Source of the DNA: Miltoncostaea oceani
GTDB lineage: Bacteria; Actinomycetota; Thermoleophilia; Miltoncostaeales; Miltoncostaeaceae
NCBI RefSeq assembly: GCF_018141545.1
Contig: NZ_CP064356.1
Span: 1,687,001 to 1,751,000, forward strand
Direction: 5' to 3'
Length of the DNA stretch: 64,000 bases
Shown: positions 1 to 64,000 of the stretch, piece after piece
Position numbering within the stretch: position 1 is the first letter of the stretch
How the letters are laid out: each line of letters starts with the position of its first letter
The notes under the pieces: generated by a model
What the model was told of the DNA's origin: nothing
The model's input: only the letters and a program-made list of their open reading frames with translations
The model's database searches: none
Translations under genes and position numbers: made by a program

Positions 1-263
1 GCCTGTCGGTCGAGGACGCCGGCGCCTGGAAGCCCGCGGCGCGGGCCTACCGCCACGCGGCGACGACGTGCGGCGTGGAGCCGGGGGAGATGATGCTCGT
101 CGCCGTCCACCCCTGGGACATCGACGGCGCGGCACGGGCCGGGCTGCGGACGGCGTGGATCGACCGCACCGGCCGGCCCTACCCGCCGCACCTCACCGCG
201 CCGGGCGTCCGGGCCACCGGCGTTGATGACCTCGCGCGGATCCTGGGGGCGGGTCCCGGCTAG
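1..263 (+). CDS. Haloacid dehalogenase-type HAD hydrolase, C-terminal part
   Basis: Only the last ~86 codons are inside the window; the reading frame begins at base 3. The segment KPAARAYRHA followed by VAVHPWDIDGAARAGLRTAW matches the C-terminal half of type II haloacid dehalogenases, where the lysine and the later aspartate help hold the phosphate or carboxylate and the metal. The family hydrolyses small haloacids or phosphoesters in the cytoplasm; the true substrate cannot be told from this fragment. The stop overlaps by four bases the stop of the convergent thioredoxin-like gene. No start is visible. Confidence 0.8.
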   Translation, partial: LSVEDAGAWKPAARAYRHAATTCGVEPGEMMLVAVHPWDIDGAARAGLRTAWIDRTGRPYPPHLTAPGVRATGVDDLARILGAGPG

Positions 264-736
264 CCGCCCTCCGTCGAGGCGCGCCACCGGCCGACGCGGA
301 CGCCGTGGGCGACGCGGCCGGCGAGCGCGTCGAGCGCCTCCAGCTCGGCGGGGGTGGGGACCTCCGGAAGGGGGGCGTCGCCGGGGCCGAGGTGCTCGCC
401 GAGCCAGCGGTCGATGACCCAGGCGGGGCCGCCCCCCGGCCGGGTCGCGACGACGGCGCCGTCGCGGAGCAGGGCGAGGGCGGGCACCGACGACCGGCTG
501 ACGTGGATGCCGCGCGGCCACAGCAGGTCCTCGCGGAGCGCCCAGTCGGCGACCCCCGCGAACTCGCCGATCGCCACCCGGAGGCCGGGCCGCGCCCGCC
601 GGATCTCGGCGAGGGAGGCGGGCAGGAGCATGCACGCCGCGCACCCCGGCATGCCGAGGGCCAGGAGCCCGAGGGGCGCGTCGACGACGACGGCGAGGGC
701 GTCGGGGACCGGCTGGGCGGGGAGGGTCTCGGACAT
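260..736 (-). CDS. Thioredoxin-fold protein with a CAAC motif
   Basis: A 158-residue protein with no signal peptide or membrane segment. The motif GMPGCAACMLLP puts a C-x-x-C pair at residues 32 and 35 where thioredoxins have their redox site, and the following pattern (beta strand LRVAIGEF, then SSVPALALLRDG) fits a thioredoxin fold with a cis-proline replaced locally by SVPAL. Function is probably a cytoplasmic dithiol exchange role, but the partner is unknown. It converges on the HAD gene and diverges from the crcB operon, with 65 bases between the two starts. Confidence 0.7.
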   Translation of the reverse strand: MSETLPAQPVPDALAVVVDAPLGLLALGMPGCAACMLLPASLAEIRRARPGLRVAIGEFAGVADWALREDLLWPRGIHVSRSSVPALALLRDGAVVATRPGGGPAWVIDRWLGEHLGPGDAPLPEVPTPAELEALDALAGRVAHGVRVGRWRASTEGG

Positions 737-787
737 GGTCCGATCCTGCCACGACGACGGCGGGGTCGACGGCGCGGACCGGGCCGG

Positions 788-793
788 TACCGT
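788..793 (+). promoter_or_regulatory. -10 box of the crcB operon
   Basis: TACCGT ends 8 bases before the ATG of the first crcB gene, so transcription should begin at or next to the start codon (leaderless). No good -35 is obvious. The 65-base gap has none of the conserved fluoride-riboswitch sequence. Confidence 0.4.
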
Positions 794-801
794 GACGCGG
801 C

Positions 802-1227
802 ATGCCCGCCCCCCGCCTGCTCGCCGGTCCGGCCGCGCGCCACTCGGTCAGCCTCGCGATCGTCGCCGGCGGGGCCGTCGGCGCGCTCGGGCGGTTCGGC
901 CTGGACGAGGCCCTGCCGGTGCAGCCCGGCCGGTGGCCGTGGGCGACCTTCATCGCGAACATCGTCGGCACCCTGGTGCTCGGATACGTCGCGACGCGGC
1001 TGCTGGAGCGCCTGCCGCCGAGCGCGCACGCCCGCCCCCTGCTCGGCACCGGGTTGTGCGGCGCCCTCACCACCTTCTCGTCACTGCAGGTCGAGGTCGT
1101 CACGCTCGCGCGCGACGGCCACGTCGTGCTCGGCGGGGCCTACCTCGCGACGACGGTCGTCGCGGGCCTGGTGTGCGTGGCGGCGGCCAGCGCGGTGGTG
1201 CGCCGCGCGCGGTGGCAGGCCCCGTGA
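802..1227 (+). CDS. crcB: Fluoride channel protein CrcB (first copy)
   Basis: A 141-residue four-helix membrane protein of the CrcB/Fluc family, which forms a dual-topology dimer that lets fluoride leave the cytoplasm. Seen directly: GGAVGALGRFGL near residue 27, WPWATFIANIVGTLVLGY with the pore asparagine, and GLCGALTTFSSLQVE, the family's conserved G-x-x-G-x-x-T-T-F-S block. A second crcB gene starts inside its stop codon, so the two chains are probably made together and form a heterodimer, as in other tandem crcB pairs. The ATG is preferred because a -10 box lies just upstream. Confidence 0.92.
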   Translation: MPAPRLLAGPAARHSVSLAIVAGGAVGALGRFGLDEALPVQPGRWPWATFIANIVGTLVLGYVATRLLERLPPSAHARPLLGTGLCGALTTFSSLQVEVVTLARDGHVVLGGAYLATTVVAGLVCVAAASAVVRRARWQAP

Positions 1228-1592
1228 CGGCGCTCGGCCAGGTGCTGGGGGTCGCGGTCCTCGGGGGGTTCGCGGCGCTCGCCCGGTTCCGCCTCGACGG
1301 CGCCGTCTCCCGGCGCCTCGGCGGTGGCTTCCCCTGGGGGACCCTGGTGGTGAACGGGGTGGGGGCGCTGCTCGCCGGCCTCGTGGCGGGTGTCGCCCCG
1401 GACGAGGGGGTGCGGGTCCTGCTCGCGATCGGGATGCTCGGCTCGTTCAGCACCTTCTCGACGTGGATGCTCGAGACCCAGCGGCTCGCCGAGGACAGCC
1501 GCCCGTGGGTCGCCGCGGCGAACGTCGCGATCCCGGTGGCCGTCGGCATCGCGGCCGTCGCGATCGGGTGGGCGATCGGGGCGCGGCTGTGA
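1224..1592 (+). CDS. crcB: Fluoride channel protein CrcB (second copy)
   Basis: A 122-residue partner of the preceding gene, starting at a GTG that overlaps its stop (GTGA). It has the same family blocks: LGGFAALARFRLDG, FPWGTLVVNGVGALLAG and GMLGSFSTFSTWMLETQ, giving the asparagine and the F-S-T-F-S-T phenylalanine/serine block. Four hydrophobic segments are visible. In organisms with two adjacent crcB genes each protein inserts in opposite orientation to build one channel; that is the likely arrangement here. The downstream DUF190 gene overlaps its stop, so this is a three-gene translationally coupled unit. Confidence 0.9.
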   Translation: MTALGQVLGVAVLGGFAALARFRLDGAVSRRLGGGFPWGTLVVNGVGALLAGLVAGVAPDEGVRVLLAIGMLGSFSTFSTWMLETQRLAEDSRPWVAAANVAIPVAVGIAAVAIGWAIGARL

Positions 1593-2671
1593 GCGCCGAC
1601 GGCCGGAAGCTGAGCGTCTACTTCGGCGAGGGCGACCGGGCCGGGGGGCGCCTGCTGTCGGACGCCCTGATGGACCTGCTCGCCCGCCACGAGGCGCTCG
1701 CGTCGGTCCTGCTGCGCGGGGTGGAGGGCTTCGGGATCACGCAGCGGCTGCGGACCGACCGGCTGCTGAGCCTGTCGGAGGACCTCCCGCTCGTCGTTGT
1801 CGCCGTCGACACCCGCGCCCGCATCGACCGCCTGGTGGAGCCGGTCACGGCCCTGCTCGGCGGCGGCCTGGTGACGGTGGAGCGCGTCGCCCTGCCCGAC
1901 CACGGGCTCGCCGGCGACCCGTCACCCCCGGCGGGGGATGAGGACGCGAAGCTGACGGTCTACTGCGGACGCGGCGAGGAGCGCGACGGCCGCCCCGTGC
2001 TGAGGACGGTGCTGGACGTGCTCCGCGGGGCGGGGCTCTCCGGCGCGACGGTCCTCGCCGGCCTCGACGGCACGGTGGCGGGGGAGCGCCGCCGCGCCCG
2101 GTTCCTCTCCCGCAACACGGGGGTGCCGGCGATGGTGCTGAGCGTCGGCCCGGGGGCGGCCCTCGCCGCGGCGCTGCCCCGCCTGCGCGCGCTGCTGCCC
2201 GGCCGTCACGTGATCACGCTGGAGCGGGTGCGGGTGGTGCGCCACGACGGGCGGGTGACGGGTGACCTGCCGGCCCCGCCCGCGGCCGACCCCGGCGGCC
2301 TGGCGCTCTGGCAGCGCGTCTCGGTGTTCGCGGGTGAGCGGGAGCGGTGGGAGGGGGGTCCGCTGCACGCCCGCCTGGTGCGGCGCCTGCGGGAGGCGGA
2401 CGCCGCCGGGGTCACGGTGCTCCGCGGCCTGACGGGCTTCTCGCAGGGCGGCCCCGTCCACGCCGACCACCTCTGGGGCGTCCGGCGCCGCACCCCCGTG
2501 TTGGTGACGATGATCGACACGGTGCCGGAGATCGCCCGCCTCTGGCCGGTCGTGGCCCGCGCGACGGCGTCGGCGGGGCTCGTCACGTGCGAGGTGGTCC
2601 CCGCCGCCCGCGCGGCGGGGCCCGGCGCGATCCGGGGGGGTCTGCGCCTCGCCGACACCTCCGCGCCCTAG
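1589..2671 (+). CDS. Triple DUF190 protein, PII-like
   Basis: A 360-residue soluble protein starting at a GTG that overlaps the crcB stop. It is built of three tandem DUF190 domains of about 120 residues each, beginning at KLSVYFGEGDR (near residue 7), KLTVYCGRGEE (near 120) and RVSVFAGERER (near 242). Each also repeats an ATVLAGLDG/ASVLLRGVEGFG-like strand and an RTDRLLSLS-type segment. DUF190 is a PII-like fold that often sits next to crcB and may sense a ligand for the channel; most members have a single domain and trimerise, so one chain with three copies may be a covalent trimer. Ligand unknown. Confidence 0.85.
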   Translation: MSADGRKLSVYFGEGDRAGGRLLSDALMDLLARHEALASVLLRGVEGFGITQRLRTDRLLSLSEDLPLVVVAVDTRARIDRLVEPVTALLGGGLVTVERVALPDHGLAGDPSPPAGDEDAKLTVYCGRGEERDGRPVLRTVLDVLRGAGLSGATVLAGLDGTVAGERRRARFLSRNTGVPAMVLSVGPGAALAAALPRLRALLPGRHVITLERVRVVRHDGRVTGDLPAPPAADPGGLALWQRVSVFAGERERWEGGPLHARLVRRLREADAAGVTVLRGLTGFSQGGPVHADHLWGVRRRTPVLVTMIDTVPEIARLWPVVARATASAGLVTCEVVPAARAAGPGAIRGGLRLADTSAP

Positions 2672-2735
2672 GCCGAGGAGTGCCGGCGCCCCGCCCCGGG
2701 TAGGGCGCAGACACCGACACGGAGGAGGAGCGGCG

Positions 2736-2924
2736 ATGCAGGTGTCCGGCGAGCAGGCCCTGGCGGGGTGGCGGGCGAGGGTGGCCGACGTGGTCGCGAC
2801 CCCCGCGGAGCGGTACACGCCGCTGACGGCGCAGCGGGCGCGCGCGCTCGTGGGGTGGGTGTTCCTAGCCCTCTCGGTCGTCTACGTGGTCCGCACGCTC
2901 CGCGACATGGCGCGGCAGGGCTGA
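2736..2924 (+). CDS. Small single-helix membrane protein
   Basis: A 62-residue protein I do not recognise. A strong ribosome site (GGAGGAG) lies eight bases before the ATG, and codon use is like its neighbours, so it looks real. Residues 1-36 are polar and amphipathic; residues 37-53 (ALVGWVFLALSVVYVVR) form one membrane helix followed by a short positive tail. It sits 64 bases after the DUF190 gene and could share its transcript, ending at the hairpin that follows. No function can be assigned. Confidence 0.6.
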   Translation: MQVSGEQALAGWRARVADVVATPAERYTPLTAQRARALVGWVFLALSVVYVVRTLRDMARQG

Positions 2925-2963
2925 CCGGCCCCCGCGGGGTCCCCGCCCCGCGGGGGAGGCCGG
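2925..2963. terminator. Hairpin between convergent genes
   Basis: An inverted repeat with arms CCGGCCCCCGCGGGG and CCCCGCGGGGGAGGCCGG fills the whole gap between the small membrane gene and the sulfatase stop. There is no T-run, as usual in such high-GC DNA. It can serve both strands. Confidence 0.55.
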
Positions 2964-5327
2964 CTACTGGCGGGCCATCACGACGCGGAGCCGCTCCTCG
3001 GGCGAGATGAGGTGGTCGGCGTCCTCCGCGTCGCCGTCCACGTCGATCTGCACCCAGTTGACGGTGCCGGTGAAGACGCTCCCCCCGGCGGGGTAGTCGT
3101 CGCTGACGGGGGACGCGCCGTCCCGTCCGAGGTCGGCGGTCTCGTCCGCGGAGAAGATCAGCGGCACGGTCGCCGCGACGCGCCCCTCGCCGATCTCGAC
3201 GCCGTCGAGGTGGAGGGTGACGGTGCCGCCCTTGGCGGGTCCGCCTCCGTCGTAGGCGAACTCCATGCGCACCTGGTGCGTGCCGGGCGGGATGACCGCG
3301 TCGGCCCGGATGGTGAAGCGGTTGAGGCCGAGCAGGTTGTAGCAGTAGGTCGGGCGTCCGTCCTTCGCGTACAGGCTCCAGCCCGCGAAGGCGCCGCCCT
3401 GGGCGATGATCACCCCCTCCGCCCCGGCGTCGGGCACCTCGACCTCCGCGGTGACGGAGTGGGACCGGTTCTTGATGTTGATGACGCTGGCCTCGCTGAG
3501 GCGGCCCATGCCGGAGAACAGCAGCTGCGAGGTGCCCGTCACGAGCTCCGGCCGGCCGGCGAGACGGGCGTCGAAGCGCTCGATGCGCCGGTCGTCGAGG
3601 GGGAGGACGTTGTGGCGGCGGGCCTCCTCGAGCCAGAGCTGTTGCAGCTTCGCCAGCTTCTCGGGCATCTCGGCGGCGAGGTCGTGCGCCTGGCTCCAGT
3701 CGGCGTTGGTGTCGTAGAGCTCCCAGACGTCGTCCGAGAACGCCGGCAACGGTTCCATCACCCACGGGACGCTGTGGCGGGTGACCGCGGTCCAGCCCTC
3801 GTGGTAGATGCCGCGGTTGCAGAACATCTCGAAGTACTGGGTCTCGTGGCGTCCGGCCTCGGCCGCCCCGTCGAACGAGTACCGCATGCTGACGCCCTCG
3901 ATCGGCGTCTGGGCGATGCCGTCGACCGCCGTCGGCTGCGGCAGCCCGGCGGCGTCGAGGACGGTGGGGGCGACGTCGATGACGTGGTGGAACTGGGGGC
4001 GGACCTCGCCCCGGGAGTCGAAGCCGTTCGGCCAGTGGACGATGGTGCCGTTGCGCGTCCCGCCCCAGTGGGAGGCGACCTGCTTCGTCCACTGGTACGG
4101 CGTGTCCATCGCGTGCGCCCAGCCGACGGCGTAGTGGTTGTAGGCCGTCGGCGTGCCGAACTCGTCGATCCGCGCGGCGAGGAACTCGGGCGTCTCGAGC
4201 GCCGCGGCGCCGTTGAAGAGGAGGGTCTCGTTGAAGCTGCCGTTGACCGTCCCCTCGGCGCTCGCCCCGTTGTCGCCGATGATGTAGTAGACGAGCGTGT
4301 CCTCGAGCACCCCGAGGTCCTCGAGGGCGTCGACGAGCCGCCCGATGTGGTGGTCGGTGTGCTCGAGGAAGCCGGCGTAGACCTCCATCTGGCGCGCGAG
4401 GACCGGCTTCATCTCGTCGGGCACGTCCTCCCAGGCGGGGATCTCGTCGTGCCGGGCGGTGAGCTCCGTCTCCGGCGGCACCACGCCGAGGGACTTCTGG
4501 CGGGCGAGGATCTCCTCGCGGAGCGCGTCCCAGCCCCCGTCGAAGCGCCCGGCGTACCGGTCCGACCACTCCGTCGGCACGTGGTGCGGGGCGTGCGTCG
4601 CCCCCGGCGCGAAGTACATGAAGAACGGCGTGTCGGGCATCAGCGACGTCTGCTGCCGCGTCCACCGGATCGCCTTGTCGGTCATGTCGGCGGTGAAGTG
4701 GTACCCCTCGTCGGGCCCCTTCTCCGGTTCCACCGGCGTGGTGCCCTCGTAGATGGCGGGGTGGTACTGGTTCGTCTCGCCGCCGATGAAGCCGTAGAAG
4801 TACTCGAACCCGCCGCCGCCGGTGGGCCACGCGTCGAAGGGCGCCATCGGGCTGGTCTGCCAGACAGGGACCTCGTGGCACTTGCCGAACTGGGCGGTCG
4901 AGTAGCCGTTCAGCCGGAGCGTCCGGGCGAGCGGCGCGCACGTGTCGGGGCGGACCGAGGTGTAGCCGGGGGCGGACGTGGCGAGCTCGGTGATGACGCC
5001 CATCCCGACGGTGTGGTGGTTGCGTCCGGTGAGCAGGGCGGCGCGCGTCGGCGCGCAGAGCGCGGTGGTGTGGAAGCGGTTGTACTTCAGGCCGTTCCCC
5101 GCGAGCCGCTCGGCGGTCAGCGTCGCGCACGGGCCGCCGAACGCGCTCGACGCCCCGAACCCGACGTCGTCGAGCAGGATGACGAGCACGTTGGGTGCGC
5201 CCGCCGGTGGCCGCAGCCGCTCGATCGGGGGGAACGACGTCCCGGGGTCCCGCGCGTCCGACGGCAACGGCCCGTCGAACGGTGTCCGGGGGATGGGGAG
5301 CACCTGGCGTGGGACCGGGTCGGTCAT
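2964..5327 (-). CDS. Arylsulfatase (type I, formylglycine)
   Basis: A 787-residue sulfatase, cytoplasmic as far as seen because the N-terminus has no signal peptide. Metal-binding residues appear in NVLVILLDDVGFG (D53, D54), and the signature C91-A-P-T-R95 followed by AALLTGRN carries the cysteine that is oxidised to formylglycine. Later blocks HAPHHVP, YIIGDNGAS and TKQVASHWGGTRNG complete the active site. Such enzymes hydrolyse sulfate esters. The ~200-residue C-terminal part (after about 590) is beta-rich and ends in a jelly-roll-like segment. The ATG follows GGAGGAACTGAG. No formylglycine-generating enzyme gene is in the window, so activation must come from elsewhere. Natural substrate unknown. 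Confidence 0.9.
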   Translation of the reverse strand: MTDPVPRQVLPIPRTPFDGPLPSDARDPGTSFPPIERLRPPAGAPNVLVILLDDVGFGASSAFGGPCATLTAERLAGNGLKYNRFHTTALCAPTRAALLTGRNHHTVGMGVITELATSAPGYTSVRPDTCAPLARTLRLNGYSTAQFGKCHEVPVWQTSPMAPFDAWPTGGGGFEYFYGFIGGETNQYHPAIYEGTTPVEPEKGPDEGYHFTADMTDKAIRWTRQQTSLMPDTPFFMYFAPGATHAPHHVPTEWSDRYAGRFDGGWDALREEILARQKSLGVVPPETELTARHDEIPAWEDVPDEMKPVLARQMEVYAGFLEHTDHHIGRLVDALEDLGVLEDTLVYYIIGDNGASAEGTVNGSFNETLLFNGAAALETPEFLAARIDEFGTPTAYNHYAVGWAHAMDTPYQWTKQVASHWGGTRNGTIVHWPNGFDSRGEVRPQFHHVIDVAPTVLDAAGLPQPTAVDGIAQTPIEGVSMRYSFDGAAEAGRHETQYFEMFCNRGIYHEGWTAVTRHSVPWVMEPLPAFSDDVWELYDTNADWSQAHDLAAEMPEKLAKLQQLWLEEARRHNVLPLDDRRIERFDARLAGRPELVTGTSQLLFSGMGRLSEASVINIKNRSHSVTAEVEVPDAGAEGVIIAQGGAFAGWSLYAKDGRPTYCYNLLGLNRFTIRADAVIPPGTHQVRMEFAYDGGGPAKGGTVTLHLDGVEIGEGRVAATVPLIFSADETADLGRDGASPVSDDYPAGGSVFTGTVNWVQIDVDGDAEDADHLISPEERLRVVMARQ

Positions 5328-5507
5328 CTCAGTTCCTCCGCACTGCGCGCGTCGCCGGGGGCGGTGTCGTCCGGGGCGGTTGCGGGACGACGACCGGGGT
5401 CGCGGCCGACGATCCCCCGGCGCCCGGGGCGGCGCATCATCCGATGGGGGTGATGCGCCATCCGGCGCGCGGGGGCGCGCCGGGACCCGCCGCCGCCGCG
5501 TCGGACC

Positions 5508-6776
5508 TCACCCCCGGTGGGCGGGCCACCGCCACCGGTGTCCGGTGACGGGCATGGCCTCCATCGCCGGGACCTCGCCCTCCGGGTGCGACCCGAACCA
5601 GCGGACGTAGCGCTCGGTCAGCGGACGGGACGACAGTCCGTGGGCGTAGACGGACAGCCCCACCGTCGCGACGACGGCGAGCAGGAGGGCCCGTTCGTGG
5701 GGGAGGTCGGCCTCGTCGAGGAGGATGACGGCGAACACGATCGACGCGAGCCCGCGGGGACCGGACCAGCCGAGGAAGGCGACGGTGGGGCGGCGCGCGC
5801 CCGTGCCGATCAGGGCGAGGGCGACCGGCACCATCCGGACGACGGTCAGGCTGACCACCGCGTAGAGGGCGTACCGCCAGGTCAGCTCGTCCGCCGCCGG
5901 GCCGAGGACGACCGCGCCGAACACGATGAACGTGACGGCGTCGAACAGCTCACCGCCCTCGTCCACGAGGGCGGTCACCTCCCCGGCGGCGTCCCGCCGC
6001 ACCGCCCCGAAGACGAGGCCCCCGGTGAACGCGGCGATGAAGATGCTGCCACCGAGTCCGAGTGCGATCCCGGCGGCGAGCAGCGCCGTGGTGGCGGTGA
6101 GGATCTGCAGCCACGCGCCGGAGATCCCGGGTGCGGCCGACCGGATCGCGAGCGCGCCGGCCACTCCCGCGACGACGCCGCCGATGAGCCCGTAGCCGAT
6201 CTGCTCCCCCACGAGTTGCAGGGCGCTGTGGCCGGATCGTGTGCCGGCTTCCGCCTCGGCGAGGGCGATCGCCATGAAGAACAGCGGGACGCAGAGGCCG
6301 TCGTTGAGGCCGCTCTCGACGTTGAGGCCCTGCCGGACGCGGGAGGGGACGCGTTCGTCGGTGACGACCGCCTGGCCGAGGGCGGCGTCGGTGCAGGCGA
6401 GAGCGACGGCGAGCACCAGCGACTCGGCGATGCCGAGCCCCGGGATGATCGCGACCCCGGCGAGCGCCCCCGCCGCGATGGTGAGGGGCAGGCCGACGCC
6501 GAGGAGCCGGAGCGGGATCCGGTGCTCCCTGCGCAGCGCGGTCAGCGAGATGCGGGACGCGTCGCCGAAGAGCACGAGCGTCAGGGTGATCTCGGCGAGC
6601 AGCTTCACCTCGTGGCTCCCGATCCCCAGGTCGAGGAGCCCCCAGGCGGAGGGGCCGACGACGACCCCGACGGCGGTGAAGAACATCGCGGCGGTGACGT
6701 TCCACCGTCCGAGGCGCGCCGAGACCGTCGCGTAGGCGATCAGCAGGACCGCGATGGTCGCGGGCGCCCAGCTCAC
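5508..6776 (-). CDS. Cation:proton antiporter, NhaP/CPA1 type
   Basis: A 422-residue membrane protein with about twelve hydrophobic segments from residue 6 to 395. The core block ESGLNDGLCVPLFF holds the N-D pair that carries the ion and proton in electroneutral CPA1 antiporters, and ACTDAALGQAV is the other half of the crossing helices. It most likely exchanges Na+ or K+ for H+ across the cytoplasmic membrane. It lacks the long cytoplasmic tail seen in many bacterial CPA1 proteins. A gap of 222 bases with no visible gene separates it from the frameshifted gene upstream, and 180 bases from the sulfatase downstream. Confidence 0.88.
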   Translation of the reverse strand: MSWAPATIAVLLIAYATVSARLGRWNVTAAMFFTAVGVVVGPSAWGLLDLGIGSHEVKLLAEITLTLVLFGDASRISLTALRREHRIPLRLLGVGLPLTIAAGALAGVAIIPGLGIAESLVLAVALACTDAALGQAVVTDERVPSRVRQGLNVESGLNDGLCVPLFFMAIALAEAEAGTRSGHSALQLVGEQIGYGLIGGVVAGVAGALAIRSAAPGISGAWLQILTATTALLAAGIALGLGGSIFIAAFTGGLVFGAVRRDAAGEVTALVDEGGELFDAVTFIVFGAVVLGPAADELTWRYALYAVVSLTVVRMVPVALALIGTGARRPTVAFLGWSGPRGLASIVFAVILLDEADLPHERALLLAVVATVGLSVYAHGLSSRPLTERYVRWFGSHPEGEVPAMEAMPVTGHRWRWPAHRG

Positions 6777-6998
6777 CGCCGGGGCCCCACCCGTGTCGGG
6801 CCGACGAACCGCGACATGCCGGCCTCCCGGAGCCGGGGGCGGCGGGGATCGCCGTCCCGGCGGTCACGATCCCAGGCCCATCGGCGGGGCCGCGTCCGCC
6901 AGATGGTGTGAACCCCCGGCCACGCGGCCGGACGTCGTGCGGACCACCGCGCCTGCTCCGGTCGTAGGACGGCACAGCCGATCGGCTGCGTCGGCTCC

Positions 6999-7914
6999 TC
7001 AGGCGGTCGCCGGTCGGCGCCGTCCCTCGGGCCGGGCCCGCGATTCCTCCATGAGGAGGACGGCCCCGGCGAGGAAGCACGCCGCTCCGAGGAAGGTGGT
7101 GGCGTTGGTCGCCTCGGCGTCGACCACCTCACCGGTCTCCGGGACGATGAACGACGTGACCGCCGAGATGCCGAAGAAGATCGACCCGAGCATGTTGATG
7201 CGGGCGATGCGGCGCCCGATGTCGCCGCCCGACCGGCACCGGCGCCGTGGCAGACCTCGAGGATGGCCAGGTAGCTCGCGATCAGGAAGCACGCGGATCC
7301 GATCGCGTCGGGCGCCCACACCCGCGCGATCTGCTGCGGGGTGTCCAGCGTGTCGTTCAACGCCGCGATGGTGGTGACGTTGAAGAAGACCGTGCCGATG
7401 AGCTGGACGAAGGTCACCCACCAGTCGAGACGCCGTGGCTCGGCGATCATGCGCCGGGCGTCCGGCCGGGTCGCCGGTGCCCCGGGGGCGACGGCCCGGG
7501 CGGCGCGGAGCGTCTGCAGGTGCTGCAGCGCCGCGGCGGAGGTGAAGAACGCGGCGCCGATCACGAACGTCACGCCCACCGCCCGGGGATCGAGTCGCGA
7601 GGCGACCGCCGGCAGCGAGGCGAGCGCGAAGCACGCCGAGCCGATCACGAAGAGCAGGCCGATCCACCATCCCATTCGGCGGATCGCGCCGGCGGTGTCC
7701 GACGGGACGGCGTCCGCTGCGGGGACGGCGTCGGAGAGCGGCCGCAACCCGAGCCCCATCCGGTGGCGACGTGACGTCCACTCGAGGCGCCCCCGGGCGC
7801 CGCCGTCGTACACGGCCCGCGAGACGAACGGCCCCCCCCGCCGCTCTCGACGATCCGCCAGTCCTCCGGATGTGTGACGAAGGGCGCGGCGACGCGGGCG
7901 GCCGCCCGCGTCAT
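6999..7914 (-). pseudogene. YrhK-like multi-pass membrane protein, two frameshifts
   Basis: A gene whose ATG overlaps the decarboxylase stop (ATGA), but which is spread over three frames. Frame 1 gives MTRAAARVAAPFVTHPEDWR then breaks near 7832-7839, a run of eight C. Frame 2 runs from FVSRAVYDGGARG through two helix pairs (MGWWIGLLFVIGSACFALAS, GVTFVIGAAFFTSAAALQHL, FVQLIGTVFFNVTTIAALND) to ILEVCHGAGAG. Frame 3 takes over near 7225-7240 with IARINMLGSIFFGISAVTSF and ends at 6999. Each break is repaired by adding one base, giving about 305 residues. Repeated short hydrophobic hairpins resemble the YrhK family. It may be a genuine pseudogene or carry two sequencing deletions in G/C runs. Confidence 0.7.
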
Positions 7915-9299
7915 GTGTGACTGAAGCCGCCGTCCCGGATGGATGACGGCCGGCGCTCGGGTTCCCGGGCGAACCGGTCGAGCACCTCCGCGACGTCGGC
8001 CAGCAGCAGGTCCGACAGGTCACGGCTGAGTCCGTGTCGCACCACGATCCGGCAGATCGCCATGTCCTCGAGGTTCGCCGGGAGCGTGTAGGCGGGCACC
8101 TGCCAGCCCGAGCGCCTCAGCGAATCCGAGAACTCGAAGAGCGTGAAGTTGGCATCGTCCTCCAGCGACCAGGAGAGGAGCGGTAGGTCCGTGCCCCGCG
8201 TGATCATCCGGAACGGCCCCATCCGCTCGAGCTCGTCGGCGAGGTGCAGGGCGACGTCCTGGGCCTCCTGCTGGATGCGCCCGTAGCCGGCGCGACCCAG
8301 GCGGAGGAAGTTGTAGTACTGCGCGACGACCTGGCTGCCGGGGCGGGAGAAGTTGATGGCGAACGTGGGCATCTCGCCACCGAGGTAGTTGACGCGGAAG
8401 ATGAGCTCCTCCGGCAGGTCCTCGGTGTCGCGCCAGACGATCCAGCCGACGCCGAGGGGCGCGAGGCCGTACTTGTGGCCCGAGGCGTTGATCGACTTCA
8501 CCCTCGGGAGCCGGAAGTCCCAGAGCAGGTCGCGCTGGATGAACGGCGCCACGAACCCGCCGCTCGCCGCGTCGACGTGGATCGGGATGTCGAGGCCCGT
8601 GTCGCGTTGCGGGGCGTCGAGAGCGTCGCTCATCGCGGCGATGGGCTCGTACTCGCCGGTGAAGGTCGAGCCGAGGACGCCCACGACCCCGATCGTGTTC
8701 TCGTCGCACTGCGCCACGGCGCCGGCCGCGTCCATCGCGTAACGCCCCTCCTCCAGCGGTACGAGGCGCTGCTCGACGTCCCAGTAGCGGGCGAACTTGT
8801 GCCAGCACACCTGGACGTTCACGCCCATGACGATGTTCGGCGCGTCGGCCGGCCGGCCGGCAGCCCGGCGGCGCTCGCGCCACCTGCGCTGCAGGGCCAT
8901 GCCCCCGAGCATGCACGCCTCACTCGACCCGGTCGTCGAGGTGCCGATGGCGTTCGTCGCGTCCGGGGAGTTCCAGAGGTCGGCGAGGATGTTGACGCAC
9001 CTCTGCTCGATCTCCGCGGTCTGCGGATACTCGTCCTTGTCGATCATGTTCTTGTCGCAGGTCTCGGCCATCAGCAGCCGTACCTCGGGATCGACCAGGG
9101 TCTGGGTGAAGGTCGCGAGGTTCAGGCGGGAGTTGCCCTCGACCATCAGCTCGTCGCTGATCAGCGCATGGGCGTGGCGCGGGTCCCACTCCCCTTCCGG
9201 GATGCGGTACTTCGGGACCTTCTGCGAGGAGTCGGACGAGGGGTAGAGGAGGCTGTGGGCCGCGGCCTCGTCGCTCGTCTTGACGCTGTGGACGGCCAT
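7911..9299 (-). CDS. gadB: Glutamate decarboxylase (PLP-dependent)
   Basis: A 462-residue group II decarboxylase that turns glutamate into GABA and CO2, using up one proton. Seen: HVDAASGGFVAPF with the PLP-binding aspartate, and SINASGHKYGLAPLG with the Schiff-base lysine at residue 276, the same number as in E. coli GadB. The N-terminal helix region and the last residues FSHT, with a penultimate histidine, also match the E. coli enzyme, where that histidine closes the active site at neutral pH. The start at MAVHSV follows GGGAGGAAC; an upstream in-frame start is less likely. No glutamate/GABA antiporter gene is present; the next gene downstream encodes a membrane protein of another type. 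Confidence 0.95.
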   Translation of the reverse strand: MAVHSVKTSDEAAAHSLLYPSSDSSQKVPKYRIPEGEWDPRHAHALISDELMVEGNSRLNLATFTQTLVDPEVRLLMAETCDKNMIDKDEYPQTAEIEQRCVNILADLWNSPDATNAIGTSTTGSSEACMLGGMALQRRWRERRRAAGRPADAPNIVMGVNVQVCWHKFARYWDVEQRLVPLEEGRYAMDAAGAVAQCDENTIGVVGVLGSTFTGEYEPIAAMSDALDAPQRDTGLDIPIHVDAASGGFVAPFIQRDLLWDFRLPRVKSINASGHKYGLAPLGVGWIVWRDTEDLPEELIFRVNYLGGEMPTFAINFSRPGSQVVAQYYNFLRLGRAGYGRIQQEAQDVALHLADELERMGPFRMITRGTDLPLLSWSLEDDANFTLFEFSDSLRRSGWQVPAYTLPANLEDMAICRIVVRHGLSRDLSDLLLADVAEVLDRFAREPERRPSSIRDGGFSHT

Positions 9300-9357
9300 C
9301 GTTCCTCCCGGTGGTGCTCGGCGTCCCCCATTCGACGTCGAGCGGCCCCGGGCGCGA

Positions 9358-9376
9358 ATCGTCCCGAAGGGACGAT
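9358..9376. promoter_or_regulatory. Inverted repeat upstream of gadB
   Basis: ATCGTCCC-GAA-GGGACGAT, eight perfect pairs with a three-base loop, lies 59-77 bases before the gadB start and 92 bases after the stop of the SRPBCC gene. It could end that transcript or be a binding site controlling gadB; sequence alone does not decide. Confidence 0.4.
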
Positions 9377-9467
9377 CGTCGGGCCGGCCAGTCGAGCGAC
9401 GCACCCCGGAGGGAGGACGGCGGCGGACCTCGCCCCCCGGGGCGACGACGGCGCGCCGTGGGACCCT

Positions 9468-10322
9468 CTACCCCGTGCCCCCTCCGCGCTCCGCGTCCGC
9501 GATCTCGGGGGTCGGCGACGGGACGCCCGGAGCGAGCCCCGCGTCCCCCAGGGCCTGCAGCTCCGGGATCGGCGGGGGCAGGGCGTGGCGTGCGCGCGCC
9601 GCGGCCCGCCGCCCCCGCCACTCCGAGGGATCCTCGAAATGGCGGCGCGCCGCGTCGAGGAGCTCCGGGCCGGGCTCGACCCCCGGCTCCACCCGCGGCG
9701 CGCCCGGGACGATCTCGGCGGGGTAGGGGATGCGCATCCCGAGCGCGGCCTCCGCGACGGGGATCGGGGGGATCGGCACGAGGTACGCCGCGCCGTCCCC
9801 GGCGTCACCGACCGCGAGGGAGGTGATCGCGTGCTCGTCCAGGTCGAGGTGGAGGTCCCGGACGGCGCCGACGGGCTCGCCGATGGAGTCGGTCACGGGG
9901 TGATCGAACGCGGCGGCGAGCGAGACGATCGACCGTGTGCCGGGCACGCGGGGCGCGTCGTCCACGAGGGCCCCGAGCCGGTCCAGGTCGGCGGTCGGGT
10001 CGCCACCGGCCCCGAGGTCGTGGTCGAGCCTGAGGGTCACGCGGGTCCGCTCCCTGCCCGTCCGCTCCAGGGTGAGGAGGCCGGTGTGGAGGGGTTCGCC
10101 CCGGGAGGTCCAGCCCACCGAGACGTCCGTCACGACCTCGGTGAGCACCGCGGGCCAGGTGCGCCCGTCCGCCGTCGTGAACGTGAGGGACGTCTCGTCC
10201 CGCCGCCGGACCGTCTCGACGCCTCGGAGGAACACCGGCCAGTTCGCCGGGTCCCGGATGACCGCGAACGCGCGGGCGGCGGGTGCGGCGACCTCGGTGG
10301 ACCGTTCGTGGAAGGTGATCAT
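9468..10322 (-). CDS. SRPBCC-domain protein fused to a PRC-barrel
   Basis: A 284-residue soluble protein. Residues 1-120 fit the SRPBCC (START-like) helix-grip fold typical of polyketide-cyclase/ligand-binding proteins: it starts ITFHERSTEVAAPAARAFAV, then RDPANWPVFLRGVETV. Residues about 150-205 fit a PRC-barrel: DSIGEPVGAVRDLHLDLDE followed by GAAYLVPIPPIPV. The C-terminal 60 residues are charged and probably loose. SRPBCC proteins bind hydrophobic ligands and PRC-barrels bind partner proteins, so an adaptor role is possible, but no specific function can be claimed. It is transcribed towards gadB, 168 bases away. Confidence 0.7.
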   Translation of the reverse strand: MITFHERSTEVAAPAARAFAVIRDPANWPVFLRGVETVRRRDETSLTFTTADGRTWPAVLTEVVTDVSVGWTSRGEPLHTGLLTLERTGRERTRVTLRLDHDLGAGGDPTADLDRLGALVDDAPRVPGTRSIVSLAAAFDHPVTDSIGEPVGAVRDLHLDLDEHAITSLAVGDAGDGAAYLVPIPPIPVAEAALGMRIPYPAEIVPGAPRVEPGVEPGPELLDAARRHFEDPSEWRGRRAAARARHALPPPIPELQALGDAGLAPGVPSPTPEIADAERGGGTG

Positions 10323-10517
10323 CCGACGAGTATCCGCGGCGACCCCCGGCGGGCGAAGGTGTCCGGGTCCGCCGGGGTCCGGTCACCCGCCACGCGGCGG
10401 GCGACGCGCGCGCACGGGTAACGGGGAGGCGGGGGGTCGCCGAGCGGGCCCGTCGGCTGCGAACAGTCCAGGTGCGGGCCTCGACGGCCGGGGGGCGGGC
10501 GCCCCGGCGCGGCCTCG

Positions 10518-10523
10518 TACGGT
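10518..10523 (+). promoter_or_regulatory. -10 box of the lysyl-oxidase-like gene
   Basis: TACGGT ends 6 bases before the ATG, which fits a leaderless transcript. The 207-base gap also serves the divergent SRPBCC gene; nothing else is recognisable in it. Confidence 0.4.
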
Positions 10524-10529
10524 CTCCCG

Positions 10530-12551
10530 ATGCCCTCCATCCGTCGCACCGCCACCGTCCTCGGCACCGTCGCGGGACTCGCCGCGGGCCTGCCCGCCGC
10601 CGCCACCGCCGCGCTCCCCGACCTGGTCTCCGAGCCCCCGGGGCCCGCCTACGTCGAGGAGTACCGCGACGGGCGCCTCCTGCTCCGCTTCGACGGCTTC
10701 GTCACCAACCGCGCCGGCGTCGGCCCCCTCGAGATCCGCGCGAGCGATCCCGACCCCGCCGGGCTGATGCGGAGCATCCGCCAGTTCCGCGACGTGACCT
10801 CGCCGGGCGTCGGCGGGTCCCCTGTGCCCGCCCCGGGTGGACGGGCGCCGACCGTCGTCTTCGAGGGGAACGACGACCACAATCACTTCCACCTCAAGGC
10901 GGCCGCCGAGTACACCCTGTGGACCGCCGACGGGCGGGCCCAGGTCGCGGTCGCGCAGAAGACCGAGGCGGGCTTCTGCATCGAGGACAGCGACCCGTCG
11001 GGCGGCGCGTACAGCGTCGGCACCCACAACTTCTGCTGGCAGGACCGCGACACCAACGGCCAGTCGACGCTGGTGATGGGGATCTCGTCGGGCTTCCGCG
11101 ACGTCTACACGTCCGGTCTCTCGTACCAGTGGATCGACATCTCCGACGTCCCCCCGGGCCGTTACCGCCTCGGCGCACGCGTCGACCCGGGCGACGTCCT
11201 CGCCGAGTCCGACGAGGCCAACAACGGATACGCCTTCCGGGACGCCGTCGTCCCTGGGCACCAGGCGCAGCCCGTCACCGTGGCGCGCTCCACCGGCGAC
11301 CCGGTGGAGGTCGACCTCCGCGCGGCGAGCTTCGGCGATTTCGGTTCGCGGCGGTACCGCATCGTCACGGCCCCCGCGCACGGGACCCTCGACCGCGCCG
11401 TCGGCGACGAGATCGCCGGATCCGTGGTCACGTACACCCCCGATCCGGGGTGGCGCGGCTCGGACGCGTTCACCTACGTCGCGGTCGACACGTCCAGCCG
11501 GTACCCGCGGACGCCGACCCCCGCCGTCGCGACCCTCGCGGGCGAGGACGTCCTCGTGACCGTCGGCGGGGGCCCCGCGCAGCTCGTCGCCGGGCTCGGC
11601 GCGCAGCTGACCGCGACGGTCGCGAACGGGTCCGGCGGCGTGACGTGGGCCGTCGACGGCGTCCGCGGCGGGTCGCCGGCCTCGGGCACGATCACCGCCG
11701 ACGGGTTGTACGTGGCGCCGTCCGCGCCGCCGCCCGGGGGCGCCGTCACGGTCCGCGCGACGAGCGTCGCCGACCCGGCCGCATGGGCGGAGATCGCGAT
11801 CCGCATCGTCGGCGCCCCCGCCGTCGCGGCCGCCCCCGCCGCGGCCTGCGTCGAGGTGCCGGCACGCCGGGAGTCGACGGGTGGGGGGACGGTCCGGCGG
11901 TCCGCCGCGCAGCTCCTCATCAACCAGCGCATCTCCCAGGCGGCCGTCCGGCGCGCGAACGCCATCGCGGCGTGGCTCGACGCCGGCGTCGAGGGGCGCG
12001 ACCTCTGCGGGGGCGCGATCGGCGCCCGCGAGCTCGGCCCCGGCGTCGTCTCCGGCCCGCCCGACCGCCCGAACGACCTGTCGGTCGCGTCGCCCCGCCC
12101 GCTCGTGGTGCCCCCGGCGTCGCGTCCGTCGGGCGGGCGCGTCACCCTGACCGGACGTCAGCTCCTGATCAACCAGCGGGTCTCCCAGGCCGCCATCCGC
12201 CGCCTCAACGGACTCCGGCAGCGGCTGGCGTCCGGGCTCACCGGGGGCGACCTCGCCCCGGGGACCGTCACCGCCGGGACCCTGGCGACCGACGTCCGCA
12301 TCCTCGCGGCGGACACCTCGATCGCCCGGCCCCCGGCGAGCCGGACGGTGATCGCGGCCCGCGTGGCCCCGGCCCGGGCGGCCGCCCTGCCGATCACCGC
12401 ACGGCAGTTCCGCACGAACCAGCGGATCGCGCAGGCGGCGGTCCGGCGCTCCAACGCCCTGGCCGACGAGCTGGCCGCGGGCCTCACGGGGCGTCACATC
12501 GCCGACGGCTCGGTGGTCGCGGTCAACCTCGCCCCCGCGCTCCGGCGGTGA
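10530..12551 (+). CDS. Secreted lysyl-oxidase-like protein with C-terminal repeats
   Basis: A 673-residue exported protein. Residues 1-28 are a signal peptide ending ATAALPD. Residues 30-245 match bacterial lysyl-oxidase-like domains: NDDHNHFHLKAAAEYTL has the copper-binding H-x-H-x-H at 117-121, and THNFCWQDRDT and YQWIDISDVPPGRYRL follow as in the family. Residues 275-325 look like a cadherin-like repeat (TYTPDPGWRGSDAFTYV), and 345-428 like a bacterial Ig fold. Then come three copies of a unit of about 50 residues at 457-505, 540-590 and 621-671, each beginning QLLINQRISQAAVRR or a close variant. Enzymatic oxidation of lysine is unproven for bacterial members. A hairpin terminator follows. 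Confidence 0.82.
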   Translation: MPSIRRTATVLGTVAGLAAGLPAAATAALPDLVSEPPGPAYVEEYRDGRLLLRFDGFVTNRAGVGPLEIRASDPDPAGLMRSIRQFRDVTSPGVGGSPVPAPGGRAPTVVFEGNDDHNHFHLKAAAEYTLWTADGRAQVAVAQKTEAGFCIEDSDPSGGAYSVGTHNFCWQDRDTNGQSTLVMGISSGFRDVYTSGLSYQWIDISDVPPGRYRLGARVDPGDVLAESDEANNGYAFRDAVVPGHQAQPVTVARSTGDPVEVDLRAASFGDFGSRRYRIVTAPAHGTLDRAVGDEIAGSVVTYTPDPGWRGSDAFTYVAVDTSSRYPRTPTPAVATLAGEDVLVTVGGGPAQLVAGLGAQLTATVANGSGGVTWAVDGVRGGSPASGTITADGLYVAPSAPPPGGAVTVRATSVADPAAWAEIAIRIVGAPAVAAAPAAACVEVPARRESTGGGTVRRSAAQLLINQRISQAAVRRANAIAAWLDAGVEGRDLCGGAIGARELGPGVVSGPPDRPNDLSVASPRPLVVPPASRPSGGRVTLTGRQLLINQRVSQAAIRRLNGLRQRLASGLTGGDLAPGTVTAGTLATDVRILAADTSIARPPASRTVIAARVAPARAAALPITARQFRTNQRIAQAAVRRSNALADELAAGLTGRHIADGSVVAVNLAPALRR

Positions 12552-12559
12552 CCACCCGG

Positions 12560-12593
12560 CCCACCCGTGCGGCGCCACACGCCGCCGGGTGGG
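12560..12593. terminator. Hairpin between convergent genes
   Basis: Arms CCCACCCG and CGGGTGGG outside, GCGGCG and CGCCGC inside, one unpaired T and a five-base loop CCACA. It lies 8 bases after the lysyl-oxidase-like stop and 33 bases from the DUF2254 stop, so it can end both transcripts. Confidence 0.65.
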
Positions 12594-12626
12594 ACGCCGT
12601 CCGCACCGGCCGGCGGCCCCGCGGCC

Positions 12627-13946
12627 TCAGGACGGCGCCAGCCGCGCCGCGGCGTGCTCGACGCGCTCCCGGTCGGCGGGATCCGGCAGGGCGCGGCGCG
12701 CGCCGTCGCGCACGGCGACGGCGCGGGCGCGGAGCGCCGCGAGCCGGTCGGGGCTCCGCGTCGCCGCGGCGACGCGGCCGAGGGCGTCGAGGAGGACGAG
12801 CATGGTCGCGGTGTCGGCCTGGGACTCGGCCGCGCGCACGTACTGGTCGAAGGCGACGCCGACCAGGTCCTCCCAGCCGGGCCGCGGCCGGACGACGACC
12901 GTCCGTCCGTCGTCGTCGACGAGCGCGACGCCCAGTCCGCGGTCGGCGACCCGGCGCAGCAGGTCCGCCGTCCGGAGGATCGCCTCCTCCGCCGTGGTCG
13001 GGTCGTTGACGCTCGGCGAGAGGGCCCGCAGGCCCACGTCCGTGAGCTGGCGGATGCCGAACGCGACGTCCTGGGTGGTCGTCCTCTGGGTGCCGAGCGC
13101 CACGGCGCCCGCCAACCGCTCGATCTGCTCCGCCGTGGGCGGGGCGCCGCCGTGCATCCGGACGACCGGCTCCCCCTCGGCGACGAAGTCGCCGGGCGCC
13201 GGTGCGACCTCGGCCGTCCCGCCCGTGGCCGTCGCCACCGCGGCGAGGGCCCGGTCATCCACCCAGCGCACCCTCCCGGTGCGCGTCGCCCGGACCTGCG
13301 CGACCAGCGGCAGGTCGTCCGGGACGGCCGCGCCGTCCCGCGGGGTGATCGACGCGTCCAGGGTCGCGTCGATCACCCCGCGCGTCTCCTCCCAGATGGC
13401 GTCGATGAGCCTCTCGACGCGTATCTCGGAGGCCATGTGGTGGAAGAAGGCGACGAGGAGGCCCAGGACGACGAAGCCGAGCAGGACCGCGACGTTGACG
13501 GTGATCCCGGGCACCTGGTCCTCGCGGACGAGGCGCAACGCGACGATCGCGAAGACGAAGGCCCCGACGAAGCCGCCGATCACCGCCTGGATGACGCGGT
13601 CGCGCATGAACCGGCGCATCGCCCGCGGCGAGTACCCCTGCGCCGTGAGCGCCAGCACCGCCAGGGTGATCGACAGCGTGACGCCGAGGACGGTCATCGT
13701 CGCCGTCGCGAGGGTCGAGAGGACGCTCCGCGCCGCGTCCGCGTTCCCGCTGAAGACCCAGAACGGACGGGCGTCCTCCTCGTCCAGCATCCGGTCGAAC
13801 CGCACCAGGGCCTCGGCCGCGACGGCGGCGAGCACGCCGAGGGCCATCGGCCAGAGCCAGAGGCGCTCGCGGAGCACGTCGAGCGAGCGCCCGAGTCGTC
13901 CCGGGGTCGCGGCGGGGCCGTGCCTGGTCGCGCTCGAGCGGCTCAT
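12627..13946 (-). CDS. DUF2254 membrane protein
   Basis: A 439-residue protein. Residues 25-170 contain four hydrophobic segments (WPMALGVLAAVAAEALVRF, TATMTVLGVTLSITLAVLAL, QAVIGGFVGAFVFAIVALRL, VNVAVLLGFVVLGLLVAFFH); the remainder is soluble. The motifs QGYSPRAMRRFMRDRV and FGIRQLTDVGLRALSPSVNDPTTAEEAI are diagnostic for DUF2254, a family of predicted membrane proteins with a cytoplasmic domain and no proven role. The start at MSRSSATRH was chosen because upstream in-frame residues lack hydrophobic or conserved character and cross the divergent promoter region shared with the ferritin-like gene. Confidence 0.85.
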   Translation of the reverse strand: MSRSSATRHGPAATPGRLGRSLDVLRERLWLWPMALGVLAAVAAEALVRFDRMLDEEDARPFWVFSGNADAARSVLSTLATATMTVLGVTLSITLAVLALTAQGYSPRAMRRFMRDRVIQAVIGGFVGAFVFAIVALRLVREDQVPGITVNVAVLLGFVVLGLLVAFFHHMASEIRVERLIDAIWEETRGVIDATLDASITPRDGAAVPDDLPLVAQVRATRTGRVRWVDDRALAAVATATGGTAEVAPAPGDFVAEGEPVVRMHGGAPPTAEQIERLAGAVALGTQRTTTQDVAFGIRQLTDVGLRALSPSVNDPTTAEEAILRTADLLRRVADRGLGVALVDDDGRTVVVRPRPGWEDLVGVAFDQYVRAAESQADTATMLVLLDALGRVAAATRSPDRLAALRARAVAVRDGARRALPDPADRERVEHAAARLAPS

Positions 13947-14113
13947 CGTGCTCCCCCGTGGTGGACGGCACGCCTCGCCGCGGACCGGCGGAAGGCTACG
14001 CGTCACCGGGCCGCGCACCCCGGTGGCGGGGAGCGCCGGGGCCCCGCGGGTTCGCGGGGAACCGCCGCATGATCCGCGCCGGGGCCGCGTGAGTAGCACC
14101 TGCGACCGATCAT

Positions 14114-14138
14114 GCGACCGCGCCCACGGCGCGGTCGT
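14114..14138 (+). promoter_or_regulatory. Hairpin in the leader of the ferritin-like gene
   Basis: CGACCGCGCC and GGCGCGGTCG pair over ten bases with the loop CAC, ending 17 bases before the ATG and just before the ribosome site GAGAGGA. It would form in the 5' untranslated leader. It may affect stability or translation; no known riboswitch is recognised. Confidence 0.35.
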
Positions 14139-14154
14139 CACCGAGAGGACGCAC

Positions 14155-14862
14155 ATGTCGGACAGAACGCTCGACCTCGACGCCGTCGACCGCGATGGGG
14201 CGATCGCCGAGGCCGCGCACGCGGTGGCCGCCGACCCGCAGCTGGAGGACGCCGCATCGCGCGGCGACACCCGCGCCCAGCTCCTGCGCAAGGCCGCCCT
14301 CGGCGGCAGCGCGCTGGTGGGTGGCGGCCTGCTGCTCGGCGGCCTCAGCGGCACGGCGCTCGGCGCCGACAGCCGTTCCGCCAAGCAGGACGTGGCGATC
14401 CTGAACTACGCCCTCACGCTCGAGTACCTCGAGGCCGAGTTCTACCGCCAGGCCGTCGCGGGGAACGCCCTGTCGGGCGACCTCAAGACGTTCGCGACGA
14501 CCGTCGCGGACCACGAGGCGGCCCACGTGGACTTCCTCCGCAAGGCCCTCGGCTCGGCGGCCGTGGCCTCCCCGACGTTCGACTTCAAGGGCATCCCGGG
14601 GAACGCCGACCGGTTCATCCGCACCGCCGTCGTCCTGGAGGACACGGGCGTCGCGGCGTACGCCGGGCAGAGCTACCGCATCAAGAAGACGGCCTACATC
14701 CTCGTCGCGGCGCAGGTTCTCGCCGTCGAGGCGCGCCACGCGGCGTGGGCGCGGACCTTCCTGCCAAACCGCCTGCCCGCGGAGGACGTCCTGAACGGCC
14801 ACGCGAACATGAAGCAGGTGCTGGACGTCGTCACGGCGACGGGCTTCATCACCTCCTCGTAG
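14155..14862 (+). CDS. Ferritin-like domain protein
   Basis: A 235-residue protein of the Ferritin_2 type. Residues 36-48 (DTRAQLLRKAALG) and the hydrophobic stretch 49-66 look like an export signal or anchor; the basic pair is interrupted, so it is not a textbook twin-arginine motif. The following four-helix bundle has the expected carboxylate/histidine pattern: LTLEYLEAEFYRQAV, TTVADHEAAHVDFLRKAL, RTAVVLEDTGVAAYAGQ and LAVEARHAAWARTFL. These would hold a di-metal site. Function is not known; related proteins are common in Thermoleophilia and have been called stress or dessication related. GAGAGGAC precedes the ATG. Confidence 0.8.
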   Translation: MSDRTLDLDAVDRDGAIAEAAHAVAADPQLEDAASRGDTRAQLLRKAALGGSALVGGGLLLGGLSGTALGADSRSAKQDVAILNYALTLEYLEAEFYRQAVAGNALSGDLKTFATTVADHEAAHVDFLRKALGSAAVASPTFDFKGIPGNADRFIRTAVVLEDTGVAAYAGQSYRIKKTAYILVAAQVLAVEARHAAWARTFLPNRLPAEDVLNGHANMKQVLDVVTATGFITSS

Positions 14863-15006
14863 GGGAGGTGCAGGTCGCCGGCGGTGCCTGCGGACCAGGT
14901 GACGTCGTCCGGAGGTCGCGCGCGCAACGGACTGCGCCGCGACCCGCGGGACCCACCGGACGTCGCCCGCAGGGACCGCCCGGCGGCCGGTGCACGGGCA
15001 CGTGCC

Positions 15007-15032
15007 GGGAGCCCCGCCGCGGCGGGGCTCCC
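15007..15032. terminator. Perfect palindromic hairpin
   Basis: A 26-base perfect palindrome with arms GGGAGCCCCGCCG and CGGCGGGGCTCCC. It stands between the ferritin-like gene and the minus-strand tRNA pair, 15 bases beyond the 3' end of tRNA-Glu, and could end transcripts from both sides. Confidence 0.6.
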
Positions 15033-15047
15033 GTCCTGCTCACCGAG

Positions 15048-15120
15048 TAGCGCATACGGGATTTGAACCCGTGTTACCGCCGTGAGAGGGCGGCGTCCTA
15101 GGCCCCTAGACGAATGCGCC
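15048..15120 (-). tRNA. tRNA-Glu (CTC)
   Basis: A 73-base cloverleaf on the minus strand: acceptor GGCGCAT paired with ATGCGCT (the first pair is G-U), D-arm GTCTAGGGGCCTAGGAC, anticodon stem CCGCC/GGCGG around loop CTCTCAC (anticodon CTC), T-arm ACGGG-TTCAAAT-CCCGT, discriminator A. No CCA is encoded. The D-arm and anticodon arm match other bacterial tRNA-Glu genes closely. Confidence 0.9.
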
Positions 15121-15151
15121 ACGGACCGGCACCGGACCATGGGGGAAGAAG

Positions 15152-15222
15152 CTGGGGGAGGAGGATTCGAACCCCCGCTACCGGGGCCAGAACCCGGCGT
15201 CCTACCGCTAGACGATCCCCCA
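15152..15222 (-). tRNA. tRNA-Gln (CTG)
   Basis: A 71-base cloverleaf on the minus strand: acceptor TGGGGGA with TCCCCCA, D-arm GTCTAGCGGTAGGAC, anticodon stem CCGGG/CCCGG around TTCTGGC (anticodon CTG), four-base variable loop, T-arm GGGGG-TTCGAAT-CCTCC with one G-U pair, discriminator G, no encoded CCA. It lies 31 bases upstream of tRNA-Glu and they are probably cotranscribed. Confidence 0.88.
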
Positions 15223-15266
15223 CCACGGGACGGGCCGACGCGATGGTACCAAACGGCCGGGGGTGC

Positions 15267-16151
15267 TCAACCCGCGGCGGAGCCCGCGACCGCGAGCGCA
15301 CCGCGGGGGCCGGCCATCGCCCCGAGGCCGGGGGCCTGCACGAACGCGGGGTCGGCGTGCTCCGGCAGGCCCGGGTACCCGCCGAGCGCCCGTCCGAGGT
15401 GGGCGCGCACGGCGGGGAGCAGGCCCGGGAGCGACGCGACGCCGCCGCCGATGAGGATCCGCTCCGGGGCGACGGTGTAGACGAGCGCCCGCAGCCCCTG
15501 CGCCAGGTAGTGGGCCTCCAGCTCCACGGCACGGTCGCGGGCGGGGCCCGCGAGGTCCTCCGCCGGTGCGCCCCAGCGCGCCGCGATCGCCGGACCCGCC
15601 GCCATCCCCTCCAGGCAGTCGCCGTGGAACGGGCAGACGCCGGGGAAGTCGTCACCCGGGGCCCGCGGCACCGCCACGTGGCCCGCCTCGGGGTGGACGA
15701 GGCCGTGCAGGGGACGCCCGCCGGCGACGACCCCCACGCCGACGCCGGTGCCGACGGTGACGTAGGCGAACGTCCCGAGACCCCGTGCGGCGCCCCACCG
15801 GCCCTCCGCGAGGGCGGCGCCCGTCACGTCCGTGTCGACCGCCACCGGCACCCCGAAGGCGTCGCGGAGGGGGCCGACGAGGTCGACGCCCGACCAGCCG
15901 GGCTTCGGGGTCGCGAGCAGCCGGCCGTGCCCCGGGCCGGGCCGAAGGTCGAGCGGGCCGAACGCCGCGACGCCGACGGCCTCCATCGGCCCCGCGTCGG
16001 CCGCCATCCCGCGCAGCGCCTCCACGGCGTCCGCCAGGGTCTCGGCGGGCCCGCGCGTCGGGAACCGGCGCTCGGCCAGGACCCGTCCCGCGCCGTCGCC
16101 GACCAGGCAGACGAACTTGGTGCCACCCGCCTCGACTCCCCCGAGGATCAC
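15267..16151 (-). CDS. ROK-family fructokinase
   Basis: A 294-residue sugar kinase. The phosphate-binding start GGVEAGGTKFVCLVGDG is the form typical of bacterial ROK fructokinases, and GHVAVPRAPGDD plus CPFHGDCLEG gives the ROK zinc-binding cluster. The catalytic aspartate is in VAVDTDVTGAALAEG. It would phosphorylate fructose to fructose 6-phosphate in the cytoplasm. The neighbouring divergent operon encodes GH32-like and GH68 enzymes, which release fructose from sucrose or fructans, supporting fructose rather than glucose as the substrate. GTG at 16151 is used as the start; only 48 bases separate it from the divergent gene. Confidence 0.88.
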   Translation of the reverse strand: MILGGVEAGGTKFVCLVGDGAGRVLAERRFPTRGPAETLADAVEALRGMAADAGPMEAVGVAAFGPLDLRPGPGHGRLLATPKPGWSGVDLVGPLRDAFGVPVAVDTDVTGAALAEGRWGAARGLGTFAYVTVGTGVGVGVVAGGRPLHGLVHPEAGHVAVPRAPGDDFPGVCPFHGDCLEGMAAGPAIAARWGAPAEDLAGPARDRAVELEAHYLAQGLRALVYTVAPERILIGGGVASLPGLLPAVRAHLGRALGGYPGLPEHADPAFVQAPGLGAMAGPRGALAVAGSAAG

Positions 16152-16187
16152 GGCCGCAGGATGACAGCAACGGGCGGGCGTCGCGGC

Positions 16188-16193
16188 TAGTGT
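16188..16193 (+). promoter_or_regulatory. -10 box of the fructoside hydrolase operon
   Basis: TAGTGT ends 6 bases before the ATG of the first hydrolase gene, again indicating a leaderless message. The whole divergent promoter region shared with the fructokinase gene is 48 bases. Confidence 0.45.
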
Positions 16194-16199
16194 CCCTCC

Positions 16200-17150
16200 A
16201 TGACCCTCCGGCTCCCCGACCGCTGGATCTGGGACTTCTGGACGGTCGACGAGGGCGCGCGGATCCACGTGTTCTACCTGCAGGCGCCCCGGTCCCTCGG
16301 CGACCCCGACCTGCGCCACTGGAACGTCACGATCGGGCACGCCACGTCCCCCGACCTGCGGCGGTGGGAGATCCAGCCGGACGCCCTCGCCCCCGGCGCG
16401 CCCGGGACGTTCGACGACCGCTCCACCTGGACGGGCAGCATCATCCGGGCGGGCGGGGCGTGGGCGATGCTCTACACCGGCACGTCGTCGGCGGAGGACG
16501 GCCTCGTCCAGCGCGTCGGCCTCGCGACCTCCGACGACCTCACCACGTGGACGCGGCACCCGGGGCCGGTCCTCGAGGCGGACCCCCGCTGGTACGAGCT
16601 GCTCGACCGCGACGCCTGGCACGACCAGGCGTGGCGCGACCCGTGGCTGTTCCGGGTCGACGGCGACGACGCCGTCCACGCGTACGTCACGGCCCGCGCG
16701 CGTGACGGCGACCCCCGGGGCCGCGGGGTCGTCGGGCACGCCCGGTCGCGGGACCTCGTGACGTGGGAGGTGCTGCCCCCCGTCACCGCGCCGATGGGCT
16801 TCGGCCAGATGGAGGTGCCGCAGCTCGTCGCGGCCGGCGACCGCTGGCACCTGCTGTTCTCGTCCGACCCCGGCACCCGCACCGACGCGCTCGGCCTGCG
16901 GGGCTCCGGCACGTACGGCCTCAGCGGGCCCACCCCGTTCGGCCCGTTCGACCCGGCGACGCTCACCGAGCTCGACGCCGGCGCCGACCACGTCACGTAC
17001 GCCGGCCGGGTGGTCCCGCACGGCGGCGGCATGTCGTTCCTCGCCTGGGTGGGCTACCGCGACGGGGTGACGTTCGCGGGGGAGCTGGCCGAGCCCCGGC
17101 CCGTCGTCGCGGGGGCCGACGGGACCCTCACGATCGGGGCGCCGCGGTGA
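16200..17150 (+). CDS. GH32-like fructosidase/glycoside hydrolase
   Basis: A 316-residue five-bladed beta-propeller hydrolase related to GH32 (clan GH-J). WIWDFWTVDEG near residue 9 provides the candidate nucleophile, WRDPWLF has the R146-D147-P148 motif that stabilises the substrate, and GQMEVPQLV has the candidate acid/base E205. The usual W-M-N-D-P-N-G block and the C-terminal beta-sandwich of full GH32 invertases are absent, so the exact substrate is uncertain; sucrose, levan oligosaccharides or a related sugar are possible. There is no signal peptide, so it acts in the cytoplasm. The GH68 gene overlaps its stop. Confidence 0.72.
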   Translation: MTLRLPDRWIWDFWTVDEGARIHVFYLQAPRSLGDPDLRHWNVTIGHATSPDLRRWEIQPDALAPGAPGTFDDRSTWTGSIIRAGGAWAMLYTGTSSAEDGLVQRVGLATSDDLTTWTRHPGPVLEADPRWYELLDRDAWHDQAWRDPWLFRVDGDDAVHAYVTARARDGDPRGRGVVGHARSRDLVTWEVLPPVTAPMGFGQMEVPQLVAAGDRWHLLFSSDPGTRTDALGLRGSGTYGLSGPTPFGPFDPATLTELDAGADHVTYAGRVVPHGGGMSFLAWVGYRDGVTFAGELAEPRPVVAGADGTLTIGAPR

Positions 17151-18295
17151 GCGCCCCCGTCAGCCGGTGGACGCCCGCCGACCTGGACCGCCCCGCCCCG
17201 CCGGACGTCGCGCTGCCGGTGCTCGACGCCGCCGCGGCCCCGCGGACGCTCCCCGGCTGGGACCTGTGGGACCCGGCGCCGGTCCGCACCCCGGCGGGGG
17301 GGCCCGCCCGGATCGACGGCGGCGAGCTCTGGCAGGCGCTGTCGGCCCCCGCGGCCGGCGACCCCGGCGCCCGCCACGACACCGCCCGGCTGCGCCTCCT
17401 CGCGGGCGCGCCCGGGGCCTGGCGGGACCTCGGCCCGCTCCTGCCCGACGGGGCGTCCCTCGGCTCCCGCGAATGGGCGGCGTCGCTCGTCCTCGACGAC
17501 GAGCGCGGGACGCTCGACGTGCTCTACACCGCCGCCGGCGGGCGCGACGGGACGCTGCCCCGCTTCACCCAGCGCATCGTCGCGACGTCGGCCCGCGCCG
17601 TCCGCACCGGCGACGGCGGCCTGCGCCTGACGGACTGGACGCCGCACCGCGAGGTCCTCGGCGCCGACGGGGTGCTCTACGACCGCACCGACACCGACGA
17701 CGGGGAGCCCGGCTTCATCACCGCGTTCCGGGACCCCTTCCCGTTCCGCGACCCCGCCGACGGGCGGGAGTGGCTGCTGTTCGCGGCCTCCGCGGCCGGC
17801 TCGGCGAGCACGTTCAACGGCGCCGTCGGCCTCGCCGCGGCGACGGGGGACGGGGGGTACCGGCTCGCGCCGCCGCTCCTCCGCGCCGACGGCGTCACCA
17901 CCGAGCTGGAGCGGCCCCACGTCGTCGTCCACGGCGGCCGCCACCACCTGTTCATCTCGACCCAGGCCCGCACGTTCGCCCCCGGGGTCACCGGCCCGAC
18001 CGGGCTCTACGGCTTCGTCGCGCCGGCCCTCACCGGCCCCTACCGGCCCCTCAACGGCTCGGGCCTCGTGCTGCGCAACCCGCCGGCCGAGCCGTACCAG
18101 GCGTACTCGTGGCTGGTGCTGCCCGACCTGCGGGTCGCGGCGTTCGTCGACATGCACTCGCTCGGCGGCAGGACACCCGACGACGTGACCGCCGCGGGCC
18201 CGGAGACCGCCCGCCGCCACTTCGGCGGCACCCTCGCCCCGTTCGTGCGCCTGCGCATCGACGGGGACCGCGCCGGTCCCGCCGGCCCCGCATGA
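17147..18295 (+). CDS. GH68 fructosyl hydrolase/transferase without signal peptide
   Basis: A 382-residue member of GH68 (levansucrase, inulosucrase, beta-fructofuranosidase). GWDLWDPAPVR holds the nucleophile D39, FRDPFPF the transition-state stabiliser D196, and ELERPHVV the acid/base E255. It splits sucrose and either hydrolyses or transfers the fructosyl group. Most levansucrases are secreted; here the N-terminus (MSAPVSRWTPADLD) is not a signal peptide, so a cytoplasmic sucrose hydrolase is more likely. The GTG start overlaps the previous stop and the next gene starts within its stop, giving a tight three-gene unit. Confidence 0.88.
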   Translation: MSAPVSRWTPADLDRPAPPDVALPVLDAAAAPRTLPGWDLWDPAPVRTPAGGPARIDGGELWQALSAPAAGDPGARHDTARLRLLAGAPGAWRDLGPLLPDGASLGSREWAASLVLDDERGTLDVLYTAAGGRDGTLPRFTQRIVATSARAVRTGDGGLRLTDWTPHREVLGADGVLYDRTDTDDGEPGFITAFRDPFPFRDPADGREWLLFAASAAGSASTFNGAVGLAAATGDGGYRLAPPLLRADGVTTELERPHVVVHGGRHHLFISTQARTFAPGVTGPTGLYGFVAPALTGPYRPLNGSGLVLRNPPAEPYQAYSWLVLPDLRVAAFVDMHSLGGRTPDDVTAAGPETARRHFGGTLAPFVRLRIDGDRAGPAGPA

Positions 18296-19532
18296 CCACC
18301 GGGCTCGAGCTGGTCGTCCGCGCCGGCCACCCGGACTTCCTCGACCTGCCGTGGTCGGAGCCGCTGGAGGAGTGGCGGTCGGAGCGGCTCGTGCGCATGG
18401 CGCGGGGCATCTCCCGCCACGTCGTGCGCTTCGTGGCCTACGACGACCGCGTCTACGCCCTCAAGGAGACCGAGGTCGGCGCCGCCCAGCGCGAGTACCG
18501 GCTGCTGCTGGCCCTGCGGGAGGAGGGCCTGCCGGTCGTCGAGCCCGTCGGCGTCGCGCGGTGGCGGGGGGATGGGGGAGGGCCCGACCGCGCCACGCTC
18601 ATCACCCGCTACCTCGACTACTCCCTCCCGTACCACTACCTCCTCGCGCGACGCGGGCGGCCCGGCCTGCTCGACCGCCTGCTCGACGGTGGCGCCGTGC
18701 TGATGGCGCGCCTGCACCTCGAGGGCTTCTACTGGGGGGACTTCTCCCTCTCGAACGCCCTCTTCCGGCGCGACGCGGGCGCGTTCACCGCGTACCTCGT
18801 GGACGCCGAGACGGGGGAGCGGCGGCCGTCGCTGAGCGACGCGATGCGCGACAACGACGTCGACGTCGCCGTGGAGAACATCGCCGGCGGGCTGATGGAC
18901 CTGCAGGCCGCCGGGCGGATCGAGGAGGACCTCGATCCCGTCGCCCTCGCCGCGGGGTTCCGCGAGCGCTACCGCGACCTGTGGCTCGAGCTGACCCGGG
19001 AGGACGAGGTCGGCGCCGACGAGCAGTGGCGGATCACGCAGCGGATGGAGCGGCTCAACGCCCTCGGCTTCGACGTGGAGGAGCTCGCGCTCGTGCGCTC
19101 CGCCGACGGGGAGCGCCTGCGGATGCGCCCGACCCTCGTGGAGGAGGGCCACCACTCCCGGGCCCTCGCGAGCCGCACCGGCGTCCGGGTGCAGGAGAAC
19201 CAGGCCCGCCGGCTCCTCAACGACATCGCCGCGTACGGCGCGTGGCTGGAGCACCACGAGGGGACCCCCGTCCCCGACGCCGTCGCGGCGTCACGGTGGC
19301 TCCAGAACGTCTACGAGCCGACCATCGCCCGCGTCCCCGACGAGCTCCGCACGCGCCGCGAGCCGCCGGAGCTCTTCCACGAGATGCTTCGCCACCGCGA
19401 CGCCCTCTCGCGGGAGGCCGGCCACCAGATCGGCAACGCCGAGGCCATGGACTCCTACGTGGCCGGCGTGCTCCCCGGACTGCCCGAGGAGCGCCTCCTG
19501 CGCGAGACGGACGACGCGGACGACGGGTCGGC

Positions 19533-19536
<4 letters not shown>
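18292..19536 (+). CDS. DUF4032 protein with kinase-like N-domain
   Basis: A 414-residue soluble protein. The N-terminal 180 residues look like a lipopolysaccharide-kinase/eukaryotic-kinase-like fold: YALKETEVG offers the lysine K58, FYWGDFSLSNALF the catalytic loop (D150, N155) and AYLVDAETGE the metal-binding aspartate D171. The C-terminal DUF4032 domain includes the block REAGHQIGNAEAMDSYVAG. The family is widespread in Actinomycetota and sometimes lies near sugar-metabolism genes. A phosphotransfer role is plausible but the substrate is unknown. The ATG overlaps the GH68 stop, and its own stop overlaps that of the convergent ABC ATPase. Confidence 0.8.
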
Positions 19537-20732
<1,196 letters not shown>

Positions 20733-20739
20733 GGCTCCC

Positions 20740-21570
20740 TTACCCCTTCACCGCGCCGGCCGTGAGGCCCGCGACGATCTTCCGCTGGAACAGCAGCACG
20801 AGGACGATCACCGGGACGGTGACCATCACGGCGGCGGCGGCCAGCGTGGACACCGGCGGGTTGAACTGGTCCGGGCCGACGAAGAACGCGAGCTGCGCCG
20901 GCACCGGTCGTGCGTTGGTCGTTGACGTGAGCGAGATGCCGAAGACGAAGTCGTTCCAGGCGAAGAAGAAGGTCAGGATCGCCGCCGTGAAGACGCCGGG
21001 CGCCGCCAGCGGGACGATGACCTTGCGGAACGCCTGCCACGCCGTGGCGCCGTCCACCTGGGCCGCCTGCTCGAGCTCCCACGGGATCTCGCGGAAGAAG
21101 GCCGTCAGGGTCCAGATGGCGAGCGGCAACGTGAAGCTCATGTAGGGGATGATCAGCCCGGGCCAGGTGTCGAACAGGCCGAGCGTCCGCCACATGTCGA
21201 ACAGCGGCCCGATCAGCGACACGACCGGGAACATCGCGATCGCGAGGGCGATGGTCAGCACCACCTTCTTCCCGCGGAACCTCAGCCGCGCGATCGCGTA
21301 GGCGCAGAGGGTGGCGATGATCACCGAGAGCACCGTGGCGATGATCGAGATGCCGAACGAGTTGATCAGCGCGCGCTGGAAGTCGTCGTTCTGCAGCACC
21401 GTGCTGAAGTTGTCCCCCGTCCACTCCTTCGGCAGGAACTGCGGGCTGCCGGCGGCCGTCTCCTCGACGGGCTTGAACGACAACGACAGGATCCAGGCGA
21501 TCGGCAGGAGGCACCACAGCAGCAGCAGCGTGGCGCCGATGATCACGCCGGCGTTCATCCTCGCCTTCAT
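20740..21570 (-). CDS. Sugar ABC importer permease, MalG type
   Basis: A 276-residue inner permease with six predicted helices. The EAA loop that docks on the ATPase is visible as ELEQAAQVDGATAWQAFRKV followed by IVPLAAPGV. MKARMNAG is the chosen start; its ATG overlaps the previous stop as TGATG, which argues for coupling. It belongs to the CUT1 carbohydrate transporters and pairs with the MalF-type gene before it. The sugar is unknown; neighbourhood suggests a fructose-containing or plant-derived oligosaccharide, but this is only an inference. Confidence 0.88.
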   Translation of the reverse strand: MKARMNAGVIIGATLLLLWCLLPIAWILSLSFKPVEETAAGSPQFLPKEWTGDNFSTVLQNDDFQRALINSFGISIIATVLSVIIATLCAYAIARLRFRGKKVVLTIALAIAMFPVVSLIGPLFDMWRTLGLFDTWPGLIIPYMSFTLPLAIWTLTAFFREIPWELEQAAQVDGATAWQAFRKVIVPLAAPGVFTAAILTFFFAWNDFVFGISLTSTTNARPVPAQLAFFVGPDQFNPPVSTLAAAAVMVTVPVIVLVLLFQRKIVAGLTAGAVKG

Positions 21571-22496
21571 CAGCCCTCCCTCCTCGCGGCCGCGAGGTCG
21601 ACGCGGAACAGCTTCACCAGAAGGAACGCGATCAGCAGGACCGACAGGAAGAGCAGCACCGAGAGGGCCGACCCGAGGCCGAGCTCGAACTGCTCGATGA
21701 CCTGGCGGTAGGTCAGGAACGACACCGACTCGGTGTCCTGGGCGCCCCGGGTCATCACGTAGATGTTGTCGAAGATGCGGAACGCGTCGAGGGCGCGGAA
21801 GAGGACGGCGACCATGATCGCCGCCTTCATGTTCGGCAGGATCACCTTGTAGAGGCGCTGCCACCAGCTGGCGCCGTCGACCTGGGCGGCCTCGACCATG
21901 TCGCCGGAGATCTGCGACAGGCCGGCGAGCAGCAGCAGCGCCATGAACGGCGTCGTCTTCCAGATCTCGGAGACCATGATCGCCGTCATCGCCGACCAGT
22001 GCTGTCCGAACCAGTTGAAGTCGCTATCGACGAAGGGCAGCCAGCCGTTCACGAAGCCGTTGTTGAGGCTGAACGCGAACTGCCAGGCGAACGCCGAGAC
22101 CACCGTGATGATGCCGTAGGGGATCAGGATCGAGGTGCGGATCACGCCGCGCGCGAAGATGATCTTCCACATCACGTAGGCGAACGCGAAGCCGATCACG
22201 AGCTCCACGCCGACGGTGACGACCATGATGACCACGGTGTTCCACACGTCCTTCCACCACAGCGGGTCGGTGAGGACCGTGACGTAGTTGTCGAGCCCGA
22301 GGAACTCCCGGTCGTCCGGCGCCGTGGCGCGGTACTGGAAGAGCGACAGGTACAGCGCCCGGAGCATCGGGTACGCCGTGACGGCGAGCATGATGACCAC
22401 GGCCGGCGCGACCAGCTTCCAGGCCAGCCGCTCCTCCGAGCGGGACCGGTCGGTGGTGGCCGTCCTCCTCGGTGCGGCGACGGTGTCGGTGCTCAT
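21570..22496 (-). CDS. Sugar ABC importer permease, MalF type
   Basis: A 308-residue permease. Residues 1-30 are a charged cytoplasmic leader, then about six helices (for example LVAPAVVIMLAVTAYPMLRA). The EAA loop is MVEAAQVDGASWWQRLYKVI followed by LPNMKAAIMV. It forms the translocation pore with the MalG-type partner. It lies 22 bases downstream of the binding protein gene, behind a GGAGG-type ribosome site. All four importer genes read in the same direction and probably share the promoter and palindrome upstream of the binding protein. Confidence 0.88.
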   Translation of the reverse strand: MSTDTVAAPRRTATTDRSRSEERLAWKLVAPAVVIMLAVTAYPMLRALYLSLFQYRATAPDDREFLGLDNYVTVLTDPLWWKDVWNTVVIMVVTVGVELVIGFAFAYVMWKIIFARGVIRTSILIPYGIITVVSAFAWQFAFSLNNGFVNGWLPFVDSDFNWFGQHWSAMTAIMVSEIWKTTPFMALLLLAGLSQISGDMVEAAQVDGASWWQRLYKVILPNMKAAIMVAVLFRALDAFRIFDNIYVMTRGAQDTESVSFLTYRQVIEQFELGLGSALSVLLFLSVLLIAFLLVKLFRVDLAAARREG

Positions 22497-22518
22497 GGGG
22501 TCTCCCTCCCGCCCGGCA

Positions 22519-23829
22519 TCAGAGGAGCACCTTCCCCTGCAGCGCGTCCTCGATGAAGCTCGCCGACGCCTTCGGCGTCGTGTCGGGGTCCACCGAGTTC
22601 GCGGGGTGCCAGCGGCTCAGGGTCGCGTTGACGATCGTGCTCCAGTACGGCGACGCGGGCCGCGGCCCGGCCGTCTCGATGCTCGACTGCCACAGCTCGA
22701 GCAGGTCGGCCGGGAACTGCTTGCGCAGCTCGGCGTCCTCGTAGGCGGCCTGCCGCGCCGGCATGTTGGCCGTCTCGATGGCGTACGTCACCTGGTTCTC
22801 CTCCGAGGTGATGCACTCCACCGCCTCGAGCGCCAGGTCGGTGTGGGAGCCGTACGGACTGACCCCGACGTTGATGCCGCCGATCGGGGGCCGCGACTGC
22901 TCACCGGCGACGGTCTGCGGGTACCGCGCCCATCCGAGGTCGTCGATGACGTCCCCGCCGGCGTAGTTGTTGTACGCGAAGGTCCAGTTGACCATGAACC
23001 CGCCGGCGTCGGAGCCGAGGGGCCCGAGGACGGTGCCCTCGTTCGACACCGACAGGTCGGGCTCGGCCGCCGGGGACGAGGCGAGCTGGCGGATGACCTC
23101 CGCCGCCCGCACGCCGGGCTCCTCGCCGATGTCGACGGAGGCGTCGGGGCCGGCCTGGGTGTCGCTCACGATCGATCCCCCGGCACCCTCGACCAGCGCG
23201 TTGATCCAGACGACGTAGCCCTCGTACTTGTTGGCCTGGACCCCGACGGTGGCGTCGTTCTCGCTCGCCGCGTCGATGATCTGCGCCCACGTCACCGGGC
23301 CCGTCATGTCGAGGCCCGCCTTCTCGGCGAGCGACTTGCGGTACCAGAGGACCTGGGTGTTCGCCCACAGCGGGGCCGCGACGAGCTTGTCCTCCCACGT
23401 GGCCCCGGCGACGGCGCCCTGCAGGGTCGCCCCCGACAGCGACGTCGCGACGTCGTCGGGCAGCGGTTCCAGGAGGCCCGCGTCCGCGAACTCGGCCGTG
23501 AAGACCGGGTCGAGGCTCATGAGCGCGATCGACGAGTCCTCGGCCACCAGGCGCCGCAGGAGCTGGATGCGCTGCTCCGTCGCGCTCTGGGGCAGCAGCT
23601 CGGTCTCCACCGTGTAGCGGTCGTTGCTGCACCGCTCCGCGATGCCCGCCTGGCCGAACGCCCCGGAGAACCCGTCGGGCGGGTTCGGGTCGGGGTTGAT
23701 GTACCACGTCAGGGTGGGCGTGGCGGAGTCGTCACCGCACCCGGCGACCATCGACGTCGCGACGATCGTCGCGGCGGTGACCGCCAGCGCCCGGCGCCAC
23801 CATCGCGCACGCCGCCGGATCGGTGTCAT
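22519..23829 (-). CDS. Sugar-binding lipoprotein of the ABC importer
   Basis: A 436-residue extracellular solute-binding protein. Residues 1-30 are a lipoprotein signal peptide with a basic N-region (PIRRRARWWRR), hydrophobic core and lipobox VAGC at Cys31. The body has the SBP family 1 pattern, including RIQLLRRLVAEDSSIALMSL, VTWAQIIDAASENDAT and WARYPQTVAGEQSRPPIGGI. It would capture the sugar outside the membrane and hand it to the two permeases. It is the first gene of the operon, so its level should be controlled by the palindromic site just upstream. Confidence 0.9.
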   Translation of the reverse strand: MTPIRRRARWWRRALAVTAATIVATSMVAGCGDDSATPTLTWYINPDPNPPDGFSGAFGQAGIAERCSNDRYTVETELLPQSATEQRIQLLRRLVAEDSSIALMSLDPVFTAEFADAGLLEPLPDDVATSLSGATLQGAVAGATWEDKLVAAPLWANTQVLWYRKSLAEKAGLDMTGPVTWAQIIDAASENDATVGVQANKYEGYVVWINALVEGAGGSIVSDTQAGPDASVDIGEEPGVRAAEVIRQLASSPAAEPDLSVSNEGTVLGPLGSDAGGFMVNWTFAYNNYAGGDVIDDLGWARYPQTVAGEQSRPPIGGINVGVSPYGSHTDLALEAVECITSEENQVTYAIETANMPARQAAYEDAELRKQFPADLLELWQSSIETAGPRPASPYWSTIVNATLSRWHPANSVDPDTTPKASASFIEDALQGKVLL

Positions 23830-23865
23830 CGGGAGCCTCCTGGGCAGGGAAACTGACGACCGTCC

Positions 23866-23885
23866 CTCGTGCCGAACGGCACGAG
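23866..23885. promoter_or_regulatory. Palindromic operator before the sugar importer operon
   Basis: CTCGTGCCG-AA-CGGCACGAG is a 20-base inverted repeat with nine perfect pairs, 37-56 bases before the binding-protein start. A minus-strand -10-like TAGCGT (23894-23899) is 8 bases upstream, so the repeat would cover the transcription start, where a LacI-like repressor would block the polymerase. No regulator gene is in the window. Confidence 0.55.
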
Positions 23886-23962
23886 CGACGAGGACGCTAC
23901 CACCGTGCCCGGCGCCGCGTCCCCGTAAACGGACTCCGAAACCGCCGGATCATCCCGCCGGC

Positions 23963-25740
<1,778 letters not shown>

Positions 25741-25744
<4 letters not shown>

Positions 25745-27492
25745 CCGGCGTCCCGCGCGATCAGGTCGGGGCGGGCGAGGCCGCCGTCGCGGATCTCCCG
25801 GTAGAGCTCGCTGGTGCCGTACAGCTCCTCGTGGGTGCCGCGGGCGGCGACCCGCCCCCCCTCGAGGACCACGAGCTCGTCGGCGAGGGAGAGCGTCGAG
25901 AGGCGGTGGGCGATGACGATGGTCGTGCGGCCGCGCATCACGGCGCGCAGGGCCTGCTGGATCTCGCGCTCGGTGGAGGCGTCGACGGAGGCGGTGGCCT
26001 CGTCGAGCACCAGCACCCGCGGGTCGGTGATGAGGGCGCGGGCGATCGCGATGCGCTGCCGCTGCCCTCCGGAGAGCGTCAGGCCGCGCTCGCCGACGAC
26101 GGTGTCGTACCCCTCGGGCAGATCCTCGACGAAGCCGGCCGCCTGGGCCATCGCCGCCGCCCGGCGGACCTCCTCGTCGGTCGCGTCGGGACGCCCGTAG
26201 GCGATGTTCTCGCGGATGGTCGTGGAGAAGAGGAACGGGTCCTGGGAGACCATCCCGACGGCCTGGCGCAGCTCGGCGAGGCGCAGGTCGCGGACGTCGA
26301 CGCCGTCGAGGGTCACGCGGCCCGCCGTCGGGTCGTGGAAGCGCGGCAGGAGGTTGGTCAGCGTGGTCTTGCCGGATCCGGTGGCGCCGATGATCGCGAC
26401 GGTGCGGCCGGCGGCGACGTCGAGGTCGATGTCGTCGAGGACCGGCGGCCCGTCGGGCGTGTAGGCGAACGAGACGCCCTCGAGGCGGATCTCCCCGCCG
26501 CCGGGGGGCAGGGGCCGGGCGTCCGGCGCCTCCACGATGTCGGGCTCCTCGTCGAGCACCTCGAAGATGCGGGTGCCGCCCGCGATCGCCCGCTGCGCCT
26601 GGCCGACGAGCATCCCGAGGGAGCGGAACGGCGCCATCAGGAGGGTCAGGTAGAGGTAGAAGGCGACGAACTCGCCGAGGGTCATGTCGCCGTCGATGGT
26701 GAGGATGCCGCCGTAGATCAGGACGACGCCGAGCCCGAGGACGGGCATGAACCCCATCAGGGGCTGGTACAGGGCGCGCAGCCGCGCGGCGTCCATGCTG
26801 CGGTCGAAGGCCCGGCGCGACGTGGCGCCGAAGCGCGCCGACCGGTCCCCCTCTCGGCCGAACGCCTTGATCACGCGGATGCCGACGGCGCTCTCCTCGG
26901 CCATCTCCGTGACCTCGCCGACCCGCTGCTGCACGTCGATGAGCACGGGGTTGGAGCGGCGGCTGTACCGCCACGCGACCACCAGCAGCGCCGGGCCCAT
27001 CAGCAGCGCCAGCAGGGCGAGCGACCAGTTCATCCAGAGGAGGACCCCGGTCACGATGATCAGGGTGAACGCCTGCATGAACAGGAAGATCAGGCCGTAC
27101 CCGAGGAAGAAGCGGACGGTCTGCAGGTCGCTCGTCGCGCGGGACATGAGCTGCCCGACCGGCATGCGCTCGAAGTAGGCGACCCCCATCCGCTGGAGGT
27201 GGGTGAACAGGCGGGCGCGCAGGTCGAACTCGACGGCCAGGCTCACCTGGCCGGAGACCCACCGCCGCACCACCCCGAACGCCATCCGCAGCACCACGAC
27301 GCCGACGACCGCCCACACGAGCGGCGCGAGGGCCGCGCGGTCACCCGACTCGAGGACGTCGTCGATCACCCGTCCGGTCAGGTATGGCAAGGTGACGGAG
27401 CACGCCATCAGGCCTGCGGCGCTGAGGGCGGTGACGGCGACCCGGCCCGTGTGGGGCCGCAGGAAGCCGAGCAGGCGGAGGAGGACTCTCAA
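25741..27492 (-). CDS. ABC exporter half-transporter (first subunit)
   Basis: A 583-residue MsbA-like half transporter with six membrane helices (about residues 15-300) and a complete ATPase: Walker A IIGATGSGKTTLTN, signature LSGGQRQRIAIARAL, Walker B VLVLDEATASVD and H-loop IVIAHRLSTL. Both subunits keep their catalytic glutamates, so unlike many heterodimeric exporters neither site is obviously dead. The start MRVLLRLLGFLRPHTGR lies only 48 bases from the divergent formiminotransferase gene; a short inverted repeat sits in that gap. Confidence 0.88.
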
Positions 27493-27497
27493 GGTGA

Positions 27498-27509
27498 TTC
27501 ACTGGTGAA
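27498..27509. promoter_or_regulatory. Short inverted repeat TTCAC-TG-GTGAA
   Basis: Located 6-17 bases before the start of the first exporter subunit and within the 48-base divergent spacer. TTCAC-N2-GTGAA resembles MarR-family half-sites, regulators that often control exporters, but the arms are only five bases long. Confidence 0.3.
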
Positions 27510-27540
27510 CGATAGGGGAGCCCCCAGGGGGGCACAAGCC

Positions 27541-28476
27541 GTGGCGCCGTGGCGCGACGACGCCATGCCGGTCGCGCCGCGGCCGCCCGTCGCGCTCGCC
27601 GTGCCGAACGTGTCCGAGGGACGCGACGCGGCGACGATCCACGCCCTGGTCGAGGCGTGCGAGGTCCCCGGCGTGCGGGTGCTCGACGTCCACTCCGACC
27701 CCGATCACCACCGCAGCGTCATCAGCCTCGCCGGCGAGCCGCTCGCCCTGCAGGACTCCCTCGTCGACCTCGCCGCCGCCTGCGTCGACCGCATCGACCT
27801 CCGGCGCCAGCGCGGGGCGCACCCGCGCACCGGCGCCCTGGACGTCGTCCCGATCGTCGCCTTCGACGACGACGGCATCGGCCTGGCGTCGGAGATCGCC
27901 CTCGGGCTCGCCGGGCGCCTCGCGACCGAGATCGCCCTGCCCGTCTTCCTCTACGGCGCCGTCGCGACGTCGTCCGACCGCACCCGTCCCCGCGACTTCC
28001 GCCGCGACGGCCTCGAGGGCCTCGCGCACCTCGTGGACGAGGGGGGCCTCGTGCCCGACGCCGGCCCCCCGCGGCTGCACCCCAGCGCCGGCGCGGTGCT
28101 GGTGGGCGTGCGGCCGCCCCTGATCGCCCTCAACGTCTGGCTCCCCGACGCCACGCTCACCGAGGCCCGCACCATCGCGGCCCGCGTGCGCGAGGCCGGC
28201 GGGGGCCTGCCCGGCGTGCGCGCGCTCGGGCTCTACCTGCCGGAGGCGGGCATGGCCCAGGTGTCGATGAACATCGAGGACCACCGGGCGGCCCCGCCTG
28301 CGTTGGTGATCGCCGCGGTGCGGGCCGAGGCGGAGCGCCTCGGCGTCGAGGCCGGCGACGCCGAGCTCGTCGGGCTCATCCCGCGCGACGCCGTCCTCGG
28401 CGGTCCCACCCCGTCCGCGATGCGCATCTCCGGGTTCCGGCCCGGGCAGGTCATCGACCCGACGGGGGTGGCCTGA
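27541..28476 (+). CDS. ftcD: Glutamate formiminotransferase
   Basis: A protein of 311 residues from the GTG at 27541, which has AGGGGGG eight bases upstream; the ATG at 27565 (MPVAPRPPVAL) is an alternative with no ribosome site. VALAVPNVSEGRDAATI, VLDVHSDPDHHRSVISL and RRQRGAHPRTGALDVVPI match the formiminotransferase domain of FTCD, including the catalytic histidine region. It transfers the formimino group of N-formimino-glutamate, a histidine breakdown product, to tetrahydrofolate, or works in the reverse direction in one-carbon metabolism. The cyclodeaminase domain is absent. Downstream genes overlap by a few bases up to hisS and aspS. Confidence 0.9.
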   Translation: MAPWRDDAMPVAPRPPVALAVPNVSEGRDAATIHALVEACEVPGVRVLDVHSDPDHHRSVISLAGEPLALQDSLVDLAAACVDRIDLRRQRGAHPRTGALDVVPIVAFDDDGIGLASEIALGLAGRLATEIALPVFLYGAVATSSDRTRPRDFRRDGLEGLAHLVDEGGLVPDAGPPRLHPSAGAVLVGVRPPLIALNVWLPDATLTEARTIAARVREAGGGLPGVRALGLYLPEAGMAQVSMNIEDHRAAPPALVIAAVRAEAERLGVEAGDAELVGLIPRDAVLGGPTPSAMRISGFRPGQVIDPTGVA

Positions 28477-28823
28477 TGGCCAAGCGCAAGCGCCGCAAGG
28501 GCGCCGGCCCGCCGCCGGTCGGCGTGCCCCGCCGCGCCGCCGCGGCCCAGGCGGCCGAGGCGAAGCGCCCGGAGCCGAAGCGCCGCCCCGGCGAGCCCCT
28601 CGCCCCGTCGTTCCAGGGCGTGCTCATCCGCGCGGCGATCGTGTCCGCGATCTTCTTCCCCTACCTCGTCTACGTCGTCGACGAGACACCGGTGGCGGCG
28701 CTGCTGATCAGCCTGCTCGCCTTCGGCCTGATGGTGCCGCTGGGGCTCGTCCTGGACCGCTTCCGCTACAAGCGCCAGATGAAGCGCTGGACCGAGAAGC
28801 GGGCACGGCAGACGGACCGTTGA
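28476..28823 (+). CDS. Small membrane protein with a basic N-terminus
   Basis: A 115-residue protein I do not recognise. Residues 1-50 are very rich in lysine, arginine and proline (MAKRKRRKGAGPPP). Two membrane helices follow at about 52-70 (IRAAIVSAIFFPYLVYVV) and 76-96 (AALLISLLAFGLMVPLGLVL), then a basic tail. Its ATG overlaps the ftcD stop (TGATG) and hisS starts inside its stop, so it is cotranscribed with both. No function is evident. Confidence 0.7.
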   Translation: MAKRKRRKGAGPPPVGVPRRAAAAQAAEAKRPEPKRRPGEPLAPSFQGVLIRAAIVSAIFFPYLVYVVDETPVAALLISLLAFGLMVPLGLVLDRFRYKRQMKRWTEKRARQTDR

Positions 28824-30076
28824 GCGGTTCCGGCCGCCGGGTGGCGGCGCCCCGGGGCACGCGTGACGTGCTGCCCCCCGAGAGCGACCTGCGCCAGCGG
28901 GTCATCGACGTCGCCCGCGAGGCGTTCGCCCGCTACGGCTACTCGCGCATCGTCACGCCGACGTTCGAGGAGACCGACCTCTTCGTGCGCGGCGTCGGCA
29001 CGAGCACCGACGTGGTCCGCAAGGAGATGTACACCTTCGAGGACCAGGGCGGCCGCAGCCTGAGCCTGCGCCCCGAGGGCACCGCGCCCGTGGTGCGGGC
29101 GTTCGTCGAGCACGGCATGCACAAGCAGCCGCTGCCCGTGAAGCTCTGGTACGCCGCGCCGATGTTCCGGTACGAGGCGCCGCAGGCCGGCCGCTTCCGC
29201 GAGCACTGGCAGGTCGGCGCCGAGGCGATCGGCAGCGACGACCCGCTGCTCGACGCCGAGGTCATCGCCCTGCTCCACGGCATCTACCGGGAGCTCGGCG
29301 TCCCCGGCGTGACGCTGCGGATCGGCAGCATGGGCGACCCGGAGAGCCGCGGCCCGTTCCGGGAGCGCCTCGTCGCGTACCTGGAGGGCCACCTCGACGC
29401 GCTCGGCGAGGACGCGCGCGAGCGCATGCGCGTCAACCCGCTGCGCCTGTTCGACACGAAGGACCCGCGGGTCGCGGAGGTCATGCGGGACGCGCCGACG
29501 CTGCTCGACAACCTGTCGCCGGCGGCCCAGGCGCACCGCGAGCACGTGCTCGCCGCCCTCGACGCGCTCGGGATCCCGTACGTCGACGACCCCACCCTCG
29601 TCCGCGGCTTCGACTACTACACGATGACCGTCTTCGAGTTCGTCAGCGACCACCTCGGGGCGCAGAGCGCCGTCGGCGGGGGAGGGCGCTACGACGGCCT
29701 GGTCGAGGGACTCGGGGGGCCGCCCACCCCGGGCATCGGGTTCGGCGCCGGCATCGAGCGGATCGTCCTCGCGATGGGCGGCGGCGGGGAGCCCGCCGGC
29801 CTCGACGTCTACCTCGCGGTGATGGACGCCGACCTGCGCGTCGGGATGCTGCCGGTGCTCGAGGCGCTGCGCGCCCGGGGCCTGCGGTGCGAGAGCGACC
29901 TGCGCGGGCGGAGCCTGAAGGCCATGATGCGCCACGCGTCGTCGCTCGGCGCCCGCCGCGCGGTGATCGTGGGGGCGCGCGAGCACGCCGAGGGCGTGGC
30001 GACGGTCAGGGACATGGACACGGGCGAGCAACGCCGGGTGCCCCTCGGGGGCCTGGTCGAGGAGTTGAGCGGATGA
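28820..30076 (+). CDS. hisS: Histidine-tRNA ligase
   Basis: A 418-residue class II aminoacyl-tRNA synthetase that charges tRNA-His. AAPRGTRDVLPPE begins the catalytic domain; motif 2 lies in FRYEAPQAGRFREHWQ, and the histidine-recognition blocks LVRGFDYYTMTVFEFV and GGGGRYDGLVEGLGG are clear. The C-terminal anticodon-binding domain starts near residue 320. A TTG overlapping the previous stop is used as the start; a GTG seven codons later is a possible alternative. aspS begins within its stop (ATGA), a hisS-aspS pairing common in bacteria. Confidence 0.94.
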   Translation: MSGSGRRVAAPRGTRDVLPPESDLRQRVIDVAREAFARYGYSRIVTPTFEETDLFVRGVGTSTDVVRKEMYTFEDQGGRSLSLRPEGTAPVVRAFVEHGMHKQPLPVKLWYAAPMFRYEAPQAGRFREHWQVGAEAIGSDDPLLDAEVIALLHGIYRELGVPGVTLRIGSMGDPESRGPFRERLVAYLEGHLDALGEDARERMRVNPLRLFDTKDPRVAEVMRDAPTLLDNLSPAAQAHREHVLAALDALGIPYVDDPTLVRGFDYYTMTVFEFVSDHLGAQSAVGGGGRYDGLVEGLGGPPTPGIGFGAGIERIVLAMGGGGEPAGLDVYLAVMDADLRVGMLPVLEALRARGLRCESDLRGRSLKAMMRHASSLGARRAVIVGAREHAEGVATVRDMDTGEQRRVPLGGLVEELSG

Positions 30077-32112
30077 TCGGCGCGGACCGGTATCGGAGCC
30101 ACACGTGCGCGGGGGCCGCGGAGGCCCTCGGCGCGACGGTGCGCCTGTCGGGGTGGGTGCACCGCCGCCGCGACCACGGCGGCGTCGTGTTCATCGACCT
30201 GCGCGACCGCTCCGGCGTCGTCCAGCTCGTCTTCCACCCGGAGGCCGCGGAGGCGCACGCCGCCGCCGGCCAGCTCAGCCCCGAGGACGTGATCCTCGTC
30301 GAGGGCGAGGTGCTGGCCCGCTCCGCGGCGACCGTGAACCCCGGCATCCCGACGGGTGCGGTCGAGGTGGGGGTGACCCGCCTCGAGATGCTCTCCGAGG
30401 CCGACGCGCTGCCGTTCTCCGTCGAGGACGAGACGCAGGAGGCCTCCGAGGAGCTGCGCCTGCAGTACCGCTACCTCGACATCCGCCGCCCCCGCCGCCT
30501 GCGGGCGCTGGAGCTGCGGTCCCGCGTGGTCTCGGCGATGCGCCGCGTGCTGGAGGGCGAGGGGTTCCTCGAGGTCGAGACGCCCATGCTCACCCGCTCG
30601 ACGCCCGAGGGCGCCCGCGACTTCCTGGTGCCGAGCCGCATGCAGCGCGGCTCCTGGTACGCCCTGCCGCAGAGCCCCCAGCTGTTCAAGCAGCTCCTCA
30701 TGGTCGGCGGGCTCGAGCGGTACTACCAGGTGGTCCACTGCTTCCGCGACGAGGACCTCCGCGCCGACCGGCAGCCCGAGTTCACCCAGCTCGACGTCGA
30801 GGCCTCGTTCGTCGAGCCGCAGCAGATCCAGGACGTGACCGAGGCGGTCCTGGTCGAGTCGTTCGCGGCCGCCGGCATCGACCTCCCGACGCCGTTCCCG
30901 CGGATGACGCACGCCGAGTCGGTGCGCCGGTACGGCACCGACCGCCCCGACGTGCGGTTCGGCATGGAGATCCTCGACTGGACCGGCCCGGCCGGCGCCA
31001 GCGGCTTCGGCGTCTTCGAGGGCGCGATCGCCGCGGGGGGCGTCGTGCGCGGCCTGGTCGTCCCCGGCGCCGCCGCGGGCACGAGCCGCAAGGTGGGCGA
31101 CGAGCTGATGGCCGAGGCCCGCGAGCTCGGCGCGAAGGGGCTCGTCTGGGCGGCCGTGGAGGCGGACGGGTCGCTGCGGTCGCCGACGTCGAGGTTCCTC
31201 GGCGCGATCGCCGCGGACCTAGGCGCGGAGCCCGGCGACCTCATCACCCTCGTCGCCGACGCGGAGCCCGTCGCGCAGGCCGTGCTCGGCACGCTCCGCA
31301 CGCGCTTCGCGGAGCGCCACGGGCTCGTCCCGGACGACGTCTGGGCGCCCCTCTGGGTCGTCGACTTCCCGCTGGTGGACTGGGACGCGGGGGAGGGGCG
31401 CTGGGACGCGACGCACCACCCCTTCACCGCACCCCGCCCGGAGGACCTCGACCGTCTCGAGTCGGATCCCGGCGGCGTCCTGTCGCTGGCCTACGACGTC
31501 GTGCTGAACGGCCTGGAGATCGGCGGGGGCAGCATCCGCATCCACGACCGCTCCGTGCAGGAGCGGGTGTTCGGCCTGATCGGCCTGTCGGCGGAGGAGG
31601 CCGAGGCGAAGTTCGGCTTCCTGCTGCGCGCCCTGCGCCTCGGCGCGCCGCCGCACGGCGGCATCGCGCTCGGCCTCGACCGCCTCGTGATGCTCCTCGC
31701 GGGGGAGCGCTCGATCCGCGACGTCATGGCGTTCCCGAAGACGGCCACCGGCGCCGACCCCCTCACCGGGGCGCCCGCCGCCGTCGACCCCGCCCAGCTC
31801 CGCGAGCTGGGGCTGCGCGAGGCGCCGCGGCCCGCGGCCGCGACGCCCCCCGTGGAGGCGCCCGCGCCGGCCGCGCCGGACCCGCAGGAGGCCGTGCTCG
31901 ACGCGCTGCGCCGCGCGGGCGAGCCGGTGCGGGAGGCCGTCCTGCACGAGCGGGTCCTCGCCCGCGGCGCCGAGATCGGCCCGGCCGAGCTGATCGCGCT
32001 GCTGGAGCGCCTCGCCGCCGAGGGGCACCTGCGCGTGTCGATCGACGACCGCGACCGTCCCGCGTCGGACCCGGAGCCGTTCGAGCCCCGCCTCTGGCGG
32101 GTCGTGAGGTAG
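30073..32112 (+). CDS. aspS: Aspartate-tRNA ligase with a C-terminal extension
   Basis: A 679-residue class II synthetase, longer than the usual ~590. Residues 1-105 form the OB-fold anticodon domain (RLSGWVHRRRDHGGVVFIDLRD), followed by the catalytic domain (motif 2 around HCFRDEDLRADRQPEFTQLD, motif 3 GGIALGLDRLVMLL) with the bacterial GAD insertion between them, in which MEILDWTG and ITLVADAEPVAQ are seen. After a proline/alanine linker near residue 590, the last ~80 residues (EAVLDALRRAGEPVREAVLH onwards) look like a small winged-helix domain with no counterpart in standard AspRS. Its role is unknown. Confidence 0.93.
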   Translation: MIGADRYRSHTCAGAAEALGATVRLSGWVHRRRDHGGVVFIDLRDRSGVVQLVFHPEAAEAHAAAGQLSPEDVILVEGEVLARSAATVNPGIPTGAVEVGVTRLEMLSEADALPFSVEDETQEASEELRLQYRYLDIRRPRRLRALELRSRVVSAMRRVLEGEGFLEVETPMLTRSTPEGARDFLVPSRMQRGSWYALPQSPQLFKQLLMVGGLERYYQVVHCFRDEDLRADRQPEFTQLDVEASFVEPQQIQDVTEAVLVESFAAAGIDLPTPFPRMTHAESVRRYGTDRPDVRFGMEILDWTGPAGASGFGVFEGAIAAGGVVRGLVVPGAAAGTSRKVGDELMAEARELGAKGLVWAAVEADGSLRSPTSRFLGAIAADLGAEPGDLITLVADAEPVAQAVLGTLRTRFAERHGLVPDDVWAPLWVVDFPLVDWDAGEGRWDATHHPFTAPRPEDLDRLESDPGGVLSLAYDVVLNGLEIGGGSIRIHDRSVQERVFGLIGLSAEEAEAKFGFLLRALRLGAPPHGGIALGLDRLVMLLAGERSIRDVMAFPKTATGADPLTGAPAAVDPAQLRELGLREAPRPAAATPPVEAPAPAAPDPQEAVLDALRRAGEPVREAVLHERVLARGAEIGPAELIALLERLAAEGHLRVSIDDRDRPASDPEPFEPRLWRVVR

Positions 32113-32118
32113 CGCGCC

Positions 32119-32412
32119 CTAGGAGGTGCGGCCGAACAGCCGGCGCGCGTCGCTGCGGAGCGCGTCGGCCAGCACCACCAGGGCCTCGCTGCCGCCGGTC
32201 CCCTGGGGCCAGCTGACGCGCACGAGGCGCCGCTCCTCCAGCTCGCCGAGCCCCGCCATCACGGCGAGCAGCCCGCGGCGGTCGGGCTCCAGCCCGAGCT
32301 CCGCCGCCGCCGCCGCGACCGGGAACGACAGCTCCCCCGCGGCGTCGGCGCCCTCCTCCAGCCAGCGGGCGACCAGCAGCATCTCGAGGCGCTCACCGAT
32401 CGCGTCGTCCAT
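32119..32412 (-). CDS. Hypothetical small helical protein
   Basis: A 97-residue soluble protein, convergent with aspS, six bases between stops. It looks mainly helical with a possible winged-helix pattern: FPVAAAAAELGLEPDRRGLL then MAGLGELEERRLVRVSWPQG, ending LRSDARRLFG. I do not recognise a family. The start MDDAIGERLEM has no strong ribosome site. It resembles in general style the winged-helix tail of the neighbouring AspRS, but I would not claim homology. Confidence 0.5.
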   Translation of the reverse strand: MDDAIGERLEMLLVARWLEEGADAAGELSFPVAAAAAELGLEPDRRGLLAVMAGLGELEERRLVRVSWPQGTGGSEALVVLADALRSDARRLFGRTS

Positions 32413-32435
32413 CCGCCGCAGGCTAGCGCGGCGGG

Positions 32436-32729
32436 TCACGCCGCGGTCGCGACCCCGGCCGGCGCGAGCGTGGCGGCGACCTCGGACGGGACCCGTTCGA
32501 GGACGAGCATCGACCCGGCCGCCGTCATCAGCTCGATCACGTGGTGGCTGACGGTCGTGCCGGCCGCCGTGACGACCACGGCCGACATGCGGCCGGTGAG
32601 CGCGGCGAGGCAGGCGTCGAGGGCGATCTGCTGCCCCTCGTCGAGCGGTCCGACGCCGGGGGCGAGGGTGTATGCGGGTGGGGGGGCGGGGACGAGCACC
32701 TGGGTTCTCCGGGGAGGCGTTGCCGTCAT
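32436..32729 (-). CDS. Hypothetical 97-residue protein
   Basis: A short protein of unknown family: proline-rich residues 1-30, then an alpha/beta-like stretch QQIALDACLAALTGRMSAVV, VTAAGTTVSHHVIELMTAAG and SMLVLERVPSEVAAT. No signal peptide or membrane segment. It lies 24 bases upstream of the other minus-strand hypothetical gene and they may form a pair. Codon use looks like the surroundings and the frame is uninterrupted, but there is no homology evidence, so it is offered with caution. Confidence 0.4.
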   Translation of the reverse strand: MTATPPRRTQVLVPAPPPAYTLAPGVGPLDEGQQIALDACLAALTGRMSAVVVTAAGTTVSHHVIELMTAAGSMLVLERVPSEVAATLAPAGVATAA

Positions 32730-32820
32730 CCGAGGGTCGTCGCTTCAGCCCGGGGTTCCAAGGGCCGATGGATGAGATGCCCAGTCCGCCCGGCCCGGCG
32801 TTCAAGGCGGCCGGTCACCG

Positions 32821-32848
32821 TGCCGACCTCGTTCACAGCGGCTAGACT
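32821..32848 (+). promoter_or_regulatory. Promoter of the 6S RNA gene
   Basis: TAGACT at 32843-32848 is a good -10 box for an RNA starting at about 32853-32856. TGCCGA at 32821-32826, 16 bases upstream, is the best -35 candidate but weak. Confidence 0.4.
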
Positions 32849-32850
32849 CG

Positions 32851-33007
32851 GAGGTGCCCTGCAGTGTTCGCCACCGGCTCACACCTTGAGCCAACTAGAG
32901 TGACCAGGGAGACGGCGTCGCGTCCCCGCGTGAGCGCGGACGGCCCGTCACCCACCTGCTACCGCAGGTTCAAGTCACAGGCCGGAACGGCACCGCGGGG
33001 CGACCTC
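32851..33007 (+). ncRNA. ssrS: 6S RNA
   Basis: About 157 bases between a minus-strand gene and a lipoprotein gene, not coding. The ends pair as in 6S RNA: GAGGTGCCCTGC (32851-32862) with GCGGGGCGACCTC near 32995-33007. Conserved 5' blocks TGTTCGCC (32865-32872) and CCTTGAGCC (32884-32892) and 3' blocks GGTTCAAG (32967-32974), CACAG (32976-32980) and CGGCAC (32988-32993) appear in the same order as in E. coli 6S RNA. The centre can stay open as the bubble that mimics a melted promoter. 6S RNA binds housekeeping RNA polymerase and restrains it in stationary phase. Exact ends are estimates. Confidence 0.82.
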
Positions 33008-33018
33008 TTCGTGATCTC

Positions 33019-33564
33019 GTGAGGCCGCGTCGCGCGCTCGCCGCGCTCGCCCTCGCGTCGGCCACCGTCGCGCTCGCCGCCGGCTGCGGCGGGGGCGGCG
33101 ACACGTCCGCCGACCTCCCGGCCGCGACGGTCCCGCCGGCCGTGGCCGCCCCCGTCGCCGTGGCCCCCGTGGCCACCGGTGGCGTCGTCACCCCCGGACC
33201 CCGCACCCCGAAGCCCGTCGTCGCCGCGCTCGCCGGCAGCAAGGTCGTGGTCGTCGCCTTCCTGGTGGACGGCCCCGCGGACGACGCCGACGTCGCCGCC
33301 GCCCTGCGCGCCGTCCAGGCCGACCCCGGCGCGGCCCGTGCCGCCGACGTGTTCGTCTACCGGGTGGGCAAGGACAAGTTCGGCGATCTGGCGGACCTCC
33401 TCGGCGTCACCGGCACCCCGTCGGTGGCCGTCATCGGACGCGACCGCACCCTCGTCAACCGCTGGGACGGCCTCAGCGACGCCGAGATCCTGCGCCAGTC
33501 GATCTCCGACGCCGCCGACACCGCCGCCCGCAACCGCGGCGCGGCCGCGACGGCGGCACCCTAG
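33019..33564 (+). CDS. Thioredoxin-fold-like lipoprotein without CxxC
   Basis: A 181-residue protein with a lipoprotein signal peptide (lipobox LAAGC, Cys23), a glycine/alanine/proline linker to about residue 70, and a domain resembling a thioredoxin fold: VVVVAFLVDGPADDADVAAA, then VFVYRVGKDKFGDLADLLGV, and TGTPSVAVIGRDRTLVNRWD with the thioredoxin-like T-P loop. There are no cysteines at the usual redox site, so it is unlikely to be a disulfide enzyme. It begins 12 bases after the 6S RNA 3' end at a GTG. Confidence 0.65.
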   Translation: MRPRRALAALALASATVALAAGCGGGGDTSADLPAATVPPAVAAPVAVAPVATGGVVTPGPRTPKPVVAALAGSKVVVVAFLVDGPADDADVAAALRAVQADPGAARAADVFVYRVGKDKFGDLADLLGVTGTPSVAVIGRDRTLVNRWDGLSDAEILRQSISDAADTAARNRGAAATAAP

Positions 33565-33620
33565 GAGCGCACCCGGCGGGGGCCCGCGGGGGCCCTCCCG
33601 GGGACGGCGGCACCGGGTGG

Positions 33621-33626
33621 TAGCCT
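33621..33626 (+). promoter_or_regulatory. -10 box of mnmA
   Basis: TAGCCT ends 6 bases before the GTG at 33633. This supports that GTG as the true start and therefore the IscU-like N-terminal domain as part of the MnmA protein. Confidence 0.45.
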
Positions 33627-33632
33627 CGCCCG

Positions 33633-35111
33633 GTGCCGCCCTATCCCCCCGAGGCCATGCGCCATCTGGCGTCCCCCGCGGGCGCCGGGCCGATGGCCGG
33701 CGCCGACGCCGTCGGCGAGTCCGGCAGCGCGTCGTGCGGCGACCTCGTGCGGATCTCCCTGCGGATCCGGGGCCGCCGCGTCCGCGAGGCCCGCTTCCAG
33801 GCCTTCGGGTGCGGCGCCGCGACCGCCGCCGCGAGCGCCGCGTGCGCGCGCCTGACCGGCGCGACACTCGACGACGCCCTGCGCCTCGGGCCCGCCGACC
33901 TCGACGGCGACCTCGGCGGGCTCGGCGCCGACCGCATCCACGGGCCCGACATCGTGTCGGACGCCGTCGCCCGCGCCCTCGAGGCGTGGCACACCGCCCG
34001 GCTCGGCGACCACGGCATCCCCGCCCGCGCCGACCGCGTCGCCGTCGCGATGAGCGGCGGGGTCGACAGCGCCGTCGCGGCCCTGCTGCTGCGCGACGCC
34101 GGCCTCGACGTCGTCGGCGTCACGATGCGCCTCTGGCACGACCCGGGCGCCGCCGCCGCCGAGCGGTCGTGCTGCTCGCCCGAGACGGTCCGCATGGCCC
34201 GCGCCGCCGCCCACGCCCTCGGGATCCCGCACGTCACCCTCGACGTCGCCGAGCGCTTCCGCTCCGGCGTGGTCGAGGACTTCATCGCGGGGTACCGGGC
34301 GGGCCGCACGCCCAACCCGTGCGTGACGTGCAACGGGACGGTGCGGTTCTCGGTGCTCTCCGACGCCGCCGCCCTCGTCGGCGCGCGCCTCATGGCGACC
34401 GGCCACTACGCCCGCGTCGACCGCGACGACCGCGGCCGCGCCCTCGTTTCCCGCGCGCGCGACGCGGGGAAGGACCAGAGCTACATGCTCGCCATGCTCG
34501 ACGGACGCGACCGGGAGCGGCTGCGCTTCCCGCTCGGCGACCTCACGAAGGACCGCGTCAGGGCGATCGCCCGCGCGGCGGGCCTGCCCGGGGCGGAGGC
34601 CGTCGAGAGCCAGGAGGTCTGCTTCGTCGGCGAGGGCGGGTACGCGCCGTTCCTCGAGCGCAGCGGCCTCGCCCCGCGCCCCGGCCCGATCGAGGACGCC
34701 GACGGACGCCGCCTCGGCACCCACACCGGCCACTGGCGCTTCACCGTCGGCCAGCGGCGCGGCATCGGCATCGCCGGGGCGGAGCCCCTCTACGTCCTCT
34801 CCACCGACGCGGCGCGCAACGCCGTCGTCGTCGGGCCGCGGGAGATGCTGAGCACCGCCGGCCTCCGCCTCGACCCCGTCCGGGTGCACGGCGCCCTGGA
34901 CGACGGCCCGCTCGAGGTCCGGGTGCGCTACCGTGGCCGCGCCCTGCGGGGCCACGCGGCGGAGGAGGGGGACGGGGTGCGCATCTCGCTCGAGGATCCC
35001 GCCGACGGGGTCGCCCCGGGGCAGACCGCGGCGCTGTACCGCGACGGTCGCCTCGTCGCGGCCGGTACCATCACCGACCCGGCGCCCGACACCCACCGGA
35101 GGACGCACTAG
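33633..35111 (+). CDS. mnmA: tRNA 2-thiouridylase MnmA fused to an IscU-like domain
   Basis: A 492-residue two-domain protein. Residues 1-122 resemble the IscU/NifU scaffold: SCGDL gives Cys35 and Asp37, FGCGAATAAASAAC gives Cys60, but the third ligand position (Gly104 in IHGPD) is not a cysteine. Residues 135-490 are MnmA: PP-loop SGGVDS (141-146), NPCVTCN (Cys230, Cys233), ESQEVCFVG (Cys330) and the C-terminal beta-barrel. MnmA adds sulfur at position 2 of U34 in tRNA-Lys, -Glu and -Gln. Cys230 stands where E. coli has Asp99, giving three cysteines as in iron-sulfur dependent enzymes. The next gene starts at the last base of its stop. Confidence 0.9.
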   Translation: MPPYPPEAMRHLASPAGAGPMAGADAVGESGSASCGDLVRISLRIRGRRVREARFQAFGCGAATAAASAACARLTGATLDDALRLGPADLDGDLGGLGADRIHGPDIVSDAVARALEAWHTARLGDHGIPARADRVAVAMSGGVDSAVAALLLRDAGLDVVGVTMRLWHDPGAAAAERSCCSPETVRMARAAAHALGIPHVTLDVAERFRSGVVEDFIAGYRAGRTPNPCVTCNGTVRFSVLSDAAALVGARLMATGHYARVDRDDRGRALVSRARDAGKDQSYMLAMLDGRDRERLRFPLGDLTKDRVRAIARAAGLPGAEAVESQEVCFVGEGGYAPFLERSGLAPRPGPIEDADGRRLGTHTGHWRFTVGQRRGIGIAGAEPLYVLSTDAARNAVVVGPREMLSTAGLRLDPVRVHGALDDGPLEVRVRYRGRALRGHAAEEGDGVRISLEDPADGVAPGQTAALYRDGRLVAAGTITDPAPDTHRRTH

Positions 35112-35683
35112 TGGACTGGTCCGACCTGCTGAAGCTGGCCCTCTCGATCTTCCTGATCCTCACGGGGGTCGGGCTGGCCTACCTGTTCCTCCGCATGGCG
35201 GGCGTGTTCGGCCGCCTCGGGACCTCGGTGACCCGCATCACCGACGAGGTCGTGCCGATCCTCAACAAGGCGCAGACCACCGTCGACGGCGTCAACCTCG
35301 AGCTCATGCGGGTCGACGAGATGATGAAGACGGCCGTCGGGGCCACGAAGGGCGCCGAGAAGACCGTCCAGACCGTGTCGAGCGCCGTCACGAAGCCGGT
35401 CCGCAAGATCACGGGCCTCGCCGCCGGCGCCCGCGAGGCCGTCGCCACGCTGCGCGCCCGCCGCGCCGCCGACGCCGAGGCCGCGCGCGTCGCGACGCCG
35501 TCCCCGCACGGACCGACGTCGCCCGCCGAGGCCGCCGCCGTGCCGCCGCCCGCGCCCCCGGCGCCGCCCGTGCCGCCGGCCCCGCCCGTGCCGCCGCCCG
35601 TCACCCCCGCCGCGTCCGCGACCGCGCCGCCGCCCCCGGCGGACCCGCCGCCCGCCGACGCCAAGCACGACAGCCCCTACTAG
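35111..35683 (+). CDS. DUF948 membrane protein
   Basis: A 190-residue protein. One membrane helix at about 7-28 (LKLALSIFLILTGVGLAYLF), then a helical region with heptad-like spacing (VTRITDEVVPILNKAQTTVD, VNLELMRVDEMMKTAVGATK) typical of DUF948, and from ~130 a disordered alanine/proline tail with repeated PPAPP and PPVPP. The GTG overlaps the mnmA stop. In actinobacteria a DUF948 gene normally precedes alaS, as here. The role is unknown; a coiled-coil envelope protein is likely. Confidence 0.8.
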   Translation: MDWSDLLKLALSIFLILTGVGLAYLFLRMAGVFGRLGTSVTRITDEVVPILNKAQTTVDGVNLELMRVDEMMKTAVGATKGAEKTVQTVSSAVTKPVRKITGLAAGAREAVATLRARRAADAEAARVATPSPHGPTSPAEAAAVPPPAPPAPPVPPAPPVPPPVTPAASATAPPPPADPPPADAKHDSPY

Positions 35684-35686
35684 GCC

Positions 35687-35908
35687 ATGGCGCGCCTGGT
35701 GAAGATCGGACTGATCGGAGGCGCCGTGGCGTGGCTCGGCTCGATCGGCGCGCTCGACCCGAAGCTCTGGAGGGACACGATCGCGCGTGAGCGCGAGCGG
35801 CTCCCCCAGCAGATCCGCGAGGCCCTGGCGGCCGGCAAGCGCGCGGCCGCGCAGGCCGAGGAGGACCTCGACCGCGACGTCCGCAACGCCTTCGGGGGCC
35901 ACGGCTAG
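35687..35908 (+). CDS. Small helical protein upstream of alaS
   Basis: A 73-residue protein, three bases after the DUF948 stop. Residues 3-22 are mildly hydrophobic (RLVKIGLIGGAVAWLGSIGA) and residues 28-66 are a charged amphipathic helix. A small gene in this place, between DUF948 and alaS, is common in actinobacteria. No function is known. Confidence 0.65.
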   Translation: MARLVKIGLIGGAVAWLGSIGALDPKLWRDTIARERERLPQQIREALAAGKRAAAQAEEDLDRDVRNAFGGHG

Positions 35909-35925
35909 CCTCCCCGCCGCTTCCC

Positions 35926-35931
35926 TACACT
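35926..35931 (+). promoter_or_regulatory. -10 box of alaS
   Basis: TACACT ends 10 bases before the ATG of alaS, which has no ribosome site in front, so an internal, near-leaderless promoter probably starts the alaS-ruvX-mltG-aroE unit. Confidence 0.45.
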
Positions 35932-35941
35932 GAGCGGTCGG

Positions 35942-38503
35942 ATGACCACGAACGAGATCCGCGAGGCCTTCCTCGCCTACTTCGCGCGCCAGGGGCACCT
36001 GCGCATCCCCTCGGCGTCCCTCGTCCCCTTCGAGGACGACCCGTCGGTGCTCCTGACGATCGCGGGCATGCAGCCGCTGAAGTCGTACTTCATGGGTGCG
36101 GACACGCCGCCCCGGCCGCGCATGACCAGCTCCCAGAAGTGCTTCCGCACGAACGACATCGACCAGGTCGGGCACACCGCCCGGCATCTCACCTTCTTCG
36201 AGATGCTCGGCAACTTCTCGATCGGCGACTACTTCAAGGACGACGCCATCCGCTTCGGGTGGGAGGTCTCCACCGAGGTCTTCGGGCTCGACCCCGAGAG
36301 GATCTGGATCACGGTGTTCGAGGGCATGGACGGCGTCCCCGGCGACGACGAGGCCCTCGAGAAGTGGGTCGAGCTCGGCGTCCCCCGCGACCGGATCCAG
36401 CGCCTCGGCGAGGCCGACAACTTCTGGAAGGCCGGGCCGACGGGCCCGTGCGGCCCCAACACGGAGCTGTACCTCGACCGCGGCCCGTCGTTCGGCCCCG
36501 AGGGCGGCCCCGCCGTCGGCGGCGACCGCTACCTCGAGTACTGGAACCTCGTGTTCATGCAGTACGAGCGGGCGGCCGACGGGACGCTCTCGCCGCTCCC
36601 CGCGAAGAACATCGACACGGGCGCCGGGCTGGAGCGGATGGCCGCGATCCTGCAGGACGTCCCCTCCGTCTTCGAGACCGACGGCTTCCGGCCCCTGATC
36701 GCCTGGGCGGAGCAGGCGAGCGGGCGCAGGTACGGCGCCGACGGCCGCGACGACCGCGCGCTGCGCGTCCTGGCCGACCACGGGCGCGCGATGACGTTCC
36801 TCGCGTCCGACGGCGTGGTCCCCGGCAACGAGGGCCGCGACTACGTGCTGCGGCGGATCGTGCGCCGCGCCGTGTCCGAGGCCGGCCACCTCGGCCTGCC
36901 GCCCGACGCCGTCGTCGGCCTCACCGGTCCCGTGGTGGACGGCTGGGGCGACGCCTACCCCGAGCTGCGCGACCGCGCCGCCGAGGTGCGCGACGTGATC
37001 GGCGCCGAGGCGGAGCAGTTCGCCCGCACCCTCACCCAGGGCCGCCGCCTGCTCGGCGAGGTCATCGCCCGGTCGGAGGGCACGGTCAGCGGCGAGGACG
37101 CGTTCCGCCTGCACGACACGTTCGGCTTCCCGCTCGACCTGACCCTCGAGGCGGCCCAGGACGCCGGGCTCGGGGTCGACGCCGAGGGCTTCGAGCGCCT
37201 CATGGGCGAGCAGCGCGAGCGCTCGCGGGCCGGCGGCGCCGCCGACGGCGCGTCCGACCTGTCGGAGCGGGTGGCCCTCGTCGCCCGCGAGTCCGCGCCC
37301 GCCGAGTTCGTCGGCTGGGACGACACCGTCGCCGACACCCGCGTCACGGCGATGGAGGAGCTCGGCGACGGCACCGCCCTGCTCAAGCTGGAGCGCTCCC
37401 CGTTCTACGCCGAGGGCGGCGGCCAGGTGTCCGACACCGGCCGCATCGACGGTCCCGACGGCGGCGCCGTCGTCGTCGACGTCATGCGGCTCGGCGCCGA
37501 CCAGGTCCTGCGGGTCCGCCTCGAGCAGGGGCACCTGCCCGTCGGGTCCGAGGTGACGGCGAGGGTCGACGGCCCCCGCCGGCGCCAGACCCAGGCGAAC
37601 CACACCGCCACCCACGTCCTCAACTGGGCGCTGCGCGAGACCCTCGGCCAGGGCGTCCGCCAGGCCGGCTCCTACGTCGGCCCCGACAAGCTGCGGTTCG
37701 ACTTCACCCACCGCGGCCGCGTCGCCCCCGAGACGCTCGTCGAGATCGAGCGCATGGTCAACGGGCGCGTCGACGAGGACCAGCCGGTCGGCTGGGAGAT
37801 CACCGACCGGCAGGCCGCCGCCGACGCCGGCGCGATCGGCCTGTTCGAGGAGAAGTACGGCGAGCGCGTGCGCGTGGTGTCGGCCGGCGACTTCTCGCAG
37901 GAGCTGTGCGGCGGCACCCACGTGTCGCGCACCGGCGAGATCGGGCCGTTCGTGATCACCGCGGAGGCGTCGACCGGCGCCGGGTCGCGGCGCATCGAGG
38001 CGCTCACCGGCACCGCCGCCGTCGCCTGGCTGCGGGACCGCGAGCGCGCCCTGCTCGACGAGGTCGCCGCCCGCGACGAGCGCATCCGCGAGCTGCAGTC
38101 GGAGCTGAAGCGCGCGAAGACGACACGCACCGACGTCGGCGGGCTCGCCGAGCAGGCCGTCACCATCGGCGACGTCCGCGCCCTGGTGGCCCAGGTCGAG
38201 GCCGGTGACATGGACGAGCTGCTCGCCATCGCGGACCGGCTGAAGGGGACGCTCGGCGACGGCGCCGCCGTCGTCCTGGGCGCCGCGTCCGAGGGCAAGG
38301 CCCTGATCGTGGCGAGCCTCGCCCCCGGGGCGGTCGCCGCCGGGCTCTCCGCCGGCGCCGTCATCCGCGAGGTCGCCCCCGTCGTGGGCGGCGGCGGTGG
38401 CGGCAAGGACGCGATGGCGCGGGCCGGGGGCAAGGACCCCGAGCGCCTCCCCGACGCCCTCGCGGCGGCCCGGGCGATCCTGACGGCCCCCCGGGGGGCG
38501 TGA
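35942..38503 (+). CDS. alaS: Alanine-tRNA ligase
   Basis: An 853-residue class II synthetase charging tRNA-Ala. The catalytic core starts EIREAFLAYFARQGHLRIPS, with motif 2 in RPRMTSSQKCFRTNDIDQVG. The editing domain shows NHTATHVLNWALRETLG and CGGTHV, the H-x-x-x-H and C-x-x-x-H zinc ligands that remove misacylated serine or glycine. A coiled coil (LLDEVAARDERIRELQSELK) and a DHHA1 C-domain (GGGGGGKDAMARAGGKDPER) complete it. Length is usual for the family. ruvX overlaps the stop at a GTG. Confidence 0.96.
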   Translation: MTTNEIREAFLAYFARQGHLRIPSASLVPFEDDPSVLLTIAGMQPLKSYFMGADTPPRPRMTSSQKCFRTNDIDQVGHTARHLTFFEMLGNFSIGDYFKDDAIRFGWEVSTEVFGLDPERIWITVFEGMDGVPGDDEALEKWVELGVPRDRIQRLGEADNFWKAGPTGPCGPNTELYLDRGPSFGPEGGPAVGGDRYLEYWNLVFMQYERAADGTLSPLPAKNIDTGAGLERMAAILQDVPSVFETDGFRPLIAWAEQASGRRYGADGRDDRALRVLADHGRAMTFLASDGVVPGNEGRDYVLRRIVRRAVSEAGHLGLPPDAVVGLTGPVVDGWGDAYPELRDRAAEVRDVIGAEAEQFARTLTQGRRLLGEVIARSEGTVSGEDAFRLHDTFGFPLDLTLEAAQDAGLGVDAEGFERLMGEQRERSRAGGAADGASDLSERVALVARESAPAEFVGWDDTVADTRVTAMEELGDGTALLKLERSPFYAEGGGQVSDTGRIDGPDGGAVVVDVMRLGADQVLRVRLEQGHLPVGSEVTARVDGPRRRQTQANHTATHVLNWALRETLGQGVRQAGSYVGPDKLRFDFTHRGRVAPETLVEIERMVNGRVDEDQPVGWEITDRQAAADAGAIGLFEEKYGERVRVVSAGDFSQELCGGTHVSRTGEIGPFVITAEASTGAGSRRIEALTGTAAVAWLRDRERALLDEVAARDERIRELQSELKRAKTTRTDVGGLAEQAVTIGDVRALVAQVEAGDMDELLAIADRLKGTLGDGAAVVLGAASEGKALIVASLAPGAVAAGLSAGAVIREVAPVVGGGGGGKDAMARAGGKDPERLPDALAAARAILTAPRGA

Positions 38504-38895
38504 AGGTTCTCGCCCTCGACCACGGGTCCGCCCGGACCGGGGTCGCCGTGAGCGACCCCACCGGCACGATCGCGCGACCGCTCCCGGCGATCGCGCGCGT
38601 GGACTCGCCGGCCGGCAGGAGGGCGCTGGACGCCGTGATCGCCGCGGAGGCCCCCGAGCGGATCGTCGTGGGGGAGCCCCGCGCGATGTCCGGCGAGCGC
38701 GGCGTGCAGGCGCGGGCGGCGGCGGGTTTCGCGGGGCGCCTGAAGTCGCGCGTCACCGTGCCGGTCGAGATGTGGGACGAGCGGCTCACGACGGTCGAGG
38801 GCGGACGCCGCGGACGCGAGGGCGGGTCGCGCGCCGACCTCGACAGCCTCGCCGCCTGCGTGCTCCTCGAGGCGTATCTGGCGGCGCGGGCGTGA
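38500..38895 (+). CDS. ruvX: RuvX/YqgF pre-16S rRNA nuclease
   Basis: A 131-residue RNase H-fold protein. VLALDHGSARTGVAVSD provides the first acidic residue, RIVVGEPRAMSGERG the second region, and WDERLTTVEG with the late DLDSLAACVLLEAYL the remaining ones. YqgF finishes the 5' end of 16S rRNA in E. coli and is a predicted Holliday-junction resolvase. The GTG overlaps the alaS stop, and mltG begins within its own stop. The alaS-ruvX-mltG order is widely kept in bacteria. Confidence 0.9.
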   Translation: MKVLALDHGSARTGVAVSDPTGTIARPLPAIARVDSPAGRRALDAVIAAEAPERIVVGEPRAMSGERGVQARAAAGFAGRLKSRVTVPVEMWDERLTTVEGGRRGREGGSRADLDSLAACVLLEAYLAARA

Positions 38896-39770
38896 GCGGC
38901 CGCCCCCCCGGTCGGGGCCGCCGCCGCCCGCGGACCGAGCGTGCCCACGGCCGGACGATGCTGTGGCTGCTGCTGATCGTCCTGATGGTCGTCGCGACCG
39001 GCCTCGCCCTCGGGTGGGACCGCATCCGCGGGGACGAGGACGCCCCCGTCGTCGCCGAGACGGTCGAGCTGCCCGTGCAGAAGCTCCTGATCCGGGAGGG
39101 ACTGCGCCGCGAGGACGTCGCCGCGCTGCTCGACGCCGAGACCTCCATCTCGGGTGACCGGTACCTGCAGGTCACGGGCCCCGGGGCCCGCGGCCGCCAG
39201 CTCGCGCGGGCGAACAGGCCCACGTCGCTGGAGGGCTTCCTCTTCCCGGCGACGTACGACATCACCGAGAGGACGACGGCCGACGAGCTCGTCGCCGAGC
39301 AGGTCGCGGCGTACCTGTCGAACGAGTCGCAGGTCGACTTCTCCTACGCCCGCGCCCGCAACCTCACCCGCTACGACGTCCTGATCCTCGCGTCGATGAT
39401 CGAGCGGGAGGTGGCGGTGCCGGCGGAGCGGCGGGTCGTGGCCGGGGTGCTCTACAACCGCCTGAGGGCGGGGATGCGCCTCGACATCGACGCCACCGTC
39501 CAGTACGCCATCGGCGAGTGGAAGCCCGAGCTGACCGCGACCGACCTCGCCGTCGACTCCCCGTACAACACGCGGCGGTTCCCGGGGTTGCCGCCCGGGC
39601 CGATCGCGAGCCCCGGCCTCGACTCGATCCGCGCGGCGGCACGGCCCGCCCGCAACGACTTCATCTACTACGTCGCGAAGAACGACGGCTCCGGCGGCCA
39701 CTACTTCTCGACGTCGCCGGAGCAGTTCGCGTCGGACGTCGCACGGTCGCGGGCGAACGCCGGCGGATGA
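38892..39770 (+). CDS. mltG: Endolytic transglycosylase MltG
   Basis: A 292-residue membrane protein that cuts nascent peptidoglycan strands and sets their length. Basic N-terminus (RPPGRGRRRPRTER), one helix at about 23-43 (MLWLLLIVLMVVATGLALGW), then the YceG domain outside the membrane: SLEGFLFPATYDI, and ILASMIEREVAVPAERRVVA with the catalytic glutamate. TVQYAIGEWKPELT and DSPYNTRRFPGLPPGPIASP are also diagnostic. The LysM-like subdomain is short, making the protein smaller than E. coli MltG. GTG start overlaps ruvX; aroE starts in its stop. Confidence 0.92.
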   Translation: MSGRPPGRGRRRPRTERAHGRTMLWLLLIVLMVVATGLALGWDRIRGDEDAPVVAETVELPVQKLLIREGLRREDVAALLDAETSISGDRYLQVTGPGARGRQLARANRPTSLEGFLFPATYDITERTTADELVAEQVAAYLSNESQVDFSYARARNLTRYDVLILASMIEREVAVPAERRVVAGVLYNRLRAGMRLDIDATVQYAIGEWKPELTATDLAVDSPYNTRRFPGLPPGPIASPGLDSIRAAARPARNDFIYYVAKNDGSGGHYFSTSPEQFASDVARSRANAGG

Positions 39771-40582
39771 TCGGGGGAGGGACCAGGGTCGCCGGGATCA
39801 TCGGCTGGCCCGTCGCGCACTCGCTGTCCCCGGCGATGCACAACGCCGCGTTCCGGGCCCTCCGGCTCGACTGGATCTACGCGGCCTTCCCCGTCGAGCC
39901 GGCGCGCGTCGAGGAGGCCGTCCACGGCCTCGCCGCCGCGGGGTGCGCCGGGCTCAACGTCACGATCCCCCACAAGCGCGCGGCGATCGCCGCCTGCTCG
40001 TCGGTGTCGGAGGCGGTGACGGCGATCGGCGCCGCCAACACCCTCGTGCCGGACGGGGCGGGCGGCTTCCGCGGCGACAACACCGACGCCGCCGGGTTCC
40101 TCCGCGCCCTCGACGAGCAGGCCCCCCTCGACCTGGCGGGCGCCGACGTCCTCCTGATCGGCGCGGGCGGCGCCGCCCGGGCGGTGGCGTTCGCGTTGCG
40201 CGGCCGTGGGGCGCGGGTGCGGGTGGCGAACCGGACGGCCGCCGCGGCCGCCGAGCTGGGCGACCCCGTCCCGTTCACCGGGCCGGCGCTCGACACCGTC
40301 GCCGGCCAGTCCGCCCTGGTCGTCAACGCGACGAGCCTCGGCCTGCACGGCGACGACGTCCCCGCGGAGCTCCCCATGGCGGGCATCGGCCGCGGCCAGG
40401 TGGTCGCCGACATCGTCTACCGGCCGGGCGGGACCCCCTGGCTCGCCGCCGCCGCCGGGCGCGGCGCGCGGACGGTCGACGGGCTCGGGATGCTCCTGCA
40501 CCAGGGGGCGGCCGCGTTCGAGCAGTGGACGGGGCAGAGCCCGCCGGTCGAGGTCATGCGCGAGGCCCTCGCCGCCCGGTGA
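39767..40582 (+). CDS. aroE: Shikimate dehydrogenase
   Basis: A 271-residue NADP-dependent enzyme that reduces 3-dehydroshikimate to shikimate in aromatic amino acid synthesis. GWPVAHSLSPAMHNAAF binds the substrate (S-x-S), NVTIPHK has the catalytic lysine, NTDAAGF the catalytic aspartate, and VLLIGAGGAARAVAFAL plus VANRT the NADP site. The C-terminal DGLGMLLHQGAAAFEQWTG matches the family. ATG overlaps the mltG stop. No other aro genes lie in the window; the aroE-pil adjacency is typical in Thermoleophilia-like genomes as far as I recall. Confidence 0.95.
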   Translation: MIGGGTRVAGIIGWPVAHSLSPAMHNAAFRALRLDWIYAAFPVEPARVEEAVHGLAAAGCAGLNVTIPHKRAAIAACSSVSEAVTAIGAANTLVPDGAGGFRGDNTDAAGFLRALDEQAPLDLAGADVLLIGAGGAARAVAFALRGRGARVRVANRTAAAAAELGDPVPFTGPALDTVAGQSALVVNATSLGLHGDDVPAELPMAGIGRGQVVADIVYRPGGTPWLAAAAGRGARTVDGLGMLLHQGAAAFEQWTGQSPPVEVMREALAAR

Positions 40583-40610
40583 CCGCCGCCCCCGGGGGAT
40601 CCGGGGGCCA

Positions 40611-40638
40611 TCAAGCGTTCCGTCCGCGGGGCCGATCC
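40611..40638 (+). promoter_or_regulatory. Sigma-28-like promoter before pilB
   Basis: TCAA at 40611-40614, 16 bases, then GCCGATCC at 40631-40638, resembles the FliA/WhiG consensus TAAA-N15-GCCGATAA. It lies 27 bases before the pilB GTG in an 82-base gap. A similar element precedes pilT. Confidence 0.45.
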
Positions 40639-40664
40639 ATACGGGGTAGCCCTCCCCCCAGGAC

Positions 40665-42650
40665 GTGCCCGTGCCGCTCTTCCAGAAGGGGCCCCCGCCG
40701 GGGGCGCCGGACCCCGCGACCCCCACCCCGGCCCGCCCCGCCGCGCCGCCGCCCGTGGCCGGACCCCCCGTGGCGCCGCGTCCCCGCCCGGTGGCGCCCG
40801 CCCCGGGCGCGCCGGTGCCGGCGGGGCCTCCGGCGGCCCCGCGGCGGGTGGCGGTCGCCCCGCCCCCCGGCGCACCGGCCCCCGCGGCACCGCCCGCGCG
40901 CCCCGCGCCGGCGGCGGCGCCTCCCCTGGCGGGCCCGCCCGCCCTGCGCGGCGGGGGCGGTCCGCGCATCCCGCGCGGCGAGCCGCTCGGGCAGGTGCTG
41001 GTGCGGATGGGGATCATCACCCCCGAGGACCTCGACGCCGCGATCTCCCGGCAGCGGGTCGACGGCCGCAAGCTCGGCGAGATGCTGGTCGCGGAGGAGA
41101 AGATCACCCGCGACCAGCTCGCCCGGGCGATGGCCGTGCGCATGGGGGTCGCGTTCTTCACCCTCGCCGACGGCGTCGACCCGGCGCTCGCCCGGCTCGT
41201 CGACGAGAAGAGCGCCCGCCGCTACCAGGCGGTGCCGGTCCGGATGGAGCCCGACGGGGCGCTGCTCGTGGCGATGGCCGACCCGTCGAACGTCTTCGCG
41301 ATCGACGACCTCCGGATCCTCACCCGGCACGAGATCCGCCCGGCGCTCGCGTCGCCGGAGGAGATCCAGCAGCTCCTCGGCCAGAGCTCCCGGCTCGACG
41401 CCGTGGTCGCCGACCTCGTGGAGGAGAGCGGGGGAGGGGACGACCCCGCCGAGGCGGCGGACATCGCCGACGCCTCCGAGGACGCCCCCGTCGTGCGCCT
41501 CGTGAACTCGCTGATCGCGCGGGCCGTCGACGAGCGGGCGTCGGACATCCACTTCGAGCCGCAGGCGAAGGAGATGTTCGTCCGCTACCGGGTGGACGGC
41601 GTGCTGCGCACCGTGACGTCCGTGCCGTTCCGCCTCGCGAACGGCGTCGCGAGCCGCGTGAAGATCATGGCCGACCTCGACATCGCGGAGCGGCGCGTCC
41701 CCCAGGACGGCCGCGTCGGGCTCACCGTCGGCGGCCGCCCCCTCGACCTGCGCGTCGCGACGCTGCCGACGGTGTACGGCGAGAAGATCGTCATGCGCAT
41801 CCTCGACAAGAGCAACGTGATGATGCGCCTCGCGGAGCTCGGCTTCACGAAGGACGTCCTCGCGAAGTTCGAGGGGTGCTACCAGCGGCCGTACGGCGCG
41901 GTGCTCGTCACGGGGCCGACGGGGTCGGGCAAGTCGACGAGCCTCTACGGCGCCCTGAACCAGCTGAACTCGACCGACAAGAACATCATCACCGTCGAGG
42001 ACCCCGTCGAGTACCGCCTGGCGGGCGTGAACCAGGTGCAGGTCAACCCGAAGGCGGGCCTGACGTTCGCCGCGGGGCTGCGCTCGATCCTGCGGTGCGA
42101 CCCCGACATCGTGATGATCGGCGAGGTCCGCGACCGCGAGACGGCCCAGATCGCCATCGAGTCGGCCCTCACCGGCCACATGGTGCTGGCCACCATCCAC
42201 ACCAACGACTCCGCGGGCGCCCTCACCCGGCTCGCGGAGATGGGCGTCGAGCCGTTCCTGTCGGCGAGCGCGGTCGCGGGGATCCTCGCGCAGCGCCTCG
42301 CGCGCCGCCTCTGCAAGCACTGCAAGGAGCCGTACTCGCTGCCGCTCGCCCAGCTGCGGGAGCTGATGGACCTCGCGGTGCTGCCGGCGGGGGTCCCGGA
42401 CCCGGTCCCGGTGTTCCGGCCGAAGGGCTGCGCCCGGTGCCAGGAGACGGGCTACCACGGCCGTGTCGGCGTCTACGAGATGCTCGTGATGAGCGAGACG
42501 ATCGAGCGCATGGTGGTGAGCGGCGCGGCGTCGGAGGAGATCACCCGGACGGCGCGTGCGGAGGGGATGCGCACCCTCCGCGAGGACGGTCTGCTGAAGG
42601 TGCTCTCCGGCCACACCAGCATCGAGGAGATCGCCCGTGCCATCGGCTGA
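40665..42650 (+). CDS. pilB: Type IV pilus assembly ATPase PilB
   Basis: A 661-residue hexameric motor for pilus extension. Residues 5-95 are an unusual alanine/proline-rich linker; then an MshEN/T2SSE N-domain (GEPLGQVLVRMGIITPEDLD) and the ATPase: Walker A VTGPTGSGKSTSLYGALN, aspartate box ITVEDPVEYRLAGVNQVQVN, Walker B IVMIGEVRDRETAQIAIE and HMVLATIHTNDSAGA. Two C-x-x-C pairs (CKHCKEPY, CARCQETGYHGR) bind zinc as in PilB/GspE. It drives pilin polymerisation together with PilC, while PilT retracts. The GTG at 40665 has only a weak ribosome site (AGGAC). Confidence 0.92.
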   Translation: MPVPLFQKGPPPGAPDPATPTPARPAAPPPVAGPPVAPRPRPVAPAPGAPVPAGPPAAPRRVAVAPPPGAPAPAAPPARPAPAAAPPLAGPPALRGGGGPRIPRGEPLGQVLVRMGIITPEDLDAAISRQRVDGRKLGEMLVAEEKITRDQLARAMAVRMGVAFFTLADGVDPALARLVDEKSARRYQAVPVRMEPDGALLVAMADPSNVFAIDDLRILTRHEIRPALASPEEIQQLLGQSSRLDAVVADLVEESGGGDDPAEAADIADASEDAPVVRLVNSLIARAVDERASDIHFEPQAKEMFVRYRVDGVLRTVTSVPFRLANGVASRVKIMADLDIAERRVPQDGRVGLTVGGRPLDLRVATLPTVYGEKIVMRILDKSNVMMRLAELGFTKDVLAKFEGCYQRPYGAVLVTGPTGSGKSTSLYGALNQLNSTDKNIITVEDPVEYRLAGVNQVQVNPKAGLTFAAGLRSILRCDPDIVMIGEVRDRETAQIAIESALTGHMVLATIHTNDSAGALTRLAEMGVEPFLSASAVAGILAQRLARRLCKHCKEPYSLPLAQLRELMDLAVLPAGVPDPVPVFRPKGCARCQETGYHGRVGVYEMLVMSETIERMVVSGAASEEITRTARAEGMRTLREDGLLKVLSGHTSIEEIARAIG

Positions 42651-42670
42651 TCCGGCGACGGCGGAAAGGT

Positions 42671-42695
42671 TCAGCCGGGCGGCCCGCCGGTCGAT
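42671..42695 (+). promoter_or_regulatory. Sigma-28-like promoter before pilT
   Basis: TCAG at 42671-42674, 15 bases, then GTCGAT at 42690-42695 followed by AGA. Compared with the pilB element, the spacing differs by one base. The gap between pilB and pilT is 105 bases, so pilT can be transcribed on its own. Confidence 0.45.
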
Positions 42696-42755
42696 AGATC
42701 CTGTGACCCGGGGCGTCGGCGCCCCGTTCCCCCTGCCCCCCGCGCGCCACGGACG

Positions 42756-43829
42756 GTGACGATGGTCGACTTCGCCGAGCTCATCACGAACGTCATCGCG
42801 AGCGGTGCCAGCGACCTGCACCTGTCGGTCGGCGCCCCGCCGGTGATGCGGCTCAACGGGGAGCTCGTCCGCCTCGGCGACGCGCCCCTCACCTCCCAGG
42901 AGACCCGGGAGCTGATCTACGGGCTCCTCAGCCAGGACCAGCGGCAGCGGCTCGAGACGGACCTGGAGCTCGACCTGTCGTACGCGGTCCCCGGCCGCAT
43001 CCGCTTCCGCGTGAACGCCTACTACCAGCGCGCCGCGCTCGGGGCGGCGTTCCGCGTGGTCCCGACGGGCCTGAAGACCCTGGAGGAGCTGAGCCTTCCG
43101 TCGTCGCTGCGCGAGTGGACGACGAAGCCGCGCGGGCTGGTGCTCGTGACGGGGCCGACCGGCTCCGGCAAGTCGACGACCCTCGCGTCGCTGATCAACG
43201 AGATCAACGAGAAGCGCGCGTGCCACATCATGACGGTCGAGGACCCCATCGAGTTCCTCCACCGCCACAAGCGCTCGATGATCAACCAGCGCGAGGTCGG
43301 CGCGGACACGCACAGCTTCGCGAACGCCCTGCGCAGCGTCCTCCGCCAGGACCCCGACGTGATCCTCGTCGGCGAGATGCGCGACCTGGAGACGATGCAG
43401 ATCGCGATCACGGCGGCCGAGACCGGCCACCTCGTGTTCGCGACGCTGCACACCTCGGACGCGCCGCAGACGATCGACCGCGTGATCGACGTGTTCCCGC
43501 CGCACCAGCAGGAGCAGGTCCGGATCATGCTGGCGAACGGCCTGCAGGGCGTCTGCTGCCAGCAGCTCGTCCCGACGATCTCGGGGAGCCGCGCGGTGGC
43601 GTGCGAGGTGCTGATGCCGACGCCCGCCGTCCGGAACCTGATCCGGGAGGGCAAGACCCACCAGATCTACTCGGTGATGCAGACGGGCTCGTCGTTCGGC
43701 ATGCAGACGATGGACGCGACCCTCGCGAGCCTCGTCCGCCAGGGCGTGATCAGCATGGACATGGCCCTGGAGCGCGCCGGCCACCCCGACGAGCTGAAGC
43801 GCCTGCTCGGGTTGGTGAAGGCCGCATGA
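42756..43829 (+). CDS. pilT: Type IV pilus retraction ATPase PilT
   Basis: A 357-residue hexameric ATPase. LITNVIASGASDLHLSVGAP is the PilT N-domain; Walker A GPTGSGKSTTLASLINEIN, MTVEDPIEFLHRHKRSMINQ, VILVGEMRDLETMQIAITAA and TGHLVFATLHTSDA follow the PilT rather than PilB pattern, with no zinc cysteines. It pulls pili back, powering twitching movement and DNA uptake in other bacteria. GTG 42756 or ATG 42762 could be the start. pilC overlaps its stop (ATGA). Confidence 0.92.
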   Translation: MTMVDFAELITNVIASGASDLHLSVGAPPVMRLNGELVRLGDAPLTSQETRELIYGLLSQDQRQRLETDLELDLSYAVPGRIRFRVNAYYQRAALGAAFRVVPTGLKTLEELSLPSSLREWTTKPRGLVLVTGPTGSGKSTTLASLINEINEKRACHIMTVEDPIEFLHRHKRSMINQREVGADTHSFANALRSVLRQDPDVILVGEMRDLETMQIAITAAETGHLVFATLHTSDAPQTIDRVIDVFPPHQQEQVRIMLANGLQGVCCQQLVPTISGSRAVACEVLMPTPAVRNLIREGKTHQIYSVMQTGSSFGMQTMDATLASLVRQGVISMDMALERAGHPDELKRLLGLVKAA

Positions 43830-45043
43830 GCGCCACCTACGTCTACAAGGCGCTCGACCGGGGCGGCAGCGCGCTGACCGGTGAGATCGCCGGCGACTCG
43901 AAGGCCGCCGTCGCCGCCCAGCTGCGCCTGCGCGGGCTGACGGTGGTGGACGTCGACCAGAAGTCGACGACGCCGACGGTCGAGGAGCTGCTCGACCGCT
44001 ACCGCGGCCTGAAGGCGAACCACGTCACGGTCATGGCCCGGCAGCTCGCCACCATGATCTCCAGCGGCCTGTCGCTGCTGCGCGCCCTCTACGTGCTGGA
44101 GGAGCAGACGGAGGCGCCGAAGCTGAAGCACGCGATCATGGCCGTCCGGCAGGACGTCGAGGCCGGCCTCGCGCTGTCGCAGGCGATGGGCAAGCACCCG
44201 AAGGTGTTCTCCGACCTGTTCGTCGCGATGGTGAAGGCGGGGGAGACGGGCGGCAACCTGGAGGAGGTCCTCGAGCGGGTCGCGATCCAGCTCGAGAAGG
44301 ACGACCACCTGCGCCGCACCGTGAAGTCGGCGATGGTCTACCCGGTCCTGATCGGGGTCTTCGCCTTCATGGTCCTCATCGGGATGGTGCTGTTCATCAT
44401 CCCGATCTTCGCGGACATGTTCACGGACCTCGGCGGCGAGCTGCCGGCCCTCACCCAGTTCATGATCACGCTGTCCGACGGGATGCGGAGCTACTGGTAC
44501 CTGCTGTTCATCGTCCCGACGGTGATCGCCATCGCCTTCAAGAAGTGGAAGTCGACGGACCGCGGCGGGTTCATGTGGGACACCATCAAGCTGCGCTTCC
44601 CGATGCGCGTGGGCGACATCGTCCGCAAGATCGCGGTGGCCCGCTTCGCCCGGACCCTCGGCACCCTGACGGCGTCGGGCGTCCCGATCCTGCAGGCCCT
44701 CGACATCACGGCCCGCACGGCCGGCAACCGGGTCATCTCCGACCCGATGGCCGAGGTCGCCGAGCGCGTCCGCGAGGGGCAGCCCCTGGCGACCCCGCTC
44801 GCGCGGACCGGCGTGTTCCCCGTGATGGTCACCCAGATGCTGTCGGTGGGCGAGGAGACCGGCGCGGTCGACCGCATGCTCCACAAGCTCGCGGACTTCT
44901 ACGACGACGAGGTCGCGACGATGCTGAAGTCGCTCACCTCGATCATCGAGCCGCTCATGATGATCGGCGTCGGCGTGATCGTCGGCATCGTCGTCATCTC
45001 GATGTACATGCCGATGTTCAAGATCTTCGAGCTGGTGCAGTAG
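43826..45043 (+). CDS. pilC: Type IV pilus inner membrane platform PilC
   Basis: A 405-residue platform protein with two T2SSF domains. TYVYKALDRGGSALTGEIAG is the N-terminal sheet; membrane helices lie at about 170-190 (VYPVLIGVFAFMVLIGMVLF), 222-240 and 375-395 (IEPLMMIGVGVIVGIVVISM). Conserved FVAMVKAGETGGNLEEVLER and MLSVGEETGAVDRMLHKLAD mark the two repeats. It couples PilB and PilT to the pilus base. After its stop the expected prepilin peptidase, pilins and pilMNO genes are missing from the window. Confidence 0.93.
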   Translation: MSATYVYKALDRGGSALTGEIAGDSKAAVAAQLRLRGLTVVDVDQKSTTPTVEELLDRYRGLKANHVTVMARQLATMISSGLSLLRALYVLEEQTEAPKLKHAIMAVRQDVEAGLALSQAMGKHPKVFSDLFVAMVKAGETGGNLEEVLERVAIQLEKDDHLRRTVKSAMVYPVLIGVFAFMVLIGMVLFIIPIFADMFTDLGGELPALTQFMITLSDGMRSYWYLLFIVPTVIAIAFKKWKSTDRGGFMWDTIKLRFPMRVGDIVRKIAVARFARTLGTLTASGVPILQALDITARTAGNRVISDPMAEVAERVREGQPLATPLARTGVFPVMVTQMLSVGEETGAVDRMLHKLADFYDDEVATMLKSLTSIIEPLMMIGVGVIVGIVVISMYMPMFKIFELVQ

Positions 45044-45486
45044 CGAGCGACGCCCCCGCAGGCGCCCCCGGGCGCCCGCGGGATGGTCCCGGTGCGCGCG
45101 TCACCGGGATCCCGTCCCCCTGAGCGGGATCCCGGCTCCTACGTCCCGGTCGGCGGCGCACCCGGTGACGCAGATGGAGCACCCCGCCGACCCGGCCCGG
45201 GGCGACCGCCCGGCCACCGACGTCGCCGCGAGGCACCGGATGGCCTGACCCGCCGCGACAGCCGATGTCCGGCGCGGGATCCCTGAGGCCACGAGGACGA
45301 ACGTCCATCGCCGACGGCGGCGGGTGCGCGGGACCCCCTCCCGACGTGGTGCGGCTCGTCGGAGGGGCCCCGTGGCTCGCGGGACTGCGACCGGGTGCAC
45401 CGTCGCGACCCCCCGCGGATCTCCGGCCGTGGCGGCGGCCTCGAGGCACGGGCCGACGCCGCCGTGCCCCGGCCGCCGACGAGTGC
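45044..45486. other. Gene-free stretch after pilC
   Basis: 443 bases between pilC and the nuclease-ATL gene, which converge. No open frame here shows conserved sequence, a ribosome site or protein-like composition. It contains the inverted repeat at 45104-45135, a third partial copy of the same word (GCGGGATCCCT at 45273-45283), and several short GC hairpins just after the pilC stop that may end its transcript. I see no tRNA-like or integrase-site structure. Confidence 0.55.
45104..45135. repeat. Inverted repeat with GGGATCCC arms
   Basis: CCGGGATCCCG and CGGGATCCCGG, eleven perfect pairs, are separated by ten bases (TCCCCCTGAG). Each arm is itself nearly palindromic. It lies 61 bases after the pilC stop and could be its terminator, but it lacks a T-run and its word recurs at 45273. 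Confidence 0.55.
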
Positions 45487-46866
45487 TCAGGCGGTGCCGG
45501 CCGGGTCGAGGGGGGTCGGTACCCACCGGAGGGCCGGGGGAGCGATGTCGCCATCACCGAACCCCATCCCCTCGTCAGCGAGCCGCTCCCTGGCGAACTC
45601 GGGCCCACCCTCCTCGCCGATCCAGCGGGGTGAGACCTGCCCGGTCGACCGCAGGACACGGTGGGCGTTCGGTATTGCCGGATCGGTTGCGATCACCCCG
45701 GCGACCGACTGGGCGGCTCCCGGCACTCCGATCGCCGCCGCCAGATCACCGTAGGTGGTCCACCGACCACGCGGTATCGCCGCGCACATGCGTCGTAGGG
45801 CGTCACGATCGATCCGCCTGCCCGGACCTCCGGCCTGCAGGATCCCGGCGTCGGCCGCCAGATCGCGAAGGCTCGTCTCTCCGTCGACGGTCCAGTAGAG
45901 CATCCCGTTGACGCCGTCACTCGAGACGTCGCCCTGGCGAACCCCGACCCTGTGGAGGACCGTCGCCGCCAGGAGGGACGGTGAGAGGAGGGCGGTCTCA
46001 CCCGTCTCCGGATCGGTCCACTCGAGCGTCCGCACGCCGTCGACCGTGGCGAGCGTCGCCCGGTAGAGGGGCTCCTCCTCGCTCCAGGCGGGGCCGCTCG
46101 CGGGTACGGCATCGCGGCGGAAGTAGAGCGTCTGGCCGAGCGCGAGCGCGTCGGCTTCGAGCAGTCGCGGGATCAGCCGTCCGGCCCGCGCTCGCTCCCC
46201 CTGATCGCGCACCGTCTCCTTGCGCTTTCGCAGCACGCCGAGTCGGTACTGCTCGGCTTCGGGGAGCGGGATGATCGTCTCCGAGTGGACGAGGATGCGC
46301 CCGCCGACCGCGAAGGGCTGGAGACGCACGCAGCGGATGTCCATCTCGTAGCTGTCCGCCAGCCAGAGGACGGTCGTCGTGACCTCCGGTCGGTAGTCCC
46401 CGGCGACGGGCACGATGCGGGGCGTGTCGTCGATGACGGGCGGTTCGTCCTCCGACCCGCCCAGGAGGTCGAGGAGGAAGGCCCGCGACGCGTCGGTGCC
46501 GAGGTCGTGATGTCGGGCGTGCATCTCGACCACGTCGTCGAACTGTGCGGCGGCGACGTACGCGGCGTACTTGATCGCCTGCAGGTCGACGGTCGTGCTG
46601 GTCCCGTCGCGCTTCAGCTCGACGACGACGAGGCGCCCGCGCCCCGGCTCGATCGCCGTGATGCCGAGCACATCGAGCCGCTCCGAGGTGCGATCGAATC
46701 GATCGAACTCGCTCGTCACCACGGCGAAGTCGCCGCCTGCGAGGGCTGGTGCGGACGTCACCCAGGCCTCGAGGTCCTGGCGTTCCCAGAGCTTGAGCTC
46801 CGGGAACGTGCTCGGGGCGACCTCTACGACCTCCCGCGACTCTGGATCGACCTCGAACAGTGGCAT
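45487..46866 (-). CDS. PD-(D/E)XK nuclease fused to a cysteine-less alkyltransferase-like domain
   Basis: A 459-residue protein with two DNA-related domains. Residues 25-120 match NucS/DUF91-type nucleases: ERLDVLGITAIEP (Asp65), LVVVELKRDGTS (Glu83, Lys85) and DLQAIKYAAYVAA (Gln96). Residues ~145-350 are unassigned. Residues 355-437 resemble the DNA-binding domain of O6-alkylguanine alkyltransferases: MCAAIPRGRWTTYGDLAAAI, and IPNAHRVLRSTGQV, where the family has P-C-H-R-V. Ala401 replaces the acceptor cysteine, and Gln386 stands at the usual arginine-finger position. It may recognise modified DNA and cut it. It stands alone, with a 105-base gap to the next gene upstream. Confidence 0.75.
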   Translation of the reverse strand: MPLFEVDPESREVVEVAPSTFPELKLWERQDLEAWVTSAPALAGGDFAVVTSEFDRFDRTSERLDVLGITAIEPGRGRLVVVELKRDGTSTTVDLQAIKYAAYVAAAQFDDVVEMHARHHDLGTDASRAFLLDLLGGSEDEPPVIDDTPRIVPVAGDYRPEVTTTVLWLADSYEMDIRCVRLQPFAVGGRILVHSETIIPLPEAEQYRLGVLRKRKETVRDQGERARAGRLIPRLLEADALALGQTLYFRRDAVPASGPAWSEEEPLYRATLATVDGVRTLEWTDPETGETALLSPSLLAATVLHRVGVRQGDVSSDGVNGMLYWTVDGETSLRDLAADAGILQAGGPGRRIDRDALRRMCAAIPRGRWTTYGDLAAAIGVPGAAQSVAGVIATDPAIPNAHRVLRSTGQVSPRWIGEEGGPEFARERLADEGMGFGDGDIAPPALRWVPTPLDPAGTA

Positions 46867-46971
46867 GCCCGGTGAACCGTGCCCGGTGGGGCGGCGGGAA
46901 GGGGACCGGCGTCCTCGTGGGTCAGCGCACGCGTGGACCGGGGCGAGCGACGTGGGCTCATGACCGCGTCA

Positions 46972-49092
46972 CTACCAGCCGGCCGGGGCGGGACGCTTCT
47001 TGGGACCCGGCCCGAGCGGTCCCCAGAACGGACCGGGGAACCGCTTGGTGCCCTCGGAGGTCTCGGATCCCCAGCTCCCGCCGAATCCGTACCACGGCGC
47101 CTTCGTCGCCTCCCGGAAGCCTCCCGCCCCCTTCTGCCACGTCTCCCAGGTGACCCCCCCGCCCGGGTGGCTGTCGCCGACGCCCTTCGTGACCCAGGGC
47201 GGACAGGAGATACGGGTCGACCTGCGCGGGACGTGGTAGCTCGCATGGGCGCCCTTCGCCACGTACACCCGCGGGTGCGACCTGCCGGCGATGGCCCCGT
47301 CCCGGCGCATCTTGGCCCACGAGTGGACGTCCGCGTCGCACAGGTGCTGCCAGTAGCCGGCCGCGACCGCCTGGTTGCGCGTGTCGAGCCGCACGGCGAT
47401 CCGCTCCCAATCGCCCTCGTGCACGTCCTTGACTCCCGCCAGCTTCACGTAGTTGCGTGCGGAGAAGAACCAGTAGGTGATGTACCGGCGGGGGACGTAC
47501 TGGACGTACATGACGGGGGCGTTCGGATAGGTGCCCCCGCTCTCGTCGGGCGGCGTGCGACCCTTCCATGCGTCGTTGTCGAGGTTGAGGTAGAAGCCCC
47601 ACCGGCCATTGTCCGCGGTGACCTTCGCCTTGTTCTTCGTCTCGGCGGGAGCGGTCAGCTGCCGTGTGGTGAGCGTCACCCGGCGCCCCGGCGCCTGGGC
47701 GCCGCGACGGACGAGCCCCGAGCAGTAGCGGTAGCGATACCTGCCGTCCGGCAGCCACGACGAGATGATCTTCCCGCGGCCGACGATGCGAGCGTCCTTC
47801 GTCGGGCACCCCCGGCCGTGCGCGCCGTTGGGGTTGGCGAAGTCGAGGGAGGAGCGCCGGACGAACTCGCTCGGATCCATCGGCCAGTGGCGCTCGCGGG
47901 GATGGAACTGGACCCACGGTGCGTAGGAGGGGATCGGGTCGAAGACCGCGGTCACGGTGACATCGCCCTCCGCGGTGAACCGGCACGTGCCGACCGGCCC
48001 GTACGTGACGGGGCCCGGGCAGTCGCGGAAGCCGACGAAGCCGCCCTTCGGCTCGTCCGCGACGGCCCGCACCGTCACCTCGTCGCCCGCGGTGACGACT
48101 TCGGCGCACTCCGAGGCGCACTCCGCGTCGCCCGGCCGGATCTCCACCACCCCCGGACCGTCGACGTCCGCGGTGACGCGGGCCCGGGCGCGCGGATCCC
48201 GCGTGTCACCGATGGTGAGATCGGGCTGGGAACCCGGGAAGAGCGTCCGGACATCGCCGCCGCCGGCCGGGATGTAGCGGACGTCGCCGTCGGCCGCGTA
48301 GACGACGTCGCCGCGGGGGCCCACCGCCACCCGCGAGAGGCTGGTGGCGCTGTCCCTGACGACGCCATCGACGACGAGCTCGCGGTCGGCCGTCGGCTCC
48401 GTGACGCAGTACCCGCCGCTGGCGGGCTCCAGTGCGTTGCGGACGTACGCGAACACCCCGCCGCTCCTCTGCCCGCTGGAGAAGGCGGTGAGCGGTTCGG
48501 CGAGGATCTCCGTGACGACGCCGGTCAAGGTGACGCCGGCGAGCCGGTACGACACGCAGAGGTCGTCGTAGCCACCGCGGTCCACGCGGCAGAACGGCGC
48601 CCCCTCCCCACGACTGAAGATGATCTCCTCCCCGTCGTCCGACCATCTCGGGAAGCGGTTGCCGCTGGTCAACGTCTGCGCGTCGGTGGTCAGCTTGCGG
48701 CGCCCGGAGCCGTCGGGGCCGGAGACGTAGATGTCCGTCACCCCCGACGAGCTCACGGTGAAGGCGATGTCATCGGTCACGGGCGAGAAGTCGGGCGACT
48801 GTCCTCCCGGGACCGACGTGACCCCCCCGGTCGTGCGGTCGAGGACCGAGATGCCGGCGACACCCGTCCCCCAGGCGACGAACCGTCCGGTGCGGGAGAC
48901 CGTCGGGTTCGTCTCGCATGCGGGGCTCCCGGTCAGGTTCTGTGGAGCCTCCCCGGTGAGGGGTGCGATCCATATGTCGCAGCCGTCCGCGAACACGACA
49001 CGGGTGGCGGGGTCGTCCGCCGCCAGCGACGGGGCCGCGGCAGCGAGGAGCGCCATGGTGGCGACGAGAAGACCAGCGAGACGGTGGTGCAC
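46972..49092 (-). CDS. Secreted beta-propeller protein with a Vps62-like domain
   Basis: A 706-residue exported protein. The GTG at 49092 follows GGAGGGG and gives a clean signal peptide (HRLAGLLVATMALLAAAAPS); longer in-frame starts lack this. Residues 30-290 look like a TolB/WD40-type propeller (GRFVAWGTGVAGISVLDRTT, FPRWSDDGEEIIFSRGEG). Residues ~310-390 resemble a bacterial repeat domain with four cysteines. From ~395 the sequence WVQFHPRERHWPMDPSEFVR, YWFFSARNYVKLAG, VHEGDWERIAVRLDTR and VAKGAHASYHVPRR matches the Vps62 family, whose role in bacteria is unknown. It reads convergently with no partner gene. By eye it is somewhat less GC-rich than its flanks. Confidence 0.68.
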   Translation of the reverse strand: MHHRLAGLLVATMALLAAAAPSLAADDPATRVVFADGCDIWIAPLTGEAPQNLTGSPACETNPTVSRTGRFVAWGTGVAGISVLDRTTGGVTSVPGGQSPDFSPVTDDIAFTVSSSGVTDIYVSGPDGSGRRKLTTDAQTLTSGNRFPRWSDDGEEIIFSRGEGAPFCRVDRGGYDDLCVSYRLAGVTLTGVVTEILAEPLTAFSSGQRSGGVFAYVRNALEPASGGYCVTEPTADRELVVDGVVRDSATSLSRVAVGPRGDVVYAADGDVRYIPAGGGDVRTLFPGSQPDLTIGDTRDPRARARVTADVDGPGVVEIRPGDAECASECAEVVTAGDEVTVRAVADEPKGGFVGFRDCPGPVTYGPVGTCRFTAEGDVTVTAVFDPIPSYAPWVQFHPRERHWPMDPSEFVRRSSLDFANPNGAHGRGCPTKDARIVGRGKIISSWLPDGRYRYRYCSGLVRRGAQAPGRRVTLTTRQLTAPAETKNKAKVTADNGRWGFYLNLDNDAWKGRTPPDESGGTYPNAPVMYVQYVPRRYITYWFFSARNYVKLAGVKDVHEGDWERIAVRLDTRNQAVAAGYWQHLCDADVHSWAKMRRDGAIAGRSHPRVYVAKGAHASYHVPRRSTRISCPPWVTKGVGDSHPGGGVTWETWQKGAGGFREATKAPWYGFGGSWGSETSEGTKRFPGPFWGPLGPGPKKRPAPAGW

Positions 49093-49232
49093 TGCCCCTC
49101 CAGGTGGATTCGCCGGAAGGTACGTCCCGCTCGTGCGCATCGTCGCTGGTCTTTCGGCCAGTTCCCGCGGAGCGACACCGTCGGGCGTGGCCACCCCGGT
49201 AGGTTGGACGCCCCCGACCGGAGGCCCCCCAC

Positions 49233-49559
49233 ATGGCGCTGAAGTCCGTCACCACCGCAGGCCGCCAGCGCTTCGCGCTGCACTGCGACCACTGCGACCG
49301 TCCCATCGTCGACGCCGCGCAGGGCAGCAGCGTCTGGGCGGAGGGCGACGGCGAGGCCCCCGCCTACACGGTCCACAAGGGCGACTGCCAGCGCGCGATG
49401 GCGGCGACGCTCGGGGTCGACCACAACGGCCTCGGATTCGACGAGCTCGCCTACCTGCCGACCCGCCTCGAGGCCGTCCTGAAGGTCGATCACGAGAAGG
49501 CCAGCGCCAGCGCCGCGTTCCTCGACCGGCTCCGCGCGATCGGCGGGCCCGCCACGTAG
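49233..49559 (+). CDS. Small protein with a zinc-ribbon-like cluster
   Basis: A 108-residue protein of unknown family. FALHCDHCDRPIVDA near residue 15 gives a C-x-x-C pair, and TVHKGDC near 50 a possible further histidine and cysteine, which together could bind zinc. The rest is a short alpha/beta domain. A -10-like TAGGTT (49200-49205) and the ribosome site GGAGG precede the ATG. It starts 140 bases from the divergent Vps62-like gene and lies 83 bases before the DEAD-box gene. Confidence 0.6.
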   Translation: MALKSVTTAGRQRFALHCDHCDRPIVDAAQGSSVWAEGDGEAPAYTVHKGDCQRAMAATLGVDHNGLGFDELAYLPTRLEAVLKVDHEKASASAAFLDRLRAIGGPAT

Positions 49560-49642
49560 GGAGGCTCCCGGCCGGGGTCGGGGGCCGGCACCTGTCACAC
49601 TGCGCGGTCGCCGCGGACGTCCCGGCGGTGCCCACGACGAGG

Positions 49643-51337
49643 ATGACGGCCACGGACCCGACCGCAGAACGCCCCGGATTCACCGAGCTCGGCCTGCGCC
49701 CCGAGCTGCTCGCCGCGCTCACCGAGCTCGGCTACGAGGAGCCCACCCCCATCCAGCGGGAGGCGATCCCGCCGCTGCTGGAGGGACGCGACCTGCTCGG
49801 CCGCGCCGCGACGGGCACCGGCAAGACCGCCGCCTTCGCCCTGCCGCTGCTGGAGCGGATGACGCCCGCCGCCGGGACCGGTGGCCCCGGGGCCCTCGTG
49901 CTCGTCCCCACCCGCGAGCTCGCGATGCAGGTGTCCGAGGCGATCCACCGCTACGGCCGCTCCATCGGCGCGCGCGTGCTCCCGATCTACGGGGGCCAGC
50001 CGATCGGTCGCCAGCTCCGGTCCCTCGAGCGGGGCGCCGACGTCGTCGTCGCCACCCCGGGCCGGGCGCTCGACCACATCGGCCGCGGCACCCTCCACCT
50101 CGACAGCATCGCCACCGTCGTCCTCGACGAGGCCGACGAGATGCTCGACATGGGCTTCGCGGAGGACATCGACGCGATCCTCGACGGCACCCCCGACGGC
50201 CGCCAGACGGTGCTCTTCTCCGCGACGATGCCGGCCCGCATCAACGCCATCGCCAAGCGCCACCTCACCGACCCCGTCCGCATCCAGATCGTCGAGGAGC
50301 GCGCCGCCGCCGGCGAGGCGCCCCTCGTGCGCCAGAGCGCCTACGTCCTGTCGCGGGCCCACAAGCCCGCCGCCCTCGCGCGCGTGCTCGACGTCGAGGC
50401 GCCCGCCGCCGCGATCGTCTTCTGCCGCACCCGCAACGAGGTCGACCAGCTCGCCGAGACGCTCACCGGTCGCGGGTACCGCGCCGAGGCGCTCCACGGC
50501 GGCCTCAGCCAGGAGGGCCGCGACCGCGTCATGCAGCGCCTGCGCTCCGGGACCGCCGACCTGCTCGTCGCCACCGACGTCGCCGCCCGCGGCCTCGACA
50601 TCGACCAGCTCACCCACGTCGTCAACTACGACGTCCCCTCCGCCCCCGAGTCGTACGTCCACCGCATCGGGCGGGTCGGGCGCGCCGGGCGCGAGGGCGT
50701 CGCGATCACCCTCGCCGAGCCGCGCGAGCACCGCCTCCTCAAGAACATCGAGCGGGTCACCGGCCAGCGGATCCAGATCCAGAAGGTCCCGACGATCGCG
50801 GACCTCCGCGCCCGCCGCCTCGAGATGATGCGCGCCACGCTCCGGGAGGCGATCCTGGAGGAGGGCCTCGACCGCTTCCGGGTCGTCGTCGAGACCCTCG
50901 CCGACGAGTTCGACGTCATGGAGGTCGCCCTCGCCGCCGTCAAGCTCGCCCACGACGCGACCGGCGGGCCCGTGGACGAGGTGGACATCCCCGAGGTCGC
51001 CGCGCCCCGCCCGGAGCGGCCGCCGCGCGACCGCCCCGACGCCGGGGGACGCGGCAAGCCCCGCGCCGCCCGCGGACGCGGGCCGTCCGGCCCCACCACC
51101 CGGGTGTTCGTCGGGGCCGGCCGCAGCGCCGGCGTGCGCCCCCAGGACCTCGTCGGCGCCGTGACGGGGGAGTCCCAGCTCACCGGCCGCGACGTCGGGG
51201 CGATCGAGATCTTCGACCGCTTCTCGCTCGTCGAGGTCCCCGTGCCCGCCGCCGACGACGTCATCGCCGCCCTGCGCGGCAGCACCATCAAGGGCCGCAA
51301 GGTCACGATCCGGCGCGAGCGCGACACCTCGGGCTGA
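49643..51337 (+). CDS. DEAD-box RNA helicase
   Basis: A 564-residue ATP-dependent RNA helicase. Q-motif ELGYEEPTPIQREAIP, Walker A ATGTGKTAAFALPLL, PTRELAMQ, Walker B VLDEADEMLDMGF, SAT in LFSATMPARIN, and HRIGRVGRAGREG in the second RecA domain. After residue ~370 comes a charged linker and at about 490-562 a DbpA/CsdA-type RNA-binding domain (TRVFVGAGRSAGVRPQDLVG, FDRFSLVEVPVPAADDVI). It probably helps ribosome assembly or mRNA turnover, especially in cold. MTATDPTAERPG is taken as the start. Confidence 0.93.
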   Translation: MTATDPTAERPGFTELGLRPELLAALTELGYEEPTPIQREAIPPLLEGRDLLGRAATGTGKTAAFALPLLERMTPAAGTGGPGALVLVPTRELAMQVSEAIHRYGRSIGARVLPIYGGQPIGRQLRSLERGADVVVATPGRALDHIGRGTLHLDSIATVVLDEADEMLDMGFAEDIDAILDGTPDGRQTVLFSATMPARINAIAKRHLTDPVRIQIVEERAAAGEAPLVRQSAYVLSRAHKPAALARVLDVEAPAAAIVFCRTRNEVDQLAETLTGRGYRAEALHGGLSQEGRDRVMQRLRSGTADLLVATDVAARGLDIDQLTHVVNYDVPSAPESYVHRIGRVGRAGREGVAITLAEPREHRLLKNIERVTGQRIQIQKVPTIADLRARRLEMMRATLREAILEEGLDRFRVVVETLADEFDVMEVALAAVKLAHDATGGPVDEVDIPEVAAPRPERPPRDRPDAGGRGKPRAARGRGPSGPTTRVFVGAGRSAGVRPQDLVGAVTGESQLTGRDVGAIEIFDRFSLVEVPVPAADDVIAALRGSTIKGRKVTIRRERDTSG

Positions 51338-51421
51338 CCGGGCACCCGGGGACGGCGCGACACGCCCCCGACCCGCCAGGATGGGGACCTGACAGCACCA
51401 GACCGGAGACGGAGGGACGAC

Positions 51422-51877
51422 ATGGACGGCTCGACGGACGGGCGGGACGGCGGGTCCGGTGAGGACCGGCTCCGCGCGCTGGCGCAGAGCGGCGAGCAGT
51501 TCATCGCCGTGGGCGAGGACGGGGAGGGCCACGTCGTGATCGCCGTGGCGGTCCCCGGCGAGCAGGCCGCCGCGATCGCGGGGACGACCGGCGTCAGCGT
51601 CGGGCGCGTGGAGGACGACGAGATCGAGCGCCTCGTGCTGGCGTTCTTCGCCGAGCACGGCGACCCCAACGCGCAGGACCCGGCGTTCGTGCTCGCCCTC
51701 GCCCCCGCGGTGCCGGAGCAGCGCGCCCACCTCGCGACCCTCGCCCGCGCCGAGCGGGCCTCGCTCGTGGTGCTGGAGGTGCCGAGCGGCGAGCAGCGCG
51801 CGGTGCGGGCCATCGGGCCGGAGGCCCTCGACGAGCTCCGCGACCTCTCCCGCGAGGCGGGCATCGAAGGAGCCTGA
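51422..51877 (+). CDS. Hypothetical 151-residue protein
   Basis: A soluble alpha/beta protein that I do not recognise. A good ribosome site (GGAGGG) lies seven bases before the ATG. After an acidic head (DGSTDGRDGGSGEDRL), the pattern EGHVVIAVAVPGEQAAAIAG and AFVLALAPAVPEQRAHLATL suggests two alternating strand-helix units. It lies 84 bases downstream of the helicase gene in the same direction and may share its transcript. No function can be named. Confidence 0.6.
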   Translation: MDGSTDGRDGGSGEDRLRALAQSGEQFIAVGEDGEGHVVIAVAVPGEQAAAIAGTTGVSVGRVEDDEIERLVLAFFAEHGDPNAQDPAFVLALAPAVPEQRAHLATLARAERASLVVLEVPSGEQRAVRAIGPEALDELRDLSREAGIEGA

Positions 51878-52021
51878 TCCGCTTACGGTTCCGTGGGAAC
51901 CGTCATCTCTTGTTCAGGTCGGGAGGTGCCGATGCACCGGACACGGACGCTCGTCCGCCGCGCAGCCCCCGCCACCCCGCGCGCCGTCCCGCAGCGGCCA
52001 CGTCGTGCCCCACGCGGAGGT

Positions 52022-52047
52022 GGCGGGGGCCGCACGCGGCCCCCGCC
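52022..52047 (-). terminator. Hairpin after the BON-domain gene
   Basis: GGCGGGGGCCGC and GCGGCCCCCGCC pair over twelve bases around AC, 8 bases beyond the BON gene stop. Strong but without a T-run. The 177-base gap to the plus-strand hypothetical gene holds nothing else recognisable. Confidence 0.6.
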
Positions 52048-52054
52048 GTGACCG

Positions 52055-52465
52055 TCAGGCGGAGACCGGCGGAGGGCTCCCCGGCGCGTGGAGCAGGTTC
52101 TCGACGCGCAGAACGCCCTCGACCGCGGCGACGCGGATCGGCACGTCGGCCACGAGGGCCTCGTCGACCTGGCCGCGGAGGGTGATGACGCCGCCGACGG
52201 CGTCGAGGGCGATGTCGCCCTTCGGCAGCGCCGCGTCCCGGAACAGCTCCGACTGGACCCGGGCGAGCAGGCGCGCGTCGTCGGGCGAGCCGCCGCCGGC
52301 CTCCAGCGGGTCGCCGCTGGGGCCGTGGTATTCGAGGCGGCCACCGCCGTCGTCGGACGACCCCCAGCGGTCGGGTGCCCCCGACGACCGGCGGCGGCGC
52401 AGGAGCGCGACGACGCCGGCGACGGCGGCGCCGATGGCGGTGAGGGCGAGCAGGACACGCCTCAT
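52055..52465 (-). CDS. BON-domain membrane-anchored protein
   Basis: A 136-residue protein with an N-terminal helix (RRVLLALTAIGAAVAGVVAL) ending in RRRR, a variable linker, and a BON domain at about 62-125: LLARVQSELFRDAALPKGDI, ALDAVGGVITLRGQVDEAL, VPIRVAAVEGVLRVENLL. The conserved glycine of the V-x-L-x-G-x-V motif is present. BON domains bind phospholipid surfaces and help envelope stability under stress. GGAGGTCACCCG precedes the ATG, and the ATG overlaps the stop of a small proline-rich gene. Confidence 0.8.
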   Translation of the reverse strand: MRRVLLALTAIGAAVAGVVALLRRRRSSGAPDRWGSSDDGGGRLEYHGPSGDPLEAGGGSPDDARLLARVQSELFRDAALPKGDIALDAVGGVITLRGQVDEALVADVPIRVAAVEGVLRVENLLHAPGSPPPVSA

Positions 52466-52608
52466 CGGGTGACCTCCGGGGTGTGGGGGTGGGCCGGCGG
52501 GAGGACGGCCACGGGATCCCCGCCGGGCGGTGTGCCGGGGTGCGGCGACGGCGGCGGGGGGAGGGGGGTGGGGGCGGCCGGCGGCCGCCCGGGCGGGCGT
52601 TCGTTCAC
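52462..52608 (-). CDS. Tiny proline-rich protein (48 residues)
   Basis: An open frame from a GTG at 52608 with AGGAGG five bases upstream, ending in a TGA that overlaps the ATG of the BON gene (ATGA). The product starts VNERPPGRPPAAPTPLPPPP and ends HPHTPEVTR: about 40% proline, no helix or signal. The consensus ribosome site and the coupled stop favour a translated leader or small protein; the biased composition could equally be chance in GC-rich DNA. I do not know a family. Confidence 0.45.
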   Translation of the reverse strand: MNERPPGRPPAAPTPLPPPPSPHPGTPPGGDPVAVLPPAHPHTPEVTR

Positions 52609-52675
52609 GACGACCTCCTGGTCGCAGGAGGGATACCCGCGGGGGTGCCGCGCCAGACCCGGCGCGACGGCGGGG

Positions 52676-53158
52676 CTACGACGCGGGCGCGGCGGCCCCG
52701 GCGCCGACCTGCATGCGGCACGTCCCCGTCCCGGCGCAGGCCTCGCACTCCTCCGCCTCGCCGCGGACGTGCGCCAGGCAGTGCTCCACCCGGGCGCTCA
52801 CGACCTCGGCCATCAGCGGGTGCAGGCCGAACGGGGCGGCGACGAGGTACGCGACGCCGGGGTGCCGCGCCGCGGCCTCCTCGACGAGGGCCGGGATGTC
52901 CTGCCGCCAGTGGCGGCCGGGGAGCAGGAAGTACGGCGACACCACGACGGTCCGGGCGCCCCGCGCCACACACGCGTCGAACGCGTCGGAGATCGACGGC
53001 TCCGCCAGCTCCATGTGGGCGGGCTCGACGATGTCGTAGGGGACGACCTCCGTCACCTGGACCACCATCCGCTCGAGCATCTCGTTGCTCTCGGCGCGGC
53101 GCGAGCCGTGGTCGACGACGATCAGTCCGATGGGTCCGGGGGTGCCGTTCGCGTCCAT
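52676..53158 (-). CDS. CbiX/SirB-type sirohydrochlorin chelatase
   Basis: A 160-residue class II chelatase of the short CbiX type, which inserts Co2+ or Fe2+ into sirohydrochlorin for cobalamin or siroheme. VVDHGSRRAESNEML carries the metal-binding histidine His17, and VVVSPYFLLPGRHWRQDIP the second region with His83. The C-terminus ends ECEACAGTGTCRMQ, a three-cysteine cluster that recalls the iron-sulfur tails of plant SirB and some CbiX proteins. No other cobalamin or siroheme gene lies in the window. TACCAT (53165-53170) ends 6 bases before the ATG. Confidence 0.85.
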   Translation of the reverse strand: MDANGTPGPIGLIVVDHGSRRAESNEMLERMVVQVTEVVPYDIVEPAHMELAEPSISDAFDACVARGARTVVVSPYFLLPGRHWRQDIPALVEEAAARHPGVAYLVAAPFGLHPLMAEVVSARVEHCLAHVRGEAEECEACAGTGTCRMQVGAGAAAPAS

Positions 53159-53164
53159 GCCCCG

Positions 53165-53170
53165 ATGGTA
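53165..53170 (-). promoter_or_regulatory. -10 box of the chelatase gene
   Basis: TACCAT on the minus strand ends 6 bases before the chelatase ATG, the same geometry as the plus-strand leaderless promoters in the window. Confidence 0.4.
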
Positions 53171-53289
53171 GTGGTCCGGGCCCCCGGGGGGACACCATCC
53201 GTCCGACGATCGGTACGGACGTACGCCGCCGGCCGGGCGTCCGCCGGTTCCCCGGGAGCGGGACGGCCGTCGCGCCGGGCGGGGGCCGC

Positions 53290-53295
53290 TACCCT
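53290..53295 (+). promoter_or_regulatory. -10 box of the Tim44-like gene
   Basis: TACCCT ends 6 bases before the ATG at 53302. The message is likely leaderless. Confidence 0.45.
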
Positions 53296-53301
53296 CGGCG
53301 C

Positions 53302-54714
53302 ATGACCTCCGACCGGCGCATCCCCGGCGCGTTGCGCGCCCTCGTCCTCACGCTCGTCGTGCTCGCCGCCCAGGCGGCCACCGCCCTCGGCGCCGCCGGC
53401 GGCGGCAGCGGCGGCTTCGGCGGAGGCGGGGGAGGGGGCGGCGGCGGCGGGTACTCGGGTGGCGGCGGGTCCGGCTCCGGCTCGGGCGGCAGCCTCAGCG
53501 GCACCGGGGCGCTCGTCGTCTTCGGCGGCGTCGCCGTGGTGCTCGTGTTCGGCTTCATCCAGGAGAAGCGCAAGGCGACGTGGAGCCGCAGCTACGCGAA
53601 GGCCCGCGACGCCCTGACCGCGTCCCGCCGCGAGGCGCGGCGCGAGGAGGTCGAGCGGAAGGCGCGCGTCGCGGCGGAGGACGACGCCGCGTTCGAGGCG
53701 GAGAAGGTCCGCGGCGAGGCCGAGCTGCTGTTCGCGTCCATCCAGCGCGCATGGGACGAGGACGACCGCGACGCCCTCGCGGCGATGGTCGCCCCCGACC
53801 TCATGACGGAGTGGCGCCTGCGGCTCGAGGACTTCGCGTCGAAGGGCTGGCGCAACCGCGTGGAGGTCACCTCGAGCGACGTCGAGTACGTCGGGATGAC
53901 GAACCGCATGGACGACGCCGACGACCGCGTCGTCGTCCGCGTCTCGGCGGAACTGCAGGACTACGTGATCGACGGCTCCGGGAACCGCATCAACCACAGC
54001 GGCAACAGCGGCTCCGAGTCGCACCTGCGGGAGTACTGGACGCTCGGCAAGCGCGACGGCCGCTGGACGCTCCTCTCCATCGAGCAGGACGAGGAGGGCA
54101 CCCACCAGCTCGACGCGCCGCTCGAGGCCGACCCGAGCGAGGACCGCCGCATGACCGACCGCGCACGGGTCGAGGCGGCGCAGCGCAACGCCCTCCCCGA
54201 GGGCTTCACCCACGCCGAGATCGACGACGAGGACGCGGCGACGGCCCTCGCGAAGGCCCGCGACCTGTCCCTCTCCGACGAGCGCTTCGACCCCGACGTC
54301 ATCGACCTGACGGTGCGCCGCGGCGTCGCCGCCTGGGCCGACGCCGTCGACGGCGACGACGCCGCCTTCGCCCACATCGCCCGGCCCGAGCTGCTGCAGG
54401 AGCTCCTCCACCCGCCGGCCGGCGGCCGCAGCGTCCGCCTCGTCGTGCGCGCCCCCGTGGTGGTCGGGACGACGCTCACCGACGTCGACGCCGACGCCGT
54501 CCCGCCGACCGCGACGGTGCACATGCAGATCGAGGGCGTCCGCTACGTCGAGGACCGCAACACCCTCGACGTCGTCGCGGGGTCGCGGAACGGCACCACC
54601 CGCTTCGACGGCACCTGGACGCTGTCCCTCGACGGGCCGGAGGACTCGCCGTGGCGGATCGCCTCCGTCCGCGACGACCCGCCGCCGCCGCCGCCGGAGA
54701 CCCCCGCCGGCTGA
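53302..54714 (+). CDS. Tim44-like domain membrane protein
   Basis: A 470-residue protein: signal or anchor at 8-30 (RALVLTLVVLAAQAATALGA), a glycine/serine-rich stretch 31-67, a membrane helix at 70-90 (ALVVFGGVAVVLVFGFI), and a charged coiled region to ~150. Then a Tim44-like domain (AELLFASIQRAWDEDDRDAL, MVAPDLMTEWRLRLEDF, LREYWTLGKRDGRWTLLSIE) and a second copy of a similar fold after ~290. Bacterial Tim44-like proteins have no settled function; the mitochondrial relative binds membranes and Hsp70. It lies 68 bases before the M23 peptidase gene in the same direction. Confidence 0.75.
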   Translation: MTSDRRIPGALRALVLTLVVLAAQAATALGAAGGGSGGFGGGGGGGGGGGYSGGGGSGSGSGGSLSGTGALVVFGGVAVVLVFGFIQEKRKATWSRSYAKARDALTASRREARREEVERKARVAAEDDAAFEAEKVRGEAELLFASIQRAWDEDDRDALAAMVAPDLMTEWRLRLEDFASKGWRNRVEVTSSDVEYVGMTNRMDDADDRVVVRVSAELQDYVIDGSGNRINHSGNSGSESHLREYWTLGKRDGRWTLLSIEQDEEGTHQLDAPLEADPSEDRRMTDRARVEAAQRNALPEGFTHAEIDDEDAATALAKARDLSLSDERFDPDVIDLTVRRGVAAWADAVDGDDAAFAHIARPELLQELLHPPAGGRSVRLVVRAPVVVGTTLTDVDADAVPPTATVHMQIEGVRYVEDRNTLDVVAGSRNGTTRFDGTWTLSLDGPEDSPWRIASVRDDPPPPPPETPAG

Positions 54715-54782
54715 CGGCCCCGCCGGGGGTGGACCCGGCCGGGCAGGGCGCCGCGCCCGCCCGGCGAAGAGCACGGGACGCG

Positions 54783-56012
54783 ATGCGTCCGCGGCTCCCC
54801 AGCGGCGGGGCGGTGGCGATCCTCGCCGCCGTCGCGCTCGTCCTCCTCGCCCTCCCGGCGCACGCGCCGGCCCAGTCGCCGCGCCCGCCCGCCGGGGCCG
54901 AGGCCGGGGTCCTCGGGCTCGGCGCCCGCGGACCCGTCGTGCGCGAGCTGCAGCGCGAGCTGCGCCGCCGCGGCATCCGCGTCGTCGTCGACGGCCGCTA
55001 CGGGCCCGGCACGAAGCGCGCGGTGGCCCGCCTGCAGCGGCGCCTCGGCCTCCGCGTCAACGGGATCGTGGACCGCTCGTTCCTCTGGTCGATGGGCCTC
55101 TCGGTGTGCGGGCTCCCCGGTCCGACCACCGCGCGCGGCGGGCCCCGCAACGAGCTGCGGCTCGGCGCGACCGGTCCCCGCGTCTGCGCCCTGCAGCGCC
55201 TGCTGGTGCGGGCCGGGGACGACGACGTCGAGGTCGACGGGGGATACGGCCCGCTGACCCGTGCCGCGGTGCGCCGGGCGCAGCGGCGCGTCGGCCTGCG
55301 GCCGAGCGGCGTCGCCGACGACCTCCTGCTGCGCCGCCTGCGGGCACCCCGGCCCGGTGCGCCCACGCCCGTGCGTGCCGGGACCCTGCTCTCGGTGGGG
55401 GCGCAGGGGGACGCCGTCCTGCGCCTCCAGTCCGAGCTGCGCCGCCGCGGCTACGAGGTCAGCGCCGACGGGGTGTTCGGCCCCCAGACCCGCCGCGCCG
55501 TGGTCCGCGTCCAGCGCTCCCTCGGGGTGGCCGTCGACGGCCGGGTCGACGCGGCGCTGCTGAGGAGGCTCGGGACGTTCCGCGCCCGGCACCTCCGGGT
55601 GTTCCCCGTGCAGGCGCCCCACTCGTTCGGCGACGACTGGGGCGCCCCCCGCCACCAGGGTCGCCACCAGGGCAACGACATCGTCGCGCCGCGGCGCGCC
55701 CCCGTCGTCGCGGTCGCCGACGGGGTCATCGACCGCATGACGCGGGTCGAGCGGGGCCTCGGCGGCATCTACGTCTGGCTCCGCGACGACGCCGGCACCC
55801 GGTACTACTACGCCCACCTGTCGTCGATCGCGCCGGGCCTCGCCCCGGGGTCGCGGGTGCGGGCCGGCCAGCGCATCGGCGCCGTCGGACGCACCGGCGA
55901 CGCCCGCGGCGGCGTCTTCCACCTGCACTTCGAGCTGCACCCGGCCGGGCGCGGGGCCGTCAACCCGTACCCCGAGCTGCGCGCCGTGGACACCGTCACG
56001 GTGGCGATCTGA
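54783..56012 (+). CDS. Secreted M23 peptidase with three peptidoglycan-binding domains
   Basis: A 409-residue exported protein. Signal peptide 1-31 ending HAPAQS. Three PG_binding_1 repeats lie at about 45-105 (LGARGPVVRELQRELRRRGI), 122-188 (LGATGPRVCALQRLLVRAGD) and 203-265 (VGAQGDAVLRLQSELRRRGY). The LytM-type M23 domain follows, with H295-x-x-x-D299 (HQGND) and H380-L-H382 (FHLHFELHP) as zinc ligands and RYYYAHLSSI. All metal ligands are present, so it should cut cell-wall peptides. The methyltransferase gene overlaps the stop by TGATG. Confidence 0.9.
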   Translation: MRPRLPSGGAVAILAAVALVLLALPAHAPAQSPRPPAGAEAGVLGLGARGPVVRELQRELRRRGIRVVVDGRYGPGTKRAVARLQRRLGLRVNGIVDRSFLWSMGLSVCGLPGPTTARGGPRNELRLGATGPRVCALQRLLVRAGDDDVEVDGGYGPLTRAAVRRAQRRVGLRPSGVADDLLLRRLRAPRPGAPTPVRAGTLLSVGAQGDAVLRLQSELRRRGYEVSADGVFGPQTRRAVVRVQRSLGVAVDGRVDAALLRRLGTFRARHLRVFPVQAPHSFGDDWGAPRHQGRHQGNDIVAPRRAPVVAVADGVIDRMTRVERGLGGIYVWLRDDAGTRYYYAHLSSIAPGLAPGSRVRAGQRIGAVGRTGDARGGVFHLHFELHPAGRGAVNPYPELRAVDTVTVAI

Positions 56013-56803
56013 TGGGCGACGCACCCGATCCCCTCCGGTTCGACGCCGCCGCCGCGCGCCGCATCGACGAGATCTACGCGACCGACGACGTGGTCGCGCA
56101 GCGCCGTGCGGTGATCGCCGCCCTCGCCCCCGTCCCCGGCGAGCGGGTGCTCGACCTCGGGTGCGGTCCCGGGTACCTGGCGGCGGAGATCGCGGCGCTC
56201 GTCGGCCCCGGCGGACGGGTCCACGGGATCGACACGAGCGACAGCATGCTCGCCATCGCCGCGGCCCGCGCGCGGCCGCCGGGGGCGGCGCCGGTCGAGC
56301 TCGGGACCGGCGACGCCCTCGCCGTCCCGCTGCCCGACGGCGCCGTCGACGCGGTCGTCTGCACGCAGGTCTACGAGTACGTCGACGACATGCCGGCGGC
56401 CCTCGCGGAGGCCCGGCGGGTGCTGGCGCCCGGCGGGCGCCTCGTCGTCCTCGACACCGACTGGGACTCGATCGTCTGGCGCTCCCGCGACGACGCCCGC
56501 ATGGCCCGGGTGCTGGCGGCGTGGGACGAGCACCTCGCCCACCGCGACCTGCCACGGCTCCTGCCACAGCTGCTGCGGGAGGCCGGGTTCGCCCTCGCCG
56601 ACGCCCGGGTCGTGCCGATCCTCAACGTCGGCCACCGCCGCGCGACGTACAGCGGCGGGATGATGGAGCTGATCGCCGGGTTCGTGCCGGGACGGCGCGG
56701 CGTCGACGCCGCCGAGGCCGCGGCCTGGAGCGCGGACCTCGTGTCGATGGGCGACGACTACTTCTTCAGCCTCTGCCGCTACCTGTTCACCGCCGTGCGC
56801 TGA
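56012..56803 (+). CDS. SAM-dependent methyltransferase
   Basis: A 263-residue class I methyltransferase. Motif I VLDLGCGPGYLAAEIA, post-I GRVHGIDTSDSMLAIA, VVCTQVYEYVDDMPAALAEA and LAPGGRLVVLDTDWDSIVW are those of the UbiE/Methyltransf_11 group. The C-terminus contains HRRATYSGGMMELIAGFVPG and GDDYFFSLCRYLFTA, typical of a subgroup acting on small molecules of unknown identity. It is coupled to the M23 peptidase gene by overlap, though a functional link is not evident. Confidence 0.85.
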   Translation: MGDAPDPLRFDAAAARRIDEIYATDDVVAQRRAVIAALAPVPGERVLDLGCGPGYLAAEIAALVGPGGRVHGIDTSDSMLAIAAARARPPGAAPVELGTGDALAVPLPDGAVDAVVCTQVYEYVDDMPAALAEARRVLAPGGRLVVLDTDWDSIVWRSRDDARMARVLAAWDEHLAHRDLPRLLPQLLREAGFALADARVVPILNVGHRRATYSGGMMELIAGFVPGRRGVDAAEAAAWSADLVSMGDDYFFSLCRYLFTAVR

Positions 56804-56824
56804 ACCGCCCCCGGGCGGCGCGGC

Positions 56825-56830
56825 TATCCT
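56825..56830 (+). promoter_or_regulatory. -10 box before the 123-residue hypothetical gene
   Basis: TATCCT ends 9 bases before the ATG at 56840, fitting a near-leaderless start for this gene and the SDR gene coupled to it. Confidence 0.4.
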
Positions 56831-56839
56831 GACCGGTCG

Positions 56840-57211
56840 ATGGCGACCGTCCCCCGCATCCTGCGCCTCACCGACGGCGACGCCGTCGCTCCCGACGGCA
56901 CCCGGTTCGCCCTGCTACACGTCGTGGCCGGCGAGCGGCACCACCTCGGCTGGTTCGAGCTGTCCGGCGACGCGTGGCGGGTCGGGCTGACGAGCGCCGC
57001 CGACGTCGCCGACGCCGGCGTGCCCGCCGCCGAGGTGCGGGCGGCGACCGCCGGCGTGCTGGAGGCGCTGCGGACCGCCCGTGACGAGGACGACGTGGAC
57101 GTCCCCCCGCCGATCGGCCCGATCGTCAACACCCTCCGCCTCGTCGTCGACCGGCGCCGGGCGATCACCCGGCTCGAGGGCGAGCTGCAGGCCCTCGACC
57201 CGGCGCCGTGA
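56840..57211 (+). CDS. Hypothetical 123-residue protein
   Basis: A small soluble protein not recognised: beta-rich N-terminus (VPRILRLTDGDAVAPDGTRF, HHLGWFELSGDAWRVGLTSA) and a helical C-terminus (VLEALRTARDEDDVD, LRLVVDRRRAITRLEGELQA). The stop is overlapped by the GTG of the SDR gene, so the two proteins are made together. It could be a helper of that enzyme, but nothing in the sequence says how. Confidence 0.6.
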   Translation: MATVPRILRLTDGDAVAPDGTRFALLHVVAGERHHLGWFELSGDAWRVGLTSAADVADAGVPAAEVRAATAGVLEALRTARDEDDVDVPPPIGPIVNTLRLVVDRRRAITRLEGELQALDPAP

Positions 57212-58626
57212 GCATCGACGCCGGCGACATGGAGGCGTTCCGCCGCGTCGTCGACGCGGCGGAGGCCCTGCCCCCCGACCACCCCGACGCCGTCGCCGTG
57301 CGCCGCGCCGTGTCGGGCGTCTACAAGACCGCGAAGCTGCGCCGCCGGGAGGAGCGGCGGGAGGCGATCCGGGCGAACGACGACGCCGTGACTGCCGCGA
57401 CCGCCACCGGGGCGCCCGGGCGCATCGACGACGAGACGCGCGGCCTGCCCCTCGTGTCCGCCGCCGCGGGGGCCACGGCGGGGACGCTGATGCGGGCCCG
57501 CGCCTGCTACGTCTGCAAACGGCGGTACACCGAGGTGGACGCCTTCCACCACCAGCTCTGCCCGGAGTGCGCGGCCCGGAACCGGGAGCGCCGCGGCGCG
57601 CGCGCCGACCTCACCGGCCGCGCCGCGCTGCTCACCGGCGGCCGGGCGAAGATCGGCATGTACGTCGCGCTGCGGCTCCTCCGCGACGGCGCCCACACCA
57701 CCATCACGACGCGCTTCCCCCGTGACGCCGCCCGCCGGTTCGCGGCGATGCCCGACAGCGGCGACTGGCTGCACCGCCTGCGCATCGTCGGCGTCGACCT
57801 GCGCGACCCCGGCCAGGTCGTCGCCCTCGCCGACGCGGTCGCCGCGCGGGGGCCCCTCGACATCCTCATCAACAACGCCGCCCAGACGGTGCGGCGCTCA
57901 CCCGCCGCCTACGCGCCGCTCGCGGCCGCGGAGGCCGCTCCGCTGCCCGCCGGACCGGCCCCCGAGGTGCTGTCCCTCGCGCCGGGGGGCGTGCGCGGCA
58001 CGATCGGCGACGGCGCGCCCGGCCACTGGACGCCGACCCCGCAGGCGCTCGCCGAGCTGGCGCTGACCGCGGGCTCCGCCTCACCGGAGCGGGTCGCCGC
58101 CCAGCGGGCCATCGACGCGGGCGGGCTCGTGCCCGACCTGCAGCCCGTCAACTCCTGGGTGCAGACCGTCGACCAGGTCGACCCGGTGGAGATGCTCGAG
58201 GTGCAGCTCTGCAACATGACCGCGCCGTTCATCCTCGTCGGCCGCCTGCGTGCGGCGCTCGCCGCGGCCCCCGCCCGGCGCCGCTACGTCGTCAACGTCT
58301 CGGCGATGGAGGGTCAGTTCAGCCGCGGCTACAAGGGCCCCGGTCACCCGCACACCAACATGGCGAAGGCCGCCCTCAACATGCTCACCCGCACCAGCGC
58401 CCACGAGCTGCGGGGCGAGGGGATCCTGATGACCAGCGTCGACACCGGCTGGATCACGGACGAGCGGCCGCACCCGACGCGGGCGCGCCTGGCGGGCGAG
58501 GGCTTCCACGCACCCCTCGACCTGGTCGACGGCGCCGCGCGGGTCTACGACCCGATCGTCCGCGGCGAGCGCGGCGAGGACCTCTACGGCTGCTTCCTGA
58601 AGGACTACGAACCCGCGCCCTGGTGA
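57208..58626 (+). CDS. Atypical SDR oxidoreductase with a zinc-ribbon insert
   Basis: A 472-residue protein. Residues 1-95 are helical; Cys100, Cys103, Cys118 and Cys121 (ACYVCKRRYTEV, LCPECAARN) form a zinc ribbon; then comes a short-chain dehydrogenase fold with LLTGGRAKIGMYVALRLL (cofactor loop TGGRAKIG, 143-150), ILINNAAQTVRRSP and VVNVSAMEGQFSR. The usual Y-x-x-x-K is changed: HPHTNMAKAALNMLTRT keeps the lysine but has Thr four residues before it. It belongs to a known divergent SDR group; NAD(P) binding is likely but the reaction is unknown. GTG start overlaps the previous gene. Confidence 0.8.
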   Translation: MSIDAGDMEAFRRVVDAAEALPPDHPDAVAVRRAVSGVYKTAKLRRREERREAIRANDDAVTAATATGAPGRIDDETRGLPLVSAAAGATAGTLMRARACYVCKRRYTEVDAFHHQLCPECAARNRERRGARADLTGRAALLTGGRAKIGMYVALRLLRDGAHTTITTRFPRDAARRFAAMPDSGDWLHRLRIVGVDLRDPGQVVALADAVAARGPLDILINNAAQTVRRSPAAYAPLAAAEAAPLPAGPAPEVLSLAPGGVRGTIGDGAPGHWTPTPQALAELALTAGSASPERVAAQRAIDAGGLVPDLQPVNSWVQTVDQVDPVEMLEVQLCNMTAPFILVGRLRAALAAAPARRRYVVNVSAMEGQFSRGYKGPGHPHTNMAKAALNMLTRTSAHELRGEGILMTSVDTGWITDERPHPTRARLAGEGFHAPLDLVDGAARVYDPIVRGERGEDLYGCFLKDYEPAPW

Positions 58627-58687
58627 GCGTCGGACGGGGGGTGTGTTCCCCGCCCACCGTCCAGTGGTCCCCGCCGTCCCCGCCCCG

Positions 58688-58693
58688 TAGCGT
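58688..58693 (+). promoter_or_regulatory. -10 box of the secreted HExxH gene
   Basis: TAGCGT ends 6 bases before the ATG at 58700; leaderless geometry. Confidence 0.4.
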
Positions 58694-58699
58694 CCCGGC

Positions 58700-60214
58700 A
58701 TGAAGAGCCCCCGCGCACTCCTCGTCCTCGTCGCCCTCCTCGTGTGCGCCGCCCCCGCGGCCGCGCAGACCGGCGTCACCGTGAAGCCCTCGGCCAACGC
58801 GCCGGAGAACGCCCGCAAGCTCGGGCCGCTCTGCCGGGCCGACACCCCGAGCTTCCGCCTGTGGTGGAGCGACACCCCCGGCGCACCCGGCGCCGTCGGT
58901 GGTTCGGACGGGAACTGCGCGACGCTCCCCGTCGTCGTCTCGGAGCTCGCGCTCACCGCCGAGACCGCCCGGCTGCGCGCCGCCGGCCTCGGCTTCGGCG
59001 CCATGGTCGGCGACGGCCCGCCGACCTTCCTGCGCAACCCCGGCCTGCTGCGGACCCTCGGGAGGCTGGGACCGGCGTCGCGGGGCCGCGCGCTCGGCGG
59101 CATCGCCCGCTCCGCCCGCGGGTCGTTCCTCGCGGGGCTGACGAAGAAGCAGCGGACCCGGGTGCTCCGCGGCCTGCCGAAGCGCCTGAAGACGCGCGTG
59201 CTCGCCGACGTGGGCCGCGCCCAGCGCGGCAGGCCGTCGGACTTCGTCGGCGGCGACCGGCGCGTCGACATCGTGATCGACGCGACCGGTGCCACCGGGC
59301 AGGTGCAGGCCCAGCAGACCGGCCTGTCGCCCTGCCGGGCGCGGGTGTCGGGCCGCACGCGGACGTTCGTGTCGTCGTGGGCGATCGTGCTGGCGCCGCC
59401 CGCCGACCCGTCCCCCCGCAGCGTCCTCGCGCACGAGCTGTTCCACGTCGCCCAGTGCAACCTCGGCTCCGGCTCCGGCACGCCGATCCTCGTCCGCGAG
59501 GGCACGGCGGAGTGGTTCGCCGCCGTCGCCGAGCCCGCCGGCTACCCCGGCGTCGTCGGCCCGACCGGATCCGTCTCGAACGGCAACGCCCGCGCCGTCA
59601 GCTTCTGCCGCAACTTCGACCCCGCCGGGCCCGGGACCTCGCCGTACCTCTCCTGGGCCGTCTGGGAGGCCCTCGACGCCGGCACGGCCCCGTCCACCAC
59701 CGTGCGTCCCGTCATCGCCGGGTTCCCCGGCACGGCCCCCGTGGAGCCCGACGCCGCCGCCGTCATCGCGAAGGTCGGCGCCGCCCGGTGGGCGGAGGGC
59801 CTGCGGGCGGCGGCCCGCGCGGTCTGCGGCACCCAGCGCTCGCCGTCGGGTGCGGTGACCTTCGCGCCCGACATCCGCGGCTTCATCGGCGGCGGCGTCA
59901 CGCCGGCGTCGGTGGGCGCGCCGGCCGTCGTCAACGTCCCGGCGGGCGGGGTCTCGTCGGTCGGCGCCGTGTGGAGCGGCTCGGCCCCCTCGGTGACGCT
60001 GACGCTGTCCACGCCGCAGGCCCCGGCCGAGGCGCTGCTGCCGTCGGTCGTGGTGACGACCCGGGCGGGGCTCCTCACGCCGGTGATCCGCAACGGCGCG
60101 GTCGTGGTCGACATCCCCGCCGCGTCCCGGCCGGAGCGGGTGGCCCCGGTCACCATCGCGAACCCCGCCCTCGCGGGGCCGGTGGCGGTGACGGTGACGG
60201 TCACCACGCCCTGA
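58700..60214 (+). CDS. Secreted putative gluzincin metallopeptidase
   Basis: A 504-residue exported protein. Signal peptide 1-23 (SPRALLVLVALLVCAAPAAA). AHELFHVAQ gives H245-E-x-x-H249 and REGTAEWFAAVAE gives Glu267, eighteen residues later, the spacing of gluzincins such as the peptidase MA-like group. The region before it (RLGPASRGRALGGIARS ... KQRTRVLRGLPKRLKTRVL) is helical and basic; the C-terminal 120 residues are beta-rich (VNVPAGGVSSVGAVW). The peptidase role is inferred only from the metal motif. It ends at a strong hairpin. Confidence 0.65.
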   Translation: MKSPRALLVLVALLVCAAPAAAQTGVTVKPSANAPENARKLGPLCRADTPSFRLWWSDTPGAPGAVGGSDGNCATLPVVVSELALTAETARLRAAGLGFGAMVGDGPPTFLRNPGLLRTLGRLGPASRGRALGGIARSARGSFLAGLTKKQRTRVLRGLPKRLKTRVLADVGRAQRGRPSDFVGGDRRVDIVIDATGATGQVQAQQTGLSPCRARVSGRTRTFVSSWAIVLAPPADPSPRSVLAHELFHVAQCNLGSGSGTPILVREGTAEWFAAVAEPAGYPGVVGPTGSVSNGNARAVSFCRNFDPAGPGTSPYLSWAVWEALDAGTAPSTTVRPVIAGFPGTAPVEPDAAAVIAKVGAARWAEGLRAAARAVCGTQRSPSGAVTFAPDIRGFIGGGVTPASVGAPAVVNVPAGGVSSVGAVWSGSAPSVTLTLSTPQAPAEALLPSVVVTTRAGLLTPVIRNGAVVVDIPAASRPERVAPVTIANPALAGPVAVTVTVTTP

Positions 60215-60221
60215 CGCCCCC

Positions 60222-60257
60222 GGTCACGGCGACGCCCCGGCGGGCGTCGCCGTGACC
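60222..60257. terminator. Sixteen-pair hairpin between convergent genes
   Basis: GGTCACGGCGACGCCC and GGGCGTCGCCGTGACC pair perfectly over sixteen bases around CGGC. It lies 7 bases after the HExxH gene stop and 8 bases before the permease stop, so it can terminate both. Confidence 0.75.
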
Positions 60258-60265
60258 CCGGCGGG

Positions 60266-61095
60266 TCAGTCGGTGGTGCTGCGGCGGTACGCCCGGACGG
60301 CGAGGGGGGCGCAGACCACCACGATGCCGACGGCCCAGATCAGCGTGTAGAGCACGGGGTGGTCGATCGGCCACGGCGGGTTCTCGCCGAGCTCGCCGGC
60401 GGGGTTGCCGAACAGGCTCCGCAGCGCCTCGCTGAGCGTGGTGACCGGGTTCCACTCGGCGATCGTCTGGAGCACGCCCGGCAGGGTCCCCACCGGGACG
60501 AAGGTGCTCGCGATGAACGTCACCGGGAAGATCACCGTGAAGGCGACGCCCTGGACGGCCTCGGGCGAGGGCAGCATGCTCCCCATCAGGACGCCGATCC
60601 AGATCATCGCGAACGACCAGGCGAGCATCAGCCCGTAGGCGGCCAGGGCCTTCGCGACGCCGTCGTTGATGCTCCACCCGACGATCAGGCCGCAGATCGA
60701 CATGAGCACGATCGGCAGGGTGCTGCGGAACAGGCTCGCGACGGCCTGGCCGCCGAGCACGGCGCCGCGGGCCATCGGCAGCGAGCGGAATCGGTCGATC
60801 GCGCCGTTCGAGCGGTCGTAGGCGAGGCTGACCGCCACGCCGAAGACGCCGAACGTGATGGTCTGGGCGAAGATCCCGCCCATCAGGAACTCGCGGTAGC
60901 CGCCGTTGTCCACCTGGATGGCCCCGCCGAAGACGTACGCGAAGAGCAGCACGAACATGACGGGCTGCAGGGTGACGTCGGCGAGGGCCTCGGGCTGGCG
61001 CCGCATGTGCAGCAGCGCCCGCCGCGCGACCACCCAGATGTCGCCGAGGGCGCTGCCCCCGCGCTCGGCGGGGGCGGGGATGTGGACCTGGGTGC

Positions 61096-61099
<4 letters not shown>
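60266..61099 (-). CDS. ABC-2 type permease, DrrB-like
   Basis: A 277-residue membrane protein with six helices of the ABC-2 family; IWVVARRALLHMRRQPEALA and LFAYVFGGAIQVDNGGYREF are typical of daunorubicin-type (DrrB) permeases, as is MLPSPEAVQGVAFTVIFPVT and SEALRSLFGNPAGELGENPP. It exports a drug or lipid together with the DrrA-type ATPase, whose stop its ATG overlaps. The divergent TetR gene probably represses both. Confidence 0.9.
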
Positions 61100-62067
<968 letters not shown>

Positions 62068-62139
62068 GGTGCCTCCCGAGGTGGAACGTGGCCCGGGCGC
62101 CCCCGGGGCATCCGTCCAGGCTCCCAGAGCCGCGCTCGT

Positions 62140-62156
62140 TTTACAACCGGTGTAAA
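62140..62156. promoter_or_regulatory. Operator-like inverted repeat between drrA and tetR
   Basis: TTTACA-ACCGG-TGTAAA, six perfect pairs with a five-base centre, lies in the 132-base divergent gap, 44 bases before tetR and 73 before drrA. A related half-site (GGCTGTAACT) follows at 62165-62174. A minus-strand -35 could lie within it. TAGGAT (62182-62187) may be the tetR -10. Confidence 0.5.
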
Positions 62157-62199
62157 CATCGTTCGGCTGTAACTTCGGCGGTAGGATGGGCCGAGGACG

Positions 62200-62871
62200 A
62201 TGACGGACCCATCGGACGACACCCCGGACCCCGGCCTGCGCGCCCGCAAGAAGGCCCGGACGCGCACGGCGATCTCCGACGTCGCCACCCGCCTGTTCGT
62301 GGAGCGGGGGTTCGACGCGGTGACGGTCGCCGACGTCGCGGAGGCGGCGGGCGTCTCGATCAAGACGGTGTTCAACTACTTCGGCTCGAAGGAGGAGCTG
62401 TTCCTCGACCGGGACGGGGCGATCCGCGACCTGGTGGTGGAGCGCATCGCGTCGCGGGCGGAGGGGGAGACCCCGACCGCCGCCCTCGGCGCCCTCATGC
62501 GCGACAACGCGATCCTCGACCTGCCGGGCTGGGATGCGATCGAGGGTCCCCGCCGGGGGGACTTCGCGGCGTTCCTCGCCACCTGGGAGGCGGCGCCGGC
62601 CCTGCAGGCGCGCCAGCTCACCGGCAACGAGCGCCTCGCCGCGGCCCTCGCCGTGGTGCTCGCGGGCGAGAACCCGGACGCCTCGCCCCACGCGGTCGAC
62701 GCGTTCGCCGCCGCCCTCGTCGCGGCGCTCCACCTGCGGCAGCGGGCGATCTCCGCGGGCGCCATCGGCGGCGTACCGGCCGACGAGATCCGCGCCCGCG
62801 CCGTCGCGATCGCCGACGAGACGATGGCCCGCGCCGCCCGCGCCTTCCCCGACCTGGACCGCCCGGCCTGA
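62200..62871 (+). CDS. TetR-family transcriptional regulator
   Basis: A 223-residue regulator. Residues 17-64 are the TetR DNA-binding domain: RTRTAISDVATRLFVERGFD, TVADVAEAAGVSIKTVFNYF with the recognition helix, and GSKEELFLDRD. The C-terminal ligand and dimer domain is mostly helical. Placed head to head with the DrrAB-type exporter genes and next to a palindrome, it most likely represses them and itself until a ligand binds. Ligand unknown. Confidence 0.92.
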   Translation: MTDPSDDTPDPGLRARKKARTRTAISDVATRLFVERGFDAVTVADVAEAAGVSIKTVFNYFGSKEELFLDRDGAIRDLVVERIASRAEGETPTAALGALMRDNAILDLPGWDAIEGPRRGDFAAFLATWEAAPALQARQLTGNERLAAALAVVLAGENPDASPHAVDAFAAALVAALHLRQRAISAGAIGGVPADEIRARAVAIADETMARAARAFPDLDRPA

Positions 62872-62959
62872 CCAACCGGGGGCGGCGGACCGGGCGAACG
62901 TGGAGACTGGCCTCCGCGCCCCGGCCGCCCGGCGGGCGCCACGCGACGGGGGAGACGCC

Positions 62960-64000
62960 ATGCGGATGAGGTTCCTGGGACGGACGGGGCTGCAGGTGTC
63001 GGCCATCTCGTTCGGCGCGATGACCTTCGGTGGCGCGTCGAGCGAGTTCTTCCGGCCGGTCGGCACGACGGAGCTCGACGAGGCCCGCCGCCAGGTCGAC
63101 CTCTGCCTCGACGCGGGGGTGAACCTCTTCGACACGGCCGACGTCTACTCCGACGGCCGCTCGGAGGAGATCCTCGGCGCCGCCCTCGGCGCCCGCCGCG
63201 CCGACGTCCTCGTCGCGACGAAGCTCCACGGGGCGATGGGCGGCCCGAACGACCGCGGCCAGTCGCGCCACCACATCGTCCGCGCCGTCCACGCGAGCCT
63301 GCGGCGCCTCGGCACCGACTGGATCGACGTGCTGCAGGTCCACGCCATCGACGGCCTCACCGACCCCCAGGAGACCCTGCGCGCCCTCGACGACCTCGTC
63401 CGCGCGGGGACCGTCCGCTACACGGGCTGCTCCAACCACAGCGCCTGGCACCTCATGCGCGCGCTCGGCGTCTCGGAGCGGGAGCACCTGGAGCGCTACA
63501 GCGTCCTGCAGGCCCACTACTCGCTCGTCTCGCGGGAGCTGGAGCACGAGCTGGTGCCGCTCTGCCTCGACCAGGGCGTCGGGATCCTCGTCTGGAGCCC
63601 CCTCGCGGGCGGGTTCCTCACCGGGAAGGTCCGCCGCGGCGAGCGCGGCCCCGAGGGGTCGCGCCAGTCCGTGATGGGACCCCCCGGGGGCCTCGCCGAC
63701 GAGGACCGGGCCTTCGACGTCGTCGACGCCCTCGTCGAGATCGGCGCGGCCCACGGGGTGAGCGCCGCCCAGGTCGCCCTCAACTGGCTGAGCGGCCGGC
63801 CGGGCGTGTCGTCGCTGATCGTCGGCGCCCGCACCGAGGAGCAGCTCGCCGACAACCTCGCCGCGACCGGTTGGGACCTCACCGACGCCGAGGCGGCCCG
63901 GCTCGAGGAGCTGTCGGCCCTCCGCCTCCCGTACCCGTACTGGCACCAGCTCCGCTACAACGCGGAGCGCCTCGACGAGCCGTGGATCGTGGAGCGGCGC
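62960..64000 (+). CDS. Aldo/keto reductase, 3' end outside the window
   Basis: 347 codons are visible with no stop before the window edge. MRFLGRTGLQVSAISFGAMT opens the (beta/alpha)8 barrel, and the catalytic tetrad is Asp58 and Tyr63 (FDTADVYSDG), Lys88 (VATKLHG) and His128 (VLQVHAID). The late block VALNWLSGRPGVSSLIVGAR binds NADPH. It reduces aldehydes or ketones; substrate unknown. GGGGGAG lies six bases before the ATG. It is read in the same direction as tetR, 88 bases downstream, and nearly the whole protein seems present. Confidence 0.93.
   Translation, partial: MRMRFLGRTGLQVSAISFGAMTFGGASSEFFRPVGTTELDEARRQVDLCLDAGVNLFDTADVYSDGRSEEILGAALGARRADVLVATKLHGAMGGPNDRGQSRHHIVRAVHASLRRLGTDWIDVLQVHAIDGLTDPQETLRALDDLVRAGTVRYTGCSNHSAWHLMRALGVSEREHLERYSVLQAHYSLVSRELEHELVPLCLDQGVGILVWSPLAGGFLTGKVRRGERGPEGSRQSVMGPPGGLADEDRAFDVVDALVEIGAAHGVSAAQVALNWLSGRPGVSSLIVGARTEEQLADNLAATGWDLTDAEAARLEELSALRLPYPYWHQLRYNAERLDEPWIVERR

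Follow-up and report, generated by a model that had tools for sequence, protein, structure and literature searches.

An IscU-like domain fused to a C-type MnmA in Miltoncostaea oceani: a candidate built-in sulfur donor for tRNA thiolation

The window, i.e., the whole stretch of 64,000 nucleotides of Miltoncostaea oceani DNA analyzed here, belongs to a 4.54 Mb genome. One stop-free frame of 492 codons runs from a GTG start to a TAG stop at 33633..35111 on the + strand, and its 492 aa product joins an IscU-like domain to MnmA. M1 is invariant across 12 aligned family members, which supports the GTG start. The gene order is fusion, DUF948-like gene, alaS. The DUF948-like gene (35111..35683, +) is a conserved neighbour whose match to DUF948 (E 1.4e-5) lies under the Pfam cut-off; its GTG shares one base with the fusion stop codon and is preceded by GGAGG at 35098–35102. 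The alaS gene (35942..38503, +), recognized by a Pfam match, is found 3′ of many fusions. Upstream lies a lipoprotein-like gene (33019..33564, +) with no Pfam match, a conserved neighbour that adjoins the fusion in families f1, f4, and f6, where the f-codes denote bacterial families in our set of relatives and f1 is the family of the window. By eye, its product resembles a thioredoxin fold without CxxC. A 6S RNA gene (32853–33005, +; Rfam RF00013, 72.8 bits) just precedes the lipoprotein-like gene and lies 5′ of the fusion as well. Elsewhere in the window, tRNA-Glu(CTC) and tRNA-Gln(CTG) genes are adjacent at 15047–15222 (−).

Residues 1–125 (33633..34007, +) form the IscU/NifU_N-like domain, as indicated by Pfam PF01592 (E 2.4e-21) and a match to the structure 4eb5_C. 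The Pfam NifU_N profile covers residues 4–120 at 76.6 bits, against a cut-off of 22, so that the reading of residues 1–122 as IscU-type in the initial annotation stands. The assembly site of IscU consists of five residues: Cys, Asp, Cys, His, and Cys. Cys35-Gly36-Asp37 (33735..33743, +) provides the first two metal-site residues, equivalent to Cys69 and Asp71 of ISCU2; C35 is found in 68 and D37 in 61 of 71 distinct fusions. Cys60 (33810..33812, +), equivalent to ISCU2 Cys95, is present in 66 of 72. At His103-Gly104 (33939..33944, +), the His, equivalent to ISCU2 His137 and found in 58/72 fusions, is kept, and a Gly stands at the place of the third Cys, a position equivalent to ISCU2 Cys138 and E. 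coli IscU Cys106. The chaperone-binding motif of IscU scaffolds is LPPVK. No motif of this type is found in the fusion, which has LGGLGADRIHG at that position.

The MnmA part, residues 132–488 (34026..35096, +), comprises a PP-loop HUP domain, a PRC barrel, and a beta barrel, as judged from profiles and from the structure 2hma. Three Pfam MnmA domains cover residues 135–480 (E 7e-106), and the whole protein scores 354 bits with the NCBIfam MnmA model, above the cut-off of 284. With the single continuous frame, the Pfam and NCBIfam matches establish the proposed fusion of an IscU-like part with MnmA as real. An assembly artefact or a chance ORF was considered and rejected, as the same frame is present in about two dozen family genomes, one of them a single contig, and in 18 MAGs.

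The whole protein has eight cysteines, at residues 35, 60, 71, 180, 181, 230, 233, and 330. The sequence displays the PP-loop SGGVDS at residues 141–146 (34053..34070, +). Cys180-Cys181 (34170..34175, +) is the CC pair of C-type MnmA, each Cys being present in 70 of 72 fusions. Both cysteines of Cys230-x-x-Cys233 (34320..34331, +) are found in 72/72, and Cys330 (34620..34622, +), equivalent to E. coli MnmA Cys199, in 71/71; the CxxC-C of MnmA is intact in all readable fusions. CC-CxxC-C is the signature of C-type MnmA (PMC11784392), and the protein has it together with a PP-loop of the form SGGxDS. The residue calls of the initial annotation (C35, D37, C60, H103-G104, C230, C233, and C330) prove exact. 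Its three-cysteine class of MnmA is right as to C230, C233, and C330 but overlooked Cys180-Cys181, the pair that completes the C-type signature.

AlphaFold confidently models the window protein as two domains in a single arrangement (mean pLDDT 93.6, pTM 0.92), and does the same for a fusion from family f19 (pLDDT 91.1, pTM 0.89). Cys180-Cys181 end a stretch of lower confidence in the window model (mean pLDDT 69, residues 171–180). The best solved relative of the N-terminal domain is A. fulgidus NifU-1/IscU, 4eb5_C (E 4.7e-19), onto which the window model superimposes with Z 22.0 and rmsd 2.5 Å over 135 aligned residues, and the f19 model with Z 22.8 and rmsd 2.1 Å over 133. The MnmA part matches 2hma with Z 41.4 and rmsd 2.4 Å over 349 residues in the window model, and with Z 35.8 in the f19 model. 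With either model, the alignment places the end of A. fulgidus IscU on MnmA residues ~190–210, just past the CC pair, a faint hint that the packing of MnmA onto the domain may be alike in the two proteins.

The fusion is not confined to M. oceani. Its closest counterparts are in genomes labelled Miltoncostaeaceae, Miltoncostaea, or Thermoleophilia. Among 61 relatives, nearly all f1 genomes have a single-frame fusion, and in the exceptions that were inspected the gene is at a contig end or its frame is split; the 18 named close relatives that turned up when genome contigs were scanned are all fused. Fusions also occur in f4, f5, f6, and f7, which belong to the same class, and in one f8 genome; besides Miltoncostaeaceae, five further families of the class have the fusion. 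A 296-genome sample of the phylum added fusions in f12, f19, f51, f68, and f69. The expectation that the same domain order recurs in the phylum is thus borne out across the family, the class, and other families. Three genomes of one group outside the phylum, too few for a conclusion, contain no fusion. One public record (L150) bears the title Bifidobacterium breve MAG but has a Miltoncostaeaceae-type locus and is probably a misnamed bin.

The origin of the fusion can be traced in the gene order of relatives. In f2, f25, and f47, whose nifU has all five site residues, mnmA stands next to a separate nifU-like gene and iscS lies upstream of the two; two f19 genomes have the same layout. In one f25 and one f19 genome, nifU and mnmA share a reading frame and are separated by just one stop codon. 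Where f19 and f8 genomes have the fusion, iscS is its immediate upstream neighbour. The adjacency of iscS, nifU, and mnmA in these relatives identifies an iscS-nifU-mnmA operon as the ancestor of the fusion. On the MnmA tree, the label "fused" needs 8 changes, but grouping all fusions in one clade is not rejected by the AU test (p 0.25). The tree is thus compatible both with one origin followed by losses and with several origins.

In 72 distinct fusions, which are related sequences and so not independent events, all five site residues are found in none, exactly four in 60, and fewer in 12. Of 31 free-standing relatives, 25 have five residues and 6 have four. The third Cys is present in 7/72 fusions versus 28/31 free-standing relatives. 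Thus, the missing third ligand noted by the initial annotation is real (Gly104) but is not the oddity of one sequence; in the sequences at hand, it belongs to a rule of the fused form, which never has the complete five-residue site. The residue that is lost varies. The fusions of f1, f5, f7, and f19 retain C-D-C-H, the last residue being Gly or Ala, and those of f8, f51, and two of the three f4 members retain the last Cys and lack the His. Presence of the last Cys requires at least 5 changes on the MnmA tree. Three free-standing NifU-like proteins (L124, L138, and L139, of f42 and f45) have lost the conserved His and kept the three cysteines. Cys71, in the helix after Cys60, is invariant in 12 aligned f1 members, and nearly all f19 sequences have a C60-x-x-C63 pair. 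These extra lineage-specific cysteines (Cys71 and the f19 residue-63 position) are possible substitutes for the lost cysteine.

Studies of human ISCU2 bear on what the loss means. In free ISCU2, the metal is held by Cys69, Asp71, Cys95, and His137 in a tetrahedral mononuclear site, and Cys138 carries the persulfide received from the desulfurase (PMC11021402). Cys69 is dispensable for persulfidation, and in the C138S variant no other Cys is persulfidated (PMC11021402). The window fusion keeps exactly the four equivalents of the metal site, without that of Cys138. The lost residue is therefore the counterpart of the persulfide acceptor, which makes a role in cluster assembly less likely and one in sulfur donation or docking more so. 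The initial annotation had instead proposed a cluster shared between the domains, with an MnmA cysteine as the missing third ligand. That a ligand is missing is true, and the confident AlphaFold arrangement of the domain pair makes a fixed interface plausible. The four remaining residues, however, make a complete site in free ISCU2, and all three cluster cysteines of MnmA are intact for MnmA's own cluster. A ligand supplied by MnmA is thus not supported, and we regard the shared cluster as very improbable.

A second possibility is that the domain is still a cluster scaffold or carrier that loads the [4Fe-4S] site of MnmA in cis, the third ligand being solvent, a desulfurase cysteine, or a small thiol. 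Its nearest homologues are NifU/IscU scaffolds, the C-type class of MnmA has a [4Fe-4S] cluster that needs loading (PMC8584467), and most fusions retain Cys35, Asp37, and Cys60, all of which would suit a loading role. Nonetheless, every fusion lacks the full site, the LPPVK-type motif has been lost, and the Cys that is gone is the one that accepts the persulfide in ISCU2. In addition, the window genome has, apart from the fusion, a SUF operon with SufS and its own SufU for cluster supply. We consider loading in cis unlikely. The same operon led us to reject the idea that the sole scaffold of the genome was moved into MnmA.

The extent to which the site has eroded differs among lineages and raises a third possibility. 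In f6 fusions, the first Cys is the sole site residue left. In f3, a remnant of ~65 residues has no cysteine and is recognizable by profile comparison (E 6e-7, 92% probability); its bearers (L039, L040, L041, and L043) have MnmA with this shrunken remnant, which is a late stage of domain decay. Two f4 relatives (L049 and L053) have MnmA without any such domain. This grading, from four ligands in f1, f5, f7, and f19 through one in f6 to none in the shortened f3 remnant, while the MnmA cysteines stay intact in nearly all fusions, would fit a domain that is a docking platform only. The desulfurase would then hand sulfur directly to an MnmA cysteine, and the metal site would be structural or a slowly decaying relic; the domain-free MnmAs of f4 are in keeping with it. 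On the other hand, in the main lineages C35 and C60 are within the top ten columns of the domain by conservation, and D37 is within the top twenty, whereas a pure relic should shed all three as freely as the third Cys. A platform role alone therefore has, in our estimate, a rather small chance of being correct.

Which desulfurase could serve the fusion depends on the lineage. The window genome has, elsewhere, a NifS/IscS-like desulfurase gene adjoining a TusA-like gene. The iscS-tusA pair is conserved in the family of the window and lies far from the fusion (L064/L185; genome C1:1262690–1264074), and a TusA-like gene lies ≤1.5 kb from 28 of the 29 f1 IscS loci taken. Since the pair is still there, the suggestion in the initial annotation that the fused domain bypasses a relay is uncertain. 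In f5 and f7 (8 genomes, with C-D-C-H fusions), SufS is the sole Aminotran_5 protein that qualifies as a cysteine desulfurase, the inventory being of Aminotran_5 matches at E 1e-30 or better and one of these genomes having a further, distant member. All of these SufS proteins have a His 19 residues before the catalytic Cys, which by spacing is the position of His354 of Mtb SufS. It follows that a C-D-C-H fusion must work with SufS there, if it works with any desulfurase. The second "desulfurases" of f3 were not included among the sulfur donors, as they score as TIGR01976 desulfurase-like proteins and have no active-site-motif Cys of the IscS or SufS kind. The f3 PLP enzymes concerned are L227–L230, of which the one that was scanned gave the TIGR01976 desulfurase-like score.

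Taken with the retention of the rest of the site, loss of the residue that accepts the persulfide in ISCU2 makes delivery, a role put forward in the initial annotation, the most likely function of the domain. We propose that the converted scaffold docks on a desulfurase and serves MnmA as a metal-gated sulfur donor, a proposal to which we give an even chance. The gene product would be a one-protein tRNA 2-thiouridine synthase made of a C-type MnmA and an N-terminal sulfur-delivery module. The module would be an IscU/NifU-type scaffold that no longer scaffolds, with a four-ligand mononuclear site of Cys35, Asp37, Cys60, and His103 and, presumably, a retained desulfurase-docking face. The proposed steps are as follows. 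The metal-bound domain would dock on the cysteine desulfurase of the cell, SufS or IscS by lineage. As in SufU, docking would detach Cys35 from the metal, whereupon this Cys would accept the sulfane sulfur. The tethered domain would pass the sulfur to MnmA, at Cys330, the CC pair, or the open iron of the cluster. Finally, MnmA would adenylate U34 and insert the sulfur. The precedent is that in SufU the Cys at the position of ISCU2 Cys69 (Mtb Cys40) takes the persulfide after a desulfurase His replaces it on the zinc (PMC10216065). Acceptance of this kind at the Cys35 position, together with the kept four-ligand site, makes the fused domain look SufU-like in its working.

Several observations count against the donor proposal. 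The iscS-tusA pair of the window genome could serve MnmA, and the fusions of f8, f51, and most f4 members keep the third Cys and have lost the His instead. Fusions with Cys35 alone (f6) or a cysteine-free remnant (f3) indicate that the chemistry of the site is not indispensable to every fusion. Moreover, to judge from the ISCU2 results on Cys69 and C138S, a domain without the last Cys may be unable to accept sulfur at all, instead of accepting it on Cys35. By analogy with ISCU2, the persulfide acceptor may now sit on MnmA. In an extended form of this idea, an MnmA Cys (of the CC pair, or Cys330) would be the stand-in acceptor, and the domain-docked desulfurase would feed the thiolation centre through the metal site; scaffold, carrier, and thiolase would be one unit for which SufS or IscS suffices. 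We hold this form to be unlikely.

Each half of the protein belongs to a known family, and a gene pair for the two in one operon is to be expected. What is apparently undescribed is their fusion, with one scaffold residue repeatedly lost: in the open-licence literature, we found no description of a fusion of MnmA with IscU, NifU, or SufU. The partners are joined in one polypeptide, and a single scaffold residue has been removed in several lineages. One expressed protein with single-residue variants can thus be used to test whether MnmA obtains from an IscU-like partner sulfur, a cluster, or no more than a docking site. The fusion suggests that a scaffold is convertible into a sulfur donor, and the arrangement may let a single protein channel sulfur into tRNA.

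Among known systems, the SufU zinc sulfurtransferase shares with the fused domain a four-ligand mononuclear site that includes the CGD cysteine, the persulfide acceptor in SufU, and SufS is the sole donor in some fusion families. The SufU ligand set, C-D-C-C, is present in f8, f51, and most f4 fusions, whereas in the lineage of the window a His takes the place of the third SufU Cys, giving C-D-C-H with IscU-type spacing. The second and third ligands are 62 residues apart in the window genome's own SufU versus 44 in the fusion. This shorter spacing, together with a score under the cut-off of the NCBIfam SufU model (32.4 versus 92.5 bits), indicates that the fused domain is not a SufU. With IscU/NifU N-domain scaffolds, e.g., 4eb5 and ISCU2, the domain shares the fold, the length, the CGD and GC motifs, the His, and operon ancestry with iscS and mnmA. 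It differs from them in having neither the third cysteine nor an LPPVK-type motif and in being tied covalently to MnmA. Scores with the NCBIfam IscU, NifU, and SufU models are far below the cut-offs; NifU_clost gives the top score among the scaffold models, 77.5 versus 187.9 bits, and IscU gives 49.6 versus 192.4.

E. coli MnmA with its TusABCDE relay has the same catalytic domain and reaction as the fusion but is D-type (DxxC-C), has no fused domain, and receives sulfur via free carriers. Its sulfur route, and whether it uses a [4Fe-4S] cluster or a persulfide, are openly disputed (PMC11784392). Closest are the C-type MnmAs of the Thermus thermophilus type, with which the fusion shares the PP-loop, three cluster cysteines, the CC pair, the fold, and the predicted s2U34 reaction. 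T. thermophilus MnmA has a catalytic [4Fe-4S] cluster and an oxygen-sensitive activity, and for the C-type class sulfur delivery and cluster use are described as unclear (PMC8584467). The C-type MnmAs of the cited literature are separate proteins, whereas the fusion adds an IscU-like domain in front.

What the first reader, a model, noticed from the sequence alone, without database searches (positions are those of the whole stretch)
45487..46866. Nuclease-alkyltransferase-like fusion lacking the acceptor cysteine
Seen: Asp65, Glu83-x-Lys85 and Gln96 of a NucS-like PD-(D/E)XK domain in one chain with an MGMT-type domain where P-C-H-R-V reads N-A-H-R-V and the arginine finger is Gln. Known: alkyltransferase-like proteins without the cysteine flag alkylated guanine for repair; NucS cuts mismatched DNA. 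Inference: a single protein that recognises altered bases and cuts nearby, either for repair or as a type IV-like restriction enzyme against modified phage DNA. The ~200-residue middle region is unassigned. I do not know of a description of this architecture.
Basis: partly seen in the sequence, partly recalled or inferred. Interest (0 to 1): 0.75.

Follow-up and report, generated by a model that had tools for sequence, protein, structure and literature searches.

The report
Predicted modified-DNA-cutting nuclease with repair-protein reader
A bacterial protein joins a DNA-cutting domain to two domains that probably inspect DNA bases, one of them a relative of DNA-repair proteins that has lost its repair cysteine; relatives lie among anti-phage genes, so it probably cuts chemically modified phage DNA.

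Summary
The 459-aa ORF at 45487-46866 (-) has a NucS-like PD-(D/E)XK domain (D65, E83-x-K85 and Q96 invariant in 10 relatives) and a C-terminal ATL/MGMT domain (Pfam PF01035, E 1.1e-12) with Ala401 in place of the acceptor Cys and Gln386 in place of the Arg finger. Three further details emerged. (1) Residues 1-224 match PDC-S11, a PADLOC 'phage defence candidate' family (E 3.6e-58). (2) The unassigned middle is a divergent RAMA domain (profile-profile P 4.8e-8; shuffled controls no better than 0.05). (3) The nuclease-ATL link recurs in three other genomes of the class. One of these genes sits inside a type I restriction operon, overlapping the end of hsdM. Another is the first ORF after a tRNA-Glu, near a resolvase and an integrase. 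Unrelated GmrSD-type IV nucleases carry the same RAMA-ATL tandem at their C-termini. Best reading: a single-chain, modification-dependent (type IV-like) restriction nuclease that uses a non-catalytic ATL domain as a modified-base reader. Repair of O6-alkylguanine is less likely. ATL domains on GmrSD were noted in 2015. I found no description of this nuclease-RAMA-ATL combination. Substrate and cleavage are untested.

The parts
45487..46866 (-). whole ORF, 459 aa: PDC-S11/NucS-like nuclease + RAMA-like + ATL-like domain
46231..46866 (-). nuclease module, residues 1-212 (PDC-S11; NucS-like PD-(D/E)XK core about 28-105)
   Evidence: PADLOC PDC-S11 residues 1-224 E 3.6e-58; hhalign to NucS P 2.9e-8; AlphaFold2 pLDDT 81.9 for residues 1-215
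46672..46674 (-). Asp65, predicted metal ligand
   Evidence: invariant in 10 relatives; aligns with the NucS Asp
46612..46620 (-). Glu83-x-Lys85, predicted catalytic motif
   Evidence: invariant in 10 relatives; aligns with NucS E-x-K
46579..46581 (-). Gln96, predicted active-site residue
   Evidence: invariant in 10 relatives
45832..46218 (-). divergent RAMA-like domain, residues about 217-345
   Evidence: homologous to the same region of other PDC-S11 members (E 1.6e-8) and to AIPR C-termini; hhalign to 19 RAMA domains P 4.8e-8, best of 60 shuffles 0.05
45502..45807 (-). ATL-like (MGMT C-terminal) domain, residues 354-455
   Evidence: PF01035 E 1.1e-12; Atl1 by sequence and by fold
45655..45669 (-). 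N400-A401-H402-R403-V404, acceptor Cys replaced by Ala
45709..45711 (-). Gln386 at the Arg-finger position

Best explanation
A single-chain, modification-dependent restriction nuclease. SHOWN by sequence: a PDC-S11 nuclease module with intact PD-(D/E)XK residues, a divergent RAMA domain, and an ATL domain without acceptor Cys or Arg finger, in one chain; the nuclease-ATL link recurs; relatives are embedded in restriction operons or mobile islands; unrelated GmrSD nucleases carry the same RAMA-ATL tail. INFERRED: the RAMA domain holds the DNA backbone, the ATL domain probes or flips a modified base into its enlarged cysteine-free pocket, and this licenses the NucS-like domain to cut the invading DNA. 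The host's own bases do not fit the pocket, so no partner methyltransferase is needed. The target modification is unknown.
For: PDC-S11 match over the whole nuclease module; PDC families were found by guilt-by-embedding (PMC10855318). Catalytic residues kept. Three other nuclease-ATL fusions. In G183 the order on one strand is HsdR, HsdS, HsdM, fusion, methyltransferase/ATPase, with the fusion start overlapping the end of hsdM. In Conexibacter sp. S30A1 the fusion follows tRNA-Glu and is followed by a resolvase and a tyrosine integrase. In L049 a PDC-M32A candidate lies 2.1 kb away. A DUF4268-type PDC-S11 relative lies between hsdS and a helicase gene in a Roseomonas plasmid. GmrSD_N/C + RAMA + PF01035 in L031 and L034, and PF01035, DUF4357 and DUF4268 reported on GmrSD (PMC4619093); all three kinds of partner also occur on PDC-S11 nucleases. 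Sporadic distribution: no nuclease match in the three other genomes searched of the same genus.
Against: In this window no defence gene was recognised near it: among ten ORFs put to PADLOC (nine from the window) only a generic ATPase-like match turned up; the upstream neighbours are type IV pilus genes, by my reading of the sequence. No PDC-S11 protein, to my knowledge, has been tested against phage. RAMA domains in CcrM and MPND bind DNA without proven modification preference (PMC9963953). The nuclease model found no significant solved-structure match. The fused ATL domains lack the Arg finger, so base flipping may not be their mode.
Confidence: 0.62

Rival explanations
1. A DNA-repair enzyme: the ATL domain recognises O6-alkylguanine and the NucS-like nuclease cuts beside the lesion, as one chain in place of ATL-recruited nucleotide excision repair.
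For: Known ATLs bind O6-alkylguanine and recruit NER, and fusions of AGT or ATL with endonuclease V exist in archaea (PMC10779285). The window ATL groups with the stand-alone ATL of the same genome (93/82). No known defence gene was recognised beside it here.
Against: The genome already has a stand-alone ATL (L002), a Cys-bearing MGMT (L003) and NucS. Other fusions sit in a restriction operon or island. The Arg finger is lost in all fused ATL domains inspected. A RAMA domain is not expected of a repair enzyme. Distribution is sporadic.
Confidence: 0.17
2. A defence nuclease whose ATL and RAMA domains are merely generic double-stranded DNA grips or sense something other than a modified base (a DNA end, a replication intermediate, a companion R-M complex).
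For: RAMA in CcrM and MPND contacts the DNA backbone without base specificity (PMC9963953). The PDC-S11 partner is often DUF4268 or another domain of unknown role. PDC-S11 genes inside type I R-M operons could assist them.
Against: The repeated choice of base-inspecting modules, and the same RAMA-ATL order on GmrSD, whose characterised members are modification-dependent (PMC4619093), point to base reading. The fusion also occurs without an R-M operon (window, L047).
Confidence: 0.16
3. Chance fusion or annotation artefact (two genes read as one, or a degraded relic).
For: High-GC DNA gives many long spurious frames; the ORF has a lower third-position GC (0.87) than the pilus genes (0.98-1.00).
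Against: Both ends are conserved, catalytic residues are intact, and nuclease-ATL fusions recur in three other genomes in single open frames.
Confidence: 0.03

Closest known systems
PDC-S11 (PADLOC-DB v2 phage defence candidate; DUF91/NucS-like + DUF4268 and other C-termini)
   Same: Nuclease module over its full length (residues 1-224, E 3.6e-58); the same type I R-M embedding in some members.
   Different: The C-terminal half is RAMA-like + ATL, not DUF4268; the PADLOC models match only the first about 220 residues.
GmrSD type IV restriction enzymes with PF01035 (Machnicka et al. 2015, PMC4619093)
   Same: Same C-terminal RAMA-ATL tandem in L031 and L034; Cys-less ATL.
   Different: Unrelated nuclease (DUF262/DUF1524) instead of PD-(D/E)XK; fused ATL domains form their own clade (100/96).
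Alkyltransferase-like proteins (S. pombe Atl1, E. coli and Vibrio ATL)
   Same: Fold and sequence of the MGMT C-terminal domain, no acceptor Cys; Tyr372 kept.
   Different: Arg finger replaced by Gln; Ala, not Trp, at the Cys position; part of a nuclease chain.
NucS (EndoMS)
   Same: PD-(D/E)XK core and catalytic residues.
   Different: Lacks the NucS N-terminal domain; has PDC-S11, RAMA-like and ATL regions; the genome encodes a separate NucS.
AGT/ATL-endonuclease V fusions of archaea (PMC10779285)
   Same: Principle of a base-reading MGMT-type domain linked to a nuclease.
   Different: Different nuclease fold, different context (defence, not repair).
Winged-helix and RAMA fusion endonucleases (PMC11037411)
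   Same: Reader domain + nuclease in one chain; RAMA-Mrr and GIY-YIG-RAMA fusions were noted there.
   Different: Reader is wH (6mA) in the tested enzymes; no MGMT-type domain is mentioned in that paper.

Membership tests
PDC-S11 | Significant match to the family's PADLOC profiles | tested here: met
   E 3.6e-58 but only profile positions 1-220 of 347; so a member by its nuclease half
PDC-S11 | Gene embedded in another defence system | tested here: inconclusive
   Met for the G183 fusion and Roseomonas relative; not seen around the window gene
PD-(D/E)XK nuclease, NucS-like | D...(D/E)xK...Q catalytic residues conserved | tested here: met
   D65, E83, K85, Q96 invariant; aligned with NucS
PD-(D/E)XK nuclease, NucS-like | Fold match to solved NucS or other PD-(D/E)XK enzymes | tested here: inconclusive
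   No match at E <= 0.001, although the order of strands and helices in the model fits
NucS/EndoMS mismatch endonuclease | NucS N-terminal domain and full-length equivalog score | tested here: not met
   12.7 bits against a cut-off of 216
ATL (alkyltransferase-like) | MGMT C-terminal fold without acceptor Cys | tested here: met
ATL (alkyltransferase-like) | Arg finger for nucleotide flipping | tested here: not met
   Gln386 at that column
ATL (alkyltransferase-like) | Binding of O6-alkylguanine DNA | not testable with these tools
   needs protein
RAMA domain | Match over the Pfam cut-off | tested here: not met
   no Pfam match
RAMA domain | Profile-profile similarity over the whole domain | tested here: met
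   P 4.8e-8 over 82 columns, controls 0.05 or worse
Type IV (modification-dependent) restriction enzyme | Cuts modified and spares plain DNA | not testable with these tools
   needs assay
Type IV (modification-dependent) restriction enzyme | Nuclease plus reader in a stand-alone gene without its own methyltransferase | tested here: inconclusive
   No methyltransferase among nine window ORFs given to PADLOC; the G183 relative does lie beside hsdM

The most novel reading that the evidence does not exclude
A new class of modification-dependent restriction nucleases in which a non-catalytic alkyltransferase-like domain, paired with a RAMA domain, has been recruited as a sensor of bulky or otherwise modified bases in phage DNA, in parallel on PD-(D/E)XK (PDC-S11) and GmrSD nucleases.
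Probability: 0.35. Interest if true: 0.78.

Novelty: new variant of a known kind. Interest (0 to 1): 0.6.

Why it matters
If true, a DNA-repair reader that everyone links to alkylation damage has a second career as an immune sensor for modified viral DNA, acquired by at least two unrelated nuclease scaffolds. It would give the untested PDC-S11 candidates a concrete mechanism to test, explain the PF01035 domains left unexplained on GmrSD enzymes since 2015, and supply new tools that cut DNA at particular modified bases.

Tried and rejected
First genome-contig scan with the single protein found no relative; an alignment of four fusions was needed. A Pfam scan of the middle region gave nothing; the first hhalign with 7 x 3 sequences gave only P 7e-4 and was not accepted until larger alignments and shuffled controls were made. 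Foldseek of the nuclease-only model gave only poor matches (acetyl-CoA carboxylase, TM about 0.26), rejected as meaningless. A single origin of the fusion was considered: the tree needs three changes for the PDC-S11 label but does not exclude one origin. Long frames around ATL hits in high-GC DNA (for example L002, L007) were rejected as fusions because the upstream frame has no recognisable domain. A repeat of the tRNA-Glu end in L047 was sought and not found within 20.9 kb, so the island border there is unproven.

Full report
OBSERVATION. The ORF 45487-46866 (-) encodes 459 residues from an ATG. The C-terminal domain matches Pfam PF01035 at 359-433 with E 1.1e-12, over its cut-off, and S. 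pombe Atl1 and a Vibrio ATL in the PDB. Its Cys position is Ala401 (N-A-H-R-V) and its Arg-finger position is Gln386; the flipping Tyr (Y372) is kept.

NUCLEASE. Residues 1-224 match the PADLOC family PDC-S11 at E 3.6e-58. PDC families are phage defence candidates found by guilt-by-embedding, i.e. as genes lodged inside other defence systems (PMC10855318; PMC12255303). The NucS resemblance is weak from the single sequence (E 0.011) but two relatives pass the Pfam NucS_C cut-off (L018, L046), and hhalign of the ten-sequence nuclease alignment with two NucS proteins of the same genome gives P 2.9e-8 (best of 40 column shuffles 0.07), with D65, E83-x-K85 and Q96 opposite the NucS catalytic residues. 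An AlphaFold2 model of residues 1-215 (pLDDT 81.9) shows helix-strand-strand-strand-helix order that fits PD-(D/E)XK, but Foldseek found no significant solved match, so the fold is supported by sequence, not by structure comparison.

MIDDLE. It is about 130 residues. It is homologous to the same region of other PDC-S11 members (profile of the others against the window: E 1.6e-8) and to the C-termini of AIPR (PF10592) proteins. No Pfam model hits it directly. Eleven such sequences against nineteen RAMA domains give hhalign P 4.8e-8 over 82 collinear columns; the best of 60 column shuffles gives 0.05, the reversed alignment 0.073, and the result holds without the window protein (5.6e-7). One sequence (L114) is hit by both families. 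I therefore call it a divergent RAMA domain. RAMA is often called a 6mA reader, but MPND and CcrM structures show backbone contacts without proven preference for 6mA (PMC9963953).

THE LINK RECURS. Three other nuclease-ATL fusions were found in the class, all without the RAMA-like middle: G183 (L023), G146 = Conexibacter sp. S30A1 NZ_CP097127.1 (L024/L047), G385 = Actinomycetota MAG WLOB01000012.1 (L026/L049). None of the 396 further phylum genomes sampled gave another. Other PDC-S11 members carry the RAMA-like domain without ATL (L025, L027, L004, L057), DUF4268 (L048, L051, L053) or other tails. So the nuclease is a scaffold with exchangeable C-terminal modules.

THE SAME TAIL ON AN UNRELATED NUCLEASE. 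L031 and L034 contain GmrSD_N, GmrSD_C, RAMA and DNA_binding_1 in one frame; L033 contains GmrSD_N, GmrSD_C and DNA_binding_1. L030 and L070 have the same look by sequence. Machnicka et al. 2015 (PMC4619093) had reported DUF4268, DUF4357 and DNA_binding_1 as extra domains of GmrSD type IV enzymes, mainly in Streptomyces for the last. The same partners therefore serve two unrelated nucleases, in the same order (RAMA then ATL).

ATL TREE. In a tree of 47 domains, 26 Cys-less domains of the 'G-x-W ... A-H-R-V' kind are separated from the others (99/97); the GmrSD-fused domains form one clade (100/96); the four PDC-S11-fused domains do not, and the window's ATL pairs with the stand-alone ATL of its own genome (93/82). 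Several fusion events are likely; one origin is not excluded. None of the PDC-S11- or GmrSD-fused ATL domains that I inspected has Arg at the finger column, whereas the genome's own stand-alone ATL (L002) does (by inspection).

CONTEXT. In G183 (L125) one strand carries, in order, HsdR (12989-15790), an HsdS frame (11682-13295), HsdM (10132-11775), the fusion (start about 10129, overlapping the end of hsdM; last codon 9116) and a methyltransferase/ATPase protein with NsnB, HEC-03B and PDC-M55A matches (6342-9116) (the HsdS assignment is by my reading of the sequence). In Conexibacter the fusion (9923-10960) is the first ORF after a tRNA-Glu (9490-9562), followed by a resolvase-domain protein and a tyrosine integrase. 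In L049 a PDC-M32A candidate (E 5e-60) lies nearby. A DUF4268-type relative lies between hsdS and a DEAD/DEAH helicase gene in a Roseomonas plasmid, and 340 plasmid records hold nuclease relatives. Around the window gene itself I found no defence gene. Its third-position GC (0.87) is below that of the pilus genes (0.98-1.00), and near that of its other neighbour (0.91), a weak hint of foreign origin.

MECHANISM. Shown: domain content, intact catalytic residues, recurrent link, defence and mobile contexts of relatives. Inferred: the chain binds DNA through RAMA and ATL, the ATL pocket, freed of its cysteine and Arg finger, accepts a modified base, and the NucS-like domain then cuts. The absence of an associated methyltransferase around the window gene is what one expects of a type IV enzyme, as argued for the winged-helix fusions (PMC11037411). 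The substrate is not known; O6-alkylguanine is not excluded.

REPAIR ALTERNATIVE. AGT- and ATL-endonuclease V fusions in archaea act in repair (PMC10779285). Here the genome already has a stand-alone ATL, a Cys-bearing MGMT and a NucS, and relatives of the fusion are in restriction operons or islands. I give repair 0.17.

LIMITS. No activity data; sampling of genomes, not a census; heuristics of the first look may miss fusions; papers searched are open-licence only, so 'not described' means not found there.

Noticed in passing
L125 3668-15790: G183 operon HsdR-HsdS-HsdM-fusion-methyltransferase/ATPase, with a recombinase-like ORF at 3668-4324: a composite defence locus.
   Followed up: partly
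L119-L122: AIPR (abortive infection) proteins end in the same RAMA-like domain as the window protein; Pfam does not annotate it there.
   Followed up: partly
L036 1444-2181 and L071 1462-2154: A separate family: possible HTH region followed by a Cys-less ATL domain (N-P-H-R-V / S-P-H-R-V); one strongly supported clade (100/98).
   Followed up: no
L074 760-1836: DUF429 domain fused to an MGMT-type domain with Ser at the Cys position (P-S-H-R-L).
   Followed up: no
L124 (G000 contig C2, 30420-30758): A second NucS-like protein on a smaller contig of the same genome, besides the chromosomal NucS L123.
   Followed up: no
L114 1286-1780: SeqA_N-like segment (below cut-off) followed by a RAMA-like domain that bridges RAMA and the window's middle domain.
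   Followed up: partly
NZ_CP108689.1 63647-63958: Streptomyces plasmid DUF262 protein with an ATL-like region (37.7% identity to residues 350-453).
   Followed up: no
window 46972-49194 (-): Next gene: 740-aa protein with a weak PD40 beta-propeller match and no defence match; function not pursued.
   Followed up: no
L046 9995-11473: Gemmatimonadetes PDC-S11 protein with a longer C-terminal half that also matches the tail of PDC-S11 model PDLC04916: yet another tail combination.
   Followed up: no
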